Below, piece after piece: positions 1 through 64,000 of a DNA stretch of 64,000 nucleotides. The stretch is taken from positions 22,438 to 86,437 of the forward strand of contig SVLM01000006.1 of the NCBI GenBank assembly GCA_015067945.1, written 5' to 3'. This DNA comes from Oscillospiraceae bacterium (GTDB taxonomy: Bacteria > Bacillota > Clostridia > Oscillospirales > Oscillospiraceae). Both the position numbers and the translations under genes were made by a program. The notes under the pieces are model-generated. The model ran no database searches. It was not told where the DNA came from and saw nothing but the letters and a program-made list of their open reading frames with translations. Position 1 is the first letter of the stretch, and every line of letters begins with the position of its first letter.

Positions 1-1
1 T

Positions 2-586
2 TTAAAACCAACTGGTAATGAAAATCTCTAAACCGATTACGATCAGAATAATACCGCCGAAGATGCCTGCCTTACCGGCCAGCTTAGTGCCGGCCTTCTT
101 GCCTATGTACAAGCCTGCCAGACAGATACCGAAGGTCACAGCCGCAATAATGCCTGCAGCCACCACTGCCATGATCAGGGTATGCTCCGCAATGGTAAAG
201 CCGACGCTGAGTGCATCAATGGAGGTTGCAACACCCTGCACCAGCAGTCCAACAAAGGTCACCTTTGTAATTTCGCAGGCACCGTCTTTGCACTTAATAC
301 CCTCGCAGAGCATCTTGCCGCCGATATAGCACAGCAGTACCAGAGCAATCCAGGGAATTGCTGCACCAAAGGCAGCGAAATGCTCCACAATGGTATGTAC
401 GCAGACCCAGCCGATCAAGGGCATCAGTCCCTGAAAAACACCGAAGACACCGGCAGCCAGACACATTTTCCGGGGACGCATTCCCGGCTCATTCAGGCCG
501 TTGGCCAAGGATACGGAAAATGCATCCATGGCCAGTCCGATGCCAAGCAAAATACTGTTAAAGAAAAAAACAAAATTCCAATCCAT
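2..586 (-). CDS. mntP: MntP-type manganese efflux pump
   Basis: Small integral membrane protein of about 194 residues that exports Mn(II). It has six hydrophobic segments in two homologous halves; each half carries an Asp in a helix (AMDAFSVSLANG near the N-terminus, SIDALSVGF in the second half), the signature of the MntP/UPF0059 family. I chose the ATG at 586 (MDWNFVF) because GGGAAG precedes it by 7 nt; an upstream in-frame extension would run into the riboswitch and terminator. The stop lies at the window edge, so the gene is complete. The Mn-sensing leader upstream fits this function. Confidence 0.93.
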   Translation of the reverse strand: MDWNFVFFFNSILLGIGLAMDAFSVSLANGLNEPGMRPRKMCLAAGVFGVFQGLMPLIGWVCVHTIVEHFAAFGAAIPWIALVLLCYIGGKMLCEGIKCKDGACEITKVTFVGLLVQGVATSIDALSVGFTIAEHTLIMAVVAAGIIAAVTFGICLAGLYIGKKAGTKLAGKAGIFGGIILIVIGLEIFITSWF

Positions 587-600
587 TCGCACACTTCCCA

Positions 601-640
601 AAATAAAAATACTCAGTTTGGCAAAGCCATACCTGAGCAT
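601..640 (-). terminator. Riboswitch expression-platform terminator
   Basis: On the minus strand a CTCAGG...GGC stem pairs with GCC...CTGAG and is followed by TTTTTATTTT, just upstream of the mntP start. It fits the off-state terminator of the Mn riboswitch. Confidence 0.6.
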
Positions 641-649
641 CTGTCTAAA

Positions 650-780
650 CATATAAAGTGCCCATGTATCACCCTTGAAGAAATACATGAGTCTCGCAAT
701 TTGAAGCAAGCCAGGCTCTCGCCAGTATGTTGACTTGCTACATGCCGAAGCACGCTCGCTACTCCCTCACGAACAAGAAA
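650..780 (-). promoter_or_regulatory. yybP-ykoY (Mn2+) riboswitch upstream of mntP
   Basis: On the minus strand the leader contains the conserved GGGAGTAGC block (complement of about 757-768) and a GCGAGACTC block (complement of about 689-698), which are the two metal-binding loop motifs of the yybP-ykoY class. It ends just before a terminator hairpin and precedes the Mn exporter gene. Mn would be expected to favour readthrough. Boundaries are approximate. Confidence 0.75.
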
Positions 781-852
781 ATTTTACCACAACCCCATAG
801 GAAAGTCAACCCCGTCACATTTCTGGATATGGGTCGATATCATATGTTGTTC

Positions 853-881
853 TTGACAAAATTGGGCCTGCAAAGTATAAT
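853..881 (+). promoter_or_regulatory. Sigma-A promoter for the FAD oxidoreductase operon
   Basis: TTGACA (853-858), 17-nt spacer and TATAAT (876-881), both perfect consensus, about 40 nt before the start codon at 919. Confidence 0.85.
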
Positions 882-918
882 ATTTGTCGGTAAAAATGAA
901 CAAATGCGAGGAATGTAT

Positions 919-2292
919 ATGAAATATGACGTTTTGATTATCGGAGCAGGACCCGGTGGCATTTTTTCTGCCTACGAGCTGATGAAGCTGCAGCCGGAGC
1001 TAAAGGTGGCGGTACTGGAAACCGGCAACCCCCTGCACAAGCGGAATTGCCCCATTGACGGCAAGAAAATCAAATCCTGCATCGGTTGTAAGCCCTGCTC
1101 TATCATGAATGGCTTTGGCGGTGCCGGTGCGTTCTCTGACGGAAAATATAACATCACCAACCAGTTTGGCGGCACACTGTATGAGTACATCGGCAAGCAG
1201 GAAGCCCTGGATCTGATGCACTATGTGGACGAAATCAATCTAGCCTTTGGCGGTCAGGGCACAAAGCTCTACTCCACCGCCAATACCGCCATTAAAAAGC
1301 AGTGTCTGCAGAGTGGTCTGCACCTGCTGGATGCCTCCGTCCGCCATCTGGGCACAGACGTGAATTACATCGTCCTGGAAAACCTCTATAACCTGCTCAA
1401 AGATAAGGTGGAATTCCACTTCAATACCCCTGTTGCCAAGGTAGAAAAAATTGAGGATGGTTACCGGGTAATCACCGAAAAGGGCGATGTGTTTGAAGGC
1501 CAGAAGTGTATTATTTCCGCTGGCCGCAGCGGCAGTAAATGGATGGAAACTGTCTGTAAGGATTTGCAGATTCCCACCAAGAGCAACCGTGTGGACATCG
1601 GCGTCCGGGTGGAATTGCCTGCGGCCGTGTTCTCCCATTTGACCGATGAGCTGTACGAAAGCAAGATCGTTTACCGTACCGAAAAGTACGGTGACTTGGT
1701 TCGTACCTTCTGCATGAACCCAAAGGGGGCAGTGGTTAATGAGAATACCAATGGCATCGTCACCGTCAACGGCCACAGCTACGAGGATCCTGCCAAGCAG
1801 ACGGAAAATACCAACTTCGCCCTGCTGGTAGCCAAGCACTTCTCTGAACCCTTCAAGGATTCCAATGGCTATGGCGAATCCATCGCCCGGCTGAGCAATA
1901 TGCTGGGTGGCGGTGTGATCGTCCAGCGTTTCGGTGATCTGATCCGTGGCCGCCGCAGCACGCCGGATCGCATCCGTGAGTCCTTCACCACACCCACCCT
2001 GATGGCCACCCCCGGTGATTTGAGTCTGGTCATTCCCAAGAGAATTCTGGACGGAATCATTGAAATGATCTACGCCTTGGATCAGGTCGCTCCCGGCACC
2101 GCCAACGATGACACCCTCCTTTACGGTGTGGAGGTCAAGTTCTACAATATGGAAGTTTCTTTGGATAACAACCTGCAGACTATCCACCCGAACTTGTTTG
2201 TCATCGGTGACTGCAGCGGCATCACCCATTCTCTGTCCCATGCCTCCGCCAGTGGTGTCCATGTGGCCAGATACCTGAGCCAAAACCTATGA
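919..2292 (+). CDS. NAD(P)/FAD-dependent oxidoreductase (COG2509-like)
   Basis: 457-residue flavoprotein. The N-terminus has the dinucleotide-binding motif VLIIGAGPGGIFSAYEL and the C-terminus has the second FAD contact LFVIGDCSGITHSLSHA. A Cys-rich stretch (CPIDGKKIKSCIGCKPC) follows the Rossmann motif, as in COG2509 FAD-dependent dehydrogenases found in many anaerobes, whose substrate is unknown. The ATG at 919 was chosen for GAGGAA upstream and because the Rossmann fold starts immediately after it. The stop overlaps the next gene by 4 nt, so the two are translationally coupled. Confidence 0.85.
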   Translation: MKYDVLIIGAGPGGIFSAYELMKLQPELKVAVLETGNPLHKRNCPIDGKKIKSCIGCKPCSIMNGFGGAGAFSDGKYNITNQFGGTLYEYIGKQEALDLMHYVDEINLAFGGQGTKLYSTANTAIKKQCLQSGLHLLDASVRHLGTDVNYIVLENLYNLLKDKVEFHFNTPVAKVEKIEDGYRVITEKGDVFEGQKCIISAGRSGSKWMETVCKDLQIPTKSNRVDIGVRVELPAAVFSHLTDELYESKIVYRTEKYGDLVRTFCMNPKGAVVNENTNGIVTVNGHSYEDPAKQTENTNFALLVAKHFSEPFKDSNGYGESIARLSNMLGGGVIVQRFGDLIRGRRSTPDRIRESFTTPTLMATPGDLSLVIPKRILDGIIEMIYALDQVAPGTANDDTLLYGVEVKFYNMEVSLDNNLQTIHPNLFVIGDCSGITHSLSHASASGVHVARYLSQNL

Positions 2293-2705
2293 AGGTAATC
2301 GTCAGTGCCTGTCTGCTGGGCGAAAACTGTAAATATAACGGCGGCAACAATTACAGCCAGCAGGTTGTAAATTTTGTGAAGGGTAGGGAAGTGATCCCGG
2401 TTTGTCCGGAGGTTATGGCAGGGCTGGGCGTACCCCGGACCCCCATCGAGATCTGCGGCGACCGTGTTATCTCCAAGGACGGTGTGGATGTTACCGAGAG
2501 CCTGATCCGCGGTGTAAAGGCCATCCTTTCGCAAATTGCCGATGAGGACATTGAATGTGCCATTTTGAAATCCCGCAGCCCCACCTGCGGTGTCCGTCAG
2601 GTCTATGACGGTACCTTTACCGGCACCTTGACCGACGGCTCCGGCATTTTGGCCGCAGCATTGAAAATGTTTGGCATTCCCGTTATCGATGCAGAAGATT
2701 TATAA
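2289..2705 (+). CDS. DUF523 family protein
   Basis: 138 residues with the DUF523 signature: N-terminal VSACLLGENCKYNGGNN, central CPEVMAGLGVPRTPIEI and CAILKSRSPTCG. The invariant cysteines suggest metal or cluster binding. The function of the family is unknown. It starts inside the stop of the FAD oxidoreductase gene and is followed by a strong terminator, so the two form a two-gene operon. Confidence 0.88.
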   Translation: MKVIVSACLLGENCKYNGGNNYSQQVVNFVKGREVIPVCPEVMAGLGVPRTPIEICGDRVISKDGVDVTESLIRGVKAILSQIADEDIECAILKSRSPTCGVRQVYDGTFTGTLTDGSGILAAALKMFGIPVIDAEDL

Positions 2706-2710
2706 TGTAA

Positions 2711-2740
2711 AAACCAGGGTGTTTCCACCCTGGTTTCTTT
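2711..2740. terminator. Bidirectional intrinsic terminator
   Basis: ACCAGGGTG-loop-CACCCTGGT followed by TTTCTTTTATTT on the plus strand and preceded by an A-run, so it serves the DUF523 gene and the converging MurK-like gene. Almost the same hairpin occurs at 5600-5628. Confidence 0.85.
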
Positions 2741-3834
2741 TATTTCTGCCACAGCTTTTGTGCCAGTGCCACAGCACCGGTTACCGGCTCCACATCCAGT
2801 ACAGATATCCGGAAGCGGCCCGACTCTGTCAGAGCATTTTTTAGATGCTCGATGATGCAGGGCTGCTCGGTTAGCCCACCGGCAATAACCACCCGGACGT
2901 TTTTGTTTCGAAAATGCTTTCCTGCGGTCTCTATGATCCCGGCAGCAACGCACATATTTCTGCGAATAATTGCATCAGCCACCTTGTCACCGGCCTGTGC
3001 GGCGGCGAAAACCGTTGGAGCAAGGGATGCAATCCATTTCTTGCCGCCTTCATAGACCTGCCGCAGCAGTGCCTGTGTGCCATCCGGATAAAGCTCGCCG
3101 ATATTTTTTGCCAGGATTCCGCCTTCCGCGGCACCGTCTACAGTAGCAAAATAGTGCTTCAATGCATCCTGGCCAATATTATACGCACTGCCGCCCTCGT
3201 CCACAAGATAGCCCCAGCCGGCAGTTCTGGAAATAACCCTGCCGCAGCGGGACCAAGCACAGATGCCCGTTCCGAGAATCAGGGTAATGCCGTCCTCCTC
3301 GCCAAGACCGGCCTGCATAATATTGCAGTTGTCGCTGTCGCAATCAAACATTTGGAATTGGAAATTCTGAAAGAAGGCCGCGAGTTGCTTCTTCATCGTA
3401 GCACCGCCGGCAATACCGGCAAAGGCAACCACACGGGACAATGAGATCCCCTCGCAGATCTCATAGATGCCCTTTCGCAGCACCTGCATGGCTCTTTCCA
3501 TGCCAATATCCACGGGATTGCAGCAATCCGTCAGGAGGCTGCGAAGGTGTTTTCCGGTGCTGTCCGCAAGAATCATGGCAGTTTTGGTACCACCACCGTC
3601 AATTCCGAGAAAATAAACTTCACCCTCGTCGCTGAACAGCTCCTCAATGCTGACGCAAAGACGTCTGCAGAGGGAGAACAGCCCCTCAATATCCGGGATT
3701 CCGCAAGCACATTCCCACTTGCTGACAGTCTTTTCCGAATAACCGATGGCACGGCCAAGCTCCACCTGGGTCAAACCGGCGGCTTTGCGAAGTCGACGCA
3801 GGTTCGCGGCAAACCGTTTCTCGTAGTTTTCCAT
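2740..3834 (-). CDS. HTH-fused BadF/BadG-type sugar kinase (MurK-like)
   Basis: 364 residues. Residues 1-70 form an XRE helix-turn-helix (LTQVELGRAIGYSEKTVSKWE). Residues 72-364 form an ASKHA-fold kinase with the phosphate-1 motif FLGIDGGGTKTAMILAD and the later ILGTGICAWSR motif. This fold is the BcrAD/BadFG family that includes GlcNAc kinases and Clostridium MurK, which phosphorylates MurNAc and GlcNAc. Its position 4 nt after murQ and next to nagB makes MurNAc/GlcNAc the likely substrates. The N-terminal DNA-binding domain is unusual for this enzyme and suggests a kinase that also regulates. Confidence 0.82.
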   Translation of the reverse strand: MENYEKRFAANLRRLRKAAGLTQVELGRAIGYSEKTVSKWECACGIPDIEGLFSLCRRLCVSIEELFSDEGEVYFLGIDGGGTKTAMILADSTGKHLRSLLTDCCNPVDIGMERAMQVLRKGIYEICEGISLSRVVAFAGIAGGATMKKQLAAFFQNFQFQMFDCDSDNCNIMQAGLGEEDGITLILGTGICAWSRCGRVISRTAGWGYLVDEGGSAYNIGQDALKHYFATVDGAAEGGILAKNIGELYPDGTQALLRQVYEGGKKWIASLAPTVFAAAQAGDKVADAIIRRNMCVAAGIIETAGKHFRNKNVRVVIAGGLTEQPCIIEHLKNALTESGRFRISVLDVEPVTGAVALAQKLWQK

Positions 3835-3838
3835 TTTG

Positions 3839-4642
3839 TTACCTGCTTTCTACCGCCCGACGAATATTCCAATCATTGGCCTGCAGTGCCGCAATGGCTT
3901 CAGCCTCACCGCAATGCAGGATCTCACAGACAATGCTGATCACGCGTCTTTTCAGTTTTTCGTTGGAGGGCTTCAGATTGATCATCATATTTTCATAGAC
4001 CATACCCAGCCGGATCATTACGCAGGTGGAAAGCATATTGGTCACCATTTTCTGTGCTGTGCCTGCCTTCATACGGGTAGAGCCGGTGACAGCTTCCGGA
4101 CCCGTGTCCGTTACAATGGATATATCAGCCAGTTCATCCAATTGGCTGCCGCAGTTGCTGGTGATGCCTACAGTCACACAGCCAAGGGCTTTGGCATAAC
4201 GTATGGCCTCAGCAACATATGCAGCATTTCCTGCTGCAGAAATTCCGACGATCACATCATCAGCCGTAACATTTCGCTCCTGCAGATCCCGAATTCCGGC
4301 TTCCGCTCCATCCTCAGCATTCTCCGATGCTCGGAACATACATTCATTGCCACCGGCCATAATACCCATAACCGTTTCCGGGGAAACACCGTATGTAGGG
4401 GGACACTCGGCGGCATCCAGCACACCAAGGCGACCGGAGCTGCCGGCACCGATGTAGATCAGACGACCGCCTATACGCATCTGTTTTTCAATGGCATCGC
4501 AGGCGAGGGTGATCTGGGGAATTGCTTCACCGACTGCCTTGGCAGCATTCATATTCTCAATTTGGATCAATTCCAAAATTTCTTGGGTGGAGCACTGATC
4601 GATATGCATGGTGTTCGGATTTCTCTGCTCTGTTTTCAGCAT
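3839..4642 (-). CDS. murQ: N-acetylmuramic acid 6-phosphate etherase
   Basis: 267 residues with a SIS domain. Cleaves the lactyl ether of MurNAc-6-phosphate to GlcNAc-6-phosphate and lactate in cell-wall recycling. Diagnostic stretches are YIGAGSSGRLGVLDAAECPP, GIMAGG and TGSTRMKAGTAQK. A small C-terminal helical domain ends the protein. The ATG at 4642 was chosen because GGAGGAATTACA precedes it. It sits between nagB upstream and the MurK-like kinase downstream, which together give a MurNAc to fructose-6-phosphate route, lacking only an obvious nagA in this window. Confidence 0.95.
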   Translation of the reverse strand: MLKTEQRNPNTMHIDQCSTQEILELIQIENMNAAKAVGEAIPQITLACDAIEKQMRIGGRLIYIGAGSSGRLGVLDAAECPPTYGVSPETVMGIMAGGNECMFRASENAEDGAEAGIRDLQERNVTADDVIVGISAAGNAAYVAEAIRYAKALGCVTVGITSNCGSQLDELADISIVTDTGPEAVTGSTRMKAGTAQKMVTNMLSTCVMIRLGMVYENMMINLKPSNEKLKRRVISIVCEILHCGEAEAIAALQANDWNIRRAVESR

Positions 4643-4750
4643 TGTAATTCCTCCAATCTGTTCCATGGGTATAGGATACACAAGCGGATTCCTCTTGTCA
4701 ATCGTCTTTTGTGAGTGAGCTTCAGAAAAATCTCCTAATGGGAGAGTTCG

Positions 4751-5476
4751 TCAAAGCTCAGATAACGCTTCCTCGTCAGCTACCAGAGTGAAATCCGGAT
4801 GCAGCTGCAAAATCGAAGCGGGAACCGCAGGTGTCACCGGCCCGGTGATGGCTTCCATCAGGATTTTTGCCTTGCTGCGGCCGCAGGCGATCATGACCAC
4901 ACGCTTGGCCTGCAGGATGTCCAGAATGCCCATCGTATACGCTTTTCGGGGGACCAGGTCTTCACATGGAAAGAAACGGGCGTTGGCATCAATGGTGCTC
5001 TTGGTCAGCTCCACACAATGGGTTCCCTTTACAAATTTATCTGCCGGTTCGTTAAAACCGATATGGCCGTTGTGACCGATACCCACCAGCTGCAAATCAA
5101 TGCCGCCCAGCTCGTGGATCAGCCGGTCGTAGGCTGCACACTGGGCTGCTGCATCTTCGTCCAACCCGTTGGGCAGGTAAATATTTGTCGGCAGGATATT
5201 GACATGAGCAAACAAATTCGTCTGCATAAAGTATGCATAGCTCTGGGGATGCTCCGGCCCTAAACTCACATACTCGTCCAGATTCACGCTTCTCACACCG
5301 GAAAAATCCAAATCTCCTCGCCGATAGGCAGCGATGAGGTTTTCATATATACCCACCGGTGAACTGCCGGTCGCCAGACCCAAAACCGAATCCGGCTTTA
5401 ATGTAATTTGAGAGAAGATGTAGTTTGCCGCCTTACGGCTGGCCGCTTCAAAATCTCTTGCACGAACAATTTTCAT
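4751..5476 (-). CDS. nagB: Glucosamine-6-phosphate deaminase
   Basis: 241 residues. Converts glucosamine-6-phosphate to fructose-6-phosphate and ammonia. Shows the family motifs LGLATGSSPVGIYENL, the catalytic region VNLDEYVSL, GIGHNGHIGFNEP and the C-terminal ITGPVTPAVPAS. The start at 5476 follows AAGGAGTACATTGT. First gene of the leftward nagB-murQ-kinase operon, with a 108-bp gap to murQ. Confidence 0.95.
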   Translation of the reverse strand: MKIVRARDFEAASRKAANYIFSQITLKPDSVLGLATGSSPVGIYENLIAAYRRGDLDFSGVRSVNLDEYVSLGPEHPQSYAYFMQTNLFAHVNILPTNIYLPNGLDEDAAAQCAAYDRLIHELGGIDLQLVGIGHNGHIGFNEPADKFVKGTHCVELTKSTIDANARFFPCEDLVPRKAYTMGILDILQAKRVVMIACGRSKAKILMEAITGPVTPAVPASILQLHPDFTLVADEEALSEL

Positions 5477-5599
5477 ACAATGTACTCCTTTTCTGCTGCA
5501 CTTCGATAAAATCAGCATATAGTTTGCTAACTTTTCTGTCAACCGATTGAAAAGAGTGCTGGAATGAAAAATCTCCCCTCAAGAGAGTTGCCGTGCAAT

Positions 5600-5628
5600 G
5601 CAAAAACCAGGGTGTTTCCACCCTGGTC
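5600..5628 (-). terminator. Intrinsic terminator after the GtrA gene
   Basis: CCAGGGTGTTTCCACCCTGG stem-loop followed by TTTTTG on the minus strand. Near copy of the hairpin at 2711-2740. Confidence 0.8.
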
Positions 5629-5632
5629 TCCA

Positions 5633-6055
5633 TTATTTCTCCTTAACAGCGGTGTCCAGACTTTTGCCGAACACCACAAACCGCTGAAACAGATATTCCG
5701 TCACAAAGTTAATGAGCATGGTACCGATGAGCACCACATACTCGTTCCACATAAGGCCGTAAGCCGGCTCGGTCAGCACCGCAGACCACCAGGTGGATAG
5801 GGGCGTGAACACCAAATAGAACCCAGCTACCTTTAACATTGCAATAGGCACATTGGCAGCGGATTGGAAGGTAAACTTCCGGTTCAGGGTAAAATTCCAC
5901 AGCACCGACAGACACAGAGCAATCAAATACGCCACCCAGTAGGTCATCCGTAAAACCTCGTTCAGCAACGTACAGCTTGCGATCTGGATAATGCCCGCAC
6001 TCAGGGAGAAAAGAACAAATTTTGCTGTTCTAAGCCATTCTTTCCTTGTGTTCAT
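5633..6055 (-). CDS. GtrA-like membrane protein
   Basis: 140 residues with four predicted membrane segments. Matches the GtrA/DPMS family in the placement of NFTLNRKFTF after the second helix and of FVTEYLFQRFVVF near the C-terminus. Members help flip or deliver lipid-linked sugars for cell-surface glycosylation. The ATG at 6055 follows AAGGAGAAAATGCG. It lies 13 bp downstream of the SpoU-type methyltransferase, probably co-transcribed. Confidence 0.82.
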   Translation of the reverse strand: MNTRKEWLRTAKFVLFSLSAGIIQIASCTLLNEVLRMTYWVAYLIALCLSVLWNFTLNRKFTFQSAANVPIAMLKVAGFYLVFTPLSTWWSAVLTEPAYGLMWNEYVVLIGTMLINFVTEYLFQRFVVFGKSLDTAVKEK

Positions 6056-6068
6056 CGCATTTTCTCCT

Positions 6069-6878
6069 TTATTTTCTACGTAGTTCCCAAAACGCCACTG
6101 CACTGGCTGCAGCCACATTCAGGGAATCCACTCCGTGGAACATGGGGATCTTCACAGTATAATCACAGCTTGCGATGGTGGCCTCTGTCAGGCCGTCACC
6201 TTCGCTGCCCAAAGCCAGAGCCAGCCGGTCTTCGGCAGCAAGCTGAGGATCGTCAATGGAAACAGATTCGTCGGTTAATGCCAAAGCAGCGGTTTTAAAG
6301 CCGCAGTTTCTCAAAAAGCCGGGCCAATCGGTGCAGTCCTCCGGCAGAAAGGTCCAGGGGATCTGAAACACCGTACCCATGCTGACTCTGGCACTGCGGC
6401 GATACAGAGGATCGCTGCATCCCGGTGTCAGCAGCACAGCGTCCATGCCCAAGGCTGCAGCACTGCGGAAAATCGCTCCCACATTGGTGGGGTTCATCAC
6501 ATTTTCCAGCACAGCAATCCGCTTGGCGTTTTTCGCAATCTCCACCGCATCCGGCAGGGGAGAACGCCGCATGGCACAAAGCACGCCCCGGGTCAGATGA
6601 TAGCCGGTCAGCTGTGCCAGAAGCTGCTCGTCGGCGGTGTAAACCGGAATGTCACCGCACCGGGCAATGACCTCCCGGGCGGCCCCGTCAATGTCCTTGC
6701 GTTCCATCAGCAATGACACCGGTTGATAGCCGCCATCCAGTGCCCGATGAATCACCTTGGGACTCTCTGCGATAAACATACCCTTAGCCGGCTCAAAGCG
6801 GTTTAGCAGCTGAGCTTCCGTCAGCCGGGCATATACATCCAAATTTGGGTCAGAAAAATCCGTAATCTCAATAACCAT
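6069..6878 (-). CDS. SpoU/TrmH family RNA 2'-O-methyltransferase
   Basis: 269 residues. The C-terminal two-thirds is a SPOUT knot: motif 1 LENVMNPTNVGAIFRSAAAL, motif 2 ALGSEGDGLTEATIASCD and motif 3 KIPMFHGVDSLNVAAASAVA. The N-terminal domain resembles the substrate-binding SpoU_sub domain. Likely methylates rRNA or tRNA ribose; the exact target cannot be told. Confidence 0.92.
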   Translation of the reverse strand: MVIEITDFSDPNLDVYARLTEAQLLNRFEPAKGMFIAESPKVIHRALDGGYQPVSLLMERKDIDGAAREVIARCGDIPVYTADEQLLAQLTGYHLTRGVLCAMRRSPLPDAVEIAKNAKRIAVLENVMNPTNVGAIFRSAAALGMDAVLLTPGCSDPLYRRSARVSMGTVFQIPWTFLPEDCTDWPGFLRNCGFKTAALALTDESVSIDDPQLAAEDRLALALGSEGDGLTEATIASCDYTVKIPMFHGVDSLNVAAASAVAFWELRRK

Positions 6879-6894
6879 GGTTATGTATCTTCTT

Positions 6895-7833
6895 TCAATT
6901 TTCTGCGGCAGGGAAGTGCAGCTTCGCCACGGCTTCCTTGTACCCCTCCGGGTCGATCAGGTAGGCAAGGCCATGTCCTGCCCCGGGAACGGTGTGGAAT
7001 ACATGCTCCGCAGCACAAGCCTTGCTGCAGGCGTCACTCATTTCACATGGCACAAAGTTATCCCCTTCGCCGTGTACGAAAAATACCGGCACCTTACAGT
7101 TGGGCATAGCCTCAATGGGGGAGTAGCTGTCCAAATCAAACCCACCGAATATTTTCGCACCCAGCTTCACAAAGTGGTAGGCAAGCACCGGCGGTAAATG
7201 CATATCTTTTTTTATCACCTTTTGAATGATATCCTTGGCGGAGGTATAACCGCAGTCAGCGATTACGCCAACTACATTTTCCGGAATGTTCTGTCCGGCG
7301 GCAATCATGACCGTCGCCGCACCCATGGAAATGCCCGTCAGGATGATCGGCACATCCTGAAACCGTTCTGCCAGATAATTCGCCCAGCTCAGGCAATCCC
7401 GATGCTCGTGAATACCGAAGGTGATCACATGACCGTCGCTTCTGCCGCAGCCCCGCTGATCTACCAGCAGTACACTGCGTTTCATAGCAAAGGACCGCTG
7501 CACGCCACCGCACAGATCCCGTTCTGCTTCGCCACGATAGCCGTGCATCATCAGCTCAATGGGGGCACCGGGGGCGTATTCGTAAAAATAACCTCTGAGG
7601 GTCAAACCGTCAAAAGACTGGATGGAAACATCCTCCCGGTTCATGGACCGGCATTCCTTCATCCAGGCAACCATTTGCTCCCGGAAGGGCTCATAAATCC
7701 TGCCTTCGGGAATAGGGTATTCATCCGGCCCGGCAGGCTTTCGTGGCTTTGCGTAAAAGGCCATTCGGTAGCAAATGTAGGAAATGAGCAGTACCATAAG
7801 CACCACAGCTGCTGCAAGTAAAAGCAAAACCAT
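6895..7833 (-). CDS. Membrane-anchored alpha/beta hydrolase
   Basis: 312 residues. An N-terminal hydrophobic anchor (about residues 1-22) is followed by an alpha/beta-hydrolase domain: LMMHGYRGEAERD oxyanion region, nucleophile elbow GISMGAA, acid in VHGEGDNFVP and final His in PGAGHGLAY. Resembles the YqkD/BAAT-like hydrolases of Firmicutes; substrate unknown. The downstream methyltransferase gene starts 16 bp later. Confidence 0.88.
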   Translation of the reverse strand: MVLLLLAAAVVLMVLLISYICYRMAFYAKPRKPAGPDEYPIPEGRIYEPFREQMVAWMKECRSMNREDVSIQSFDGLTLRGYFYEYAPGAPIELMMHGYRGEAERDLCGGVQRSFAMKRSVLLVDQRGCGRSDGHVITFGIHEHRDCLSWANYLAERFQDVPIILTGISMGAATVMIAAGQNIPENVVGVIADCGYTSAKDIIQKVIKKDMHLPPVLAYHFVKLGAKIFGGFDLDSYSPIEAMPNCKVPVFFVHGEGDNFVPCEMSDACSKACAAEHVFHTVPGAGHGLAYLIDPEGYKEAVAKLHFPAAEN

Positions 7834-7897
7834 ACAAAAACCCCCTTTACAAGAATGGGTTTATTATACAACAGCAGCCAAAACAATGCAAGGGCAT

Positions 7898-8396
7898 AAA
7901 AAAAGAAATGACCCTTGACCGCCGTTCTCTTCGAACCGACACAGCCAAGGGTCATTTCTGTTCACTCTTATTATCTAACATCATTGGTTAACCTCACTTT
8001 CTACAGTATCGTTTGCAGCCGTCCTGACGAAATCCACTCCGTATCACATGACTTCTTTTTCACTATCCCTTCAGCGGGATGCTCTTATGCGTCGGAACAT
8101 TTCCCTTAACGGAAAGGCTGCGGCTTCGGCTCTATCGAAATTCAAAAGGGGACCAGCTTGCCAGAACACAGCGTCTTGGTTGATTGTTGCTTCAATTAAC
8201 TATGAACTGCGATTCTTCTTTTGACCTTGTTGCACCTCAAGGATCATTCATGTTCGATGTTTCGTTCTTGCGTTTCTTGGTTCGCTGCTGCGATCTAATA
8301 ATCTGCTAAACTACTCTCTCATCGCTTCATGCTTGGCAAATGATCTTATGTACTTATAACCTTTTGAGTTGAGCCGAGAGGTAATCACCTCTTGTG
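7898..8396 (-). ncRNA. Large structured-RNA candidate, copy 1 (about 500 nt)
   Basis: No credible coding frame. On the minus strand a promoter-like TTGATT-17-TATCTT (complement of 8425-8430 and 8402-8407) precedes a transcript that begins near ATAGACACAAGAGGTGAT. It ends in a strong terminator whose stem is AGAAATGACCCTTG/CAAGGGTCATTTCT followed by a T-run. Copy 2 at 8755-9026, on the other strand, shares the 5' start, the 16-nt block GAGGTTAACCAATGAT (here complement of 7980-7995) and the terminator stem. Size and ornate hairpins recall classes such as raiA or ROOL RNA, but I cannot assign a class from reading alone. Confidence 0.5.
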
Positions 8397-8754
8397 TCTA
8401 TAAGATATCACAAACAAACAATAAAATCAATATGTAAAGCTGTACAAAATGACGAAAATGTAATTGTGCAAAACACAGAAAGCTGTAGCACATGGACAAA
8501 AACAGTTGACAAAAATAATCTGTCTATTGATATTATTATCATGTTCGGCGGCTATACCGCCGACTTTTTTGTCGCAAGTAGAGTGGGGCGATCTCAAAAT
8601 CGCCCCAACAAAAGTATCATATCACACGGACAAATGTCTGTCAACAGAAAACTGTGCCGACAGCTGATTTTCTCTTTCTTGCCTAAAAACGGCCGGTTTT
8701 CTTTATGAATTATACCATCTTGTAATTGTCCCAATGCTGTGCTAAGATATAGAC

Positions 8755-9026
8755 ACAAAGGGGTGATACCAATGATCTGATACATCCCAGGTTCCTAATG
8801 AAAAAGTGGAACCGCCGCCGTTGCTTTCCTTAACTCCTGATAACATACAATCCTTCATAAACATCCAAATATGAATTCTTACAGGAGTAATTCAAATTTC
8901 GTCATGAAAGCAGACGGCGAATCTGCAGAAAGCGAGGTTAACCAATGATCGAACCCAAGAATTCAGCGAAATAACCCTTGACCATCACAGTGATTTCGGT
9001 GCTTGGTCAAGGGTTATTTCATTTTT
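8755..9026 (+). ncRNA. Structured-RNA candidate, copy 2 (about 270 nt)
   Basis: Preceded by TTGTAA (8720-8725), 17-nt spacer and TAAGAT (8743-8748). The transcript starts near ATAGACACAAAGGGGTGATACC and carries an internal echo, GGTGATACCAATGAT at the 5' side and GGTTAACCAATGAT at the 3' side (8934-8949). It ends in the terminator AAATAACCCTTGACC...GGTCAAGGGTTATTT. No open frame of note. It shares its ends with copy 1, so the two are probably one family; length is near that of raiA RNA, which is only a suggestion. Confidence 0.5.
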
Positions 9027-9037
9027 GGAGGAAGGGG

Positions 9038-9066
9038 TTGACAAATTGTGCCCACTGTTTTACAAT
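9038..9066 (+). promoter_or_regulatory. Promoter of the trpB T-box transcript
   Basis: TTGACA (9038-9043), 17-nt spacer, TACAAT (9061-9066). Confidence 0.8.
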
Positions 9067-9072
9067 GTGTGT

Positions 9073-9362
9073 AATTTCATAACAAAAACCGTTGAAGCGG
9101 GGATAAAGGCGATGCAAGCCATCACAGAGAGTCCGGATTTGCTGGGAGCCGGATATGAAGCACATTGTCAAATGGGCCGCTGAGGGCGTGGGGAAAAGGG
9201 GAAACCCTTAGTATACTGCGACGCGTGGGCATGCGTCAGTTGCCGGGAGTATGTTGGTACTCCGCAAAAGTGTGCGATGATTGTCGCAAACCAAGGTGGC
9301 ACCGCGGATAATGATTATTCGTCCTTGACAGAGCATAAGCTGCTGTCAGGGGCTTTTTGTTT
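9073..9362 (+). promoter_or_regulatory. T-box leader, tryptophan-type
   Basis: The 14-nt T-box AGGTGGCACCGCGG-type sequence sits at 9294-9307 and can form the antiterminator. It overlaps a competing terminator (stem around CCTTGACAG/CTGTCAGGGG, then TTTTTGTTTTT) just before trpB. Stem I at about 9125-9185 contains a TGG triplet (9173-9175) in the expected specifier position, matching tryptophan. Uncharged tRNA-Trp would be expected to switch the gene on. Confidence 0.88.
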
Positions 9363-9399
9363 TTGACAGTGCATCATACAATCCCAGGAGGTAAAGAAA

Positions 9400-10617
9400 A
9401 TGAAAATGAACGGCGTCGATTTTGAAACCTATTTCAAAAACTATCCGGATGAGAAGGGCTTCTACGGCAATTATGGCGGAGCCTATATTTCCGACGAGCT
9501 GCGTAAGGCCATGGAGGAGATCACCGAAAGCTATTTCACCATCTGCAAATCCCGCCGCTTTATTGCCGAGCTGCGACGGATTCGCAAGGAATTTCAGGGC
9601 CGTCCGACGCCCATTTCCTATCTGGAGCGTCTGTCCGGTACGCTGGGCAATGTACAGCTTTACGTCAAGCGTGAGGATTTGAATCATACCGGTGCCCATA
9701 AGCTGAACCACTGTATGGGCGAAGCCCTTTTGGCAAAGTACATGGGCAAGAAGAAGGTCATCGCTGAGACCGGTGCCGGTCAGCACGGTGTTGCTCTGGC
9801 CACCGCCGCGGCTTATTTCGGCTTGGAATGTGATATTTATATGGGTGCTGTGGATATTAAAAAGCAGGCTCCCAATGTAGCACGGATGAAGATCCTGGGT
9901 GCCAATGTGATTGAGGTCACCGAGGGCCTGGCAACCTTGAAAGAGGCTGTGGATGCCGCCTTTGCTGCCTACGCCCGGGAGTACAAGGACAGCATCTACT
10001 GTATCGGCAGTGTGGTGGGTCCCCATCCGTTCCCCATGATGGTCCGGGATTTCCAGAGCATCGTGGGCATCGAAGCCAGGGAGCAGTTTGTGGGCATGAC
10101 CGGCGAGCTGCCGGATGCGGTGGTTGCCTGCGTGGGTGGCGGCTCCAACTCCATGGGTATGTTCTCCGGCTTCCTCAATGACCCGGTGGACATCTACGGT
10201 GTGGAGCCCTTGGGTAGAGGCACCATGCTGGGTGATCATGCTGCCAGCCTGCAGTACGGCACCGAGGGCATCATGCACGGTTTCAACAGCATTATGCTCA
10301 AGGACGAAAACGGCGACCCCGCCCCGGTTTACTCTGTAGCCAGCGGTTTGGACTATCCCTCTTCCGGCCCTGAGCATGCATTCCTGCGGGATTCCGGTCG
10401 GGTCAAGTATGATGTTGTGGATGATGAAGCAGCTGTAGATGCATTCTTCAAGCTGTCCCGGCTGGAGGGCATCATCCCTGCCATCGAAAGCTCCCACGCC
10501 GTGGCCTACGCCATGCAGCTTGCCAAGAAGATGGGCAAGGGTTCGATCCTCATCTGCCTGTCCGGCCGTGGCGATAAGGACATGGACTATATCATCGAGC
10601 GTTACGGAATGCGTTAA
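9400..10617 (+). CDS. trpB: Tryptophan synthase beta chain
   Basis: 405 residues. Condenses indole with serine to tryptophan, using PLP. Key sites: PLP lysine in NHTGAHKLN (about K101), catalytic Glu in AETGAGQHG, phosphate loop GGGSNSMG and the C-terminal SGRGDKD. Length is normal for TrpB1. It stands alone, without trpA or other trp genes, so it may salvage indole or work with a TrpA encoded elsewhere. The start follows AGGAGGTAAAGAAA. Regulation is by the T-box. Confidence 0.95.
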
Positions 10618-10622
10618 TAAAG

Positions 10623-10650
10623 AATCCGGGGCATTGCCCCGGATCTTTTA
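10623..10650. terminator. Intrinsic terminator after trpB
   Basis: ATCCGGGGCATTGCCCCGGAT stem followed by CTTTTA. It lies between converging trpB and the LysM-CAP gene. Confidence 0.75.
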
Positions 10651-11259
10651 GTTAGCAATGAACATCTGCGTCCAATAATTGCCGCCGGACACATATCCGA
10701 CACCGATGTGGGTGTAGTTTACGTTCAGAATATTGGCCCTGTGGCCGGAGGAATTCATCCAACCGTTGACTACAGCTTGGGGCGTTGCGTAGCCACGGGC
10801 GATATTTTCACCTGCACTGCGGAAAGAGATACCAAAGTTTCGAATCATCTGAAAGGGTGTACCATATACAGGGCTGTTATGGGCGAAGTAATGGTTGTCC
10901 TTCATGTCCTGGGATTTGAAGCGTGCGACTCTGCCAAGTTCCCAGTTGTAGATAAGGGGCTTTAACCCGTTGTTCACGCGGATATCGTTGACCAAACGGA
11001 TGACCTCCTGTTCGAAGTCTGTGATACCGGAATCCCTGGTAGGAATGTTGATAACGTCCCCCGGATAAATCAGGTCATAATTCTTGATCTGTGGGTTGGC
11101 ATTTCTGATTTCGCTGAGGCCAACTTGATATTTGTTTGCGATTTTCCACAAACTGTCACCGGAAGAAACGGTGTGGGTCAGACCGGCAGCCAACACGTTG
11201 GTCAGCAGCACGGGAACGATCATAAAGGCACATAGTGCCAATGTAAACAGCTTTTTCAT
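10648..11259 (-). CDS. Secreted LysM-CAP (SCP-like) domain protein
   Basis: 203 residues. A signal peptide (about 1-25, KLFTLALCAFMIVPVLLTNVLAA) is followed by one LysM repeat (THTVSSGDSLWKIANKYQV to YPGDVINIP) that binds peptidoglycan. The rest is a CAP domain with HNSPVYGTPFQM, the conserved GENIARGY and GWMNSSGHRANILN motifs. Similar to SafA/YkwD-type spore or wall proteins. The start follows AGGAGGTTGTAGCAAA. A tiny Cys-rich peptide gene lies just upstream on the same strand. Confidence 0.9.
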   Translation of the reverse strand: MKKLFTLALCAFMIVPVLLTNVLAAGLTHTVSSGDSLWKIANKYQVGLSEIRNANPQIKNYDLIYPGDVINIPTRDSGITDFEQEVIRLVNDIRVNNGLKPLIYNWELGRVARFKSQDMKDNHYFAHNSPVYGTPFQMIRNFGISFRSAGENIARGYATPQAVVNGWMNSSGHRANILNVNYTHIGVGYVSGGNYWTQMFIAN

Positions 11260-11288
11260 TTTGCTACAACCTCCTAAAAAAATAATGA

Positions 11289-11313
11289 GCGATCCCGCAT
11301 GTTACGGGATCGC
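11289..11313 (-). terminator. Hairpin between the Cys-rich peptide and LysM-CAP genes
   Basis: GCGATCCCG-loop-CGGGATCGC with a T-run several nt later on the minus strand. Possibly a partial terminator or processing site. Confidence 0.4.
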
Positions 11314-11326
11314 CGGTTACTGCATA

Positions 11327-11416
11327 TTAGCAGCCGAAACCGCACAACTGGCACAGAAGCTGCCAGATAGAGCTGCAATCAAAGTTACAGTCAGAGTTGC
11401 AATTAAAAATAAACAT
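11327..11416 (-). CDS. 29-residue Cys-rich peptide
   Basis: Read directly: ATG at 11416 preceded by AGGAGG with 8-nt spacing, stop TAA at 11327-11329. The peptide has six cysteines (positions 6, 10, 14, 22, 25, 29) and ends in GFGC. Its first half is a CNSDC-NFDC pattern and its second half has LLCQLCGFGC. I recognise no family. It could be a small metal-binding or wall-associated peptide, or a ribosomal peptide precursor, but no maturase is adjacent. A hairpin (11289-11313) separates it from the LysM-CAP gene. Confidence 0.5.
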   Translation of the reverse strand: MFIFNCNSDCNFDCSSIWQLLCQLCGFGC

Positions 11417-11512
11417 TTTGCGAACCTCCTGTTGTTATTTGTCTCGCGAGGACAGGAGGATTGTAACCGATTTGTAACCTTTTATCAAGCTGTAAATATT
11501 GGCAACGATTAT

Positions 11513-12499
11513 TTAGGACTGGATTTCATTCTGAATAAGAAACGGTTCGGCCTTTAGCAGAGGGTAACTAACCAAATCTCTGCCATCCAAATCCTCCCGG
11601 TGCATATCCACACCGACGATCCGGCTGTTTTCGTAGGTGGTGTAGTAGTAGACCCCCGCATCTGTGTCGCAGCAGGAGGTGTATTGAGTCACCTCGTAGC
11701 TGCCGTCGGACAATCGGCAGCACCCCCGAATCTGTGCAACCGTTCCCAAAATGTGGAAAAACTGATGCACGCTTTCCGCTTCCGATTCTCCGGAAACGGA
11801 ATTTAGTTTTCCAAAAGCTGCCCGGACAAACCGGGACCGGGAGGAAAGATCCCCCGGCAAACCAATTGCCCCCATTCCACGGCTATATTGCCGCAAATCG
11901 AGGGTTGGACAAAACCGATTTTCCGGTTCTTCGGCACTTAATTGCATAAAGTCATTCAAATGGAACAAATGCTCCGGAAAGGTGGGGCTGTTGGTCAGCA
12001 CTCCCAGAGGGTTGTCATAAATGTGCAGCCCATCTGCAGTAGCCTCTACCGTCACTGCCCCGGTGCGGTCTGCAATGATCCAGTGCAGGCTGGCCGACGG
12101 CAGGGCATCAGAAAAAGCGTCATCCGTCAAATTGAGCCTGCCCAGCAAGGACTTTGCTTGTTGCAAATCCTCACATTGCCCCAATACCCAGGGAATAAAT
12201 TCGAACACCGCCACATTGTCCTTGTTAGCCTGCGGTTTTCCGAAGGCCGCAAAACCTACAAAATTCAAACCCGCCATGGCAAGTCCGTGTTCATTCATGG
12301 CATCGTAGTACAGCGGATACCCTTTCGCTACATGAGCCATGCCCAGCATGGCAAAATGCCCCCTGCTTTCCGGCAAATGCCGATAGGGCAGGGGAAACCG
12401 TCTGGGCGTAAAAACCACGGACTCCCCGTAATGCACTTCGTAGTCCAAGGTTCGTCCAAAATAAAAATGCCCGTTTTGATAAGTCACAGCGGTACACAT
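11513..12499 (-). CDS. Choloylglycine hydrolase family (bile salt hydrolase-like)
   Basis: 328 residues starting at MCTAVTYQNG (12499). An upstream in-frame extension was rejected because catalytic Cys2 must become the N-terminus after removal of Met. The conserved Ntn-hydrolase set is present: C2, R16 and D19 (FGRTLDY), N79 (AGLNF), N170 (LTNSPTF) and R223 (SSRSRFVR). The family deconjugates bile salts or opens penicillin V; GLNF and the overall pattern favour a bile salt hydrolase. No signal peptide, so cytoplasmic. Transcribed divergently from a MATE exporter with a 95-bp gap. Confidence 0.85.
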   Translation of the reverse strand: MCTAVTYQNGHFYFGRTLDYEVHYGESVVFTPRRFPLPYRHLPESRGHFAMLGMAHVAKGYPLYYDAMNEHGLAMAGLNFVGFAAFGKPQANKDNVAVFEFIPWVLGQCEDLQQAKSLLGRLNLTDDAFSDALPSASLHWIIADRTGAVTVEATADGLHIYDNPLGVLTNSPTFPEHLFHLNDFMQLSAEEPENRFCPTLDLRQYSRGMGAIGLPGDLSSRSRFVRAAFGKLNSVSGESEAESVHQFFHILGTVAQIRGCCRLSDGSYEVTQYTSCCDTDAGVYYYTTYENSRIVGVDMHREDLDGRDLVSYPLLKAEPFLIQNEIQS

Positions 12500-12594
12500 T
12501 GCCATCGCTCCTTTTGGGATAGTGTCTTCCAAAACTTGCAAACTATGCAGCGATATGCTAGAATGAGAAAAATTCAAAAAAAGTTGGTACGTAA

Positions 12595-13926
12595 ATGAAA
12601 ATTCCACTTTCTGACCATTTTTCCTACCGCAAGCTGCTGCGATTTACCATGCCGTCGATCATGATGATGATCTTCATCTCCATCTATGGCGTGGTGGATG
12701 GCTTGTTTGTGTCTAATTACGCAGGCAAGGCATCTTTGACCGCCATCAATTTGGTCATGCCCTATATCATGATGTTCGGCAGCTTCGGCTTTATGCTGGG
12801 CACCGGCGGCACGGCACTGATTTCCAAAACTTTGGGAATGGGCGATTCGGAAAAAGCCAATGAAATATTTTCCATGCTTGCGGTGGTTTGTGTCATTGCC
12901 GGTGTTCTGCTGACGGCGGTAGCCATGCTCCTGCTCCGCCCGGTGGTGACTCTGCTGGGTGCGGAGGGGGAAATTCTGGAAAACTCCATGCACTATGGCA
13001 TGATCGTTCTGCCGGCCACCACCGCCTATATTCTGCAGTTTTCCTTCCAGAGTTTTTGCGTTACAGCGGAAAAATCCAATTTGTCTCTGACCATGACCGT
13101 CGTCTCCGGACTTTGCAATATTGCTTTGGATTTCTTATTTGTTGCGATCCTTGGATGGGGACTGCGTGGTGCGGCCGCCGCCACTGCTATTTCTCAGTTC
13201 ATAGGTGCAGTGATCCCGCTGGTCTACTTCTCCCGCAAAAATCCCAGCCTGCTGCGGCTGAGAAAATTCCGCTTCGACGGCAAAGCACTGCTCCGAGCCT
13301 TTACCAATGGCTCTTCTGAGCTGATGAGCAATCTGTCGATGAACATTGTGGCCATGCTCTATAATCTGCAGCTGATGCGTTATGCCGGTGAGGATGGTGT
13401 GGCGGCCTACGGAGTCATCATGTATGTAAATTTGGTGTTTATGGCCACCTTCATAGGCTTTTCCATCGGAACAGCACCCTTGTTTGGCTATAACCACGGT
13501 GCGAATAACGAATCGGAGCTGAAAAATCTGTTCCGAAAAAGTATAACGGTGCTGGCGGCTGCGGCGGTGGTCATGGCAACCTCTGCCATCCTGCTGTCGG
13601 GCACCCTGGCACGGCTGTTCGTCGGCTACGATGAGCACCTGATGACCATGACGGTTCAGGGCTTTATGATCTATGCCTGCTCGTTCCTGTTCAGCGGCTT
13701 TAATATGTTCGGCAGTGCCATGTTTACCGCCTTTAATAACGGACTGATTTCCGCTGTGATCTCCTTTGTGAGAACGCTGATCTGTCAAATCGCTGCGGTG
13801 CTGCTGTTGCCCTTGATCTTCGGCTTGGAAGGTATCTGGATGTCCATCGTAGTGGCGGAATTTACCGCCGTACTGCTGACGACCTGCTGCTTCGTGAAAT
13901 TCCGCAAACGCTACCATTACGCATAA
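12595..13926 (+). CDS. MATE family efflux transporter
   Basis: 443 residues with twelve hydrophobic segments in two six-helix halves, as in MATE multidrug or Na+/H+ antiporters (NorM/MepA-like). The first helix holds MPSIMMMIFISIYGVVDGLFV, typical of the family. Diverges from the bile salt hydrolase gene, so the pair may share a control region; a link to bile or drug efflux is inference. Confidence 0.9.
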   Translation: MKIPLSDHFSYRKLLRFTMPSIMMMIFISIYGVVDGLFVSNYAGKASLTAINLVMPYIMMFGSFGFMLGTGGTALISKTLGMGDSEKANEIFSMLAVVCVIAGVLLTAVAMLLLRPVVTLLGAEGEILENSMHYGMIVLPATTAYILQFSFQSFCVTAEKSNLSLTMTVVSGLCNIALDFLFVAILGWGLRGAAAATAISQFIGAVIPLVYFSRKNPSLLRLRKFRFDGKALLRAFTNGSSELMSNLSMNIVAMLYNLQLMRYAGEDGVAAYGVIMYVNLVFMATFIGFSIGTAPLFGYNHGANNESELKNLFRKSITVLAAAAVVMATSAILLSGTLARLFVGYDEHLMTMTVQGFMIYACSFLFSGFNMFGSAMFTAFNNGLISAVISFVRTLICQIAAVLLLPLIFGLEGIWMSIVVAEFTAVLLTTCCFVKFRKRYHYA

Positions 13927-13931
13927 AAGCA

Positions 13932-14167
13932 GGGGCGGCTTGCCGCCCGAAAAGCATTCCCCTTTGGGGAAGGTGGCCGAGCGAACGCGAGGTCGGATGA
14001 GATTTGTTGTCGTTGGCTCCCCCCTCCGGGGGAACTGGCAAAAATTGCAGATTTTTGCATGAGAGGGCTTTGTCATCCTGAGCGTAGGGCGAATGCCCGG
14101 AGTCGAAGAATCCGTTCTCCGAAGAAGCAGTCATTGCGAGGCGGCTTTGCCGCCGTGGCAATCCCTA
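13932..14167. repeat. Mosaic of intergenic palindromic repeats
   Basis: No gene seen. The stretch is a chain of dyads: GGCGGCTTGCCGCC, CCCCTTTGGGG, CTCCCCCCTCCGGGGGAA, a TCATCCTGAGCG...CGAAGAATC unit (about 14073-14113) and an ATTGCGAGGCGGC...GCCGTGGCAATCC unit (about 14130-14165). The last two match widely distributed bacterial intergenic palindromes. Confidence 0.7.
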
Positions 14168-14175
14168 AATAACAC

Positions 14176-14207
14176 CACCGCCCCGGAACAGCCGTTCCGG
14201 GGCGGTG
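14176..14207. terminator. Strong hairpin between MATE and esterase genes
   Basis: CACCGCCCCGGAAC-loop-GTTCCGGGGCGGTG, 14-bp stem, at the convergent ends of two genes. Confidence 0.75.
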
Positions 14208-14229
14208 TATCTAAGTGCCAATTATCAAA

Positions 14230-14973
14230 TCACGTTCTCGATTCGATAAAACTATGGATCAGTTTTCCAAATACGCTGTCACCCTTTTCGTCCTGGGCGT
14301 TCACATAGGCACAATGGGTGCCGTGCATAACGGTCAGCGTCACATTGCCGCCACAACCAAAATGCTTCAGGGTCGAAATCAGCAGCATAGTTTGTTCGTA
14401 CCGATTTTGCATATCATTATCCGACACGATAATCAACATCGACGGATAACTGTGTTTTCCGTCAATGTGGTAAAGCGGTGCGGCTTCATCAATAATCACC
14501 CGACGCGAATCCAAACCACGCTCTTTCAAAACATTATAATGACAGGTGGGCTGCCCGGCGTCATGAATGAATCCGGATACATCAGCAGGGGACAGGCCAT
14601 GCTTGGCAAGCAGTCTTTCGTCAAAGCAGAGCATCTGGGAAATATAGGCGCCGGCAGAGCTGCCGCCGATGTAGATGCCGTTAGCAGAGCCGTATTGACT
14701 GATGTTTTGAAATACCCAGGCTGTAACGGCTGCAGCATCCTGGAGAAAATCGGGGTATTTGGCATTGGGGTACATCCGGTAATCTGCACTGATAACGGCA
14801 ATGCCCCGATCAGTCAAGTATTCTGCAAAGGGCTTGCACGCAGTTTTGTCTCCGGTCGTCAGGCCGCCGCCATGGAAATAAAGGAATACAGGGAAATGCT
14901 CACACTCCGGTAAATGAATATCCAGACATTGACCGGATTTCCGGCAGTAGCAAATGTTTGAATAAGATTGCAT
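14230..14973 (-). CDS. HSL-type alpha/beta hydrolase (esterase)
   Basis: 247 residues, no signal peptide. The oxyanion motif FHGGGLTTGDK, nucleophile elbow IGGSSAGAY, acid in VSDNDMQ and His in HGTHCAY define a hormone-sensitive-lipase-type carboxylesterase. Substrate unknown. Single gene after a terminator on its 3' side. Confidence 0.85.
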   Translation of the reverse strand: MQSYSNICYCRKSGQCLDIHLPECEHFPVFLYFHGGGLTTGDKTACKPFAEYLTDRGIAVISADYRMYPNAKYPDFLQDAAAVTAWVFQNISQYGSANGIYIGGSSAGAYISQMLCFDERLLAKHGLSPADVSGFIHDAGQPTCHYNVLKERGLDSRRVIIDEAAPLYHIDGKHSYPSMLIIVSDNDMQNRYEQTMLLISTLKHFGCGGNVTLTVMHGTHCAYVNAQDEKGDSVFGKLIHSFIESRT

Positions 14974-15123
14974 ATTTCTACCTCCGTTTGCAGGATATGT
15001 AAGAAAATTAAACTGCGGTAAATGGGGCTTGTCAATGCAGAAATACCGGGGGTTGCGATTGGATGCTCCAAGTGTAAAGAGCCGTTTTCGTTGCAGGTTC
15101 TTCAGCCTACTCGAAAAGTATAG

Positions 15124-15891
15124 TTATTCATTTACGGTTTGATCTTCAAAAAGGATTAGTGGATTGGCTTTGAATTGAAGCATATTAGCAGTGTCAGCAC
15201 CGTTATCTCCGCCCTTCCGTTGCAATGTGATTGTGCCCAAGCGGATGTTGCCCTGCTTAGTGAATACCACTTGGCAATCGCCGGCATAAATGGAAATGGC
15301 TTCGTTAACGGCTATCAATTTCCAGTTATATGTGTCTTCGTAGCTTTGGATGATTAACGACCATTCAGCCGCAAATCTGCCCCTGCCACGGATAACATCA
15401 CTTATGATCATAATGAGGTTTTTTTGGAAAAACCTATGCAACAAAGCTTGTTCGTCGGGTGTGAATTCGTCAACGAACATTCTTTTGGGATTTCTGCTGT
15501 TTGGGCGTGGTGGAAGCTCGCCATCATATAATTTCAGTAAGTTTGCTACCTTAGGAACAATATGCCAATTTGGAATATAATAATCAACCTTGCGTTTTTC
15601 GACTTGGTTATAGCCCTTGTCCTTAGATGAAACCAACTTGACTTGTATGTTTTCGACGGTTTCTAAATGCTTCTTTTTGATGTATATTCTTATAACAACA
15701 TTAATATCGGATTTATAGCCCTTTTGGCCTATTTTCTCAGCATGTACATATTCTATCTCGTTAAGATTATACATCATTATTTTAAGCCATTGCTGAGCGT
15801 CAATATCGTTTTTCCAATTGTTAAACTTATCGGCAACGCTCTGCTCATTTTCAAAACCACCTTTGGCGATTTGAGATCCCGTCATAGCCAT
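15124..15891 (-). CDS. Type II restriction endonuclease (probable)
   Basis: 255 residues overlapping the start of its partner, a cytosine-C5 methyltransferase, by 10 nt. A PD-(D/E)XK-like core is visible: KSDINVVIRIYIKK followed by ENIQVKLVS (D...QVK). The function is inferred mainly from pairing. Resemblance to HpaII/NgoPII-type enzymes is a guess. The gene is more AT-rich than its neighbours, as expected for an acquired cassette. Start ATG 15891 lies within the last codons of the methyltransferase gene. Confidence 0.72.
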   Translation of the reverse strand: MAMTGSQIAKGGFENEQSVADKFNNWKNDIDAQQWLKIMMYNLNEIEYVHAEKIGQKGYKSDINVVIRIYIKKKHLETVENIQVKLVSSKDKGYNQVEKRKVDYYIPNWHIVPKVANLLKLYDGELPPRPNSRNPKRMFVDEFTPDEQALLHRFFQKNLIMIISDVIRGRGRFAAEWSLIIQSYEDTYNWKLIAVNEAISIYAGDCQVVFTKQGNIRLGTITLQRKGGDNGADTANMLQFKANPLILFEDQTVNE

Positions 15892-16865
15892 TTCATCACG
15901 TCCTTGTTGTTCGTAATTTGAAGAACAATCTGTTGCAGAAGATCAACAACAACAGAGTTTCCAAACTGCTTATATGCAACAGTATCTTTATCCGCTATTA
16001 TAAAACTGTCGGGAAAACCTTGCATTCTTGCACACTCTCGAGGCGAGAGCCGTCTAATTTTGCCGTCAATTCTATAAAGACCGGTTTTTGCTCCCACACC
16101 ACCGCCATATGCTGAAAGTGTGATGCCTTTTCCTTTGGGGCTGTATATTCTTTCGCCTTGACCGCCCTTGTTTACAATGCCAATACGAATAGGTTTTGTT
16201 TCACAGATCAATTCTGCATCGTCTTTGTGTATGACGATGTCATTTCGGTTAATAATGTATTCTTCTGCATCCTCTGCACAAACAATATCTTTAACATACT
16301 TATGCTTTTGTGTAGGGGAAGGGAATTCGAAGTTTGAAATACCCATATCTTTCCTAAAGCAAACTATGTATATTCTTTTTCTGCTTTGCGGAGAACCATA
16401 TTCTGCTGAATCTAAGACCTTATAATACACATCATAGCCGATAGAATTCAAAGTGTTTGTAATTACTGTAAGAGTATTACCGTTGTTGTGTACCTCTAAA
16501 TTCTTTACATTTTCCAAAAAGAGGATTTTGGGCTGTTTCTCTTTTGCGATGCGAGCAACGTCAAAGAATAGCGTTCCTCTGCTATCATTAAAGCCTTTTT
16601 GGTTTCCGCTTATACTAAACGCTTGACAAGGAAACCCGGCACACAAAATATCGTGTTCAGGGATAGTCTTTTCATCAATTTTGGTAATATCACCTTGAGG
16701 AACTAAACCAAAGTTTTTAGAATATACGTCCGCGGCATCCTTATCCCATTCGGAAGCAAAAACAATCTCTGCTCCAAAACTAGACAGTGCAAGGTGAAAA
16801 CCACCTATTCCTGAAAATAAGTCAATTACTTTTATGCCATTTAACACTTTATCAACGTTTAACAT
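15882..16865 (-). CDS. DNA (cytosine-5) methyltransferase
   Basis: 327 residues with the ordered motifs of C5 methyltransferases: I VIDLFSGIGGFHLAL, IV AGFPCQAFSISG (catalytic Cys80), VI FLENVKNL, VIII SRKRIYIVCF, and IX/X RRLSPRECARMQGFP with QFGNSVVVDLLQQ. The target-recognition region is short, typical of monospecific restriction partners. AT-rich. Start at MLNVDK (16865) is preferred over a short upstream extension (SD GAGGAAGAAAC). It forms a two-gene restriction-modification island beside tRNA-Pro(GGG). Confidence 0.93.
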   Translation of the reverse strand: MLNVDKVLNGIKVIDLFSGIGGFHLALSSFGAEIVFASEWDKDAADVYSKNFGLVPQGDITKIDEKTIPEHDILCAGFPCQAFSISGNQKGFNDSRGTLFFDVARIAKEKQPKILFLENVKNLEVHNNGNTLTVITNTLNSIGYDVYYKVLDSAEYGSPQSRKRIYIVCFRKDMGISNFEFPSPTQKHKYVKDIVCAEDAEEYIINRNDIVIHKDDAELICETKPIRIGIVNKGGQGERIYSPKGKGITLSAYGGGVGAKTGLYRIDGKIRRLSPRECARMQGFPDSFIIADKDTVAYKQFGNSVVVDLLQQIVLQITNNKDVMKWL

Positions 16866-16977
16866 TGTTTCTTCCTCCAAGTGTATAAAACGTCAATTTA
16901 TTATATTAAAAAGAAGAGATTATTTCAAGTGTTTAATGAAAACAAAGTACAAGAGCGTAGAAAGTGGTAGAAAGTTC

Positions 16978-17104
16978 CAAGTGTCGAGATTCGTTTGCGT
17001 TGCCGTTCGGGAATGAACGGCAACTAAGGTAGCCACCAGTTTTTGAACTGGTGGCAGCCATGTGCCACCGGCACATGGCGATTTAGATGATTCGAATCTC
17101 TCCA
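16978..17104. repeat. tRNA-3'-end-flanked hairpin repeat, copy A
   Basis: Bounded by GTGTCGAGATTCGTTTGCGTTG (inverted tRNA-Pro 3'-end-like) on the left and GATTCGAATCTCTCCACCA on the right. Between them are three perfect dyads: GTTGCCGTTC/GAACGGCAAC, CCACCAG/CTGGTGG and GCCATGTGCC/GGCACATGGC. A related element in inverse orientation spans 62650-62852. Confidence 0.6.
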
Positions 17105-17115
17105 CCATGGAAAAG

Positions 17116-17153
17116 AAAAAGACTGAAAGAGCAGATGCTCTTCCAGTCTTTTT
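17116..17153 (-). terminator. Terminator after tRNA-Pro(GGG)
   Basis: AAAAAGACTG...CAGTCTTTTT stem with inner GAGCA/TGCTC pairing, directly downstream of the tRNA on the minus strand. Confidence 0.8.
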
Positions 17154-17230
17154 GGTCCGAGTGTCGAGATTCGAACTCGAGGCCTCTTGAACCCCATTCA
17201 AGCGCGATACCAAACTTCGCCACACCCGGA
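17153..17230 (-). tRNA. tRNA-Pro(GGG)
   Basis: Cloverleaf read on the minus strand: acceptor TCCGGGT/ACTCGGA, D-arm around GGCGAAGTTTGGTATCGC, anticodon stem CTTGA/TCAAG with loop ATGGGGT (anticodon GGG), T-arm TCGAG-TTCGAAT-CTCGA and encoded CCA. Confidence 0.95.
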
Positions 17231-17315
17231 TATGCTTGCGTTTTCTTAACGCCACAGTATATTAGCACACCTTGACGAAAAATGCAAGCATTATTTTCAC
17301 TTTTTTCAAAAAATT

Positions 17316-17534
17316 TTATTCACTGATGTTGGCCTTGATGACCTTGCCGATATTCCACAGCATGGCGACCTTCTCTTCAGCGATCCGTTTCTGCTCCTCG
17401 CCCTCATATTCCACGTATACGGTGTGGCTGCCGCAGTCGGCACATTCCACCTGAACGCTCCAGCCGCCTTCGTGGATCAGCATGCCGTTTCCACGGCAGC
17501 AGGGGCACTCTTCCAGCTCGATGATCTTATCCAT
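17316..17534 (-). CDS. Small zinc-ribbon protein (Lar-like)
   Basis: 72 residues. CPCCRGNG and CADCG form a four-Cys zinc ribbon spaced about 20 residues apart, and a conserved Trp follows (AMLWNIG), the pattern of Lar-type restriction-alleviation and related phage zinc ribbons. The ATG at 17534 follows AAGGAGTCAATT. Function unknown; it lies 10 bp downstream of the DUF2344 gene. Confidence 0.65.
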   Translation of the reverse strand: MDKIIELEECPCCRGNGMLIHEGGWSVQVECADCGSHTVYVEYEGEEQKRIAEEKVAMLWNIGKVIKANISE

Positions 17535-17544
17535 AATTGACTCC

Positions 17545-18204
17545 TTATCTGAAGATGGTTTCTTCCGTGGTATAGATTTCTTGTCGGCAGCAGGTGACAA
17601 AATCCGGGGTATATTCCGGCAGGTATTTTGCGATTGCTGCACCCAGTTGCACAGGGTTTAGTGTTGGATTTTGACAGCAGATCCGTGCATTGAGCACCAA
17701 ACAGTGGGCATCCGTCACCTCGACAGCGATCCTGCGGATCATGGGAATGATGTCCTGCTCGGCAATGCCGTTTTTACTCTTCTTTTCAACAACCAGCATT
17801 TCCCGGTAAAAGAGGGAAGTGATGGAATCCGGTGCACCCTCCGGAATACCCTTATCATATTCCAATGTCACAGAGCAATCCAGCAGAGCAAGATTCTTGA
17901 TTTTTCCGCCATTTTCATAGACTTCCAACACGTTTACACCCTCTACAAGGGCTCTATTCAGCCTGTTTTTGATTTCTTCACAGCTGACAGCTTCGCCTTC
18001 CAATTCAAAATCCAGCAGCTCACAGTGGCTCTGCACGCCCACAGAAAGGGGCAGTGCAATAGAAACCGAGGGCCGGGGATTGTAGCCCTGTGTATGTGTC
18101 AAGGCAAAGCCGGCCCGCTTAAAGGCACGCTGGAACAGCCGCATCAAGTCCAAATGGGAGATCCACACGGCCTGACCTGTTTTGACAAATAACGCTCTAA
18201 GCAT
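17545..18204 (-). CDS. DUF2344 / TIGR03936 radical-SAM-associated protein
   Basis: 219 residues. The N-terminus LRALFVKTGQAVWISHLDLMRLFQRAFKRAG and the TQGYNPRPSVSIALPLSVG block are diagnostic of TIGR03936, which in Firmicutes is encoded next to the radical SAM protein found here. Start ATG 18204 overlaps the end of the radical SAM gene by 8 nt, so the two are coupled. Role unknown, suspected RNA or protein modification. Confidence 0.88.
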   Translation of the reverse strand: MLRALFVKTGQAVWISHLDLMRLFQRAFKRAGFALTHTQGYNPRPSVSIALPLSVGVQSHCELLDFELEGEAVSCEEIKNRLNRALVEGVNVLEVYENGGKIKNLALLDCSVTLEYDKGIPEGAPDSITSLFYREMLVVEKKSKNGIAEQDIIPMIRRIAVEVTDAHCLVLNARICCQNPTLNPVQLGAAIAKYLPEYTPDFVTCCRQEIYTTEETIFR

Positions 18205-20032
18205 CGCACCGCACCTCCTTGAGCAAACGGTTCGCACCGCAGCCGGAACAGCCTTCCCGGCAGTCCGGTGTTACTAAAGCATCGTATGCCCGGCGGCGTT
18301 CGTTAAGCAAGAATTTTTTGTCGATTCCTACGTTAATACTGTCCCAAGGCAGGATTTCTTCCTCGGCATAACCGCGAACGGTGTAGAAATCCGGGTCAAT
18401 TCCGCATTTTTGGAAGGCATCAAACCAAATGCCGTAGTTGAAATACTCGTCCCAGCCATCCAGCTTGGCACCGTTTTTCATGGCTTCTTCAATGACCGCA
18501 CCCAGCCGACGGTCGCCCCGGGCAAACACAGCCTCCAGTCGGCTTAAGTCCGGTCCGTGGTAGTCGTAGGTGATGGACTTGGAATAGAAGTGACTCTTCA
18601 ACAGCTTACAGCGACGCAGATATTCCTCCGGGGTGATCTGCTGCTCCCACTGGAAGGGAGTATGAGGTTTGGGAACGAAATAAGCCGTGGCTACATGGAC
18701 CCGCAGACCCCGCTTTTTGTTGGTAGCGAACTCCTTCCAGGTTTGGATGACCTTGTACACCAGCTCGGCAATGCCCAAAACATCCTCGTCGGTTTCCGTG
18801 GGCAGACCCAACATAAAGTAAAGCTTTACATTGTTCCAGCCGCCGGAAAAGGCGTTTCGGCAGGTGGTCAGGATCTCGTCTTCCGACAGATTTTTGTTGA
18901 TGACATCCCGCAGCCGTTGCGTTCCTGCCTCCGGAGCGAAGGTCAGGCCGCTTTTACGGACGGTCTGCAGCTTTTCCATCAGTTCCCGGGAGAAATTATC
19001 TGCCCGCAGGGAGGGCACAGAAAGGTTTACACGGTTCTGTTCGCAGTAGGGGATCATGCGATCCGTCAGCTCTTTTAAACCTCTGTAATCGGAGGTAGAA
19101 AGGCTGGAAAGCGTAATCTCGTTGTGACCGGAATCCTCCAAGGTCTCCACTGCCTGACGGTACAGCACCTCCGGGCTTTTTTTACGCACCGGGCGGCAGG
19201 AAAAACCGGCCTGACAGAAGCGGCAACCCCGGATGCAACCCCGGAAAACCTCCAAATTGGCTCGATCATGGACGATTTCTGTGGAAGGGACGATCATTTT
19301 GGTGGGCCAGTAGGCGTTGTCCAGATCCTCTACGATTCGCTTGGTAATGACGCTGGGAGCATCATTTTCGGGGATAATGGCCGACAGTGTGCCGTCGGCA
19401 TTGTATTCGTGGCGGTAGAAAGAGGGGACATACACACCGGGAATTTGGGATACGGCCTTTAAGAAGGCTTCCTTACTCCAGTGTTCGGCCTTTGCCCGGT
19501 CGTATAGGGACACAATTTCCACGGTGATCTCCTCACCCTCGCCGAGGGAAAAGAAGTCTACAAACTCCGCCAAAGGCTCCGGGTTATAAGCACAGACACC
19601 GCCGGCGAAAACAATGTTTTTCAGACCTGGGCGATCCTTGGATCGCAGAGGGATGCCGGACAGGCGGAGCATATTCAAAATATTGGCGTAGCACATTTCA
19701 TAGCCAATGGTAAAGGCGATCATGTCGAAATCCCGGACGGGGGATTGGCTTTCCAATGCCCAAAGGGGAAGATTGTTGTCCTCCATGGCCTTTTCCATAT
19801 CGCCCCAGGGAGCAAAGACCCGCTCACAGCTTACGCCATCCATGCCGTTCATGATGCCGTAGAGGATCCGCATACCCAAATTGGACATGCCGATCTCGTA
19901 GGTGTCCGGGAAGCAGAAGGCGATCCGCACACGGGTTTTATCCGGATCTTTCTTGATTTCGTTAAACTCGCCGCCGGTGTAGCGTGCGGGCTTTTGCACC
20001 GTAGGGAGTATTCTTTGCAGCAATTCGGTCAT
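18197..20032 (-). CDS. B12-binding-like radical SAM protein (TIGR03960)
   Basis: 611 residues. An N-terminal cobalamin-binding-like domain (FCFPDTYEIGMSNLGMRILY) is followed by the radical SAM cluster motif CIRGCRFCQAGF (CX3CX2C). A C-terminal Cys pair region (CREGCSGCGANR) probably holds an extra cluster. Length and order match the YgiQ-related TIGR03960 family paired with TIGR03936. The modified substrate is unknown. Confidence 0.9.
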   Translation of the reverse strand: MTELLQRILPTVQKPARYTGGEFNEIKKDPDKTRVRIAFCFPDTYEIGMSNLGMRILYGIMNGMDGVSCERVFAPWGDMEKAMEDNNLPLWALESQSPVRDFDMIAFTIGYEMCYANILNMLRLSGIPLRSKDRPGLKNIVFAGGVCAYNPEPLAEFVDFFSLGEGEEITVEIVSLYDRAKAEHWSKEAFLKAVSQIPGVYVPSFYRHEYNADGTLSAIIPENDAPSVITKRIVEDLDNAYWPTKMIVPSTEIVHDRANLEVFRGCIRGCRFCQAGFSCRPVRKKSPEVLYRQAVETLEDSGHNEITLSSLSTSDYRGLKELTDRMIPYCEQNRVNLSVPSLRADNFSRELMEKLQTVRKSGLTFAPEAGTQRLRDVINKNLSEDEILTTCRNAFSGGWNNVKLYFMLGLPTETDEDVLGIAELVYKVIQTWKEFATNKKRGLRVHVATAYFVPKPHTPFQWEQQITPEEYLRRCKLLKSHFYSKSITYDYHGPDLSRLEAVFARGDRRLGAVIEEAMKNGAKLDGWDEYFNYGIWFDAFQKCGIDPDFYTVRGYAEEEILPWDSINVGIDKKFLLNERRRAYDALVTPDCREGCSGCGANRLLKEVRCDA

Positions 20033-20059
20033 AGCATTACCTCGTTTGGTATATTAGCT

Positions 20060-20647
20060 CTATTGTACCTGCAACTGCTCTTCTTTGCAAGGGATTTTTC
20101 TGTTTTTAGACCGAATACAAAGAATAATTGCCACCACCAGCGGCAAAAGACCTAAATGATATTTTACGGCAGCCAGCAAACCAAGCAGAAGGATACCGCT
20201 CAGGAAGATTCGCGATGTCCAGATCAGCAGATAAGCTGCCTTGTCCGCTGGCAAGTACCGGAGAACGATACAGCGTAACGCTCTGCCACCGTCCAGCGGG
20301 TAAACCGGTAGGAGATTATACAGAGATTGCACGCCTGCACAAATGGCAATTCTGGGGATCCAGCGAAGAAACGGCAGCAGGCATAAGCCGCCCAACGGGC
20401 CTGTCAAGGCACAGAAAAACTCCTGCCGCAAACCCATGGGGGCGGTATCCATCACAGCACCGCGACCGGATATCTGTATCCGATAGACTGGGACAGCACA
20501 AAGCCTGAGTGCGAAATAATGACAAAGTTCGTGAAAAAAAGCAGCGGAGGCCGCGGCCAACAGCCAGTTCAGCGGCAGGATCAGTAGCATCAACGCACCG
20601 ATGAACCATGTGCCGGGGGTGATCAAGATCTGCGGCTTACGGTGCAT
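20060..20647 (-). CDS. Site-2 protease family M50 (SpoIVFB-like)
   Basis: 195 residues, polytopic. Zinc site HELCH in the second helix and LLPVYPLDGGR in a later helix mark an intramembrane metalloprotease of the SpoIVFB group. A sporulation link (pro-sigma-K processing) is plausible but not proved, since no sigma gene is nearby. Start ATG 20647 overlaps the upstream small membrane protein gene by 11 nt. Confidence 0.85.
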   Translation of the reverse strand: MHRKPQILITPGTWFIGALMLLILPLNWLLAAASAAFFHELCHYFALRLCAVPVYRIQISGRGAVMDTAPMGLRQEFFCALTGPLGGLCLLPFLRWIPRIAICAGVQSLYNLLPVYPLDGGRALRCIVLRYLPADKAAYLLIWTSRIFLSGILLLGLLAAVKYHLGLLPLVVAIILCIRSKNRKIPCKEEQLQVQ

Positions 20648-20924
20648 TGGCAACAATCTCCCGGCAGAAGGTTGTAACGGCATCCAAAAGGGAATCGCCG
20701 CTGCGGAGTCCATCAGTCATATTTTGCAGGGCTGCAGCGGTAACGGCAGGATCGCCGGGTAGCAGGACATTCTGCACCCATTCCAGACCGATTACCTTGA
20801 TCGTCACAGCCCCTGCTACCAAGGTCAGGACGAAAAGCATTGATTTGATAACGGTTGGGGACAGTTTGCTTTGCAGGGGTTTGCGTTGGTTTCCGGCAGA
20901 GCCGTAGTCGATTCGATAAGCCAT
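20637..20924 (-). CDS. Small single-pass membrane protein
   Basis: 95 residues, one membrane helix (about 29-47, MLFVLTLVAGAVTIKVIG). The start follows GGGAGGGATTACT. It overlaps the M50 protease gene and may be a SpoIVFA-like partner, which is only a context argument. No recognised domain. Confidence 0.65.
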   Translation of the reverse strand: MAYRIDYGSAGNQRKPLQSKLSPTVIKSMLFVLTLVAGAVTIKVIGLEWVQNVLLPGDPAVTAAALQNMTDGLRSGDSLLDAVTTFCREIVANAP

Positions 20925-21032
20925 AGTAATCCCTCCCACATAGTCTATGCGGCAAGGGATTGTCCATGCGGATAAAAAATGCCGTTTCCGGTCTTGACAA
21001 GGGCAGGAAATTTCATTATAATGGCTTGGATA

Positions 21033-21110
21033 TCGGGGTGTGGCGAAGTTTGGTATCGCGCTTGGTTCGGGTCCAAGAGGCCTCGGGTTCGAATCCCGAC
21101 ACTCCGACCA
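21033..21110 (+). tRNA. tRNA-Pro(CGG)
   Basis: Acceptor TCGGGGT/ACTCCGA, anticodon stem CTTGG/CCAAG with loop TTCGGGT (anticodon CGG), T-arm TCGGG-TTCGAAT-CCCGA and encoded CCA. Its last 20 bp are repeated at the far end of the prophage, so it is the likely integration site and is left intact. Confidence 0.95.
21090..21109 (+). other. attL core (prophage left end)
   Basis: CGAATCCCGACACTCCGACC within the 3' end of tRNA-Pro(CGG), identical to 62833-62852. The outermost phage gene ends 114 bp further right. Confidence 0.65.
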
Positions 21111-21186
21111 AACTTTCTTATACGAACATTTTGGAATCCCGGTTATCATGATTGGAGACCTGTTCGTATTCACAAAGTCCCTATAA

Positions 21187-21222
21187 AAAATCGGCACCGG
21201 TCTCCCGGTGCCGACCTTTTTT
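21187..21222. terminator. Terminator after the giant phage gene
   Basis: CGGCACCGG-TCTC-CCGGTGCCG with A-run on the left and T-run on the right, so it works in both directions. It ends the leftward structural operon. Confidence 0.85.
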
Positions 21223-21223
21223 G

Positions 21224-24200
21224 TTATTTGCCCCAATTCCGGAGAATCTGACTTGTGACTTCTTCGCTAAAGGTTTTGGGCTTCTCACCCAGCTTGGTGT
21301 CCTCTTCCTGAGCATCCAGCACTCGCTGCCCCACCTGGGAGCTGTACGGATTGCTCTTTGCGTTTTTGCTGCCGGTTACTATCTGCCAAAGTGCGGCTTT
21401 CTGCTTCGTGGTGATATCCATCGCATCAATGGCAGCAGTGACCTCTGCCTGCGTATAGCTACCGTTGTCGTTGGCATCATACTGTCCGCGGATTTCATAG
21501 TAGCTAACATATGCATCCGGATCAACGCCAAACTTGCTGGCAAGCTCCGCCTTGTCATACTGTGACTCGGTCATGTTACCCTTGAGAGCGGCCAGCTGCT
21601 CGCTGGCCTTGCCGGAAGAATCCACGCAAGCCCGCCACCGCTGTACATAGGATACCTTGTCAGAACCTGCAGCCGGTTCTAGCCGATCGATCTCGGACAA
21701 AAGGTCGAAGGCTGTTTGATAGCCGACGCCTGCGTTGATCTGCTTGAGGAATGCTTTTGGATCAATTCCGGCCGCATAAACGTCCAGGTAATCGATCATA
21801 TCCAGTCCGGCTTCCTCGAATGCAGCAATCTTGTCCACATGACTGCTCTGCTTAGCACCATCAAACAATGCGTGTTTGGTCTGCTCCGCAGCATACTTAT
21901 ACAGCGTGCTCAGCATTTTAGCCTGCTGCTTTTGACCGGCCTTTTGGAATTGCTCCGATGCTACCAGTGCATCCAGTGTTTCCGATACCATGGACGCCCA
22001 AATGCTATCGTAGGATTGCTTTTGATAAGCTTCCAGCTCATATTCCTCGCCGTCGATGGTAAACTTCGACGGGGTATCACTGGGAACGACATTATCATAG
22101 CCAGCTTCATATAGTGCCGCAAGTGCCTGGGCGGTGCCGTCCGACCGACTGACATTGCGATTATCCAGAATGTTGCTTACGCGAATTTCCAGATCCATGC
22201 CGCTTATACCGGCGAGACTGCCCTTTGTGGCCGTAGCAAATACATCATCGTAGGCAGCTTCAAAACCCGGGATCTGCTTGACCAGACCGATCAGGTAGGC
22301 TTCCAAATTGGCCGCCGGCACACCGAGATAGCTCGCGATTTCGGTCGCTGCGTCTTTCAGCTCGCCCAGCAGATCATTTCCGTGACGGCGGAAGTACTCC
22401 CAAAGATCGCCTCCGTTTACTGCCACATTGATGCCGTCCGCAATCAAGTCTCTGGCTCCTTCCAGAACGTTGGCACCGAGGTTAAACAGATCCTGAAGCA
22501 GCGATACCTCCATGGACTCTACCTCATACCACTTCTCACCGGTCAGCTTTGCACCGATCATATCGGCAAGCTCTTCACCACCGACCATAATGCCTGCAAA
22601 GGACTTCAAAATATTCCCGGCGGCTTCTTCGGCAACACTGGCAAACGTAAGCTCTTCATCCTCGTCACGGTATTTCTTGCCCTTGTTTTTGATCAATGCC
22701 GTAATCAGGGCTACGCCTTCCGCAATCATAAAGTTGCTAAGGGCGGCCAGGACGACCGTGCCAACGGCTCGGTTCGCCTTCGCGGCAGCAGCTGTGCTAC
22801 CATTCTTTTTCTGGAATTGAGCTTCGCCGATCATTTGCCGTAAGGCGTTATAGGTTTGTGCGGAATCGCTTTTGAACATGGTGAACATTCGGACAAGGGG
22901 ATTCTTGCTTTTCCGCATAGTGCTTTGGTGCATCTGATCCGATGTAGACTGGCTTCTCGCCACAGCATTGTCGAATTCCTCCGCCACCTTCTTGTAGAAT
23001 GGACTTTCCCCGGCATTGATCTGCTCCTGCGTTCCGATCTCTAGCTCCGGATTCTCCCTGCGGACCTTGTTTTCCGCCCAGGGCCACAGGGTGCTTGCCG
23101 CCCAGGAGTCCATTGCAGTTATGGCACCGCCACCGAACAAGAACCTGGTAGCTTTGTTCGTTTGCGTCCAGTTGGGATTTTCCTTCAGCTGCTTGGTTTC
23201 CGGTGTGGAGTATCCAAGGCCTCGCCAGTCAAGCTCCTGGGTGTATTTCCGAATGAGATTCCGGTCAATCTCATGTACCTGCTTGATGCTTGGTGCATTT
23301 TTCATTCCCAGGTACACACCGGCCATTGGGATGGATCCCGTCTGCTTGAGAACGATGCTGAGATTTGCACCAAAGACTGACGAGATGTAGTTGCTCATCA
23401 GCTTCTCGACGCCTTTTTCAATGCCGGTTTTTTCTTCGACCTTGCCGCCCTGCAGATCCACCAGCAAGTTGCTGATGTACTTCTTGGCCTCTTCGCCCCA
23501 TTCATGGGTAATCACATCGCCCATGCTGTTATTGCTTTCCCGCCAGTTGATCAGCGTCTGCCAGTTGCGGGCGGGGATCGACATACCCACAAACCGGGCA
23601 GTCTGATCTGTGTTCCGTTCAAAGGCATCAAATGCACTGATGTTATAGCTGGGGTTCTTGGAATATTCTCTTGCCTTCAGGTTGCCAACGCCCTCGGCAG
23701 TCTGGTCAAAAATGCCGATTTCACTTTGCACGTAGTTTTGGTTGGTGAAGATCGGAGCATAAAACTTACCCATGGCCTTGTCGTAGCCGTACAGGATATT
23801 GGATACGCGGTTGATCTCCCGCTTGGAAAAATCATTGTAGAATTTCTCCAGGATCCCGGCCAGCTCCAGCTCTTCGGCAGTCATGTTCGACACAATGGCC
23901 TTGACCGTTTCCGGAGCCATGCGGATCGTGCGGCCCTGGGCGAATGCTTCCTTCCGCTTTCCCTTGCTGTAAAGCTCCTTGTCGGCAAACGTGCGGCCGC
24001 CGGCCATGTGCCGCAGGTTATCGGTGTTTTTGCTCTCCAGATACATATGCACCTTCTGTGCCGGTGTCATGTATACTGTCACAGTATCACCGAAAATCGG
24101 CTTGTCACCCTTGCCGAATTCCAGAAGCTCCGGCACTTCAATGGTGTACCAGATACCGTCCTTTCCTTGACCGTCTGCCTTCTTGACCCAATCGGCGTGT

Positions 24201-27200
24201 TCCGTGAGGAAGTCTTCCAGCATCCGGTTTGCCTTGACAGTGAATGCACGCATCTCCCGCTCGCCCCGCTCCAGCATCCTGGCCATGGAGTAGAATACAC
24301 TGTCCGGATTCCAGCCGGCCATCCGCTGCAAGAAATTCATGGGCGTCAGCTGCTCCATGTTGAACAGCTTGTCCAACATCTTTCCGGTATATCCGCCGGC
24401 GGCTGCTTTTAGTTCGCCCTTGGAATCCAAATACACCTCCGCGAACAGCCGGTTCATTTCGTCGTTGATCACATTGTTGCGGTTGTTAAACTCCGTTCGC
24501 AGACCCACGGCAGCACGGTACAAATTGTTCAGTGCATCCAGATCCATGTCAGCGATCTTCTGATCGTTCAGGCGGCTGACGATCATTTCCAATTCCTTAG
24601 AAGGCATGAAATTGGGGTCGGTGTCTTTGGCCTGCAGGTACATCTGTGCAAGATCCTTCCAGGTAGCACCGTACTTGTTGCTCCAATTCATTGCATTGGC
24701 AGCGCTCACAGCATAGATATCGATATCGCTGAGCACCCGGTCAAACTCTGCTCGCAGCTCTTCCGGAGCCCGGTACCGGTTCTTGTTCAGCCACTGCAGA
24801 GACTTCAGTGTTTTCTGCTGCAGCTCCTGCAGGGCTTTGCGTTCCTGCTGCTGGCGGCTGGCATCCTTCCGGTCCTGCCGTTCCTGCTGCAGCTGGATCC
24901 GCAGGCGAACGTTCTCCTTCGTGGTCGAAGCCTGATCGTTGACGGCTTTTTCCTTCAGCTTGATTTCAAGACCTGCTTTCTCTGCGAAAGTACGCAGTGC
25001 CCAGTCCATCTGCTTCTCCATACCGTCAAGCACATCGTCTTCCCGCACGTGGTCACGCTCAGCAAGCTGGGCAGTATACTCTGCCAGGCTGACATGTTCA
25101 TCTTTGCCATCCTCTGCCAGTTGCACGATTCGCTCCAGGATCTGCCGCAGCTGTGTGTCCTCCGCATCGAACATACCCGGCACCAGGTAAGAAAGGTCAT
25201 CGTTCCAGACATCGATGCCAGGATCTGCCCTGTTGTTTGTAAGATACACACCGGCAGCGAAAGCCCTGCGGCGAAAATCGTTCCAGTCGTCGCCAAAGTC
25301 AGCACGCATGCTGTCGTCCACATAGATCTTTCCCCGGACAACGGCACTTCGTCCCAGGGCGTAGTATTCATCCGCAGGGACGGTCATCATGCCTGCTTCG
25401 TACATCCGGTCGAAGAATGCCTTACGGTCTGCCTCCGTCAGCTGGCCGGATTCGATCAGCCGGTCGGCATAGCCATCGATTACTTTGCCGATCTCTGCCC
25501 GGCGGCCGTCCGGGGTAGAGAACAGGTTCATCAGCTGAATGCGAAGATCCTTTTTAGCCTGGGTCGGTTTGGAGGCTTCCAGCTTGTTCAGCCGCTGAGC
25601 GGCGTCGGCTTTACTCTCCCGGTACTCCCGCTGCAGCTTTCGCTTGTCGGCCTTGGTCTCACGCTTAGCGGCAGCCTCCTGCTTTTGCTCGGCCTTCCGC
25701 TGGTCTTCCTGCTGCTTCTGGTGCTTCCGGTACTCCGCCAGGCCCTCATCGCCCAACCGGTCCCGGAGCCAGGCATCCTTCCACCGCTGCTGCTCTGCAG
25801 CCAACTCCGCATTCACACGATCGAAGTCTGCCTCATCACCATCGTCTACCGAATAGCGAGCATCGGCATTCTCTTCATCGTACCGCTTAGACAAAGGGAT
25901 TAGTTCTCCCTGGTCATCATAGGTTATCGTAGAAACTTTTACGTTGTTGGCGGTGTTCTTGTAGATTTCATCAGTTCTACCATTGTCATATCCAAATTCA
26001 TGTATACTGTTCCCGTCAACAAACAGGTGTTTCGCTGGCACGCTTTGCGATACAATTCGATAATTACCATCAAAGTAATGATCGCCGTGCTCCTTCGCAT
26101 ATTCTCTGGTGGGGCTAACCCAGTCGCCGTTTTGCAATTTCGCTCCCTGAATATTGCTAGGAACAGCGCGATAAACGGTAACGCTGGCATCCGGCTTACC
26201 CATAGCTTTGGCAAATGTGTTTATTGCCTTAGAATCATAGGCTCTTCCTTCACCGTAGTATCGATGTGCCCATGGAGAATATATACTGCCATCACCTCCG
26301 TACATATCGTCAGCACGGTCAAGACTAACACCAGTGTCGCTGTTGGGCGCCTTATGTGCCATACGCCAATCACTTCCGGCGGTATATCCGACAAGCTTTG
26401 CCTTTTCTTGAAGCATTTTTTCAGCGGTGCTTGTGTTGCCCTGTTGAACAGCATATTCATACCGCATGTCACCTAAACGTTCAGAATCTTCTGCCAGAGC
26501 CTTCTGCTTTGCTGTCAGTTGATTGCTATTCAGCATCTGATCGGGAATGTACTTCACTAAGCCACCTGTTTCATCATTGACATTTGCAATCAAATCTGCT
26601 ACACTAATTACGGAAGCAGGGCGACTACGGATGCTAACACTGTCTACAGAGGCGGTGGAACCCCGTGGCGTGACCCCTGCTTCATTTTTTATTGTCACCG
26701 TAACATACAGCTTATTGCCAATCTCCGAATCAGCCTTATACTCTTTAACTTCCAATTGAACAGGTACATAACTATTGCCATCCCAGAACGCACCCAAAAG
26801 AACATGCATCTCTTTTAATCGATTGTCTGCTCTTGCAGTCTGTGCATATCGATCCGTATGTGCTTCTATCTCTGCAGCACTCTCGCATATTTCGGGCAGG
26901 GCGGTCAACATCTTTCCGAATATTTCAGCACCGCCACCTCGTTTGGCTTGTTTGCTAACGCTTTCCTTTAGCGACTTGTTGGAGTAAGAGAAAGATATAT
27001 CGACATCAGCATTGTGCAGATCAGATCGAAAATCACCACATTGCCTTGCTAACTCTGTCAGTAACGACCGTGCTTCTGTGACATACTTTCCTTTTAGTCG
27101 AATAATCTGAGGCCCCGTTATTGGACTGCTGTCATCATATTCAGGTGCGTAGATCTTCTTCTGTTTCAAAATGCTCGCACGCTGTGCTTCATCCATACCG

Positions 27201-30082
27201 GGGTAGATTTTGAGCTGCCCATCCTGGCTCGTTGCATCAACCGAATACCTCACACCGCCACCGACGGTGTTTTCTTTTTGCCAGCCCTCGGGTACCGGCA
27301 GCTTCAGACCGTATTGCTCCTTGAATGCCTGCTCATCATATTCCTCTGCAGAGTAATTGTCGGTCGGCGGGCCGGTGGACTCCCGGACACCGTTCTCCTG
27401 CACATCTTTGCGGGAGAGTCGGTTCTCGTCCAGGAATTGATTGACGGTATCCGTAAACTGTGTAGCACCGTTTCCCCAGGCGTTCATGCCGGCGTGAGCA
27501 TCCGCCAGAACTTCCTCGATGATCTGGCCCATCCGCCGCTGGAATTCCTGGCCGGATCTGGCACCGCTCACATCGATCACGTTACGCAGCGAAAGAATAT
27601 ACTTGTCCAGGACGGCATTAAACTCTTCTTCGCTGAAGGTCTGCTTGATCCGCTCCACGATGCTGTCATTCAAGCGGCTTCCGTACACATCGGACATACC
27701 GTGGTAACTTTCGTGATCGGCGATCTGCTCTGCAGTGTACTTCGGATGATCGGCTCTGACGATCATCTGCTCGCCGGTCTTAACGCCCTGCACCCGGAAT
27801 GTACCGCGGCTATTGGCACATTCGATAGGGCCAAGGACATATACGACCCGCTTGCCGGTTTCCTGATAGACCTGCTCGGCCTTGACACGCATACCCTCGT
27901 CATAGAGCTCCTGGGGGATCACCTTCAGATTTCCCCGGTCAGTACCTTCCGCAATGCCCAGGGAGGCGGCACTTACCGTCTGCCGTATATGCTTGCCAAG
28001 ATTGCCTCTTTCAATTTGCGTTCTTGCTCGGTCAGCTGCAGGCCCTCGCCCCGCTGCTGCCGTTCCTGTTCTGCCTGCCAGGCTTCCTGCCTGCTCTGCG
28101 GCACTCGGACTACCATCCCGTTGGCTGCTTCCATATAGTACACCGGCTCCTGTGCCGTCGTTGCCTGCGGCTGTCCGTTGGGATTGTTCGTGGGTAAGGT
28201 CATTCTGAATACCTCCATTCAAATTTTCTGCACGGTTGATGTTGGGAGTAAGCTGTTCTGTGATCTGCGGCACCTGTGCACGCTGCTCCGTGTTCTCCAC
28301 AGCGGGCAACTGTACCCCCGCCACCGGCTGTGTCGGGACTGTGCCGACACTTTCGGCCTGGCCGGGAATCAGCCCCGGCGTTGCAATTTCTCCGCCCGGA
28401 GCGGCATCCTGGCCCTCTGCGGGCTGCTGTGCATTCGGCTGATCCGTCTGCTGAGCCTTGTTGTTCTTCTGGCTGGCATCGTACTGGAGCTTCTGTACGG
28501 TACCGGTGGCACCGGCAGACAGACCGCCGGAGATAAAGGAAGTGATCGCCGTGTCGATGGCCTCCTGGGCCAGCTCCTTGTAGATGATCTTCCGGGCTTC
28601 CTCCCGGGAAACGCCTTTCTCAGCCATCACGTCCTGCATTCGCTTGTCGATGGTTTCTCCAGTGATCAGCGAGTCGGCCAAAATGCCGGCAACGAAGTTC
28701 AGCTCTTCTTCGGTCACCTCCACGCCGCCCTGGATTGCTGCGTTTTTCAGCACCTGCAGCCAGGTTTTTGGACTTTTCAAGGACAGCAGACTGTCCACGG
28801 AGTATTTCTCTGTAACCAACTCCAGACCACCCTTTGCAACTGCCGAAAGAAAAGCCTTGTCGGTGGTCACGCCTGCAGCAGATTTCGCTTGGAATTCCGA
28901 TTGTGCCGCGTCTATAAAGAACAGACCGCTGGCCAATGTCGATCCGCCACCAGTGAGGACTGCCGTGCCGATCTTCAGACCGCTGTCAACAGCGGAGTTT
29001 GCACCTTGGTAAAGAAAGCTCAGCACGTTCCGGGCATTTCTCCACCACTCCGGGTCATTTTCGTCGCCGGCAATGTTCTGTGCTACCGTCTGCTGTACGG
29101 TGTTGCCCCAGTCGCTGAGTGCAAAGCCGTCAGCATTGGCGTCTGCGACCTTATAGGCAGAAAGCCCCGTCGCACTGGTAAGCGTTTGCTTTAATGTTTC
29201 TGCCGCACCGCCGAAGCTGCCCAGGAATTTGGCCACCCAGCTCATGGGCGTTCCGGCAATAGCACCGCCCACAGAGTCCGCGAAACCAGCTGCGTCCGTC
29301 TTTCGCCGCTGGGCTTCGGTCTCGTCGTTGTAACGCACTAGCGTCTCTGCCAATTGGTAGATTTCCTGAAAAGAGTATCCTTTATTCGCAAGGGCAAAAT
29401 AGCCCTTATCGCTTGCGATGGAAGCTTTCCCTTCTACCGCTTTTGCATAGGCCTCCAGATTCTTCCTGTCCTCATCCGATAATTGCATGATTTCCAACAT
29501 TTTGGAATTATAGGTAATGCTCTCTTCCAGCTGTGTCTTGCTTCTTTCCAGGGCATCTACACGGTTGTTGATCTGCTGCAGTGCCTCATTGCGTCGGTTA
29601 AGTTCGGCTTTGTATTCGTCAGGACTAAAGCCGCCCAGGTCACCGCCCATCATGCCGGCATTGGCCAGCACCTGGTACTGAGCACCGAGCATTGTCTGCT
29701 CCTTTTTGGCCTTTTCCAATTCGCCGGGCAGATTCGCCAGTTGGGCTTTCAATTGATCGATCAACTGGGTCTGGCCGACAATCTCCTTGGATTTGGCATA
29801 CTTGGCATGACCCGTTTGGTAAAGCTGTGCTTGTTTCAGCAACCACTGGCTGGGGCCGCCTTGCTGCAGACTGGTCAGTACGTTGGGTTGCGTGGATTTT
29901 TGCTTTTCGGCCTGCTGCAGCAGCCACTGACTGGGAGCGGCTGTCTGCTGCGGCACATCCGTGGCTTGCGTCGATTCCGGTGTTTCCACCGGAATCTCTT
30001 TCTGTTCAGCGGGCATATCGCCGGATTGAAATTTCTTCGCCTGCTGCAGCAGCCACGGCGACACTTTATTTTGCACATCCAT
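21224..30082 (-). CDS. Giant polyvalent virion-type protein (2,952 aa)
   Basis: Last gene of the structural operon, probably an internal or ejected virion protein. Three SxWLL(Q/K)QA repeats open it (about residues 8, 51, 78). Hydrophobic glycine-rich segments follow (350-420), then a low-complexity linker (about 610-710) that hides a nested gene. An HExxH zincin motif (HESYH, 790-794) follows, then an ADP-ribosyltransferase-like domain (YRAVPS with R1305, a downstream SPTREYA, then IHEFGYD), long coiled coils (about 1450-1750), a helical domain with MFKSDSAQTYNALRQM (about 2400, LPD38-like) plus membrane helices, and an EF-hand-like DANDNGSYTQAE near 2895. Domain names are from motif reading. 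This matches large polyvalent proteins of Firmicutes phages. Start follows AGGAGGATGCAGT. Confidence 0.8.
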   Translation of the reverse strand: MDVQNKVSPWLLQQAKKFQSGDMPAEQKEIPVETPESTQATDVPQQTAAPSQWLLQQAEKQKSTQPNVLTSLQQGGPSQWLLKQAQLYQTGHAKYAKSKEIVGQTQLIDQLKAQLANLPGELEKAKKEQTMLGAQYQVLANAGMMGGDLGGFSPDEYKAELNRRNEALQQINNRVDALERSKTQLEESITYNSKMLEIMQLSDEDRKNLEAYAKAVEGKASIASDKGYFALANKGYSFQEIYQLAETLVRYNDETEAQRRKTDAAGFADSVGGAIAGTPMSWVAKFLGSFGGAAETLKQTLTSATGLSAYKVADANADGFALSDWGNTVQQTVAQNIAGDENDPEWWRNARNVLSFLYQGANSAVDSGLKIGTAVLTGGGSTLASGLFFIDAAQSEFQAKSAAGVTTDKAFLSAVAKGGLELVTEKYSVDSLLSLKSPKTWLQVLKNAAIQGGVEVTEEELNFVAGILADSLITGETIDKRMQDVMAEKGVSREEARKIIYKELAQEAIDTAITSFISGGLSAGATGTVQKLQYDASQKNNKAQQTDQPNAQQPAEGQDAAPGGEIATPGLIPGQAESVGTVPTQPVAGVQLPAVENTEQRAQVPQITEQLTPNINRAENLNGGIQNDLTHEQSQRTAAGNDGTGAGVLYGSSQRDGSPSAAEQAGSLAGRTGTAAAGRGPAADRARTQIERGNLGKHIRQTVSAASLGIAEGTDRGNLKVIPQELYDEGMRVKAEQVYQETGKRVVYVLGPIECANSRGTFRVQGVKTGEQMIVRADHPKYTAEQIADHESYHGMSDVYGSRLNDSIVERIKQTFSEEEFNAVLDKYILSLRNVIDVSGARSGQEFQRRMGQIIEEVLADAHAGMNAWGNGATQFTDTVNQFLDENRLSRKDVQENGVRESTGPPTDNYSAEEYDEQAFKEQYGLKLPVPEGWQKENTVGGGVRYSVDATSQDGQLKIYPGMDEAQRASILKQKKIYAPEYDDSSPITGPQIIRLKGKYVTEARSLLTELARQCGDFRSDLHNADVDISFSYSNKSLKESVSKQAKRGGGAEIFGKMLTALPEICESAAEIEAHTDRYAQTARADNRLKEMHVLLGAFWDGNSYVPVQLEVKEYKADSEIGNKLYVTVTIKNEAGVTPRGSTASVDSVSIRSRPASVISVADLIANVNDETGGLVKYIPDQMLNSNQLTAKQKALAEDSERLGDMRYEYAVQQGNTSTAEKMLQEKAKLVGYTAGSDWRMAHKAPNSDTGVSLDRADDMYGGDGSIYSPWAHRYYGEGRAYDSKAINTFAKAMGKPDASVTVYRAVPSNIQGAKLQNGDWVSPTREYAKEHGDHYFDGNYRIVSQSVPAKHLFVDGNSIHEFGYDNGRTDEIYKNTANNVKVSTITYDDQGELIPLSKRYDEENADARYSVDDGDEADFDRVNAELAAEQQRWKDAWLRDRLGDEGLAEYRKHQKQQEDQRKAEQKQEAAAKRETKADKRKLQREYRESKADAAQRLNKLEASKPTQAKKDLRIQLMNLFSTPDGRRAEIGKVIDGYADRLIESGQLTEADRKAFFDRMYEAGMMTVPADEYYALGRSAVVRGKIYVDDSMRADFGDDWNDFRRRAFAAGVYLTNNRADPGIDVWNDDLSYLVPGMFDAEDTQLRQILERIVQLAEDGKDEHVSLAEYTAQLAERDHVREDDVLDGMEKQMDWALRTFAEKAGLEIKLKEKAVNDQASTTKENVRLRIQLQQERQDRKDASRQQQERKALQELQQKTLKSLQWLNKNRYRAPEELRAEFDRVLSDIDIYAVSAANAMNWSNKYGATWKDLAQMYLQAKDTDPNFMPSKELEMIVSRLNDQKIADMDLDALNNLYRAAVGLRTEFNNRNNVINDEMNRLFAEVYLDSKGELKAAAGGYTGKMLDKLFNMEQLTPMNFLQRMAGWNPDSVFYSMARMLERGEREMRAFTVKANRMLEDFLTEHADWVKKADGQGKDGIWYTIEVPELLEFGKGDKPIFGDTVTVYMTPAQKVHMYLESKNTDNLRHMAGGRTFADKELYSKGKRKEAFAQGRTIRMAPETVKAIVSNMTAEELELAGILEKFYNDFSKREINRVSNILYGYDKAMGKFYAPIFTNQNYVQSEIGIFDQTAEGVGNLKAREYSKNPSYNISAFDAFERNTDQTARFVGMSIPARNWQTLINWRESNNSMGDVITHEWGEEAKKYISNLLVDLQGGKVEEKTGIEKGVEKLMSNYISSVFGANLSIVLKQTGSIPMAGVYLGMKNAPSIKQVHEIDRNLIRKYTQELDWRGLGYSTPETKQLKENPNWTQTNKATRFLFGGGAITAMDSWAASTLWPWAENKVRRENPELEIGTQEQINAGESPFYKKVAEEFDNAVARSQSTSDQMHQSTMRKSKNPLVRMFTMFKSDSAQTYNALRQMIGEAQFQKKNGSTAAAAKANRAVGTVVLAALSNFMIAEGVALITALIKNKGKKYRDEDEELTFASVAEEAAGNILKSFAGIMVGGEELADMIGAKLTGEKWYEVESMEVSLLQDLFNLGANVLEGARDLIADGINVAVNGGDLWEYFRRHGNDLLGELKDAATEIASYLGVPAANLEAYLIGLVKQIPGFEAAYDDVFATATKGSLAGISGMDLEIRVSNILDNRNVSRSDGTAQALAALYEAGYDNVVPSDTPSKFTIDGEEYELEAYQKQSYDSIWASMVSETLDALVASEQFQKAGQKQQAKMLSTLYKYAAEQTKHALFDGAKQSSHVDKIAAFEEAGLDMIDYLDVYAAGIDPKAFLKQINAGVGYQTAFDLLSEIDRLEPAAGSDKVSYVQRWRACVDSSGKASEQLAALKGNMTESQYDKAELASKFGVDPDAYVSYYEIRGQYDANDNGSYTQAEVTAAIDAMDITTKQKAALWQIVTGSKNAKSNPYSSQVGQRVLDAQEEDTKLGEKPKTFSEEVTSQILRNWGK
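27973..28203 (-). CDS. Nested small gene inside the giant gene (76 aa)
   Basis: Same strand as the giant gene but another frame. ATG at 28203 has a GGAGG 8 nt upstream; stop TAA at 27973. The protein reads MTLPTNNPNGQPQ..., then EPVYYMEAANGMVVRVPQS, AWQAEQERQQRGEG and LTEQERKLKEAILASIYG. It matches the C-terminus of the gene at 60160-61086 at 47 of 57 residues, and 21 of 31 differing codons are synonymous in this frame. That shows the frame is or was under selection. Function unknown; the motif looks like a small helical phage protein. Confidence 0.72.
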   Translation of the reverse strand: MTLPTNNPNGQPQATTAQEPVYYMEAANGMVVRVPQSRQEAWQAEQERQQRGEGLQLTEQERKLKEAILASIYGRR

Positions 30083-30100
30083 ACTGCATCCTCCTGCTTG

Positions 30101-31300
30101 TTATTTGTAGTAGGATTCTACTACAACCGGGCGTTTGGGGGGCTGGCGGGGCGCTACATGACGATAAACATATTCGTTCTTATCATGATCCCATATTTCG
30201 ACGATCTCTCCGGAAGCTACCTTGCGAACCAGCTCATCCACAGACAGCCTTTCTCCGTCGATCAGGAAAAAGCCGTCGGGCTGCAGCTGGGGAGAAGTTC
30301 CCGGTATGGTGTCAATGCCTGCGGTGGCCATGCCCGCCCCCAAAATTGCGGCTTCACCAATGCCTGTACCTGAGTGCAAGGGCTGTCCATCTCCGGTCAA
30401 TCCTGGATGTGCATACTCATAGGTAACAGTTTTGTTCACATGGTCATAGTTCATGACGATCTGCCTATCGATAAGAGCCGCCTGCAGATCGTCCCACGGG
30501 ATCTTGCTATTGCCGATGACTACATAGCCGTCGCCGGTGATGTTGGTCGGCGTATAACCGTCCGGTATCAGGCTTGTTCTGTACTGCTCTGCCAGGTACG
30601 CACTCTGCATCTTTGCGATCCAGTCATCGGACATTCCCAAGGCCTTATAACCGGAAAAGTCGCCGGCCATAGCCATCAGCTCTGCCTGCTTGCGAAGAGC
30701 TTCGGTGTTCTGTCGCGTCATCAATTCCTGGTCCTGCTGCAAAGAAAACTGATCTTTCAGTATACCAAGGCCGTCCAGATACCGCTGGTAGGCGGTCTTC
30801 TCAAAGGCTGCACCTGCATCTGCAATCTGGGAATTGTAATAGTCTGCCGCCTGCTGTGCCGCCACAATGGCTGCTGTGGAGGCGACACCGCCCGTAGCAG
30901 CGGATGCTCTTGCCAAGGTATCCTCGGTTGCCCGCTTGCTCTCACGCAGTGCCGCAGCCCGGTAATTTACGTAGGATGCATCCTGTTCGGGATCATAGGT
31001 GAACGGTCCGTAGTTTTCGATTTTGTTCATGGTGTCCTGAGTACTGCTGCCTTCACCGGAAGCAAAACTGTCGCTTTCGGTTTCGGAGATACCGTAGTTC
31101 TTCCGCAGCTGATTCACGGCCTCCGTGGTCAGCAGTCGCTGTTCAGGTGTCGTAGCCTTATCGCCGTCCTGGATCAGGCTCAGCATAGAAAAGCCGTACT
31201 CCGGGTTTTTCTGTGCGGTGGCGAGATCTGTTTGTGAAAACCGCTTCATCAGCCCTGCCTTATCGGCGGCTGTTACGAAATCGTCATATGTATAAGCCAT
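30101..31300 (-). CDS. Putative internal virion protein (399 aa)
   Basis: Helical, Ala/Gln-rich middle (about 120-240) with coiled-coil potential, no membrane segment at the N-terminus and a basic-aromatic C-terminus. It lies between the tail-hub-like gene and the giant gene with tight spacing, so it is probably a virion component delivered with the giant protein. I do not recognise the family. Confidence 0.6.
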   Translation of the reverse strand: MAYTYDDFVTAADKAGLMKRFSQTDLATAQKNPEYGFSMLSLIQDGDKATTPEQRLLTTEAVNQLRKNYGISETESDSFASGEGSSTQDTMNKIENYGPFTYDPEQDASYVNYRAAALRESKRATEDTLARASAATGGVASTAAIVAAQQAADYYNSQIADAGAAFEKTAYQRYLDGLGILKDQFSLQQDQELMTRQNTEALRKQAELMAMAGDFSGYKALGMSDDWIAKMQSAYLAEQYRTSLIPDGYTPTNITGDGYVVIGNSKIPWDDLQAALIDRQIVMNYDHVNKTVTYEYAHPGLTGDGQPLHSGTGIGEAAILGAGMATAGIDTIPGTSPQLQPDGFFLIDGERLSVDELVRKVASGEIVEIWDHDKNEYVYRHVAPRQPPKRPVVVESYYK

Positions 31301-31303
31301 GGG

Positions 31304-32926
31304 TTAATTCCTCCCTGATTTACTTTTTAATTCCGATCCAGAGTAGATCTCGTGGACCAAAGAGTAGATCCGGCAGCCGCCGGTGCCGGTCAGCTTCAGC
31401 CGGTAATGATCAGCCCGCCGGGGCACGATCGGCAGGTAATAGCTGCGTTTTACGCCCTCACTGATCACCTTGCCGGCAGGGAGCCAAAGGCCGTCGCTGT
31501 CGAATTGCAGCCATACCTGCATACTGGCTCCCTTGTCCAGTTCCAGCCGTAGCTGCAGCTTGCTTAACCCCTTTTTGTTGGGATCTTCCTGGGTGAAATC
31601 CGAAAATTCGGCGATCCATTCAAAATCCGCTTCCTTCTGGCAATCCTCCGGATGGGATCCGGTATTGCCTGTGATCCAGATCTCGCCCTCTTCGGTCAGA
31701 AAATACAGACAGCCGTCTTCCTTAGCAAAATGTGTCACCCGGACCTCATCCTCCAGATGCCACATGCCACGCTGCGTATCATACACATACAGGCCGGTGC
31801 TGCCATCGTGCCGCACTATGCTGACGAAATACCGCAGGCCATCAGACCCCGCCACCGCACTGCGCATATGCTCCTGGCCGAAGGCATCGCCGATGGGCTG
31901 GGGAATACCGCCGGAGTATGCCATGAATCCGCTGCTGCTCAGGAAGAACAGCGTTTCACCGGCGATAGCCAGGCTGTCGCTGCTACCCGGAGCCAAACCC
32001 AGAGTCGCACTGCTGACCACTGAGAAATTGCTGGGAATGCTGCCGTATACCTTGTATATCCGGTTTTCCTTGAAGAAGGTAGGGAAGCCCTTGTAGGCAA
32101 TGCATCCGGTAAAGCTGCCGGCCTCCGCGGGTGCTACACTCCAGGAACCGTTGGCAAGATCCTCAAATACATTCCAGTTGAACACATCGCCAAGCTTGCT
32201 GGCACAGATCTCTGTTTCGGTGCAGCCCCAAAGCCGGTTCTCGTTTTCACATATATACAGCAGATCCGGAACCCGCCGCTCAATGCTCATTTCACCTGCT
32301 TCGATGTATGTATCCACGCCCTCATCCATAGTGAAGCAGTGCTCCGAGAACAACAGCGTATCACCGCTGATCTCCTGAATTACCGGTGTCCGGTTGTTTT
32401 CCAAATGCACGGTGCATCCGCTGATGGTCACCGCGTCGCCGGGGCGGAAGTAATCATCCCAGGCAACACCTTCGCAGCGGATGGCATTGGCCGCCATGCC
32501 TTTTTCGAAAAGCTCACCACCGGTAAATACCAGGCGGTCGCCGCTCCACTTGGCTTCCATGGCCTGAAATTCATCGGTCACCCGGTTGTAGCAGCACTTG
32601 TCCGGCAGAATCACGATGTAGGCACCCATGGATGCAAACTGTTTCTTGCCTGCGGTGACAGTGCCCTTGCGATCGCCGTTGTAATAAAAGCCGGTGCCAT
32701 CCACCCAGTACATTCCATCCCAGCTGAAGATACCGCCGGGTTCTTCCAGTTTCCGCCACAGGTGCCGCTTTTCACGGGTGGCCAAAAGCGGGGCGTGATC
32801 TGCTGTCAGATTCCGCATGTCCCACAGCTCGCCATCCTTTGCACCCAGGGTGTGATTCAGTCCGCCGAATTTGATTTGCTTGGTTTTGGAGATTCGGTCG
32901 GTATATTTAAGATTCGGTAGTTTCAT
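31304..32926 (-). CDS. Tail hub / DNA-stabilisation-like virion protein
   Basis: 540 residues of mostly beta structure. The start FGGLNHTLGAKDGELWDMRNL followed by LLATREKR is the N-terminal pattern of P22 gp10-like stabilisation and related tail-hub proteins: a Gly-Gly-Leu-Asn, an acidic patch, an Asn-Leu and an Arg before the propeller. Repeated Gly-Trp/Tyr blades follow. Assignment to gp10-like is inference, supported by the lack of other tail genes. It overlaps the coiled-coil gene upstream by 20 nt. Confidence 0.6.
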   Translation of the reverse strand: MKLPNLKYTDRISKTKQIKFGGLNHTLGAKDGELWDMRNLTADHAPLLATREKRHLWRKLEEPGGIFSWDGMYWVDGTGFYYNGDRKGTVTAGKKQFASMGAYIVILPDKCCYNRVTDEFQAMEAKWSGDRLVFTGGELFEKGMAANAIRCEGVAWDDYFRPGDAVTISGCTVHLENNRTPVIQEISGDTLLFSEHCFTMDEGVDTYIEAGEMSIERRVPDLLYICENENRLWGCTETEICASKLGDVFNWNVFEDLANGSWSVAPAEAGSFTGCIAYKGFPTFFKENRIYKVYGSIPSNFSVVSSATLGLAPGSSDSLAIAGETLFFLSSSGFMAYSGGIPQPIGDAFGQEHMRSAVAGSDGLRYFVSIVRHDGSTGLYVYDTQRGMWHLEDEVRVTHFAKEDGCLYFLTEEGEIWITGNTGSHPEDCQKEADFEWIAEFSDFTQEDPNKKGLSKLQLRLELDKGASMQVWLQFDSDGLWLPAGKVISEGVKRSYYLPIVPRRADHYRLKLTGTGGCRIYSLVHEIYSGSELKSKSGRN

Positions 32927-33596
32927 CGCTTACGCCTCCCTCGAACAAAATGCCGTTGATGTAGATCTTGCCCACCAGGTTCAGCACACCTTCTTTCAAG
33001 CCGATAACCGGATTACCCTCCGCATCCCGGCTGATCACGTCGGCTGCATCCTCGACGGCATCAAGCCTTTCCATTACGCCGCCGTCACCGTTCAGCTGCT
33101 CTTGCAGATCTTTTGCGGTTTGGGCAGTGCTATTAAGCTCTGATAACTGATCTTCGATGCCACCTTCCTCGTCAAGTCGCTGCTGAAGGTCATCGATATC
33201 CGCTTGTGCATTGCCCAGCTGCTCCAATAGCAGATCTGTCTGTTCGGCCTGCTCATCAGCACGCTGCTCCAATCCGCTGATGGCGTTCTCTGCCTCGGTT
33301 ACTCTGCGTTCTTCCTGATTGACGCGGCCTGCAAGGGCGTTGATCTGGATTTTCAGTGCGGTAATGGAATTCTCCAAGGCTCGCACCTTTTCCGTAACAG
33401 CGGCTTCTGTGCTGGCTGTCAGGTCACTCCAGGCATTGGCGTTCCAGTTGCTTGCGTCTAGATTCTGCAGCTGATACTGCAGCTCTTCGACCAGGATTCG
33501 CAGGTAATTGATGATCTGATCTACCTTCTCACTTACAGATTCATTTCCTGTAAACGTAGGAAAATCCGTGTCTACCTGCTGCCACTTCTGCGGCAT
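32907..33596 (-). CDS. Coiled-coil virion fibre protein
   Basis: 229 residues. A globular head of about 60 residues is followed by heptad-rich coiled coil (about 65-190), then a short C-terminal beta tip (NLVGKIYINGILFEGG). Typical of trimeric head or tail fibres of Firmicutes phages. The start follows AGGAGGTGACACC. Confidence 0.65.
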   Translation of the reverse strand: MPQKWQQVDTDFPTFTGNESVSEKVDQIINYLRILVEELQYQLQNLDASNWNANAWSDLTASTEAAVTEKVRALENSITALKIQINALAGRVNQEERRVTEAENAISGLEQRADEQAEQTDLLLEQLGNAQADIDDLQQRLDEEGGIEDQLSELNSTAQTAKDLQEQLNGDGGVMERLDAVEDAADVISRDAEGNPVIGLKEGVLNLVGKIYINGILFEGGVSDETTES

Positions 33597-33659
33597 GGTG
33601 TCACCTCCTTTATAGTCGGACAGGGCAGGCCGAACCGGCCGGCCCTGTCATTGCATAAT

Positions 33660-33989
33660 TTACTTCTTCAGTGCCTGCAGCTTGTCCCAGGCGGCCTTGA
33701 ACTTATCAAAGCCGAACATGGCAGCGTAAGCTACGAAAATACCCAGTACCACCGCACCGACGGCGTAGTACCACATGACGGTGATTTCCAGCACGGCACA
33801 CAGGATCACAGCGGTCAGCACCGTGACGATCAGTGCCACGATCACCGCCACGAAGTTGGTGGGTACTTTGGGGAACAGCCCCTTGATCACCTCCACAATG
33901 ATGGTGGTAGCGAACACCAGCACCGCCATGACTGCCAGCAGGATGCTGCCGTAGTGGAAAATTGCGTTAATAAAAGTCGTGTAGTCCAT
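33660..33989 (-). CDS. Holin
   Basis: 109 residues with three hydrophobic segments (about 13-37, 44-68, 70-92), a short lumenal N-terminus and a Lys-rich C-terminus. Holins of this form lie beside the amidase and form lesions that release it. SD AGGAGGACAA. Confidence 0.72.
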   Translation of the reverse strand: MDYTTFINAIFHYGSILLAVMAVLVFATTIIVEVIKGLFPKVPTNFVAVIVALIVTVLTAVILCAVLEITVMWYYAVGAVVLGIFVAYAAMFGFDKFKAAWDKLQALKK

Positions 33990-34001
33990 TGTTTGTCCTC
34001 C

Positions 34002-34400
34002 TTATTTTGCTCTTACTTCGAGCTGATAATTGACGGTATGCATGAGGTTGTCCAGGAAGCCGTTGCCGTCCAGTTTGTCCTTGTCATGGTAGACCGAGTG
34101 CATGAGGTTCAGATCCTCCTGCTCCTCAACGGTTATGTAGCCCCTTGCAATGTAGGACTTGGCCAGATGCTTGATTCTGTCATAAAGGATCGTCCGATCA
34201 GCATCACACAGCACGCCTACCATCCGGGTCAGCTCCTGGATCTCCGCACCCCGGGCGGCACAGTCCGCCACCTTTCGGTTTGCGGCGTTGTCCTCTTGTT
34301 GGGCCTTGCGGTTAAGCCGCCATTGCAGCAGGCTGAATACGCCGGCAACCAGGGCAGCACCGGCACCGCCACCAATAATGGCCAATAGGATTTCCATCAT
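34002..34400 (-). CDS. Single-pass membrane protein of the lysis cassette
   Basis: 132 residues. One N-terminal membrane segment (ILLAIIGGGAGAALVAGVFSLL), then a charged helical cytoplasmic domain. Placed between holin and amidase, it may be a second holin or a holin regulator. The start ATG 34400 (or 34397) follows AAGGAGGCCG. Confidence 0.6.
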   Translation of the reverse strand: MMEILLAIIGGGAGAALVAGVFSLLQWRLNRKAQQEDNAANRKVADCAARGAEIQELTRMVGVLCDADRTILYDRIKHLAKSYIARGYITVEEQEDLNLMHSVYHDKDKLDGNGFLDNLMHTVNYQLEVRAK

Positions 34401-34408
34401 CGGCCTCC

Positions 34409-35521
34409 TTACGCCAGGCCCAGCAGCTTCTGCCAGGTCTTGCCCCATTCCTCGGCAATGCCGGTGGGAGTGCAGCCGTTGTCCTGCTGGAAGTGTGCCA
34501 GAGCGGCGGTAAACTTGGGGCCGGCAATACCGTCGGCAGAACCTACTTCCTCATAGCCCAGATTGTACAGATACTCCTGAACAGCTACCACCACAAGGTG
34601 CTTGCGGTTGAAGGTAGCGGAGATGGTGACGGTCTTGGAGAGGGTTTCCGGACCGGCAATGCCGTCTACCGTAGCACCGCAGAAATCCTGTACCTTCTCT
34701 ATGAAGATCTCCCGGTTATCGGTTACAAACTCGCCGCCACCGTTGTAGTAAACGCAGTTGCCGTGCCAGTTGTACACGCTGTACCCCACGGGGCAGGCGG
34801 CCTTTGCTGCCTCCGGGTCTTTGTAGGCACCTACCTGGGTCTCGGGCTTGTCCCAACTCTGGCGGATGCGGTACCAGTGTTCCGGCTCTTCCTGATGCCA
34901 GTCGAAATACTGACAGATGGCCTCCGCTTCAGCTTCTGCAAGTTTCTGCAGATTGCCCTCGTCAAGCAGCCAGCGGGCCTGCTCGGGGTTGGTGTGGAAG
35001 CCGTGTTCCAGAATGACACTGGGCGTATGTACGGAGTGGGCACCCCGGAGAACGCCGTAGTAGTCGTCCTTGTAGCCGTTGCCGTCCCGGTCAGAGCTGG
35101 ACTTCACCGCCCGGCACTCATACCCAACGCCCATGACCTTGGCCACGGAAGCCGCAAGCAGCTCGGCGATCTCCTTGCTCTGCTCGTCCATCTGGCCGCA
35201 GTTGTCGTCCACCTGGTGGAAGGCTACCACATCGTTGGCGTCTTCCCGGCTGGCGGCGTTGGAGTGTTCCGAAAGGAACAGATCTGCATCCTCGGCCATC
35301 TTGCCACGCTCCACCAGGGCAAGGTCTTTGTCCTTATCCTGCCGGGTCAGAATGACCTTGATGCCCCGTTTCTCCAGCTCTGCCTTCAGCAGCAGATGCA
35401 GCTTCCAGTTCATGTCGGACTCGTAGTACTCCGGCACCACCGGAGATCTGTTGTACTTGCCGAAGTGTCCGGCATCCAGGCACGTAACGGGCACGTCATG
35501 CCCGGGTTTTACATTCTTCAT
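34409..35521 (-). CDS. Phage endolysin: N-acetylmuramoyl-L-alanine amidase
   Basis: 370 residues. An Amidase_3 domain (about 10-205) shows zinc ligands in LDAGHFGKY, an Asp/Glu region SEHSNAASRED and the catalytic VILEHGFHTNPEQ. A short SPOR-like linker follows (YRIRQSWDKPETQVGAYKD). The C-terminus has two peptidoglycan-binding motifs (VDGIAGPETLSK and ADGIAGPKFTAALAHFQQ). No signal peptide, so it depends on the holin. It cuts the bond between MurNAc and L-Ala. Confidence 0.92.
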   Translation of the reverse strand: MKNVKPGHDVPVTCLDAGHFGKYNRSPVVPEYYESDMNWKLHLLLKAELEKRGIKVILTRQDKDKDLALVERGKMAEDADLFLSEHSNAASREDANDVVAFHQVDDNCGQMDEQSKEIAELLAASVAKVMGVGYECRAVKSSSDRDGNGYKDDYYGVLRGAHSVHTPSVILEHGFHTNPEQARWLLDEGNLQKLAEAEAEAICQYFDWHQEEPEHWYRIRQSWDKPETQVGAYKDPEAAKAACPVGYSVYNWHGNCVYYNGGGEFVTDNREIFIEKVQDFCGATVDGIAGPETLSKTVTISATFNRKHLVVVAVQEYLYNLGYEEVGSADGIAGPKFTAALAHFQQDNGCTPTGIAEEWGKTWQKLLGLA

Positions 35522-35524
35522 TGG

Positions 35525-37987
35525 TTATTCCTCCTTTAGCGAAATAATGTAGATAGGAACACTGGGAATAGTGATGTTTTGGTAGGGAATCGAATACTGA
35601 ATGGTAAGGTCACCCCTGCCAACATAGGAAGCCGTACCGCCGGAACTGTCCGCAATCATTAAATCCTTGTTGTCCTTTACGCCATACGCCAATACTGCGT
35701 GGCTGGCAGGAGCAGGCATGCCAACGAAAACATACTTGCCTTGTGCGATAGCATCATACACGGCCTGCAGTTCTGTCTGTCCATAGTTTGTGTATGTGGT
35801 ACAACTCAAACCGAGAGCTTCACACAAACCCGGAACTTCTGGAATCTCACCTTTACGGTCTTCGTAAACAGCAGAAAAGGCATCACGACCTGCTTCGCCG
35901 ATGATTTCCATAAATTCATCAACCGTGGAAAGAGTCAAATTATGCAAGGCACAATATGCGTGCATAACAGTGAACAACAAGCAGCCATCTCTGTATTTAT
36001 GGTCTGTGTTACCGATGGATTTGTCTGCCCATCGGGGGTCGCTCTGGGCAAGAAAAGTAGGCAACGGATTTTCCTTTGCTGTAACCGTGCAATCGCTCCA
36101 AAAGTCAGTGGTGTGTCCGTAAAAGATAGCCCACGGACTATGCAATCCGCTGCAATTAAATGAGTACGTGTCAACTATTGCATTGGCCGGAAAATCAACC
36201 TTGTTAAGCCGCAGGGTTTGTCGCAGAGCATATTGCTCAATAATGGCTACATTTGCACCACCCTTAATTCTGGACAGCGTACTGCATCCAGCAAATGTGC
36301 TATTGAGAATTTTGGTTACATTTCCGATATCGGCATACTTCAAAAACGGGCAGGTGTTAAATGCCGCCGTACCAATAGTAGTAAGGTTCGGGCATTTGAT
36401 TTTTTCCAAGCTGACGGATTGGAATGCCACCATACCGATTTTTTCAATCTGTTCGGTGTTGTAGATGTTCTTCAAATTGATTGCGTAGTCACAGAATCTG
36501 TCGGGGATTTCTGTAATACTATCGGGCAAAGTCAGGTTTTCCACGGCACTATTCCGCATAAACATACCGGGAGCAAGGCTGACAACAGCAATCTCATCCA
36601 CCACTTCGGGAATGACAAGGTGCTTCGGCAGTTCCGCATTTCTGCTACCAGCCGCGCCCAATCCGTTGTCGCTGATAGCGTAGGTAAACGTGCTATTAGC
36701 GGCAGGGCAAGCACCACGATATTCCGGCTTCAGCGAAAGCACGCCATCGTCCGTGATGGTGAAGTAGGTTGCGTGAATATCGGGATCATTGGTTATGCCG
36801 ATATTCTTCCTTGCCTGTGCCTGCTGTTCCTCGGAGAAGTTTTGCTCCTTGCAGGACACCGCACTCTCCTCCATCTGCAACAGCTCCTCCCGGAGGGTGT
36901 CGTAGAAGACCAGCTCGCCAACGAATTGGACATCCTCGTCGTCAAAGATATACAGGCCGGAATCCACGTCCCGTTCAGTACAGCCGGGACGTGCCTGCAG
37001 CCAGTCCACCTCCATGGCTACATTGCCGGTGGGATACTGCAGAGCAGCCGAGTCCGTGAGCTCTTGAATATGGACGACGATCTTCTCGCCCGGAGCAAAC
37101 CATCTGCCTATATCCAGCTCTACCTGTAGCTGTCCTGCAGGCGGATCATCTACAAATGTCGCAGCAATGGGGTCCGCATTCAGATCCACAGAGTTGAAAA
37201 GCTTAATGTAGATGCCGTCGCAGATGCCGCTCACCGTCACCGGAAAGCGGACCTTCTCCAGATACCGGGGAGATCCAACCACCTGCAGGCTGGTGGCATA
37301 CATCGCCACCGCCTCCTCCGCCACCCCACCGGATCGGCTGATGGTCAGCGGCCGAGCACCGATCTGATCGCCGGGTTCTCCTTTTTCTCCCTGCGGTCCC
37401 TGAGGACCTTGTCTCCCTTGGGCCCCGCGAGGTCCTACATCTCCCTGGGGGCCTGCCGGTCCGGGAATTCCTTGAGGCCCCTGTTCACCCTGAGGTCCTT
37501 GCGGGCCGGAAGGGCCGGCAAGAGACTGCAGCCATTCGTCCATGGTTCCCACGAATCCTCGCATCACCGCTAAGCCATAGGCGGTAATGTAGTACGACGG
37601 TACGCCCGGAGCACTCTGCGGATCCCGTCCGCCCCGGCCCTGGGCAGGTGTGTACACACGGGCAAACCACCGCACGAAATTGCTATAAGCTTCGTTGTAC
37701 TGGATCATGGAGTTTTGGTATTTGTCGTACTCACCGTTGGTCATGTCGATTTTTGCTTCCAGCCATAGGCCGTAAATTCCGTCGTGAGGGAACCGAACCA
37801 GCAGCTGTGTATCTGCGTGCTCCGGCCACGAATAGCGGAGCTGCTCTGTCTCGCAGATGTCCATCAGAAGCACATTTACGGCAAGCATGCCCTCCAGCTC
37901 CGCGATCCAGGCCACCTTCTGCTCAGCGGTAAACGCATTGGGCTTTCTTGCATCCACCCTGTCCAGCACTTCTTTGATCGTGCTCAT
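35525..37987 (-). CDS. Receptor-binding protein with collagen, LRR and C39-like domains
   Basis: 820 residues. The N-terminal 150 residues are a virion-attachment domain. A collagen-like GPQGPQG tract (about 157-206) follows, then beta-rich modules, then BspA-type leucine-rich repeats (about 460-630; [17 protein letters not shown] and similar). The end is a C39-like papain fold (about 645-815): [12 protein letters not shown], Cys in [14 protein letters not shown], His in [10 protein letters not shown] and IADSSGG. It probably recognises and perhaps processes host surface proteins. The LRR/C39 half is visibly more AT-rich than the rest, suggesting module exchange. Confidence 0.78.
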
Positions 37988-38058
37988 ATTATCCTCCTTT
38001 CAAAGAAAAGGGCGTGGGCGGTCGGCCCACGCCCTTCGTGCTATGTATTGCAGCTGCC

Positions 38059-39078
38059 TTACAGTTTCAGGGTGGCCAGGTCGGTACCGCCCTCGATACC
38101 GCCGATGGAAGCGAATCGCCAGTCGTTGAAGGTGGCATTGAAACGGCTGCGGCCACGCCATACGTTGGCGTCGGTATTCTCGTCAATGGTGGAGTGGACC
38201 TCCAGCTTGACGCGGTCGTTCCACACAGCACCGCCATAGGTCTGGTTATACTTGCTGTCCAGCAAGATCCAGGGCTTCATACCCGCATCCACAAACTGGT
38301 TCAGGTAGGACCAGATGATCACATTCCAGCGGCCATGCTGGTAGTTGAAGGCGTTGTTGGCAGTGACGGGATCCTTATCTGCACCGATGGCAGCGAATAC
38401 CTGCTGCTTCAGCTCGGGATCCTCGGGGATCAGGATGGTATCAGGGGCCACGTCCAGGATGTTGTCGTTGTCACCCTTGAAAAGGTGCATGGCACTTTCG
38501 GCTCTGCCCAGAGCATCCACGGAGAATGCATTGGAGAACTTGTTGGTCATGGTCTTGCCGGATACCTTGGGCTTGTGGGCGGTGTGGAACAGAGCCAGAC
38601 CGTCTGCGGCGGCGATGTCAAACTGACGGCCGCGGAAAGCTACCTTGGTCTTGCCGGCCATGGCACCGCCATAAACGGCAGCACCGAACAGTTCGCGGGT
38701 GCGATTGTAGGCGGTGATGAAGCCGGCGGGCTGCTTCTTCAGATCCAGCAGCTTACCGTCCTCGATCATCTCCTTGGAGATGGCGAAGGAATCCTTCCAG
38801 GTCTCATAGACCAGCAGCTTCTGGTAACCCTCCTGCATACCGTCAGTGGGATATGCACCGTTTTCACCCACAGGCTGGAAGCCGCCCATGGCGGTCATGG
38901 AAGTCATCATATCGCCGTAGTTCTCGGAGGTGCCCATCAGGAACAGATCCTTCAGGACGCTCTGCTTTTCAAACTGCTCGCCACGCTGTTCCAGGAACAT
39001 CTTGATGGGAGCCTGGCACTTGCCGTAGATGGAGTCATTCAGGCCGGAAGCCTGGGTAAATACAAAATTGTTAGGCAT
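38059..39078 (-). CDS. Major capsid protein
   Basis: 339 residues. Shows features of HK97-fold coats: an N-terminal arm, SFAISKEMIEDGKLLDL and the C-terminal A-domain strand DTILIPEDPELKQQVFAAIG. Position between the head decoration gene and the tail genes, plus strong SD AAGGAGATAAAAAC, supports the call. Length suits a mid-sized capsid. Confidence 0.85.
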   Translation of the reverse strand: MPNNFVFTQASGLNDSIYGKCQAPIKMFLEQRGEQFEKQSVLKDLFLMGTSENYGDMMTSMTAMGGFQPVGENGAYPTDGMQEGYQKLLVYETWKDSFAISKEMIEDGKLLDLKKQPAGFITAYNRTRELFGAAVYGGAMAGKTKVAFRGRQFDIAAADGLALFHTAHKPKVSGKTMTNKFSNAFSVDALGRAESAMHLFKGDNDNILDVAPDTILIPEDPELKQQVFAAIGADKDPVTANNAFNYQHGRWNVIIWSYLNQFVDAGMKPWILLDSKYNQTYGGAVWNDRVKLEVHSTIDENTDANVWRGRSRFNATFNDWRFASIGGIEGGTDLATLKL

Positions 39079-39112
39079 TGTTTTTATCTCCTTTCGTGTT
39101 GCTTACTGGTAA

Positions 39113-39502
39113 TTAGACGAAGCGGCCGCAGACAGTGCTGCCGGCAGCGGTGCCGTCGATGCGAACGATCTCGAAGGTGCCTGCCTCGGCGGCATCCGCC
39201 TGCAGACCGCCGGCGGAAACTTCCAGCAAGGTGCCAACGGTGGCGGCTTCGGCTGCAGCACTGAGCTGGGTCTCGTAGATCACATCACTCTTTACGCGGG
39301 TAACCGCTACCAGCTCGTCGCCGGCAACAGTGATGTTTGCCATGCACAGATACTTGGGGGTGGTCTTGCTGGCGGCACTGATGGGGGCCAGCTTGCCTGC
39401 AGTGACGGTCAGCATCTGACCGGCCTGATAAGTACCGGGTGCTGCGTTCAGGTACTCATAAGGCACCACAGCACCGGTATCGGAAGAATGGGGAGAATAC
39501 AT
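39113..39502 (-). CDS. Head decoration / capsid-stabilising protein
   Basis: 129 residues, all-beta and Ala/Thr-rich (YEYLNAAPGTYQAGQMLTVT, KYLCMANITVAGDELVAVTRV). Such small beta proteins just upstream of the coat gene decorate capsids. The ATG at 39502 was chosen for AAGGAGGTTTTCACT; a longer frame would start inside the scaffold gene. Confidence 0.68.
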   Translation of the reverse strand: MYSPHSSDTGAVVPYEYLNAAPGTYQAGQMLTVTAGKLAPISAASKTTPKYLCMANITVAGDELVAVTRVKSDVIYETQLSAAAEAATVGTLLEVSAGGLQADAAEAGTFEIVRIDGTAAGSTVCGRFV

Positions 39503-39515
39503 AGTGAAAACCTCC

Positions 39516-40514
39516 TTAAGATTTGTGTTTGTTGTAATAGTCCTGGATCTGTTGGTCGGTGGCACCGGGATTGAGCAGACGGAACATAGCCATGTCCTCT
39601 GCAGGGACGCTGGCAGCACCCTTGCCTCTGGATACGCCGGTAGGACTTAAGTGATCCTTGCCCCGGACGTTGTTCATGGCCTGTTGCCGGATGGCTTCAT
39701 CCCGGGCCTTCTCGAGCTTGGCTCGGTTGACCAGATAATGGGCATCCTTGAAGGAGTACCCACGATTGACCAGATCGTAGAATTCCTTTGCATTGGGCAT
39801 TTTCAGCAGATCCGCCACGCTGTTGATGCTCGGATCCAGTTCATGGATGGCTGCGATCTCAGCATCGATGGCAGCTTTGTCTGCGTCGATCTGCCGCTGC
39901 TTAGCCGCCGCATTCTCCTGGTCGATCAGCTGCTGCACCTTCTGCATGGCAGGGTGCTTGCCGATCATATCCTCCAGGATTTCCGGGGTCATTTTCCCGG
40001 ACTGCAGCTGCCGCTGCATCTTCTCGGCATCGAATCGCTGATGCCAGGCAAGGAATTGCTCCATGTTGGTGATAGGCTCGTTGGTAAAGCTGTTTACCAT
40101 GCCGGCCTTTTTGAAAAAGTCCACCATGGAAGCTGCCTGCTTGTCCTGCTCCGCTTTCACGGCAGCCTGGACTGCCAGATCAATTTCCGCCTGCCGGGCT
40201 TCCTGCTCCTGCTGGCGGCGTCGGGCAGCGTTTTGCCTTCGCTGCTCCGGAGTGAGAGGGGTCTTTCCCGAATCGGCACCGTCGCCCGCTTCATTTTCCG
40301 GATCGTCCGGAGCTGCTGTGCCTGCAGAAGGTTCGGTACCTGTGCCGGTGGGATTTGCTGCGGGATCATTGGCAGGGTCGGCGGGCTCCTGCACTTGTAC
40401 GCCTTCGGGATCCGCAGGGGGAGTCTGAGCTGTGGGAGCAGGATCGGCGGGCTCCTGCACTTGTTCGCCTAAGCCCAAAGCTTCATACACGTTCTTTTCG
40501 GTAAAATCGGCCAT
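39516..40514 (-). CDS. Scaffolding protein
   Basis: 332 residues. Pro/Ala/Asp-rich N-terminus containing a duplicated VQEPADPA segment, then Gln/Arg/Glu-rich coiled coil (about 85-260), then a C-terminal helix-turn-helix-like capsid-binding tail (EDMAMFRLLNPGATDQQIQDY). No protease domain is seen. Position between portal and coat supports scaffold. Confidence 0.78.
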   Translation of the reverse strand: MADFTEKNVYEALGLGEQVQEPADPAPTAQTPPADPEGVQVQEPADPANDPAANPTGTGTEPSAGTAAPDDPENEAGDGADSGKTPLTPEQRRQNAARRRQQEQEARQAEIDLAVQAAVKAEQDKQAASMVDFFKKAGMVNSFTNEPITNMEQFLAWHQRFDAEKMQRQLQSGKMTPEILEDMIGKHPAMQKVQQLIDQENAAAKQRQIDADKAAIDAEIAAIHELDPSINSVADLLKMPNAKEFYDLVNRGYSFKDAHYLVNRAKLEKARDEAIRQQAMNNVRGKDHLSPTGVSRGKGAASVPAEDMAMFRLLNPGATDQQIQDYYNKHKS

Positions 40515-40608
40515 GTCGGCTCCTTTCGTCGGCCTGGTGGCCGCTGGATTTTTTCTCTGTTCCTGAGTAATGGTTTGCCGCCACAGTTGCGGCGTTGTTT
40601 AGCAAGAA

Positions 40609-40740
40609 TTACTTCTTGCCGGTGCGGAGGTCACTGCCGGTCTTGACGGTGCCCTTCTTCTGGTCAGTGGTCTGGTTGGGGGCCTTGACCACCTGGGTGC
40701 CGGTATTCTTGATCCGGCCAATGTAACCGCTGTTGCTCAT
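40609..40740 (-). CDS. Small basic head-region protein (43 aa)
   Basis: Read directly: ATG at 40740 preceded by AAGGAGG, stop at 40609. The product MSNSGYIGRIKNTGTQVVK continues with a Lys-rich tail ending SDLRTGKK. It lies between portal and scaffold genes, a slot that often holds small capsid proteins. Function unknown. Confidence 0.6.
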   Translation of the reverse strand: MSNSGYIGRIKNTGTQVVKAPNQTTDQKKGTVKTGSDLRTGKK

Positions 40741-40778
40741 CGTGCTGCCTCCTTTCATCTGGTTCTTATGGATTCCGT

Positions 40779-42962
40779 CTATCCGACGGGTAACCCTTGC
40801 ATTGCTTGCGGCATTTCGCCGCCACCGGCGGGAGCTGCTGGGATTCCGCTACCGGCCGGGGGTTGCTCCTGTGCCGTTGCCTGTGCCTGTGCCTGCTCCT
40901 GCTTCAGGCGTTCCTCCAGGAATTTCTTGGTTTGACCCGCACCGGGATAGTGAAGAAGCTCCATCTTGCTCCAGAAGAGGATCAGCGTATCGGTCCGGGA
41001 GGGGTCACCAAATGCACCGGTCTGCAGATTCATGCGAGTCTCCTGCCACATGGCTTCACGGTTGCTGGCGAGGGGAGCGGAGGTGTCGCAGCTGAAAAGG
41101 AACTGATCGTTCCAGTAGTACTGGCCGCTGGAATCTTTCTCCAGAAAGTCGTAGCGGCTGAATTCTTCGTACTGGTTCTCCCCCTTGAAATCCTTGTAGC
41201 TGACGGGTCTGGGCTCGTCAGAGTAGGCCAGGGCAAACTTGAACATGATCTCAAACAGCCGGGCATATGCGGCATTCTTCATGACCCGCTTGCTTTCCAG
41301 CCGGCCTGCAGCCTGTGCTGCGGAAAACTCCTTGGCCGCACCGGATGTGGCCGTGGTGTCTCTTCGTCCCTGGAATGCGTCGGTAATGCCCAGAATCTGC
41401 CGGGCCTCTTCATAGACCATCTGCAGATACGCGATCTCATACTGAAGATCGCCCTTGAATTCATACACATCGATGCACTGCTTCTCAGCGGGGTCGACAT
41501 ACCACGCCTCGCCGTCCGTCGGATCCAACCGCAGATCTGCCCGATTCGGCAGGGATACGCGGGAGCCGGCCTTCAGCAGCCGGTCAATGATCTTCTTTTC
41601 CAGTCGGTTTATGGTGTTCTGCTGATCCCGGATGGCATCCACGTCGGAGTTGCCCAGCAGCTGACCGTACACACTGACGCTGCGTTGCAGGATCACCGGG
41701 TACACATCCGGCTTGTAGAAGGGGATCAGCGTCGGCTTCCAAACCGCATTGCCGGCGGCGTCAAAGCCGGGAGCCGCACCGGGGATATCAATTCCCGTGG
41801 CGGTGGTGATGGGCAGCATGACCTGCTCAAACTCCTGTTCCTGGTCTGTAAAGTCTTCACAGCCGCACCATGGACAGGGACCGCCGTCGTATACTTCCTG
41901 CGGAGGCTCGTCTGCCGCCACCTCCATGCCGGGCAGAATGCCCTCGTGGGGTTTGCCGGTTGCCGCCTCTGCCGCCATTCTCATAGCGAGAATTTGTCCG
42001 GCAGCGTCCTGGGCTGCCTGCTCGTTGTCCAGCAGCCCGCCCAAAGAGCCGGTCATAGGATCCGGAAGCAGATTGCCGGGGGCTCTGGTGCTGCTGAGGA
42101 TCACCTGACCCGGCATGGGTCTGACCCGACCGCAGCCGCAGCAGGTCGGCTGATGCCTGGCCTGGTAGTTTTCAATATCCTCCAGCTCCACGTCGTTGAC
42201 CCAGACGTACTTGTTGATGCCTCCACCTTCGGCTTTTTCGTAGCCTTCATATACGGTTACGGCGTCTTCCGTCTGGCTGATGCCGTCCACACCTCTGATG
42301 CCGGGTTCAGACTCCGATTCTTCGTAAATGTTCACGCCAAACTCACGCTCCACCGCACCCTTGGTACTGGGGATCTTGACGATAAACCAGTCCATATCGT
42401 CGATGCTGCTGAACACGCCGGGCTGCGGTGCCAGCTGCTTCGGATGGATCATGCCAACATTCGCTTCGCCAACGGTGTTGTGGGTGCGTTTTGTGTTGTC
42501 CCATGCCACCCGGTATCCCACGCCGCCCTGGATCAGAACCGTTCGCTCCGACATGTCGTTCATGGACTCGAAATTCAGTCGGTCCAATTCGTTGCGGAGG
42601 AAATGCTCGATCCTGTCGGCCAAAATTTCATCCTTCTGCCGTCTGGGTGTTACCTTGGGCTGGGGGATAGAGGAGCTGATTTGGCTTTCAATGTTTTCGA
42701 AAATGATGTTCCGCACATGGGTGGCTTTCATGTCGCCAGCTCCGGGAGCCTTGTCCGCATCAATCAGCGGCCGAAGCTTGGTGTCACCGTTGTACAGCCG
42801 CTCCCGGTCGTCCATCTTCTCCACTTCCGGGCCGTATTCCCGGTTGCTCATGGCCAGCCGGTTCTGCCAAATTGCCAATTTCGAGCGGTCAAAGCCCGGC
42901 TGTCTTCGCACGGCAGTACGGCTTGCCTGGCGTCTTTTCTTTCTTCTGCTGTTTTTGCTCAT
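40779..42962 (-). CDS. Portal protein
   Basis: 727 residues, in the size range of P22-like portals. The segment TATSGAAKEFSAAQAAGRLESKR is typical of portal stem regions, and the C-terminus is a Gln/Ala-rich barrel tail. Forms the dodecameric DNA channel. Unusual: a zinc-ribbon-like pair, CCGC near residue 274 and CPWCGC near residue 362, inserted in the wing region. Confidence 0.87.
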   Translation of the reverse strand: MSKNSRRKKRRQASRTAVRRQPGFDRSKLAIWQNRLAMSNREYGPEVEKMDDRERLYNGDTKLRPLIDADKAPGAGDMKATHVRNIIFENIESQISSSIPQPKVTPRRQKDEILADRIEHFLRNELDRLNFESMNDMSERTVLIQGGVGYRVAWDNTKRTHNTVGEANVGMIHPKQLAPQPGVFSSIDDMDWFIVKIPSTKGAVEREFGVNIYEESESEPGIRGVDGISQTEDAVTVYEGYEKAEGGGINKYVWVNDVELEDIENYQARHQPTCCGCGRVRPMPGQVILSSTRAPGNLLPDPMTGSLGGLLDNEQAAQDAAGQILAMRMAAEAATGKPHEGILPGMEVAADEPPQEVYDGGPCPWCGCEDFTDQEQEFEQVMLPITTATGIDIPGAAPGFDAAGNAVWKPTLIPFYKPDVYPVILQRSVSVYGQLLGNSDVDAIRDQQNTINRLEKKIIDRLLKAGSRVSLPNRADLRLDPTDGEAWYVDPAEKQCIDVYEFKGDLQYEIAYLQMVYEEARQILGITDAFQGRRDTTATSGAAKEFSAAQAAGRLESKRVMKNAAYARLFEIMFKFALAYSDEPRPVSYKDFKGENQYEEFSRYDFLEKDSSGQYYWNDQFLFSCDTSAPLASNREAMWQETRMNLQTGAFGDPSRTDTLILFWSKMELLHYPGAGQTKKFLEERLKQEQAQAQATAQEQPPAGSGIPAAPAGGGEMPQAMQGLPVG

Positions 42963-42970
42963 ATGTCCTC

Positions 42971-44677
42971 CTATTGCGGCTCACCCCACATACGAAGCAG
43001 CATTTCCCGCTCCGCAGGGGTAGCCCGGTTGTAGTCGTCTTTCATATCCTGGGTCCAGCGGACGGTCTTTCCCGCTGTACTCACCGTGACCGTAGTGCGT
43101 TGCTGACTGCGAATGTGATGGGCAATGGCCAGTGCCATCACCAGATCGTCATGCTCGTCAGCCTCTGCCTCCGGCCGCCAGTCTTCGTTGTAGACAAAGG
43201 TGAGCATCTCACCAAGGGTTTCGTAGTCAGTAATGGTTTCCAGGGCTCCGTGAGCCACGTCCTTCAGACTGTCGATCACCGTCTGACGGGTCTTTTTATT
43301 GGTCTCAAAGCCGTAGGCGTCCACCATCTTGCCGGTGAAGTTATCCAGCCGTTGCCGCACATACAGCTTCCGGTAGCCCAACTGCTCGATCATCATTTCC
43401 GGGAAGGTGGAGTAGTTGGTCTCGATGCCGATCAGAGCGTCGCCGTAGTACTTGCCCAGGCAATACATCTGCTGGGCATACATCCGTTCGCTGAACTGCT
43501 GATGGAGCACTGCTACCTGTTCGCCGGTGCGGTTGTCCAGCACCTGACCGACAAACCAGTCCGAGCCGGTGCCGGCGGTGTCGCCGCCAATGACATAGGG
43601 GACACCTTGTTCCGGATGCACACGGATGCGGATCGGCCCGGCCGGATCCGGGACCCACTTCCAGGAGATGATCCTGCCGGTAATGTCCTCTTCAAACCGG
43701 AACATACCCCGCTCCCAGGGAGTTTTCCGTACCTGCTCCCGCCGCAGCACGATCTTTTGCTTATCAAATACGCACTGGCCGGTGGCAATGAATGCCTCGT
43801 CCGGTGTGGACGGATATTCTTGCTTGAACTTGTTGATATCGCCGCCACAGTTGATGTCGATGCACCAGCGTCGCCAGGCCAGCTGCTCGTCATCTAAGCC
43901 AAAGGTGGCAGCCAGTGCTTCTTCCTCTTCGGTACGCTGAAAGTCGGGCGGGGGAGTCCGGCGGTATTCTTTCATTTCGTGCCAGGCGAAAAACACGGGA
44001 ATAAAATCCTCCCGGCCCTCCCGCTGTGCCGCCACCGCCTTGTCCCAAAGCTTTTTGAATTCTTCAAAGCCGTTGGCGGTAGACTCGATCACGATCAGCG
44101 TCCCGGGCAGATCCGGCACCGCCTGTAATAGGCCGGTGAGGGTGTCCAGCTTGTCCCCGGGCCAGAAGGCCAGCTCAGACAGATGCAGAGCCCGGAGGGT
44201 ATAGCTTCGGCCGATGCCGTCGCCGCCTGCAGTTGCACAGCGAATCCGGCTGTTAAGACCTTTGCCGCTGCCTTTATGCCTGGATGGCTTGGCAAACACC
44301 AGCTCCTGGGCGTTGGAGGATTGCTGCATAGGCTTGAGCTTGTCCGGAAGGTGGTCATAAAATCGCTTGGACATCCGGAAGAGGTTCTTTGTGGCTTCGT
44401 CCTTGTGGGCCACGATCATGCACTCAACGTTGAATGCGGTGACCGCCATCCAGAAGATGATGGCTTCCGTCAGTGTGGAGAAGCCCATCTGACGGGCTTT
44501 GAGGATGATGATCCGCACCGGCTTGCCCTTTTGCCACTGCTCCCGGATCACCTGATACAGCCGCCGCTGGGGCTCGTTGAGCAGAAAGGAGATCACACTG
44601 CCGTCCTTCGTCCGGATCTTCAGGAACAGCTCGATAAACGTCAGGCAGTTGAGCAGGCAGCTCAGAATGTCTGACAT
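42971..44677 (-). CDS. terL: Terminase large subunit
   Basis: 568 residues. ATPase: KARQMGFSTL as Walker A-like and a downstream LHLSELAFW acidic motif. Nuclease: GGDTAGTGSDW, the ETNYSTFPE segment and the metal-binding DEHDDLVMALAIA. Packages DNA through the portal. It overlaps the small subunit gene by 16 nt; SD AGGAGGGCACCGG. Confidence 0.93.
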   Translation of the reverse strand: MSDILSCLLNCLTFIELFLKIRTKDGSVISFLLNEPQRRLYQVIREQWQKGKPVRIIILKARQMGFSTLTEAIIFWMAVTAFNVECMIVAHKDEATKNLFRMSKRFYDHLPDKLKPMQQSSNAQELVFAKPSRHKGSGKGLNSRIRCATAGGDGIGRSYTLRALHLSELAFWPGDKLDTLTGLLQAVPDLPGTLIVIESTANGFEEFKKLWDKAVAAQREGREDFIPVFFAWHEMKEYRRTPPPDFQRTEEEEALAATFGLDDEQLAWRRWCIDINCGGDINKFKQEYPSTPDEAFIATGQCVFDKQKIVLRREQVRKTPWERGMFRFEEDITGRIISWKWVPDPAGPIRIRVHPEQGVPYVIGGDTAGTGSDWFVGQVLDNRTGEQVAVLHQQFSERMYAQQMYCLGKYYGDALIGIETNYSTFPEMMIEQLGYRKLYVRQRLDNFTGKMVDAYGFETNKKTRQTVIDSLKDVAHGALETITDYETLGEMLTFVYNEDWRPEAEADEHDDLVMALAIAHHIRSQQRTTVTVSTAGKTVRWTQDMKDDYNRATPAEREMLLRMWGEPQ

Positions 44678-45156
44678 CCGGTGCCCTCCTCTGTAAGCCT
44701 CTGCAGAAAGTCCTCCACGGTATCATCAGTCACGCCCAGCCGCTCCCGGTAGCCGTAGTTGTTCTCCAGGTTGAAGATCACACCCTTGATGTCCTTGCCG
44801 GACCGGGTCAGCAGCTGCTCTTCGTTCCACGCACGCATACGCCCCACCGCGTGCGTTGTCGTGTCGGAAAACTCCGGATACTTGGCCTTGTCGCACCATT
44901 CTGCCCAGGTGCTGCGGTGAATGCCAAGATACGCACACAGACTGCCTACCGTCGGCGGCACCACATACTCGGTGACCGTCACAGGCTCACCCAGCTTGTT
45001 TGTTACCGGTACGGTTTCGTAGATCATGTGGCCCTTGTCGTCCCGCTGACCCGTTTCCCGTTTTTCTGTGACAGTGATCTCCCGGGTAATGGAATCGAAA
45101 TATCGCTCCACGGCCTTGCTGAGGGTCCTGGGCGTGTATTTTTTTGGCCTTGCCAT
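44662..45156 (-). CDS. terS: Terminase small subunit
   Basis: 164 residues. Basic start ARPKKYTPRTLSKAVERYFDS, then a helix-turn-helix (PPTVGSLCAYLGIHRSTWAEW) and a C-terminal helix-rich oligomerisation region ending EDFLQRLTEEGTG. Matches the DNA-packaging DUF5681/terminase-small pattern. ATG 45156 is preferred (SD AAGGAAG, 8-nt spacing) over a GTG nine bases upstream. Confidence 0.82.
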   Translation of the reverse strand: MARPKKYTPRTLSKAVERYFDSITREITVTEKRETGQRDDKGHMIYETVPVTNKLGEPVTVTEYVVPPTVGSLCAYLGIHRSTWAEWCDKAKYPEFSDTTTHAVGRMRAWNEEQLLTRSGKDIKGVIFNLENNYGYRERLGVTDDTVEDFLQRLTEEGTGCQTF

Positions 45157-45301
45157 GGAGATCACTTCCTTTCGGGGTCTGTTTTACGCCTGCAAGGTAG
45201 CACGAAAAAATGTCGCTGATCCGTCAACTTGCATTTCAGGTCAAAAAGACTGACAAAAAGGCACATTTGTACACCAACCATCGCTTGACAAGGCCCTAAA
45301 A

Positions 45302-45334
45302 CGCAAAAAGAGCAGCCCTTTCGGACTGCTCTCG
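45302..45334 (-). terminator. Terminator after the HUH replication gene
   Basis: GAGAGCAGTCC-loop-GGGCTGCTCTTTTTGCG on the minus strand. A second dyad, CACCCTCG/CGAGGGTG, lies just before it (45348-45372). Confidence 0.85.
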
Positions 45335-45379
45335 GGTATGACAATGGCACCCTCGGCTTTTCGAGGGTGTGATATGACC

Positions 45380-46198
45380 TTATGCCGGCATGCTATCGTC
45401 AGCAGGATCCGGGTCGGACAGCGGGGTAGGGAAGGTGTAGCGTATGTACTGGGGGCGATTGGGGATAAACTCCTGAGCATATACCAGTTTTGTGCCCTTG
45501 GGTTCCCGAAGTCTGGCATCAGACAGTGCAATGCGGTCTTTGGGCTGTGGCCGTTCCAGGTTTCGGGTGGAGCGGTACTTCTTGGCATCAGGGATCCGAC
45601 GCACCTGACGGATGAAGTACTCGGCAATGGGGGTGCGGTCCTTCTGCTGCTTATCCAGAGGTGTCCAGGATACACCGCCCAGGCCGTACTTCTCCCAGGC
45701 TTCCAGAAAGGCACTCTCTGTGCCGGCGTTGACAACCAGGTGATGGTGCACACGGACGATCTCACCGGTGGTGCCGCCCATGTCACTGGTGATGTAGGCT
45801 GCCTTCAGATCCAGCCCTTGTTTCTCCAGCCGCCGCTTGACACGGCGAAGGGCAATGTCCAGCTCGTGAGACGCAGCTTCCCAAACGGCATCCAATCGCT
45901 CTTGTTCGTTTTCCGAATCTACGGCCAGTCCGTGTTTGCGACCCCAGGCAAGGATCCGCTTCATTCCGTCCTCGTTGTAGTCCAGGCCCATCAGCAAACC
46001 TTCTCCGGGGAAATTGGCATTGAGAAGCCGGGCCAGGGTCTTCTGTGCGTTGTAAGCATTCTGCTCCTGCTTACGAACAGCATCCCTATCCTTTCTGCGG
46101 AGCTTGCCCGTGGGACGAGTGCCGGGAACGAAGTATTTGATCTTCTCACCAACGGATCCTGCTCGGTATGTGCGTGTTACCCAGTAGCCCTCTTGCAT
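45380..46198 (-). CDS. HUH endonuclease, rolling-circle replication-type protein
   Basis: 272 residues. The HUH motif is RVHHHLVVN, preceded by AAYITSDMGGTTGEI, followed by a helix with a Tyr candidate in IAEYFIRQVRR and by KKYRSTRNLERP. This is the pattern of rolling-circle replication-associated proteins in Firmicutes elements and small phages. It lies alone between two non-coding palindromic stretches just upstream of the terminase genes. The role in a tailed prophage (replication initiation or mobilisation) is inferred. SD AAGGAGGCATTCCT. Confidence 0.8.
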   Translation of the reverse strand: MQEGYWVTRTYRAGSVGEKIKYFVPGTRPTGKLRRKDRDAVRKQEQNAYNAQKTLARLLNANFPGEGLLMGLDYNEDGMKRILAWGRKHGLAVDSENEQERLDAVWEAASHELDIALRRVKRRLEKQGLDLKAAYITSDMGGTTGEIVRVHHHLVVNAGTESAFLEAWEKYGLGGVSWTPLDKQQKDRTPIAEYFIRQVRRIPDAKKYRSTRNLERPQPKDRIALSDARLREPKGTKLVYAQEFIPNRPQYIRYTFPTPLSDPDPADDSMPA

Positions 46199-46257
46199 AG
46201 GAATGCCTCCTTCATAGGTAGTTTGGTTGAAAACTTAGGCCCTTACCAAGCCCAAAT

Positions 46258-46290
46258 ACGCGCGCGTGCACGCGTATGTTTTTTAAGGTT
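46258..46290. repeat. GC palindrome upstream of the HUH gene
   Basis: ATACGCGCGTGCACGCGTAT-type dyad within the 46199-46426 gap. The gap has no gene and may hold the replication origin. Confidence 0.4.
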
Positions 46291-46350
46291 TATCTGGTTT
46301 TCCAGGGAACTCACCAGTGCTGATGAGCTCCATGCAAAACCAGCCGCCCA

Positions 46351-46407
46351 CCCTTGGCTCCCCTGTGTAAGGGGAGCTGTCAGCGTAGCTGACTGAGGGG
46401 TTGTTGG
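46351..46407. repeat. Dispersed palindromic repeat within the prophage
   Basis: GGCTCCCC-loop-GGGGAGCT followed by GTCAGCGTAGCTGAC and TGAGGGGTTGT. The form is that of repeats widely scattered in Oscillospirales chromosomes; a related arrangement is at 13932-14167. Confidence 0.6.
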
Positions 46408-46426
46408 ATCGGTTGCCGATCGCTTC

Positions 46427-46699
46427 TCATAATTCCTGTGCGAATGCCACATAGTACCGTTTTACGATCCGCTCCAATGTGGACTGGGAAAGGAAGTGCT
46501 TTGCACATACCGCAGCGGCACCGGCGTCTGTAGTCACAAACTCAAAAAGTGCCTGGTAGTACTCTCCGCCTGCCTGGGTACAGAGGTTCAGGATCTGCTT
46601 TTTCCTTGCCGGCGGCAGATGCCGGTACAGCCGGGACGCAAAATAGATGTAGCCCTGCAGGTCGTAGCCCACCGGGATGGATTTCTTAAAACGGAACAC
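46427..46699 (-). CDS. Small phage protein, unknown
   Basis: About 90 residues from GTG 46699 (AAGGAGG, 8-nt spacing); an ATG at 46720 gives 7 more residues but buries the ribosome binding site in the frame. Helical; FRFKKSIPVGYDLQGYIYFASRL and FVTTDAGAAAVCAKHFLSQS are notable. No family recognised. Upstream of the HUH gene in the same direction. Confidence 0.55.
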   Translation of the reverse strand: MFRFKKSIPVGYDLQGYIYFASRLYRHLPPARKKQILNLCTQAGGEYYQALFEFVTTDAGAAAVCAKHFLSQSTLERIVKRYYVAFAQEL

Positions 46700-46720
46700 A
46701 CAAAACACCTCCTTCCGCAT

Positions 46721-46924
46721 TTATTCTTTCGTCTTCCGGACGCCCAGGGAGCGGAGGAACGCCTTGCGGTATTCCTCCTTGATCTGTTCTCTCTGGGCAG
46801 GCGTAGTATCGGCGATCAGCCGACCGTAATCATAGCCATGGCCGCCGGGCAGCTTTCTTCGCCGCTCCACTTCCGCCACCATGGCGTTTATGCCGTAATC
46901 CTCCGGCAGCTTTTTCCTGGCCAC
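46721..46924 (-). CDS. Small phage protein, unknown (67 aa)
   Basis: Basic helical protein (ARKKLPEDYGINAMVAEVERRRK, REQIKEEYRKAFLRSLGVRK). Immediately follows the 46928-47218 gene (3-bp gap) and precedes the 46427-46699 gene. Function not recognised. Confidence 0.55.
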   Translation of the reverse strand: MARKKLPEDYGINAMVAEVERRRKLPGGHGYDYGRLIADTTPAQREQIKEEYRKAFLRSLGVRKTKE

Positions 46925-46927
46925 TTT

Positions 46928-47218
46928 TTACTCCTCCTCACCAGGTTCCGGTAGTATGTCCAGATCCTGTAGTATGTTCTTTACCATTCGGTAGGTCACA
47001 TCTGTGTCGATAATGTCCGCTGCCAGCTTGCGATCCCGTAGCGACATATTGTGATAGGCAGATATGATATCCCCACCATCCGGATCCTTTTCCTTCAGAA
47101 TGGCAACTACCGCCACTCCTTCGACTTCACGTGTATGCAGACCATTTAACAGATCCAGCAAAAAGGCCTCGTGCTCGGCCAGCTCCCGGTCAGACAGCAG
47201 TATCAGGCCCCGGCCCAT
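46928..47218 (-). CDS. Small acidic phage protein, unknown (96 aa)
   Basis: ATG 47218 (MGRGLILLSDREL) follows GGGGAGGTGCCC. Two predicted helical blocks, one with LHTREVEGVAVVAILKE and one with MSLRDRKLAADIIDTDVTY. It overlaps the end of the upstream gene by 29 nt. Confidence 0.55.
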   Translation of the reverse strand: MGRGLILLSDRELAEHEAFLLDLLNGLHTREVEGVAVVAILKEKDPDGGDIISAYHNMSLRDRKLAADIIDTDVTYRMVKNILQDLDILPEPGEEE

Positions 47219-47960
47219 TGGGCACCTCCCCGGCTGTCGCATTAAAGGGGATGCCTCTGCCACTTTCGTAGTTGATGTGCCGGTGGATCAGGTCTATGGG
47301 ACAGTCCAGCATCACCTTGAGCGTCTCAGCAGTATCCCGGCCGCAGCAATCATTCCAGAGCATATAGAGTCTTGACCCGGTAATGCCGGCTTCCTTCATG
47401 CGGTTAAGTCCATGAAAGGCGGCACCGGGATCTTTTTCAATTGCCGCCATAGCAAAAGTCAGTGCTCCGGGATTACCGGCACATACATCTATTACAAGCA
47501 TTTCTGTCCTCTTTTCAGGCGTTCCGATAAACTCTCGCACGCTGCCCGGTGCTTTAGGAGGGAGTATAGCAACAGAAGCTCGCAGCTTGACAGCATCCAG
47601 GTGCGGTTCCTCTCTATATTGAATGACTGCATAGCTCAAGATGTTTTTGCACAGCTCTTTTCGTAATTGCTCTTCGGCCCAGCCAGCGGCATCCCGTTCA
47701 TTCTTGCTCAAGCCAAATCGACTGACAAGCACCTCCGCTTTCAAGTGCACCGGGCTGTACAGCTCTTCCCGGACGACCTCAACCTCTCGCCAGTCTTCAA
47801 ACAATTCCTTTCGGACTTTTTCCAAACTCTTTTCGCTGCTCTGCAGTTGTTCCTCTAAATGGGAAACGGTAATGCGATAGCTCTTGTTGAGGTAAACAAA
47901 TACCGCAGCACCGCCCAGGAGCAGACCAACAATAAACCAAAACAGTCCCATTGCCGCCAC
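47190..47960 (-). CDS. Membrane-anchored phage protein (256 aa)
   Basis: N-terminal membrane helix (about 3-24), a coiled coil (28-60) and a conserved-looking C-terminal domain (about 150-250) beginning NPGALTFAMAAIEKD and containing LYMLWNDCCGRDT and HINYESGRGIPF. The C-terminal pattern recurs in Firmicutes phage early genes as far as I remember; function unknown. Confidence 0.6.
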   Translation of the reverse strand: MAAMGLFWFIVGLLLGGAAVFVYLNKSYRITVSHLEEQLQSSEKSLEKVRKELFEDWREVEVVREELYSPVHLKAEVLVSRFGLSKNERDAAGWAEEQLRKELCKNILSYAVIQYREEPHLDAVKLRASVAILPPKAPGSVREFIGTPEKRTEMLVIDVCAGNPGALTFAMAAIEKDPGAAFHGLNRMKEAGITGSRLYMLWNDCCGRDTAETLKVMLDCPIDLIHRHINYESGRGIPFNATAGEVPNGPGPDTAV

Positions 47961-47961
47961 C

Positions 47962-48474
47962 TCACTGTTCGTAGATAATGTCGAGACCGTAGGCTACCGC
48001 CGCATCATGCTCAATGCGGCAGCCCCGGGCGTTTTCCCAACCCTTGCAGAAGTAGGCAGCATGGCAAAGGCTCATGTTCTCCAGGCTCTTGGCCAGGAAG
48101 CACAGGGGTACCTGCACCACACCGCGGCTGGCCATAGCCTCCTTGCTGTACCATTCATCGGTGAATAGGGTGTTGACCACACGGTAGCCTTTGAGTAGCA
48201 GATCGGCGATAGCCTTCTGCCGAGTGGCGGCAATTTCTTCCTCGGTCTTGCCGGCCATGGGCTGACTGATCATTGCCTTGGGAAGAGCCACCACCTCCGG
48301 ATCCGCGGCTGCATTCTCTGCAGGTGCCTTGGTGCGTAGCTTCTCCAGCTCTTCGATCAGCACATCCAGCAGCACATCACCTGTGCCGGGGCATTCCGCA
48401 TCTGCCGTGATCTTCACGATATGTACCGGCACCACGATCTCCTGCATCATCTTCCGCATTTCTTCTCTTTCCAT
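47962..48474 (-). CDS. DUF4406 (nucleoside deoxyribosyltransferase-like) protein
   Basis: 170 residues. The N-terminal 65 residues are a variable helical region. The rest matches DUF4406: ISQPMAGKTEEEI, RQKAIADLLLKGYRVVNT, and the end HAAYFCKGWENARGCRIEHDAA. The fold resembles nucleoside 2-deoxyribosyltransferases, so a nucleotide role is possible. Confidence 0.78.
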   Translation of the reverse strand: MEREEMRKMMQEIVVPVHIVKITADAECPGTGDVLLDVLIEELEKLRTKAPAENAAADPEVVALPKAMISQPMAGKTEEEIAATRQKAIADLLLKGYRVVNTLFTDEWYSKEAMASRGVVQVPLCFLAKSLENMSLCHAAYFCKGWENARGCRIEHDAAVAYGLDIIYEQ

Positions 48475-48523
48475 AATAAATTTCCTTTCTTATGTATCGT
48501 TTTTCTGCACTCTGGGTGCAGGC

Positions 48524-48751
48524 TTATTTCGTGCCGGCAGCTTCCAGCCGGTCGCTCTCCCGCTGTTTTGCACGGTCAGAGCTGACCTTTGCCCGAAGCA
48601 TCCGGAACCAATCCCGCAGCGACGGCAGCCTGATCCTCCGCCGGCGAGGTGACTGGCGAATCAGAGTCTTCCTGGTCATATTGCCAAAGGTGGCTCGCTT
48701 CCGGTCATTAGACCGCCGACTCCGCTTTCTGTGATTGTCCATACCGCTCAT
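48524..48751 (-). CDS. Arg-rich small protein (75 aa)
   Basis: Very basic (NHRKRSRRSNDRKR, PRRRRIRLPS) and may bind nucleic acid. ATG 48751 has AAGGAG with 7-nt spacing. Its start codon lies just before the DUF551 gene stop. No family recognised. Confidence 0.5.
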   Translation of the reverse strand: MSGMDNHRKRSRRSNDRKRATFGNMTRKTLIRQSPRRRRIRLPSLRDWFRMLRAKVSSDRAKQRESDRLEAAGTK

Positions 48752-48753
48752 AA

Positions 48754-49176
48754 TCATTCTCCTTTCGGCGGTTCAGGCAGGGGCAAGAGTACGGGTGTCC
48801 AGTGTGTGATTTCTTCGTCCTCGGCATCCCAAAATTCTGCATCGCAAGTCCACTCAAAACCATCCCAAATTGCCGTCAGCACTTTACGCCCGGTGGTTAG
48901 CACATTCACAGCTTCGGAATACGCAGTTCCTGCGTTACACGGAATGAGATTCGGCAATCCTTCCGCCACGCTTATCCACTTCGGGGTTGCATCCGCTTTA
49001 CCTTCGATATACCCGACGGCATATTGTTGCCTGTCATATCGCAATGCCCGGAGCAGTTCTTTCTTATCTACCTTAATGCCGACATTCACAACGGCTTTGA
49101 AGATTTGATCTTCCTCCGACTGAACGATCTGTGTATGAATATCTTCTGTAAGGATCTCGATAGGCGACTTATACAT
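48754..49176 (-). CDS. DUF551-containing phage protein
   Basis: 140 residues. The C-terminal half is a DUF551 domain: WISVAEGLPN, the central AIWDGFEWTCDAEFWD and ITHWTPVLLPLPEPP. Common in phage early regions, unknown role. ATG 49176 follows GGGAGGGATGACA. It starts 8 nt inside the reverse transcriptase gene end. Confidence 0.75.
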   Translation of the reverse strand: MYKSPIEILTEDIHTQIVQSEEDQIFKAVVNVGIKVDKKELLRALRYDRQQYAVGYIEGKADATPKWISVAEGLPNLIPCNAGTAYSEAVNVLTTGRKVLTAIWDGFEWTCDAEFWDAEDEEITHWTPVLLPLPEPPKGE

Positions 49177-50209
49177 TGTCATCCCTCCCTAAAATCTTTA
49201 GTACTCTCTCATCCATTGCTTTTCCCAGGTGGTAGCAATTACCGTGAGAGATGTGGTTCTTCCAGGCGCCGTAGGATGCCCGGAACTTCTCTGCAGGCAG
49301 CTTGCCCGCCACCACTAGCTTTGCCATGCGGGTATATTTCTTCTGGGCATTGCGTTTCTTTTGGTTGCTCAATTTGCGGATTGGCGTCCCATCTGCGGTG
49401 ATGTAGGTATGAAACCCAAGGTAACTAACGCCATTCTTGAAGGGGAATATCTGCGTCTTGCCATTTAGCTCCAGCTCCAGGGTTTCCAGATACGCCGTGA
49501 TCACCTCCAGGCAGTACTGCAAATACGCCTTGCTAGGATGGATCAGCCAGAAATCGTCCATGTACCTGCCATAATACTCAATTCCCAGCTGGTGGACGAT
49601 CAGCTTGTCCATGCCGTCCAGGTACAGCAGGGCAAAGCCCTGGTTGATCTGATTACCAAGCGGTATGCCCTTGCCCTCTGTGCTGTCAATAAACAGATCG
49701 CAGAGCCAACACACATCCGGATCGTACCCGAAATGATAGTGCACGATATCCTTCAGCTGCTCATGGGATATGCTGTAAAAGAATTTCTTGATATCGCATT
49801 TAAGGATATATCCATCCATGCCGTACCGGCTGTAGAACGCCTGCATTTGCTCGCTGAGCCGGTCAAGCCCGAACAGAGTACCCTTGCCCTTCTGCCCGGC
49901 ACAGTTGTCATAGACGAAGATCCGCTGCATACGAGGCAGCAGTACATTGTCACACAGGCAGTGCTGTATGACCTTATCCTTAAAAGACGAGGTTTGAATA
50001 ACACGCTCCTTCGGCTCATACACCTTGAACTCCGCATATCCGGATACCCGGTAGGTCTTATCCTTCAGCTGAGCGATCAGAGTGTTTACGCCGTCCAGTG
50101 CTGCCAGGTTAAACCGGGCGGCACTTTTCTTGTAGCCTTTGCCGCATTTTGCTTTACGGAATGCCCGGTACATATTATGAAAATTCGTTACTTTCTCGAA
50201 GTCGGTCAT
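49169..50209 (-). CDS. DGR reverse transcriptase
   Basis: 346 residues. Group II-like reverse transcriptase: motif A ILKCDIKKFFYSIS (D139), motif 4 GIPLGNQINQ (181-190) and catalytic YMDD (216-219). DGR enzymes usually show (I/V/L)GxxxSQ in motif 4; here the Ser is Asn. There is no maturase or endonuclease domain, so it is not a group II intron. It lies directly after the template repeat, the Avd-like gene and two variable-repeat targets, which fixes its role: error-prone copying of the template, with mutations at adenines, for retrohoming into the variable repeats. Confidence 0.95.
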   Translation of the reverse strand: MTDFEKVTNFHNMYRAFRKAKCGKGYKKSAARFNLAALDGVNTLIAQLKDKTYRVSGYAEFKVYEPKERVIQTSSFKDKVIQHCLCDNVLLPRMQRIFVYDNCAGQKGKGTLFGLDRLSEQMQAFYSRYGMDGYILKCDIKKFFYSISHEQLKDIVHYHFGYDPDVCWLCDLFIDSTEGKGIPLGNQINQGFALLYLDGMDKLIVHQLGIEYYGRYMDDFWLIHPSKAYLQYCLEVITAYLETLELELNGKTQIFPFKNGVSYLGFHTYITADGTPIRKLSNQKKRNAQKKYTRMAKLVVAGKLPAEKFRASYGAWKNHISHGNCYHLGKAMDERVLKILGRDDNV

Positions 50210-50312
50210 ACAGCATAGCCCTCTTTGTTTATCCTCTCGGAAAGGTTGTGCGTTCTTTTGGTGTGGTGTATGGATTTCGGCTGATGCCTACTCTGTCGAA
50301 CGGTCCACCAGT

Positions 50313-50384
50313 ACGGGCGAACGCCATTGTCGTTGTTGTTGTAGTGGTTGTTGTTGATGTTGCCAGACGGCGAAACACAAAGGA
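50313..50384 (-). other. DGR template repeat (TR)
   Basis: 72 bp between avd and reverse transcriptase genes. On the minus strand the 36-nt core is nearly all AAC triplets (reads GNINNNHYNNNDNG). Coding-strand adenines occur only in this core: 20 of them. The flanks, ACGGGCGAACGCCA on one side and CCAGACGGCGAAACACA on the other (plus-strand reading), are identical in both variable repeats. The transcript of this region would be the mutagenesis template. Confidence 0.95.
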
Positions 50385-50410
50385 AAAATACAACGCACAG
50401 CCTGTGGCAC

Positions 50411-50779
50411 TTACTTTTGCTCGCTTTTTCTCCAGCCAAGTGCCAGGTATTTCACATCCGTAACCATCTTCGACCAGTATTCTGCTGACTTATCGTTCAG
50501 CAGCTCCAGCATCATCGACAGCTCTATGTAAAACAGCAATTCGTCACAGAGAGTTACTGCCCGGGTGATCATCTCGCACCGTTCCCGCTTGTGGGTCACA
50601 TTGTGGATGCGGTTTGCCTCAAGCAGGGTTTCGTAGATATCCATGCTTTTGGTCTGCATGCGGTCAACCAGGGAATGACGGAACTTCTTTGGATATCGGT
50701 TGCAGTTGGATGTGAGCTTGAAGGTATGAACCGCAAGATCTTTCGCCTTGACGATCACCTTCAAATCATTTTCTGCCAT
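50411..50779 (-). CDS. avd: DGR accessory variability determinant (Avd-like)
   Basis: 122 residues, basic and all-helical, as expected for the four-helix-bundle Avd that binds the reverse transcriptase and template RNA in BPP-1-like systems. Size (BPP-1 Avd 128 aa) and position, between target gene and template repeat, agree. Hydrophobic heptads are visible (KAKDLAVHTFKLTSNC, TLCDELLFYIELSMML, YWSKMVTDVKYLALGW). It starts 3 bp after the stop of target 1, so it is translated with it. Confidence 0.82.
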   Translation of the reverse strand: MAENDLKVIVKAKDLAVHTFKLTSNCNRYPKKFRHSLVDRMQTKSMDIYETLLEANRIHNVTHKRERCEMITRAVTLCDELLFYIELSMMLELLNDKSAEYWSKMVTDVKYLALGWRKSEQK

Positions 50780-50782
50780 AAT

Positions 50783-51352
50783 TTAGTTCTCCGAAGATTC
50801 AAAGATAGAAGAATTGAAGATCAAAAACGGGCGAACGCCAACGTCGAAGTTGCCGCAGTGGAAGTAGTTGAAGTAGCCAGACGGCGAAACACAAAGGATC
50901 CACTTAGGCACGGAGTGAGGCTGTGCGGACTCCGGTGTGGCCAGCCACCACCATTCGTCCACCTGGTACTTGTCGAAGATCTCCACGTGCTCCCGGTAGA
51001 AGTCCAGGGTGGGCAGGCTGATCTTGGACTCCATCACACCATAGGGCTTCAGACCGTCCAGGGCGGTGAGATCCGTCTGGAAGGTCAGGACATTTTCCTC
51101 ACCGATCGCTTCAATGATCTTGGGCAGGATATCCTGCTGCATCTTCTTCAGCACATCGCTGCACCGCAGATCGTCGCTATCACCGAACCGGGAACAGAAT
51201 GCGATATCACGCATGACTACCAGAGTCTTACCGTCCACGCTGGGGAACTTGATAAACTCCATGCCGGCGAGCTGGAAAATCTCACCGTCCTTTATGCCGG
51301 GGAAGCTGGGTACCTTGGGCGTGCTCGTGGCCTTGGTTTCTGTGGTTTTCAT
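50783..51352 (-). CDS. DGR target protein 1
   Basis: 189 residues, no signal or membrane segment. The C-terminal two-thirds resembles target 2 (FGDS, DGLKPYG, WWWLATP, CVSPSG) and is of the DUF6273/C-type-lectin-like kind used by DGR targets. Variable repeat 1 encodes about residues 152-176, just before the conserved GVRPF, and exposes Tyr, Phe and Asn at the mutable positions. The N-terminal 40 residues differ from target 2. Ligand unknown. Confidence 0.9.
   Translation of the reverse strand: MKTTETKATSTPKVPSFPGIKDGEIFQLAGMEFIKFPSVDGKTLVVMRDIAFCSRFGDSDDLRCSDVLKKMQQDILPKIIEAIGEENVLTFQTDLTALDGLKPYGVMESKISLPTLDFYREHVEIFDKYQVDEWWWLATPESAQPHSVPKWILCVSPSGYFNYFHCGNFDVGVRPFLIFNSSIFESSEN
50827..50898 (-). 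repeat. DGR variable repeat 1 (VR1)
   Basis: Aligns without gaps to the template repeat (offset 514 bp). Twelve differences, each at a template adenine (coding strand); no other base differs over 72 bp. Confidence 0.95.
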
Positions 51353-51366
51353 TGTTATTTCCTCCT

Positions 51367-51975
51367 TTATGCAGATACAAAGATATCAGATTTTAAGATG
51401 CAAAACGGGCGAACGCCACCGCCGAAGTTGATGCAGTGGCCGCTGCTGATGTTGCCAGACGGCGAAACACATTTTACCCAGTTGGCATTTTCATGGGTAG
51501 GTGTGCTGTCTGCTGTAGCCAGCCACCACCAATCATCGGGCTTGTACTTGTCCAGGGTGTAGACATATTGACGGTATCGGTCCGCAGTCAGCAGGGATGC
51601 AAACCGCTGCACGGAGCCGTAGTCCTTCAGACCATCATCTGCAGTCAGATCCACATCGTGCAGGATCATATTGTCCTCGCCGACGATTTTGGCCAGCTTG
51701 GTGGCAAAGTCGTTACAGATCTTGTCCACCTTGGAGCCGTCGTAGTTATTGCTGTCACCGAAGGTGCTGGTATCGACGAAGTCCTTGCAGATCAGCAATG
51801 TGCCTTCGTCGGTGTGGTCCAGGACGATCATTTCATACTCACCGATCTTGGCGGTGTCACCCGCCACCTTATTGCCTAAGCGAATGGCCTTAACCTGCAG
51901 GCCAGCCTGGATCTGCTCAACCTGCTCCGCCGTCAGCTCAATCTGCTGACCGTTGATTACAATGTAGTTTTTCAT
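51367..51975 (-). CDS. DGR target protein 2
   Basis: 202 residues. It has an N-terminal small domain (MKNYIVINGQQIELTAEQ) and a C-terminal domain homologous to target 1 (FGDSNNYDG, DGLKDYG, WWWLATADS, CVSPSG). Variable repeat 2 codes for about residues 169-190 and ends at GVRPF. No secretion signal. It is the first of the four-gene DGR operon; SD AGGAGGAACATAGC. Ligand unknown. Confidence 0.9.
   Translation of the reverse strand: MKNYIVINGQQIELTAEQVEQIQAGLQVKAIRLGNKVAGDTAKIGEYEMIVLDHTDEGTLLICKDFVDTSTFGDSNNYDGSKVDKICNDFATKLAKIVGEDNMILHDVDLTADDGLKDYGSVQRFASLLTADRYRQYVYTLDKYKPDDWWWLATADSTPTHENANWVKCVSPSGNISSGHCINFGGGVRPFCILKSDIFVSA
51405..51471 (-). repeat. DGR variable repeat 2 (VR2)
   Basis: Aligns to the template repeat at offset 1092 bp. 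Eleven differences, all at template adenines. Identity stops at 51471, a few bp earlier than in VR1. Confidence 0.95.
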
Positions 51976-51997
51976 GCTATGTTCCTCCTGTTAAATA

Positions 51998-53281
51998 CTA
52001 TTGTTTTTTGCTTGTAAAAAGTGAAAGCTGCTCCACGGCTTCAGCATTCCGCTTTTCCTCGATGTACAGCCAGGGCTTTTGCCACTTGACGCCGATATAG
52101 TCCAGCACCCGTCCCCAGCCGTACCACTGACCTTCTTTGTCCTGCATCACGTGGGTCATCCAAAACTCCCACTCCTTGGGATTACGCTCCCATAGGAGAT
52201 CAAAGCGGTGGGGTCGCTCTTCTTTGTGAATACCAAAACCGCACATAGAGCAGCCGGTTCGCTGAGCATCCCGGGTCTGAAGCTGCCCCTTTTCATCCTC
52301 GTAGATTTCGCCGTATATTGTCGGCACGATAGTATCCAAATGGATCGGGTCGCCGTACTCCACCGTGCCGTCCTCGTTCTCCTTGACGATCGGGCGGAAC
52401 TCTTGCCAATGTTTGTGATACCAGGCATCCATTTCCCGTGCCAGCCGCAGCAGATCATCCCGAAGAAAAGTGGCAAAAGGGCATGATCGGCGAGTGTTTT
52501 TGCTGATATAGTTACAGCCGTTTATAGCAAGGGCTTTTTCCCGGCGTCCTTTTTCGGAAGCCATTAAACCCATGTAGGGCCAACGGCCTGTGCTGCGGTG
52601 ATACAGATCGCATGGCAGCTCTTTTAGCCAGTAACAGCACAGATCGGACACTTGCACCGGAGCTTTCTGATAGCCAAGCTTAGCACCTTCCTCGTCGGCA
52701 CCGCCAAATAGCTTCAGCCATTTCTTGGGGAGCTGCATGCGAGAGTTTTCCCGCCATCCGCCCTGGGCTCCGGTCTCGCCGGTGATGATTGCGTGACGCA
52801 CCGTCACATTATCCTCGGTAGGATGGTTCAGAGTATCGATCTTGCCGGCGATCTCCTTGGAGATTACAGGCCATCCGAACTTCTGGATCACCGCGATCTT
52901 TGATTTTAGCGGCTTCAGTGGCTTAACTCCCAGGGCCTTATGCACCTTCTGTATGCTCTTGTCCTCCAAGCTGGATACAGAAACTGCAGGCACATCGATG
53001 CCAATTGAGCGGAGAAACAGGAATAATGTAATGCTGTCCAGACCACCTACTGCTACATAGCACTGACCGTCCACATCAATGTTCTTATAGAACTCCCACG
53101 CCAGATTGACTGCCCTGGATCGCTTCGAGCTGTACGGCTCCTGTTGATTCTTTTTGAATTGCTCGATCCTGGCATCATTCTCGATCTTCTTTTTGAGATA
53201 TTCATACTGCTCAAACTCTCGCTCGGTCAGATGATTCTTGGCTTCCAGCTCTTTCAAACGGTCAAGATCTTTTTGCGTCAT
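51998..53281 (-). CDS. PAPS-reductase-like PP-loop protein (IbrA-like)
   Basis: 427 residues. The adenine-nucleotide PP-loop reads YVAVGGLDSITLF, where PAPS reductases have SGGKDS. There is a Cys cluster, CSMCGFGIHKEERPH, near residue 340 and a further CxF motif in RRSCPFATF. Its start overlaps the end of the ParB-like gene, a pairing known from IbrA-IbrB in E. coli and from many phages. A sulfur- or nucleotide-modification role is possible; not proved. Confidence 0.8.
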   Translation of the reverse strand: MTQKDLDRLKELEAKNHLTEREFEQYEYLKKKIENDARIEQFKKNQQEPYSSKRSRAVNLAWEFYKNIDVDGQCYVAVGGLDSITLFLFLRSIGIDVPAVSVSSLEDKSIQKVHKALGVKPLKPLKSKIAVIQKFGWPVISKEIAGKIDTLNHPTEDNVTVRHAIITGETGAQGGWRENSRMQLPKKWLKLFGGADEEGAKLGYQKAPVQVSDLCCYWLKELPCDLYHRSTGRWPYMGLMASEKGRREKALAINGCNYISKNTRRSCPFATFLRDDLLRLAREMDAWYHKHWQEFRPIVKENEDGTVEYGDPIHLDTIVPTIYGEIYEDEKGQLQTRDAQRTGCSMCGFGIHKEERPHRFDLLWERNPKEWEFWMTHVMQDKEGQWYGWGRVLDYIGVKWQKPWLYIEEKRNAEAVEQLSLFTSKKQ

Positions 53282-54681
53282 TTCTTAAGCCCCTTCTTAT
53301 ATTCCGCCACCAGTTTCTTTGCCTTATCGAAGAGCGGATGAGTGCCGTTCTTCATCTGCTGCTCCTCCTCGCAGAGCTCATAGCCCAGGGATACCAGTGC
53401 GGCATAGCAGGTATTCAGGGCAGGGGAGGGCTCATGCACGGGAATCGAGCAATATAGCTTGCCGTCCCATTTCGTGCTGCAGTATTTGGGGTTGTTGTAT
53501 TCCATCCGGGCGTAGGCACACACCAGCAAAACGATCAAAGGCTTGTTGAACAACGCGGTTTCCCAGGCCTTGGACTCTAGATACTTTTCGTAGCTATCCT
53601 CGGCCTTGACAAGGGGGATGTTTAGAATCCTGCCAACCGTCTCGCGATTGGCACTGCCGTGGCCTATGACCAAAGCCCGGCAGGCCATAGCTGCAATGTC
53701 CAGCTCCGACGAATTAACTGCCGCAAACTGCTTCACAAATTCCTCCCGCAGCTGACGGTGGTTTTTTGAGATCTGTTGCAGCTCTTTGTCGATCTTGTCA
53801 AGCTTCCGACCGAGGCTCTGCCGTTTCTTCTCCTCGGGGCTGACCTCCGGCTGCTTGACCTTGCCCTTGCGGTAGACGTAGATCCGATCGGGATATGCCG
53901 TGTAGATGTAATCCACCTCGCCGGCATCCTCCGGCTTCTGCAGCTCATTGCGGTTATATCGATCAAAGGTTTTATAGGACTGGTAGTCGCCGCCGTAGCC
54001 GGCTGTTTCGTTCGTCCTGGCCCGAAGCCAGTCAGCATCCTCAACCTCTTGCCGGATCCGCTTGAAGTAACGCATGTACTCCTGCTCATCCAGAGCCCGC
54101 TTTAAAGCATTATTGAATTCCGGGGTGCCAATCTGATCCAGTACCTTGTTTCGCTTCTCGGGATCCTCGATGGCATTGAGCCGCAAATAGTCCTGCATGG
54201 TACCGCCACGGGACTGTGCTTTCTGGAATTTCTTTTTATCCAGACTCAGCAGCTTCGCCCGATTGCGAATGGTAGAAGGGGAGAAGCCCGTCTTCCGGGC
54301 AACATCCTCCACAGTATCGCCAAGATCCAGCATCATTTGGAAGCCCTCCGCCTGTTCGTACACAGACAGATCCGACCGCTGCACATTCTCGATCATCATG
54401 GTCTCGAATTGCTCCCGCTCGCTCATTTCCGTGATGACGCAGGGAACTTCCGTCAGACCGGCCAGCTTGGATGCCGCCAACCGACGGTGGCCAATGATTA
54501 CCCGGTAACCGTTAATGCCCTCTTCGGGCTGTACATAGGGTACAACTGTCATGTTCTGCAGCACACCCTTGGCACGGATGCTGTCGCTCAGCTCTTGCAG
54601 ATCTCCCAGATCCTTCCGGGGATTGTCCGGGTGAGGGTATAACCGTTCCACCGGCAGATAAACCATTTTCTTATTTTCCAT
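53278..54681 (-). CDS. ParB-domain protein (IbrB-like)
   Basis: 467 residues. ParB N-terminal domain: VERLYPHPDNPRKDLGDLQELSDSI and the GYRVIIGHRRLAASKLAG nucleotide (CTP)-binding box, then the helix-turn-helix TVEDVARKTGFSPSTIRNR. A long C-terminal helical region (270-467) is not recognised. ATG 54681 is preferred over a GTG 6 nt upstream because of the spacing to AGGAG. Partner of the PP-loop protein downstream. Confidence 0.85.
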   Translation of the reverse strand: MENKKMVYLPVERLYPHPDNPRKDLGDLQELSDSIRAKGVLQNMTVVPYVQPEEGINGYRVIIGHRRLAASKLAGLTEVPCVITEMSEREQFETMMIENVQRSDLSVYEQAEGFQMMLDLGDTVEDVARKTGFSPSTIRNRAKLLSLDKKKFQKAQSRGGTMQDYLRLNAIEDPEKRNKVLDQIGTPEFNNALKRALDEQEYMRYFKRIRQEVEDADWLRARTNETAGYGGDYQSYKTFDRYNRNELQKPEDAGEVDYIYTAYPDRIYVYRKGKVKQPEVSPEEKKRQSLGRKLDKIDKELQQISKNHRQLREEFVKQFAAVNSSELDIAAMACRALVIGHGSANRETVGRILNIPLVKAEDSYEKYLESKAWETALFNKPLIVLLVCAYARMEYNNPKYCSTKWDGKLYCSIPVHEPSPALNTCYAALVSLGYELCEEEQQMKNGTHPLFDKAKKLVAEYKKGLKK

Positions 54682-54713
54682 GTTCACACACTCCTGATAT
54701 ATTTATTTCGTGG

Positions 54714-54758
54714 TCACCCACTGCATTTGAGAACCAAGGCTTTTTCGTTTACGATCAT
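54714..54758 (-). CDS. Possible 14-residue leader peptide upstream of parB-like gene
   Basis: ATG 54758 with AGGAGG 7 nt upstream; stop TGA 54714. The peptide is MIVNEKALVLKCSG. It may be a real mini-gene or the broken remains of one. Confidence 0.25.
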   Translation of the reverse strand: MIVNEKALVLKCSG

Positions 54759-54759
54759 A

Positions 54760-55062
54760 CTAGGTCCTCCTCATTTTCCCGGAAGAACAAAAATCCCCCG
54801 GCCGTTTTTGTATGTAAGCATCTCCTTGGCCGGTGCAGCACATTACCGTACCTACCAGCGAGGACTCCGCTTCTTTCCAGAATTCGCATTCCTGGCAATA
54901 GCATCCGCCGGCCGCATGAACCGGATCTACCTTAGGGGCATCCTTCAGTAACTGCAGGGCGTTGCCGTAAGCGACCCCTGTCCAGGTGCCGACGCGAGCC
55001 TTTGTCAAGCGTTCAAACTCTGTAATTACCGGTGCCGCCTTTATGTATAAATGATCCATCAT
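54760..55062 (-). CDS. Small Cys-rich phage protein
   Basis: About 100 residues, MMDHLYIKAAPVITEF onwards. A C-terminal four-to-six-Cys cluster (CYCQECEFWK, VMCCTGQ, DFCSSGK) suggests metal binding and is frequent in small Firmicutes phage genes. The start ATGATG overlaps the previous stop (GGAGG upstream). Confidence 0.6.
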   Translation of the reverse strand: MMDHLYIKAAPVITEFERLTKARVGTWTGVAYGNALQLLKDAPKVDPVHAAGGCYCQECEFWKEAESSLVGTVMCCTGQGDAYIQKRPGDFCSSGKMRRT

Positions 55063-55253
55063 CGACCTCCGAAGATCAGCTGCACAATGCCGATCTGACC
55101 TTCCAGAATCGCACATCGGCGGCGGGTCGCATCCAGCTCGCAATGTAACCGCTCATTTTCGAGATGCAGTTTTTGAACTTCGTCCGTCAGCTTTATGCAC
55201 ATTTCTTCAAAATTTGGTGCAACAATCCGTTGGCTACCTGCTCCTTCTTTCAT
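55059..55253 (-). CDS. Small coiled-coil phage protein
   Basis: 64 residues from MKEGAGSQ (55253). Heptads in KLTDEVQKLHLENERLHCELDA. Ends in an overlap with the next gene's start. Function unknown. Confidence 0.5.
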   Translation of the reverse strand: MKEGAGSQRIVAPNFEEMCIKLTDEVQKLHLENERLHCELDATRRRCAILEGQIGIVQLIFGGR

Positions 55254-55368
55254 ATTCTGCTTGCTCCTCCTCTCTGGAACATTTCCCGGCAACCTTGCAA
55301 AGGGCTGCTGTAAATAAGACCACCGCCACCGCAGCGGCAGTAATTATGATCCACACCCAGCGTTTCAT
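55234..55368 (-). CDS. 44-residue membrane peptide
   Basis: Read directly: ATG 55368, GGAGG with 7-nt spacing, stop TAG at 55234. One membrane helix (WVWIIITAAAVAVVLFTAAL), then a Cys/Arg/Glu-rich cytoplasmic tail. Overlaps both neighbours, as in densely packed phage early operons. Confidence 0.5.
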   Translation of the reverse strand: MKRWVWIIITAAAVAVVLFTAALCKVAGKCSREEEQAEYERRSR

Positions 55369-55763
55369 TCCGCATCCTCCGATTGCTGAAAAATAGGGGC
55401 TCCCCAAGGTAACACATCGATCTTAACTGGTTCTTTTTCTTGGTAGGCAGGATGGCATTGAAAGAATTCGTTTATCGACCGGATAAAGGCTGTCGCTTCT
55501 GGAGAATCCTTGAAGTTAGCATATACATCTTCTGTACAACCATCATACATTACATCTTCGCAGATAAACTCGACGACACGGTAAAAATCGATTTGTTTAT
55601 ATATTTGCTCTACCAAGCTGATTCGGTTTCTGCGACTCGCAAAGTAGACCCAAAACAAATCTGACTTAAGGAAATCTTCCTTGGTCATTATCTCGAGATC
55701 TTCACTCTCCGCACAGTAAAGTGCGAGCGGTGTACTCGCGGAAAGTTCCGAGAGCTTAATCAT
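55365..55763 (-). CDS. Phage protein, unknown (132 aa)
   Basis: Acidic, mixed alpha/beta, more AT-rich than neighbours. Start ATG overlaps the preceding stop (ATGA type), and its own end overlaps the next start by 4 nt. Notable segments are FWVYFASRRNRISLVEQIY and FYRVVEFICEDVMYD. No family recognised. Confidence 0.55.
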   Translation of the reverse strand: MIKLSELSASTPLALYCAESEDLEIMTKEDFLKSDLFWVYFASRRNRISLVEQIYKQIDFYRVVEFICEDVMYDGCTEDVYANFKDSPEATAFIRSINEFFQCHPAYQEKEPVKIDVLPWGAPIFQQSEDAE

Positions 55764-55903
55764 TCCGCATCCTCCTCACCAACCGGCACGAAGGTGTTCA
55801 TATCGATCCAGGTCCATCCGCCGTCATAGATAAGAAAAAACAGACCTAAAACCGCATACACCGTATGCTCCTTGCCGGTCTGTTTATCTGTTACTTGAAA
55901 CAT
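55760..55903 (-). CDS. Small phage protein (47 aa)
   Basis: MFQVTDKQTGKEHTVYAVLG then FFLIYDGGWTWIDMNTFVPV: the pattern of phage proteins with one short beta-sheet domain. ATG 55903 has AGGAG with 7-nt spacing. Confidence 0.55.
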   Translation of the reverse strand: MFQVTDKQTGKEHTVYAVLGLFFLIYDGGWTWIDMNTFVPVGEEDAE

Positions 55904-55913
55904 ATCCATTCTC

Positions 55914-56477
55914 CTATCTGTCAAAAATATAGGTATGCCCATCCAGGGCATAGGGCTTTTTGATCTTCCCATTGCAGCGGTCCAGTACGGCTTGATAGCT
56001 CATGTGGTTAGCCCGGGCAGCTGCCCTGGCACTGGGGTAATACGCTACAATTTCTCCTGTGCTGTCTACCTTCGCTACCGGTATTCGTCTGGCTTTGGCA
56101 CCGGTGCGGCGGTCTAACTCCTTCGGGCTTAGAAAGCCGATGTTGTTTACACAGTGGTCCTTGGTGTCACTATTTTTGTGATACGGTATTTTACCGGGCG
56201 GACATCCGCCAAACCATACCTGCACCATCAGCTGCAAAACAGGCACATCCTTGGAAATGCCGTTTCGATCTGTCAGCTTTACATATTCCCGGCCACTGCG
56301 GCGGCTCGCTTTTCCCCTGGGCTTACGCACAAAGGATGTCAGGATTCTTGGGCGTTTCGAAAACTGCTCGCCCCGCCACCGCCAGGTACGAACTTTGCCT
56401 TCCCAGCTGATCTGGTAGGCACCGTCATACCCGGGGATATCCCGCCACTCGGCGGGTGTTCCGACTGCGTTTTTCAT
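55914..56477 (-). CDS. HNH endonuclease (NUMOD4-HNH-NUMOD1)
   Basis: 187 residues. NUMOD4 (EWRDIPGYDGAYQISWEGKVR), HNH core (VWFGGCPPGKIPYHKNSDTKDHCVNN broadly spans it, with HKNSDTKDHCVNNI) and NUMOD1-like DNA-binding tail (VAYYPSARAAARANHMSYQA). Free-standing homing-type nuclease. Its start overlaps the stop of the DUF3846 gene. Confidence 0.85.
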   Translation of the reverse strand: MKNAVGTPAEWRDIPGYDGAYQISWEGKVRTWRWRGEQFSKRPRILTSFVRKPRGKASRRSGREYVKLTDRNGISKDVPVLQLMVQVWFGGCPPGKIPYHKNSDTKDHCVNNIGFLSPKELDRRTGAKARRIPVAKVDSTGEIVAYYPSARAAARANHMSYQAVLDRCNGKIKKPYALDGHTYIFDR

Positions 56478-56899
56478 CAGTCCGTAGGCTTGAATATCCA
56501 ACCGCCACAAACCGGGCAGATATTCCAGCCGTTTTCGAAGGGACCGTCTGCTTCAAATTGCTCCAGGTGCCCACAGTGCCGACAGCTCCATACATTGTTC
56601 TTCCGATCCGCACGGCCATACCGCACCACGCGAAACAGTGCCCACAGCAGCATGTCCATCTTGGGCACATCTGCTAACCGCTCTCCGTCCAGGCCGATCA
56701 CCAGCACCGTACCCCGGAAGTCCATACCCAGTGCATGGAAGTTTTCCTCAGTCGCTTCCTGCAGGTAGGCAATCCCGATGTCCTCTGCCAGAATCTGCAA
56801 AGTAATCTCTCCGGCTTCGTCAACGCCCAGAATCTCCCGGACATCTGTGATGTCCACAATGATCGGGGCCCTTCCGGGCTCTTTTTTGATTGCTTTCAT
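56477..56899 (-). CDS. DUF3846 protein with zinc ribbon
   Basis: 140 residues. The N-terminal DUF3846 domain (about 10-90, YLQEATEENFHALGMDFRGT) is followed by a zinc ribbon (WSCRHCGH...WNICPVCGGW). Frequent in Firmicutes phages and plasmids, unknown role. First gene after the tRNA-like stretch; SD AAGGAGAAGCTT. Confidence 0.75.
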   Translation of the reverse strand: MKAIKKEPGRAPIIVDITDVREILGVDEAGEITLQILAEDIGIAYLQEATEENFHALGMDFRGTVLVIGLDGERLADVPKMDMLLWALFRVVRYGRADRKNNVWSCRHCGHLEQFEADGPFENGWNICPVCGGWIFKPTD

Positions 56900-57005
56900 A
56901 AGCTTCTCCTTTCAATTCGTAAAAATGCTGTGATGTTGATCGTGTAAAACAAAAGAAGAAAGTTAAGATATCTCCTTCACTTTCTACTCTTGTTTCTTCA
57001 CTTTC

Positions 57006-57080
57006 TGGAGGGCAAGGCCGGATTCGAACCGACTGTTTCCTGCCGTGCTGCAGGCGTGTTTCCGAAAACACCTCTCGCCC
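57006..57080 (-). tRNA. tRNA-like gene, possibly Cys(GCA), atypical
   Basis: Acceptor GGGCGAG/CTTGCCC, T-arm GTCGG-TTCGAAT-CCGGC, U73 and encoded CCA are all good, and U73 fits tRNA-Cys. But the anticodon stem CCTGC/GCAGG encloses only six bases (AGCACG) with no T33, and positions 8 and 14 are swapped. GCA is the likeliest anticodon. It may be a degenerate or specialised phage tRNA. Confidence 0.5.
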
Positions 57081-57155
57081 GAATTTGCGGAGCCAGGGAA
57101 GGCACAGGCTCCGTCTTTTTTAAGGCCCAACTGTGTGCCGCAGTTATCAGGCTGA

Positions 57156-57256
57156 TGTGGGGAGGTCGGAATCGAACCGACCTTCAGGCGGGGAAAGATT
57201 GGTCGACAAAACCCGCCGCACACGCTTCGAGGAAACTGTAAAAGCCCTTGTCCCCA
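57156..57256 (-). other. Second tRNA-like sequence
   Basis: A perfect 7-bp acceptor GTGGGGA/TCCCCAC and a T-arm GGTCGG-TTCGATT-CCGACC enclose an overlong middle with a GGCGGG/CCCGCC stem. No standard anticodon arm and no CCA. A tRNA-like or pseudo-tRNA. Confidence 0.4.
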
Positions 57257-57264
57257 CTTGATAA

Positions 57265-57621
57265 TTACGAAAATTGCTTCCGAATTTCGCAGAATCGTCC
57301 CATGTGCAGGAAGCAGCCGGCAAGTAAACCGATCTGCACCAGTAAAGCAAATTGGGGGATGATGCAGCCGGTGACCCGGCCAACGTGTACCACTATGGCC
57401 GCCGCCACCAGCTTGGCGACCTTGCCGATCTGCTGCCATTCCAGGCTCCACTGCCGTCGGACGGATTCCGCCCGGGCACACTGCATTACATGATTCTCCC
57501 ACCGCTGCACTGCAGCTGCTTTCTTCCGGTCAGCGTCCGCTGTCCGCTGGCTGACCTTTCGGTTCAGCAGTTCCAGCTCGGCGTGCTCCTGGGCATCGGT
57601 TAACACGATCTCACGATCCAT
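57265..57621 (-). CDS. Small phage membrane protein (118 aa)
   Basis: The N-terminal half is charged and helical (ELELLNRKVSQRTADADRKK). The C-terminal half has two membrane segments (VAKLVAAAIVVHVGRVTGCI, FALLVQIGLLAGCFL). Unknown function; starts after GGAGGTACATAT. Confidence 0.6.
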   Translation of the reverse strand: MDREIVLTDAQEHAELELLNRKVSQRTADADRKKAAAVQRWENHVMQCARAESVRRQWSLEWQQIGKVAKLVAAAIVVHVGRVTGCIIPQFALLVQIGLLAGCFLHMGRFCEIRKQFS

Positions 57622-57636
57622 ATATGTACCTCCAAT

Positions 57637-57867
57637 TTATACGCCGATCAGTGCGGCAAGTTTTTTTAGGGGGCATTGCTCGCAGATTTTCTGCATGTTC
57701 TCGCTTTGTGTATCTATAAGCCAGTGGCATTTATCACAGATCTCTTCGATCAGTTCCTCGGATTTATGCTCAATGGCACCCAACTTCTGCACAACCGCTT
57801 CCTTGGGGGCAGGGGAAAAGTAACGTTGGATATCGCCCCTACACCATTCAATTGTCAGCTTTTCCAT
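57637..57867 (-). CDS. Small zinc-finger-like phage protein (76 aa)
   Basis: MEKLTIEWCRGDIQRYFSPA and a C-terminal CDKC...CEQCPLKKLAAL, a four-Cys site. ATG 57867 follows AAGGAGCGGTGCAGA. Overlaps the upstream gene by 20 nt. Confidence 0.6.
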   Translation of the reverse strand: MEKLTIEWCRGDIQRYFSPAPKEAVVQKLGAIEHKSEELIEEICDKCHWLIDTQSENMQKICEQCPLKKLAALIGV

Positions 57868-58123
57868 TCTGCACCGCTCCTTTCTCCGGGGAAAGTAAAA
57901 CCACAGCAAGAGAAGAAAGAACCTCCGCCGGTGCAACCTCCAGCATATTTGCCAGGTCAACGATGATAATCCCAATGGCGTTCAGTGCCGCCATGGTGGT
58001 CGATGCTACAAACGAATGGCGGAAGGTTTCACTTCCGGCATTTTTCTCCAGGCAGATATGTACATCGTCGCTCAGAAGCACAGTTGCTTCATGGGCACCG
58101 GTCTGCTTTGCCGCTGCATCCAT
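57848..58123 (-). CDS. Phage protein, unknown (91 aa)
   Basis: Acidic. MDAAAKQTGAHEATVLLSD, then a hydrophobic stretch with ALNAIGIIIVDLANMLEV. SD AAGGAGGCTACAAAGC. Family not recognised. Confidence 0.5.
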   Translation of the reverse strand: MDAAAKQTGAHEATVLLSDDVHICLEKNAGSETFRHSFVASTTMAALNAIGIIIVDLANMLEVAPAEVLSSLAVVLLSPEKGAVQNGKADN

Positions 58124-58266
58124 GCTTTGTAGCCTCCTTCCACGTCGACCTCGGCAGTGCTCAGCCCTGTCGGGCTTGTCTGCCCCGCCACACTTTCGGC
58201 ACAGTCACACCGCTCATTAAAATCGAGAGCACAGTGACAGAATTCACATTCCTTAAACTTTGCCAT
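58072..58266 (-). CDS. Small zinc-ribbon-like phage protein (64 aa)
   Basis: N-terminal CEFCHCALDFNERCDC motif suggests a metal site. The C-terminal half is low-complexity and overlaps the next gene by 52 nt, so the real end of function may be the N-terminus. Confidence 0.5.
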   Translation of the reverse strand: MAKFKECEFCHCALDFNERCDCAESVAGQTSPTGLSTAEVDVEGGYKAWMQRQSRPVPMKQLCF

Positions 58267-58292
58267 TTGTTTTCATCCTTTCTGTTTTAGCG

Positions 58293-58484
58293 TCAGGTCT
58301 GCGAAGCACGAAGCTCCGCCGCCCTGGCTTTGATTTTCTCCCGGTACTCGGGGTTCTGCATCAACCGGCGAACAAACCGGTAGGTCTTACGACCGATCTC
58401 CGCCCGGCTGTATTCGTCCATGGCAGCGATCGTTGCTTCGCCACCCTCCCGGGGCAGGGGAGTATGTAACTCAATACTGTTCAT
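58293..58484 (-). CDS. Small helical phage protein (63 aa)
   Basis: Ends RFVRRLMQNPEYREKIKARA, a basic helix. Close spacing to neighbours. No family recognised. Confidence 0.5.
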   Translation of the reverse strand: MNSIELHTPLPREGGEATIAAMDEYSRAEIGRKTYRFVRRLMQNPEYREKIKARAAELRASQT

Positions 58485-58496
58485 AGTTGCTCTCCA

Positions 58497-58652
58497 TCAC
58501 TTGTTGATCACCCGGAATTCTCCGGTAATCTTGTGCCGTACGATCATGCTGAACTGCTGATCCTTCACCACTGCCCACACCAGCGGCTTCAGCCCGTTCT
58601 TTTCCAGAACCCGGCTCTGTTCCTTTGTAGGCGTTGCATTCTTCTGTGCCAT
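58497..58652 (-). CDS. DUF6906-like small phage protein (51 aa)
   Basis: Read directly: ATG 58652, stop TGA 58497. MAQKNATPTKEQSRVLEKNG, then LKPLVWAVVKDQQFSMIVRH: the pattern KxLTxxQxxxLxxxGLxPxxWxVxxD of DUF6906. SD GAGGATGCT. Confidence 0.6.
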   Translation of the reverse strand: MAQKNATPTKEQSRVLEKNGLKPLVWAVVKDQQFSMIVRHKITGEFRVINK

Positions 58653-58666
58653 AGCATCCTCCTCGT

Positions 58667-58682
58667 GTGTCTTTTAGGACAC
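58667..58682. promoter_or_regulatory. Operator O1 for the phage repressor
   Basis: GTGTCTTTTAGGACAC, a GTGTC-N6-GACAC dyad overlapping the end of the Cro-like gene and upstream of the next early gene. Confidence 0.7.
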
Positions 58683-58880
58683 TTTTTCCGCAAAGAAAAT
58701 TCCCATAGGCGAACTTAATTCAAGGATGTCAACAATCTTCTGGATCTCGCTTTGCGTAAACTCCGAAATGCTCCTACATTTACGGTAGAAAGCAGATCTG
58801 CTCATTCCTAATTTCTCGCACATATCTTTGATGGAAACGCCCTTCTTCTGCATTTCATACATCAATCTTGCCTCGTCCAT
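58674..58880 (-). CDS. Cro-like helix-turn-helix regulator (68 aa)
   Basis: Small HTH protein: MYEMQKKGVSIKDMCEKLGMSRSAFYRKC with HTH about residues 15-34, then a helix (QSEIQKIVDILEL). First leftward gene of the lytic operon. Its divergent promoter (TTGACA-17-TATTTT on the minus strand, complement of 58942-58947 and 58919-58924) carries two operators. Confidence 0.82.
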   Translation of the reverse strand: MDEARLMYEMQKKGVSIKDMCEKLGMSRSAFYRKCRSISEFTQSEIQKIVDILELSSPMGIFFAEKVS

Positions 58881-58898
58881 CCATAGCCCTCCTTAGTT

Positions 58899-58914
58899 GT
58901 GTCGTTTAGGACAC
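58899..58914. promoter_or_regulatory. Operator O2
   Basis: GTGTCGTTTAGGACAC at the start of the leftward lytic transcript, just 5' of its ribosome binding site and 3' of the -10. Confidence 0.75.
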
Positions 58915-58955
58915 TTCTAAAATACACTGGTATTTTGTGTTTGTCAACCCCTAAT

Positions 58956-58971
58956 TTGTCTTTTAGGACAC
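58956..58971. promoter_or_regulatory. Operator O3
   Basis: TTGTCTTTTAGGACAC, upstream of the leftward -35. A fourth half-site (GACAC at 59010-59014) lies between the -35 (TTGCAA, 59000-59005) and -10 (TATAAT, 59022-59027) of the rightward repressor promoter. Confidence 0.72.
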
Positions 58972-59059
58972 TAAATTTTCGATTTTGACAAATTGATGTT
59001 GCAAATAAGACACAAGCATGCTATAATCAAACTATCAAATTACGGAAGGAGGGGTGTAT

Positions 59060-59446
59060 ATGCCTCTTAGTGATCTTTCTAGAAAGATACGTGACCTGCG
59101 TTCACAGCATGGTTTGACTCTTGAGCAGGTCGCAAAACAGGTTGGTGTCGGTAGAAGTACCGTAAGAAAATGGGAAACCGGGATGATTGCCAACATGCGT
59201 AGAGATAAGATAGCCAAGCTTGCCACCGCTCTGCACACCACTCCCGGATACCTGATGGGTTGGGAAGAAGAGCCCTTGCCTGTGGAGCACGTTATTCCTG
59301 ACGATGCAGATGCGGTGCCGGTTAATAATGTAGTCCGGATTGCTGCTCGAGACGGATCCTTCCAGGAACGCCATCTCACCGACGAGCAGCTGGCAGCTCT
59401 GAAGGCGATACTGGATCAGATGCCGGATGTGCCGGAAAATCTGTGA
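59060..59446 (+). CDS. CI-like XRE repressor
   Basis: 128 residues. The N-terminal HTH (KIRDLRSQHGLTLEQVAKQVGVGRSTVRKWE) is followed by LATALHTTPGYLMGWEEE, then a short C-terminal acidic region without a peptidase domain. ATG 59060 was chosen because AGGAGGGG precedes it at normal spacing. Probably maintains lysogeny by binding the GTGTC-N6-GACAC operators. Confidence 0.85.
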   Translation: MPLSDLSRKIRDLRSQHGLTLEQVAKQVGVGRSTVRKWETGMIANMRRDKIAKLATALHTTPGYLMGWEEEPLPVEHVIPDDADAVPVNNVVRIAARDGSFQERHLTDEQLAALKAILDQMPDVPENL

Positions 59447-60006
59447 CGCTGGCGTTCTTCTTCGATGAAGCTGGAAAACTGCTCGTAGACCTGCCGCTCG
59501 ATACTTGACGTCAGAAATCGGTCCCGCTCAAAAAGGATTGCCATCCGCTGTGCCCGAAAAGATGCCGCTTGGTGGCTGATCCGGCAGATCTGAGCGATTT
59601 GTTCCGGTGTCCTGGCGTCCAGTGCCCAAAGCACGCAGGCTGGTGCCAGAATTCTGCTGGCGAAAACATTTGCTTCCTGCTCGATGGGGTTATCTTTGGC
59701 ATTGGGTTCTCGGTTGACCAGGTTGTAATGCCCAACATGCCCCAGGAGTATATGGCCAAGTTCGTGGGCAATGGTAAATCGCTGCCGTTCCGGGGAGCAC
59801 TCTTTCCGCACGAAGATCCGCGGCCGACCAAATAGGATTATGCAGTAGCCGTCGTTATCATCCACGGAGCTGCTGAAATATTGCACCCGGATCCCCATGT
59901 TGCGGCACAGCTGTACAATATCTACCGGCAGCTTCGTCACGCCCTCCCCAATGAGAATCCGCCACGCAAGATTCCGGGACTCTTTGTACTTCCGATAATT
60001 CATCAA
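59416..60006 (-). CDS. ImmA/IrrE-type metallopeptidase
   Basis: 196 residues. Zincin motif HELGHILLGH, followed by IEQEANVFASRILAP with the third-ligand Glu, typical of ImmA, which degrades phage repressors during induction. It converges on the repressor gene and overlaps its 3' end by 31 nt instead of following it in an operon, which is unusual. Confidence 0.88.
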   Translation of the reverse strand: MMNYRKYKESRNLAWRILIGEGVTKLPVDIVQLCRNMGIRVQYFSSSVDDNDGYCIILFGRPRIFVRKECSPERQRFTIAHELGHILLGHVGHYNLVNREPNAKDNPIEQEANVFASRILAPACVLWALDARTPEQIAQICRISHQAASFRAQRMAILFERDRFLTSSIERQVYEQFSSFIEEERQRHRFSGTSGI

Positions 60007-60159
60007 ACCACCTCACAACTATTGTACCCGGATGCGACAAAATACAACAGCAGAATTTATGGAAGTGATTGCGATGAATGTAAAAAGCAAAACTTGTTTT
60101 GATTATTATTTACATTTTGTCCTATTAATAATACCGTGCCTGCCCCCAAGTAGGCATAA

Positions 60160-61086
60160 ATGGGTGATTTTATGAGATTGTTTAACTGCATTAGGTACCT
60201 GAAATCATCTCCTTCACGGTGCATAATAGCAAGGACCGCTGCGTCATTCTTGCTTTTTGTTCTTCTCATTCTCAATGTTTTGACTGTTGCGGCTATTACT
60301 CCTAAACCCTACGTGGGGAACAAGTCCACGAAAGTATACCACATATCCTCTTGCACATATTCCGAAAAAATCTCTTCTGCCAATCGGGCTTACTTTAACT
60401 CCAGATCCGAAGCAGAGCGGAATGGTTATCGCCGTTGTTATTATTGCGGAGATGATGTTATAGAAGCAGGGCAAAGCGATGTATCCACAGAAAAACCTCA
60501 AGGCAATAGTCAAAAAAGCCTTGGTGAGAATACTTTGACTCGCTCGTTGTTCATTTGTGGCATACCCGCAATATTGCTCACCGTCGCAATGTATTACCTT
60601 TCAATATTTTGCGACAAACGTCACTATGTACGCATATCCAGAATCGCAAGAATTTGTATGGTGATATTTGGAATAATTGCGTTTCCCTGTGCATTTTGCA
60701 TTGCTGCGATTATTTTTGCTCTAGTGGGATTTGTGGCCATAATCGTAACAATAGTTAAAGCCCTGACCTGCTGTATAAGAAAGCTGCTGCATACAAACAA
60801 AGACAGTAACATGATCCATATTCATGTGCCTACTTTTCCAAAGGAATGTGAAGGGGGCAACCGAGAGAAAGAGCTAAGCGAAGACTCGCAGGAGCCAGTT
60901 TATTGTATGGAGGCAGCAAATGGCATGATGGTTAGAGTGCCGCAGAGTCAGCTGGAGGCATGGCAGGCCGAACAGGAACGGCAGCTGCAGGGTGAGGGAT
61001 TGGAACTGACAGAGCAAGAACGCAAAATGAAAGAAGCTATCTTGGAAAAGATATATGGAAGCAAAAGGAGTCCCGATGAAAACTAA
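60160..61086 (+). CDS. Membrane protein with Ada-like Cys domain and conserved C-tail
   Basis: 308 residues. A first membrane helix (about 28-47) is followed by an extracellular Ada-like metal site (YHISSCTYSEKI...YRRCYYC), two to three more helices (about 128-205) and a cytoplasmic tail whose last 60 residues (EPVYCMEAANGMMVRVPQS, AWQAEQERQLQGEG, LTEQERKMKEAILEKIYG) match the nested gene at 27973-28203. It overlaps the recombinase gene by 11 nt, so the two are co-expressed. Start is 60160 or 60172. Function unknown. Confidence 0.65.
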   Translation: MGDFMRLFNCIRYLKSSPSRCIIARTAASFLLFVLLILNVLTVAAITPKPYVGNKSTKVYHISSCTYSEKISSANRAYFNSRSEAERNGYRRCYYCGDDVIEAGQSDVSTEKPQGNSQKSLGENTLTRSLFICGIPAILLTVAMYYLSIFCDKRHYVRISRIARICMVIFGIIAFPCAFCIAAIIFALVGFVAIIVTIVKALTCCIRKLLHTNKDSNMIHIHVPTFPKECEGGNREKELSEDSQEPVYCMEAANGMMVRVPQSQLEAWQAEQERQLQGEGLELTEQERKMKEAILEKIYGSKRSPDEN

Positions 61087-62782
61087 CATCATATTGGATA
61101 CCGACGACGGTGTGATCTATGCCCGATATTCCAGTCATGCCCAACGGGATGTATCGATAGAGCAACAGATCCGTGCGTGCAAGCTTTTTGCAGAGCGTCA
61201 TGGGATCCGGGTTGTAGAAGTTTATGAAGACCGAGCTCTCACCGGCACAAATGACAAGCGTCCCGGATTTCAACGGATGATCCAGGACGCAAAGAAGAAT
61301 GATTGGAAATATGTGATAGTCTACACCCTGGACCGGTTCGCCCGGGATCGATATGACAGTGCCGTGTACAAGCGGCAGCTGAAGAACAGTGGCGTTAAGG
61401 TGCTTTCTGCTATGGAGAATATATCCGACGACCCCACCGGTGTGCTGATGGAGTCTCTGCTGGAAGGCCTGGCGGAATACTATTCCAAAGAGCTGTCCCG
61501 GAAGGTACAGCGAGGCATGGACGACAATGCCAGCAAGTGTATGGTCAACGGTGCACTGCCCTTGGGCTATGTCCGGGGCTCTGACGGCCGCTACGCCATC
61601 AAAGAGTCGGAAGCTGAGATTGTCCGGGAGATCTTCCGCCGTGTCAAGGATGGTGATACCCTGTTCCAGATCATCGACGATCTGAACGCCCGAGGTGTTA
61701 CCACCAAGAAGGGCAAGCGTTGGAACCGCTCCAGCTTTAATAGCCTGCTTAGCAACGAACGGTACACGGGCCTGTATGCCTACCGCGACATTCGGGTGCC
61801 GGGCGGCATTCCGCAGATTGTTTCGCAAGAGCTGTTCGACCAGGTGCAGTGCATTCTGCATCTGAAGCCTAATGCACGGAGAGATCCCACTGGCAAGACT
61901 CCGCAGAAGCGTCGGAGGGAAGGCGGTGTATACCTGCTTACTGGTAAACTGTTCTGCGGACACTGCAAGAACCCGATGATCGGCGTATCCGGTACAAGCC
62001 ATACGGATGTTCCGCATTTCTATTACACCTGCAAGGGTCGTCGTGCAGACCACGACAGCTGCGATAAAAAGAACGTCCGCAGAGATCACATCGAGCAGTT
62101 TGTGGCAACCGCATTGCGAGATACAATGCTGACAGATGAAGCGATAAGTGCCCTGGCGGATGCAGCAGTGGAATACCAGAATCGGTATGTCAATAACAAC
62201 GAGATTGATTCGCTGAAGAATCAGCTTGCCGATGTCACCCGATCCCTGAACAATCTGCTCTCGGCCATCGAAGCAGGCATTTTCTCCGCTACTACTCAGA
62301 GCCGGCTTGTCGAGTTGGAAACGCAAAAGCGAGATCTGACCCGGATGCTGACGGCCGCAGAGTCACAAGCAGAAGAGAAGCTGAGCAGGGAAGAAGTGGT
62401 TGCGGCTCTGGAAATGTTCCAGCATGGCGACGTCAACGATAAAGACTACCAGGAAGTATTGATCGACACATTCCTTGTCGCGGCCTATGTGTACGACGAC
62501 AAGGTGAAATTTGTGTTCAACCTGGGCGGTAAAACGAAAGACCAAACGGTCCCATTCGACATCGACACCGTCCCCCTGGACGAGGTTTGTATAAGCTCCC
62601 TAGAGGGCGACCAAAAAAGCAGGAAGAGCATTTGCTCTTCCTGCTTTTTTAATTTGGTCTGTGTCGGGATTCGAAGAGGGCGGCACCAGTCCGCAGACTG
62701 GTGCAACCAAGTGTCCAGTGGACACTTGGTTAGCCCGGGGGCAGAATCCATTTCTTTCAGAATGCACCCCTTGTGGGTGTAG
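61076..62782 (+). CDS. Large serine recombinase (integrase)
   Basis: 568 residues. Resolvase domain: ARYSSHAQRDVSIEQQIRAC (catalytic Ser), YEDRALTGTNDKRPGFQRM and YTLDRFARDRYD. Then the recombinase domain (about 160-270), a zinc ribbon (FCGHCKNPM...CKGRRADHDSC) and a C-terminal coiled coil. Excises and integrates the prophage at tRNA-Pro. ATG 61076 follows AAGGAG. The reading frame runs through its own terminator hairpin and palindromes to 62782, so about the last 60 residues are probably not native. Confidence 0.93.
   Translation: MKTNIILDTDDGVIYARYSSHAQRDVSIEQQIRACKLFAERHGIRVVEVYEDRALTGTNDKRPGFQRMIQDAKKNDWKYVIVYTLDRFARDRYDSAVYKRQLKNSGVKVLSAMENISDDPTGVLMESLLEGLAEYYSKELSRKVQRGMDDNASKCMVNGALPLGYVRGSDGRYAIKESEAEIVREIFRRVKDGDTLFQIIDDLNARGVTTKKGKRWNRSSFNSLLSNERYTGLYAYRDIRVPGGIPQIVSQELFDQVQCILHLKPNARRDPTGKTPQKRRREGGVYLLTGKLFCGHCKNPMIGVSGTSHTDVPHFYYTCKGRRADHDSCDKKNVRRDHIEQFVATALRDTMLTDEAISALADAAVEYQNRYVNNNEIDSLKNQLADVTRSLNNLLSAIEAGIFSATTQSRLVELETQKRDLTRMLTAAESQAEEKLSREEVVAALEMFQHGDVNDKDYQEVLIDTFLVAAYVYDDKVKFVFNLGGKTKDQTVPFDIDTVPLDEVCISSLEGDQKSRKSICSSCFFNLVCVGIRRGRHQSADWCNQVSSGHLVSPGAESISFRMHPLWV
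62604..62642 (+). terminator. Terminator inside the recombinase frame end
   Basis: AAAAAAGCAGGAAGAGCA-loop-TGCTCTTCCTGCTTTTTT, near-perfect dyad. It lies inside the open frame of the integrase. Confidence 0.75.
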
Positions 62783-62852
62783 GCTGAAAGAAATCCAGTA
62801 AGATCAACAGAAACGCGCGGACGACAACGCAAACGAATCCCGACACTCCGAC
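62650..62852. repeat. tRNA-3'-end-flanked hairpin repeat, copy B, with attR
   Basis: Left edge GTGTCGGGATTCGAA (inverted), right edge CAACGCAAACGAATCCCGAC. Inside are dyads GCACCAGTC/GACTGGTGC, AACCAAGTGTCC/GGACACTTGGTT and ATTTCTTTCAG/CTGAAAGAAAT. Inverse of copy A at 16978-17104, with the same hallmarks. Confidence 0.6.
62833..62852 (+). other. attR core (prophage right end)
   Basis: CGAATCCCGACACTCCGACC, identical to 21090-21109 in tRNA-Pro(CGG), 51 bp after the integrase stop. Confidence 0.65.
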
Positions 62853-62957
62853 CCTCAAATATTTGGGGTTTATGTTCCGTAGAAGATTACAAAACACTTG
62901 ACAATTTCTTCCGGTATATATTACGATGTAGGCAGCATATAAAAGAGGAGGATATTT

Positions 62958-63821
62958 ATGAAAAGAATCTTTGCGATGATTTTGCTGGTTGGTGTGCTGC
63001 TGACGCTGTGTGCCTGCGGATCGACAGATCAGCAAGAGCCCTCTGAACCCCAAAATCCCACAGAACCCACTGAGGAAATTGTTGTACCGCAGGTTGATCT
63101 GAAAATCAACCTGGAGAAGGAGGACACGGAAACCCATCTGCGGGTGTTTCCGGCCAACAGAACCTCCAGCCAGCAATACGCATATGTTCATGTCGCCGTC
63201 AATGGTGAAAAGGAAAGAGAGATGATCCGCTTTAAGCTGGAAAGACAGAAAGGTCAAAATGAGCAGGTGGAAGGTGACTTTGAAGTCTTACAGGACAGAC
63301 TGATTAATATGCCCGGTAATGGTGGCTATTGGATTCGATTTTTGATTACCGATGCCGATGTTTATTTCTACCGTATTACCCTCTATTATGGTGAGCATGA
63401 GATTCTGCTGGCCAGCAAAACCATTTATACACCCTACCAAAATGCTTACTATGATGATTCCAACTTTGCAGATGTGCCGCCGGAATTCCACCCCATGACC
63501 GGTTTGAATGATGAGGAACAGGAATTCTTTGACAAATGTAAGTACGCAGTGTTGGATTACTGTGCATCCAGCTATTACGTTGGTGTGAATCATTTGGAAG
63601 CATGGCAAGGCGAACAATCGCTGTATCTGCAGATTGAATTGCAAGTGACCGATGGCACAGAAGAAGTTTGGTTTGCAATCAGTCATTCCAACTCCGAAAG
63701 CTATATTGCAGGCACAAGCCGGGATGGAATTGTTCCGGAGGGCGAAGCGACAAAGGATCAAATCATGCGTAAGAATTATTTTTACGTAATGCAAGCCCTG
63801 TCTGAAGCGATTTCTGAGTAA
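62958..63821 (+). CDS. Lipoprotein, unknown function
   Basis: 287 residues. Signal peptide with lipobox LCAC (Cys20), a Pro/Glu-rich linker and a soluble domain (about 40-287) with many aromatic residues. It is outside the prophage. A TTGACA element lies about 60 nt upstream. SD AGAGGAGGATATTT. Family not recognised. Confidence 0.72.
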   Translation: MKRIFAMILLVGVLLTLCACGSTDQQEPSEPQNPTEPTEEIVVPQVDLKINLEKEDTETHLRVFPANRTSSQQYAYVHVAVNGEKEREMIRFKLERQKGQNEQVEGDFEVLQDRLINMPGNGGYWIRFLITDADVYFYRITLYYGEHEILLASKTIYTPYQNAYYDDSNFADVPPEFHPMTGLNDEEQEFFDKCKYAVLDYCASSYYVGVNHLEAWQGEQSLYLQIELQVTDGTEEVWFAISHSNSESYIAGTSRDGIVPEGEATKDQIMRKNYFYVMQALSEAISE

Positions 63822-63831
63822 GTTGATAAAC

Positions 63832-63860
63832 GTCCTCCCCGTGATGGGGAGGACGTTTTT
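63832..63860 (+). terminator. Terminator after the lipoprotein gene
   Basis: ACGTCCTCCCC-GTGAT-GGGGAGGACG then TTTTTG. Confidence 0.85.
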
Positions 63861-63884
63861 GCAGCAATACGACAATCATAACCA

Positions 63885-64000
63885 CCGGCCGTGCCGGTGG
63901 TATGCACTAGCCCCCTTGGGGCATGCCCTCGGCTGAGCCTATAGGCTCGTCGAATAGTCTGCCAACCGCACGACTTTCACGGGCTGCCCCTAAAGGGGCT
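63885..64000. repeat. Hairpin array at the window end
   Basis: No gene seen. Dyads CCACCGGC/GCCGGTGG, GCCCCCTTGGGGC, GAGCCTATAGGCTC and AGCCCCTAAAGGGGCT follow one another. It resembles the dyads in copies A and B. Confidence 0.6.

Follow-up and report, generated by a model that had tools for sequence, protein, structure and literature searches.

Few known systems diversify proteins of phages and bacteria as powerfully as diversity-generating retroelements (DGRs) do. A DGR-type reverse transcriptase (RT) carries the motif LGxxx(S/N)Q. In BPP-1 (mtd, avd, TR, brt; NC_005357) the order is target-avd-template repeat (TR)-RT, with a single target (Mtd), a TR of 134 bp and a TR-RT spacer of 144 nt. 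Two-target DGRs with the DUF6273 C-lectin domain are already in print. The gut phages nd12 and nd4 have a DGR with one TR and two targets, a tentaclin and a DUF6273 protein (PMC10743442). According to this source, tentaclin consists of an N-terminal C-lectin domain followed by Ig-like domains and a C-terminal anchor, its variable repeat (VR) is near the 5' end of the gene, and the second target of nd12 has a DUF6273 C-lectin as its only domain. The Faecalibacterium prophages Lelie, CP11, Roos and Pioen carry DGRs with DUF6273 targets, one or two VRs and the VR at the C-terminal end of DUF6273; Lelie and CP11 have one large and one small DUF6273 target, Pioen has a gp105-like N-terminal domain, and read variation was observed in Roos and Pioen (PMC11792537).

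The locus described here was found in the window (the whole 64,000-nt stretch of DNA that was analysed) and its features are listed in Table 1. It is concluded that the cassette at 49169..51975 is very probably a DGR in a prophage, in which the TR would be copied with errors at A into two lectin-like genes. The prophage host is likely a ruminant-gut bacterium. An earlier note, made from the sequence, had placed an Avd-like gene, a TR, an RT and two targets in one leftward operon and called the DGR complete. All of these parts are where it put them, in the order T1-T2-Avd-TR-RT on the minus strand; the genes for RT, Avd, T1 and T2 are all open, and RT, Avd, the one TR and the two adenine-restricted VRs each passed their tests. 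The order is that of BPP-1 except for the second target; the TR (about 70 bp) and the spacer (103 nt) are shorter. The cassette shares with nd12/nd4 that it is a DGR of a gut phage in which one TR serves two targets, and with the Faecalibacterium DGRs that it lies in a prophage and has DUF6273-like targets with C-terminal VRs. Its RT is 53% identical to that of nd12, 43% to that of nd4 and 37% to that of Lelie; the matches of T1 are at 37% in nd12 and 30% in nd4. Like the second target of nd12, T1 is a single-domain protein, and by eye the nd12 spacer retains the GAGTAGGCA..AGCCGAAA element seen in the window. Unlike the nd12/nd4 pair, the two targets are tandem paralogues with no Ig domain, directly upstream of avd. 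The neighboring gene at 51998-53281 had no match in any family library searched, and a PAPSR-like label for it was dropped.

Table 1. Features of the DGR cassette (positions in the window)
Feature	Position	Strand	Evidence
Target gene 1 (T1), 202 aa, predicted stand-alone C-type-lectin-like, DUF6273-like	51367..51975	-	
VR of T1, 67 bp; its 11 differences from the TR fall on TR adenines only	51405..51471	-	TR/VR alignment, core pattern scan
Target gene 2 (T2), 189 aa, T1 paralogue	50783..51352	-	phrog_9958 E 4e-30; BLASTP to T1
VR of T2, 72 bp; its 12 differences from the TR fall on TR adenines only	50827..50898	-	TR/VR alignment, core pattern scan
Accessory protein Avd (122 aa), predicted to fold as a four-helix bundle	50411..50779	-	
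TR-bracketing stem, upstream arm AGGCTGTGCGTT	50392..50403	-	Covariation, 30 elements
Template repeat (TR)	50313..50384	-	
TR-RT spacer, conserved non-coding RNA-like element, weak Rfam RT-2 similarity	50210..50312	-	Alignment; RF03077 match
TR-bracketing stem, downstream arm AACGCACAACCT	50243..50254	-	
Reverse transcriptase (RT), 346 aa, YMDD intact	49169..50209	-	phrog_1423, Pfam RVT_1, PDB 8ub7
Ribosome-binding stretch ahead of T1; upstream DNA-homology edge vs L077	51976..51989	-	blastn extent

The RT matches Pfam RVT_1 and, with E 6e-107, phrog_1423, which PHROGs labels simply "Reverse transcriptase". The best PDB match is 8ub7, the BPP-1 DGR RT (E 2e-26; runner-up 2e-06), and identity to BPP-1 Brt is 27% over 333 columns. 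A group II intron, retron or defence RT was rejected, since the scores are well under the curated cut-offs (TIGR04416 72/300 bits, Drt3a 61/200, Drt2 34/390 and retron St85 29.5/235). Family and best-match searches thus indicate that the RT probably belongs to the DGR class. The accessory protein looked for in a DGR, Avd, is present. It matches phrog_3206, "Avd protein of DGR" (E 2e-22, PHROGs), and its predicted fold resembles 4dwl, as in BPP-1, with a score just slightly above those of unrelated helical bundles. A relative in the PDB was recovered by fold comparison only: the profile comparison with BPP-1 Avd gave no match at the sequence level, the sequence search of the PDB gave one match below E 1 (0.12), not an Avd, and the profile search gave 14 matches below E 1 with no Avd among them.

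Alignment of the window TR with both VRs shows 23 of 23 differences at TR adenines and none elsewhere. The earlier counts, 12 differences over 72 bp in the gene at 50783-51352 and 11 over 67 bp in the gene at 51367-51975, proved exact. Under random placement, the chance that all differences fall on the 20 adenines is 8e-9 (12 of 72) and 1.3e-7 (11 of 67). The 36-nt core with 20 adenines was also confirmed. The diversity of about 10^12 that had been derived from it (4^20 = 1.1e12 sequences, encoding at most 6.6e11 proteins) stands as a nominal upper bound only, given the strong depletion of A to C, a change that does not occur among the window's 23 differences. Scanning the genome of origin with the core adenines set to N and up to three mismatches allowed detected three copies only, the TR and two VRs (reversed control, 0); the scan covers a bin of 82% completeness, and a remote third target is possible. 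A Pfam DUF6273 search of the same genome gave no match, but it misses T1 too, which scores just below the cut-off, so the core scan is the valid test for extra targets.

T1 and T2 share 42% identity over 165 columns (BLASTP). The predicted fold of T1 is C-type lectin-like; its sequence had no match in the PDB. Variation among T1 homologues (114 of the best 120 of 2431) peaks in residues 175-186: each of the seven most variable positions falls there, in the part encoded by the TR adenine codons, and the flanks vary little. The two proteins were considered as tentaclins and rejected: they are 202 and 189 aa long with a C-terminal VR and no Ig domain (Pfam, PHROGs). Neither an Ig domain nor another anchor or recognised virion-attachment domain was found in T1 or T2 in the Pfam and PHROGs scans.

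The surroundings of the cassette mostly differ between phages. No flanking gene is common in 283 of 420 ordered locus pairs. Terminase and portal are phrog_2 and phrog_156 in the window; in the closest relative of the cassette (L077) the best matches are terminase phrog_9 and portal phrog_12. DNA homology to L077 has sharp edges, the upstream one at the T1 ribosome-binding stretch (blastn). A DNA search of a phage collection with the whole cassette gave no match. From these comparisons we infer that the cassette may pass between phages as a single block. The least certain part of our proposal is that T1 and T2 might be the binding tips of the virion. That the same cassette sits beside differing genes, that no anchor domain was found and that neither gene is part of the head and tail gene block or close to the tail genes would also fit proteins acting off the virion, at the lysogen surface or as free proteins, with the cassette as a virion-independent module. 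We regard this alternative as rather unlikely, though the strongest one: no signal peptide is apparent by eye in T1 or T2, T1 is weakly similar to the Hoc-like head-decoration family phrog_10993 (E 2.8e-6), and published gut-phage DGR targets with the same domain are viewed as receptor-binding (PMC10743442).

Thirty-one other non-redundant elements show A-dominated TR-VR differences (32 with the window), and two targets are present in 28 of the 31 elements with sufficient upstream sequence. In fixed columns 13-70, A sites were changed in 560 of 1029 cases and C, G and T sites in 29 of 1987 (52 distinct pairs, 29 elements including the window; the duplicates L014, L021 and L034, which repeat L041, L022 and L035, are omitted). 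Gap-aware counting gave 629 changes at A and 20 elsewhere (58 pairs, 32 elements including the window; the VRs of T1 in L020 and of T2 in L048 are outside this count). The earlier note had named differences at non-adenine positions in other strains as evidence against its reading; the pooled counts, which come from other elements and not from strains of the same phage, are in its favor.

A to C accounts for 31 of 545 changes in the pooled family, and at the second A of AAC only 1 of 180 changes is to C. A to C at this position is rare in nd12/nd4 as well (PMC10743442). In contrast, incorporation of G by the BPP-1 RT is frequent where A precedes C, at 26.8% in NAC (PMC12875486); the corresponding change is nearly absent in the family studied here. 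The same depletion could arise if Thr, Pro and Ala were selected against at the binding site, and among 296 AAC codons Thr and Pro were unseen and Ala made up 0.3% (the count includes three duplicate element pairs). This explanation is unlikely. Serine is tolerated, yet among 326 AAY codons it is written AGY 41 times and TCY never, and selection on amino acids should treat synonyms alike. Because of this serine codon usage, the depletion points to an RT bias, which would be a property of the enzyme, and not to selection.

The VR differs from its TR by one or two codons in length in 11 of 60 pairs, and 8 of 32 elements have at least one VR of another length than the TR (e.g., the T2 VR of L048 is one codon shorter). 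Some VRs have therefore not been overwritten since the TR changed, or were altered on their own. The Discussion of PMC12875486 already raises slippage at runs of AAC. The earlier note took the differences among TR and VRs to imply past and perhaps current activity. The data support the former but give no sign of the latter: nine pairs of near-identical contigs, which may not be from independent animals, have no VR differences. Such a comparison can reveal VR change, because it does so for a distant DGR (L054, L055, L057 and L058), in which contigs that share the TR and have at most one difference in 600 downstream bases differ at 2-23 VR positions, with at most two VR differences per comparison off A. 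The identical VRs and the VRs of unmatched length could mean a DGR that was once active and is now maintained or drifting without retrohoming. We consider such a fossil very unlikely, as the reading frames of RT, Avd and both targets are uninterrupted, the YMDD motif is preserved, the stem and spacer are strongly conserved among relatives, and the VR-encoded residues are the most diverse in the protein family, with flanks of low variation. The remaining alternative, that the repeats stem from plain duplication of gene ends (duplication can yield repeats, and T1 is a paralogue of T2) with an A-only pattern arising by chance or Asn-codon selection, is practically refuted by the A dominance in the pooled relatives, besides the small chance values for the window and the co-located RT and Avd.

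A 12-bp stem brackets the TR. Across 30 elements, 6 of its 12 pairs are changed on both sides, with pairing in 95.0% of cells; the whole tested structure has 24 cells changed on both sides vs 4.8 in shuffles. It is supported, by covariation in the alignment, that the transcript would pair across the TR through this stem. The stem is told from chance by covariation alone, and not by single-sequence folding or duplex scores. Folding of the window TR-spacer RNA gave a stability no better than shuffles (z 1.30), and the window flank duplex score against mononucleotide shuffles was 0.490 (not significant). Applied to BPP-1 and to nine further DGRs, the duplex test gave no decisive separation (shuffles scoring as well or better: 0.307 for BPP-1 and, at best, 0.043 for L051); a 12-nt complementary pair spotted by eye in L074 gave 0.150 (not significant). 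Rfam RT-2 (RF03077) matches 50171-50305, covering the spacer and the RT start, over the full model (1-222) with 23.2 bits and E 0.012; membership was rejected, the gathering threshold being 40 bits. With the IMH and 3' stem-loop of BPP-1 in view, the stretches at and after 26 VRs from 13 elements were folded; by eye, neither a BPP-1-like stem-loop 3' of the VRs nor another shared hairpin was recognised, apart from a short GGC-N4-GCC at the VR end, and helix 2 of the covariation test has no both-side changes.

In the proposed mechanism, the RT, likely with Avd, would reverse-transcribe the TR RNA and make errors at A in the cDNA. By analogy with BPP-1, an RT-Avd complex would load on the spacer and prime there, and the cDNA would replace the VR ends of the tandem T1 and T2. 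Our data suggest further that each VR may be rewritten on its own and that the RT would seldom place G opposite the second A of AAC. The rewritten VRs would likely alter the binding of T1 and T2.

Tentatively, and with a good deal of doubt, we propose a self-contained, virion-independent "binding-tip cassette". It would move as one unit with gene-exact edges, starting at the T1 ribosome-binding site and reaching nearly to the end of the RT, between phages whose structural genes are unrelated, and would diversify two anchorless lectins. Its RT would avoid A to C at the second A of AAC, enriching Tyr, Ser, Gly, Asp and Phe, its TR would be closed by the covarying stem, and AAC-run slippage would add loop-length variation. 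Our literature searches, which were not exhaustive and covered subscription papers thinly, found no report of a TR-bracketing stem or of the same cassette in unrelated phages. The finding raises the puzzle of how lectins that are anchorless, as judged by recognised domains, could serve phages with different virion genes. The synonymous-codon test helps to split enzyme bias from selection, a question left open for related phages in PMC10743442. With thirty-two non-redundant natural elements, the family is large enough for error spectra and RNA structure to be derived from the sequences themselves.

The cassette is a real diversity-generating retroelement (DGR) of an already known kind, and the earlier note, which had called it as such, described it well. 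Its tandem lectin-like target genes T1 and T2 are paralogues (42% identity over 165 columns), each with a variable repeat (VR) at its 3' end. Compared to the template repeat (TR), the T2 VR differs at 12 of 72 bp and the T1 VR at 11 of 67 bp. We confirmed the claim that every difference lies at a TR adenine, which is far beyond chance (8e-9 for the T2 VR and 1.3e-7 for the T1 VR). The 36-nt core in the TR frame consists of 12 codons, eight of which are AAC or AAT; stop codons are unreachable from it through changes at A, and the protein ceiling is 6.6e11. Scanning the genome bin of the window (1.97 Mb, 82% complete) for the A-to-N pattern found three copies only (the TR and both VRs).

Positions of the cassette, of other genes in the window and of a distant DGR used for comparison
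Feature	Position	Strand	Remark
T1	51367-51975	minus	first in transcription order
T2	50783-51352	minus	second in transcription order
Avd (accessory protein)	50411-50779	minus	third in transcription order
TR	50313-50384	minus	fourth in transcription order
Reverse transcriptase (RT)	49169-50209	minus	last in transcription order
427-aa protein	51998-53281	minus	adjoins T1
ParB-like gene	53.3-54.7 kb		
Large serine integrase	61.1-62.8 kb		
Replication initiator	45.4-46.2 kb		
Internal-virion, endolysin, tail-fibre-like, head, portal and terminase genes	about 31-45 kb		
Tail-fibre-like protein	35525-37987	minus	
2952-aa ORF	21224-30082	minus	
Choloylglycine (bile salt) hydrolase family gene	11513-12607	minus	left of the phage genes
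Distant DGR	L054:2154-2908; L055, L057, L058 (5095-5849)		related loci on other contigs

Scans for related loci yielded 57 from viral contigs and 374 from genome contigs, 80 of which were kept. With RT identity of at least 56% defining the family, it comprised 42 of the 57 viral loci, 15 of the 80 genome loci and stretches from the genus. Of 136 genomes in that genus, 11 (the window's own among them) encode a relative at E 1e-20 or below. The TR was present in only part of the family loci; once loci that duplicated another's TR and VR sequences were removed, 32 elements remained, including the window. In 58 gap-aware TR-VR pairs from these elements, 629 changes fell at A and 20 at other bases (eight of the 20 from one element, L091). 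Within fixed columns 13-70, the 52 distinct ungapped pairs (29 elements) had 560 of 1029 A sites changed, and 7/1013 C, 11/531 G and 11/443 T sites. Score-chosen segments, which favour A changes, gave 545/999 A sites and 11/2415 non-A sites in 50 of the 52 pairs (two under 55 nt were left out). Two targets are found in 28 of the 31 elements with sufficient upstream sequence (L016 is truncated). The single-target elements are L018 (same element as L044), L029 and L039, in which the lone target has T1-like sequence and lies immediately upstream of avd.

The changes at A in the 50 pairs were 297 to G, 217 to T and 31 to C. Within AAC, C replaced the first A in 28 of 218 changes; for the second A this was 1 of 180. 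Serine codons among 326 AAY codons were AGY (41) and never TCY (0). Since amino-acid selection should not tell these synonyms apart, enzyme bias would be the better reading of the near-absence of A to C at the second A. A comparison set of 49 pairs came from 49 loci whose RTs are more distant (four are near-identical contigs with different VRs; a few weak pairs were not individually checked). In it, C replaced the second A in 15 of 164 changes (p 1e-4 relative to the window's family) and serine was encoded by 66 AGY and seven TCY (p 0.048). The bias is thus partly shared with this set and stronger in the window's family. For the reconstituted Bordetella phage BPP-1 DGR, PMC12875486 gives G opposite A before C (equivalent to A to C) as frequent, 26.8% in NAC, whereas the window's family almost never writes it at the second A of AAC.

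VR and TR were equal in length in 49 of 60 pairs (two further pairs, missed by the motif, were read separately). The 11 unequal VRs, spread over eight elements, were one codon longer (nine), two codons longer (one) or one codon shorter (one, T2 of L048). With the exceptions of L091 and the T2 repeat of L048, the extra codon fits next to AAC codons within the A-rich core at a cost of no more than one non-A mismatch. Either the TR changed length after the last VR writing or the VR changed during copying. Only one of the two VRs differs in length in L015, L045, L082 and L089, and in L048 the two differ in opposite directions; in these elements each VR was therefore probably altered on its own. 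PMC12875486 already mentions slippage in AAC repeats.

An alignment of 30 of the 32 elements, the more distant L043 and L045 being left out, ran from near the avd end up to the start of the RT. AGGCTGTGCGTT upstream of the TR pairs with AACGCACAACCT downstream of it (12 pairs), and this stem around the TR would probably set where the template begins and ends. Six pairs change on both sides, two vary on one side and four are invariant; 95.0% of cells are paired, with 18 distinct arm pairs among the aligned elements. The column 32/193 pair is unpaired in 17 of 30 elements, including the window (C-A). The stem together with three short hairpins (22 pairs in all) has 24 both-side changes versus 4.8 +/- 1.7 in shuffles, with 24 reached in 0 of 500, a result not to be read as a probability, given related sequences and a structure taken from the window itself; sliding the structure gave 0-7. 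Single-sequence tests (folding, flank duplex scores) did not detect the stem. The conserved non-coding spacer between TR and RT retains a GAGTAGGCA..AGCCGAAA element, also visible by eye in nd12 (a gut phage with a two-target DGR), and weakly resembles the Rfam family RT-2 (RF03077). The BPP-1 spacer is described as recruiting the RT-Avd complex and priming cDNA (PMC12875486).

The window contains a prophage, with host-like metabolic genes in its left part. On one side of the cassette is the replication initiator and on the other the ParB-like gene; the head/tail block does not include the cassette. Pfam, PHROGs and NCBIfam gave no match to any family for the 427-aa protein; a 77% identical relative is found upstream of the cassette in L019. 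The tail-fibre-like protein has both a collagen repeat and a region of BspA-type leucine-rich repeats, and may represent a second binding protein in this phage, one outside the DGR. The sole PHROGs match of the 2952-aa ORF is a ParB C-terminal domain (residues 1234-1370), and it has no Pfam match. The closest relative, L077, is titled Oscillospiraceae bacterium and its contig also occurs in G019, a genome from the window's genus; the guts of goat, sheep and roe deer are the source of other relatives. From this we infer a ruminant-gut Oscillospiraceae host.

Flanks were compared in 21 loci (ORFs of at least 80 aa, up to 6 kb per side, 2.2-6 kb upstream). Zero flanking ORFs were in common (E 1e-5) in 283 of 420 ordered locus pairs, and no pair had half in common. 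For the window, the number in common is 0 of 14 with L077, two with L019, one with L087 and zero with the remaining 17 loci. The best-matching families of the L077 terminase and portal also differ from the window's. Between the window and L077, cassette identity is 83% across 2803 columns, with homology starting 14 nt upstream of the T1 start and ending 42 nt before the RT frame end. These differing flanks and sharp homology edges suggest, at the sequence level, that the cassette was transferred between phages as one block. In L078 the cassette lies near recombination genes.

Nine pairs of near-identical contigs in the window's family showed zero VR differences. Contig comparison is able to detect activity, since VR change was seen in a distant DGR (RT 35% identical; L054, L055, L057 and L058). 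There, near-identical viral contigs have the same TR and differ at 0-1 of 600 downstream bases, and their VRs differ at 2-23 positions, of which 2-21 are TR adenines. This DGR is a natural record of recent activity.
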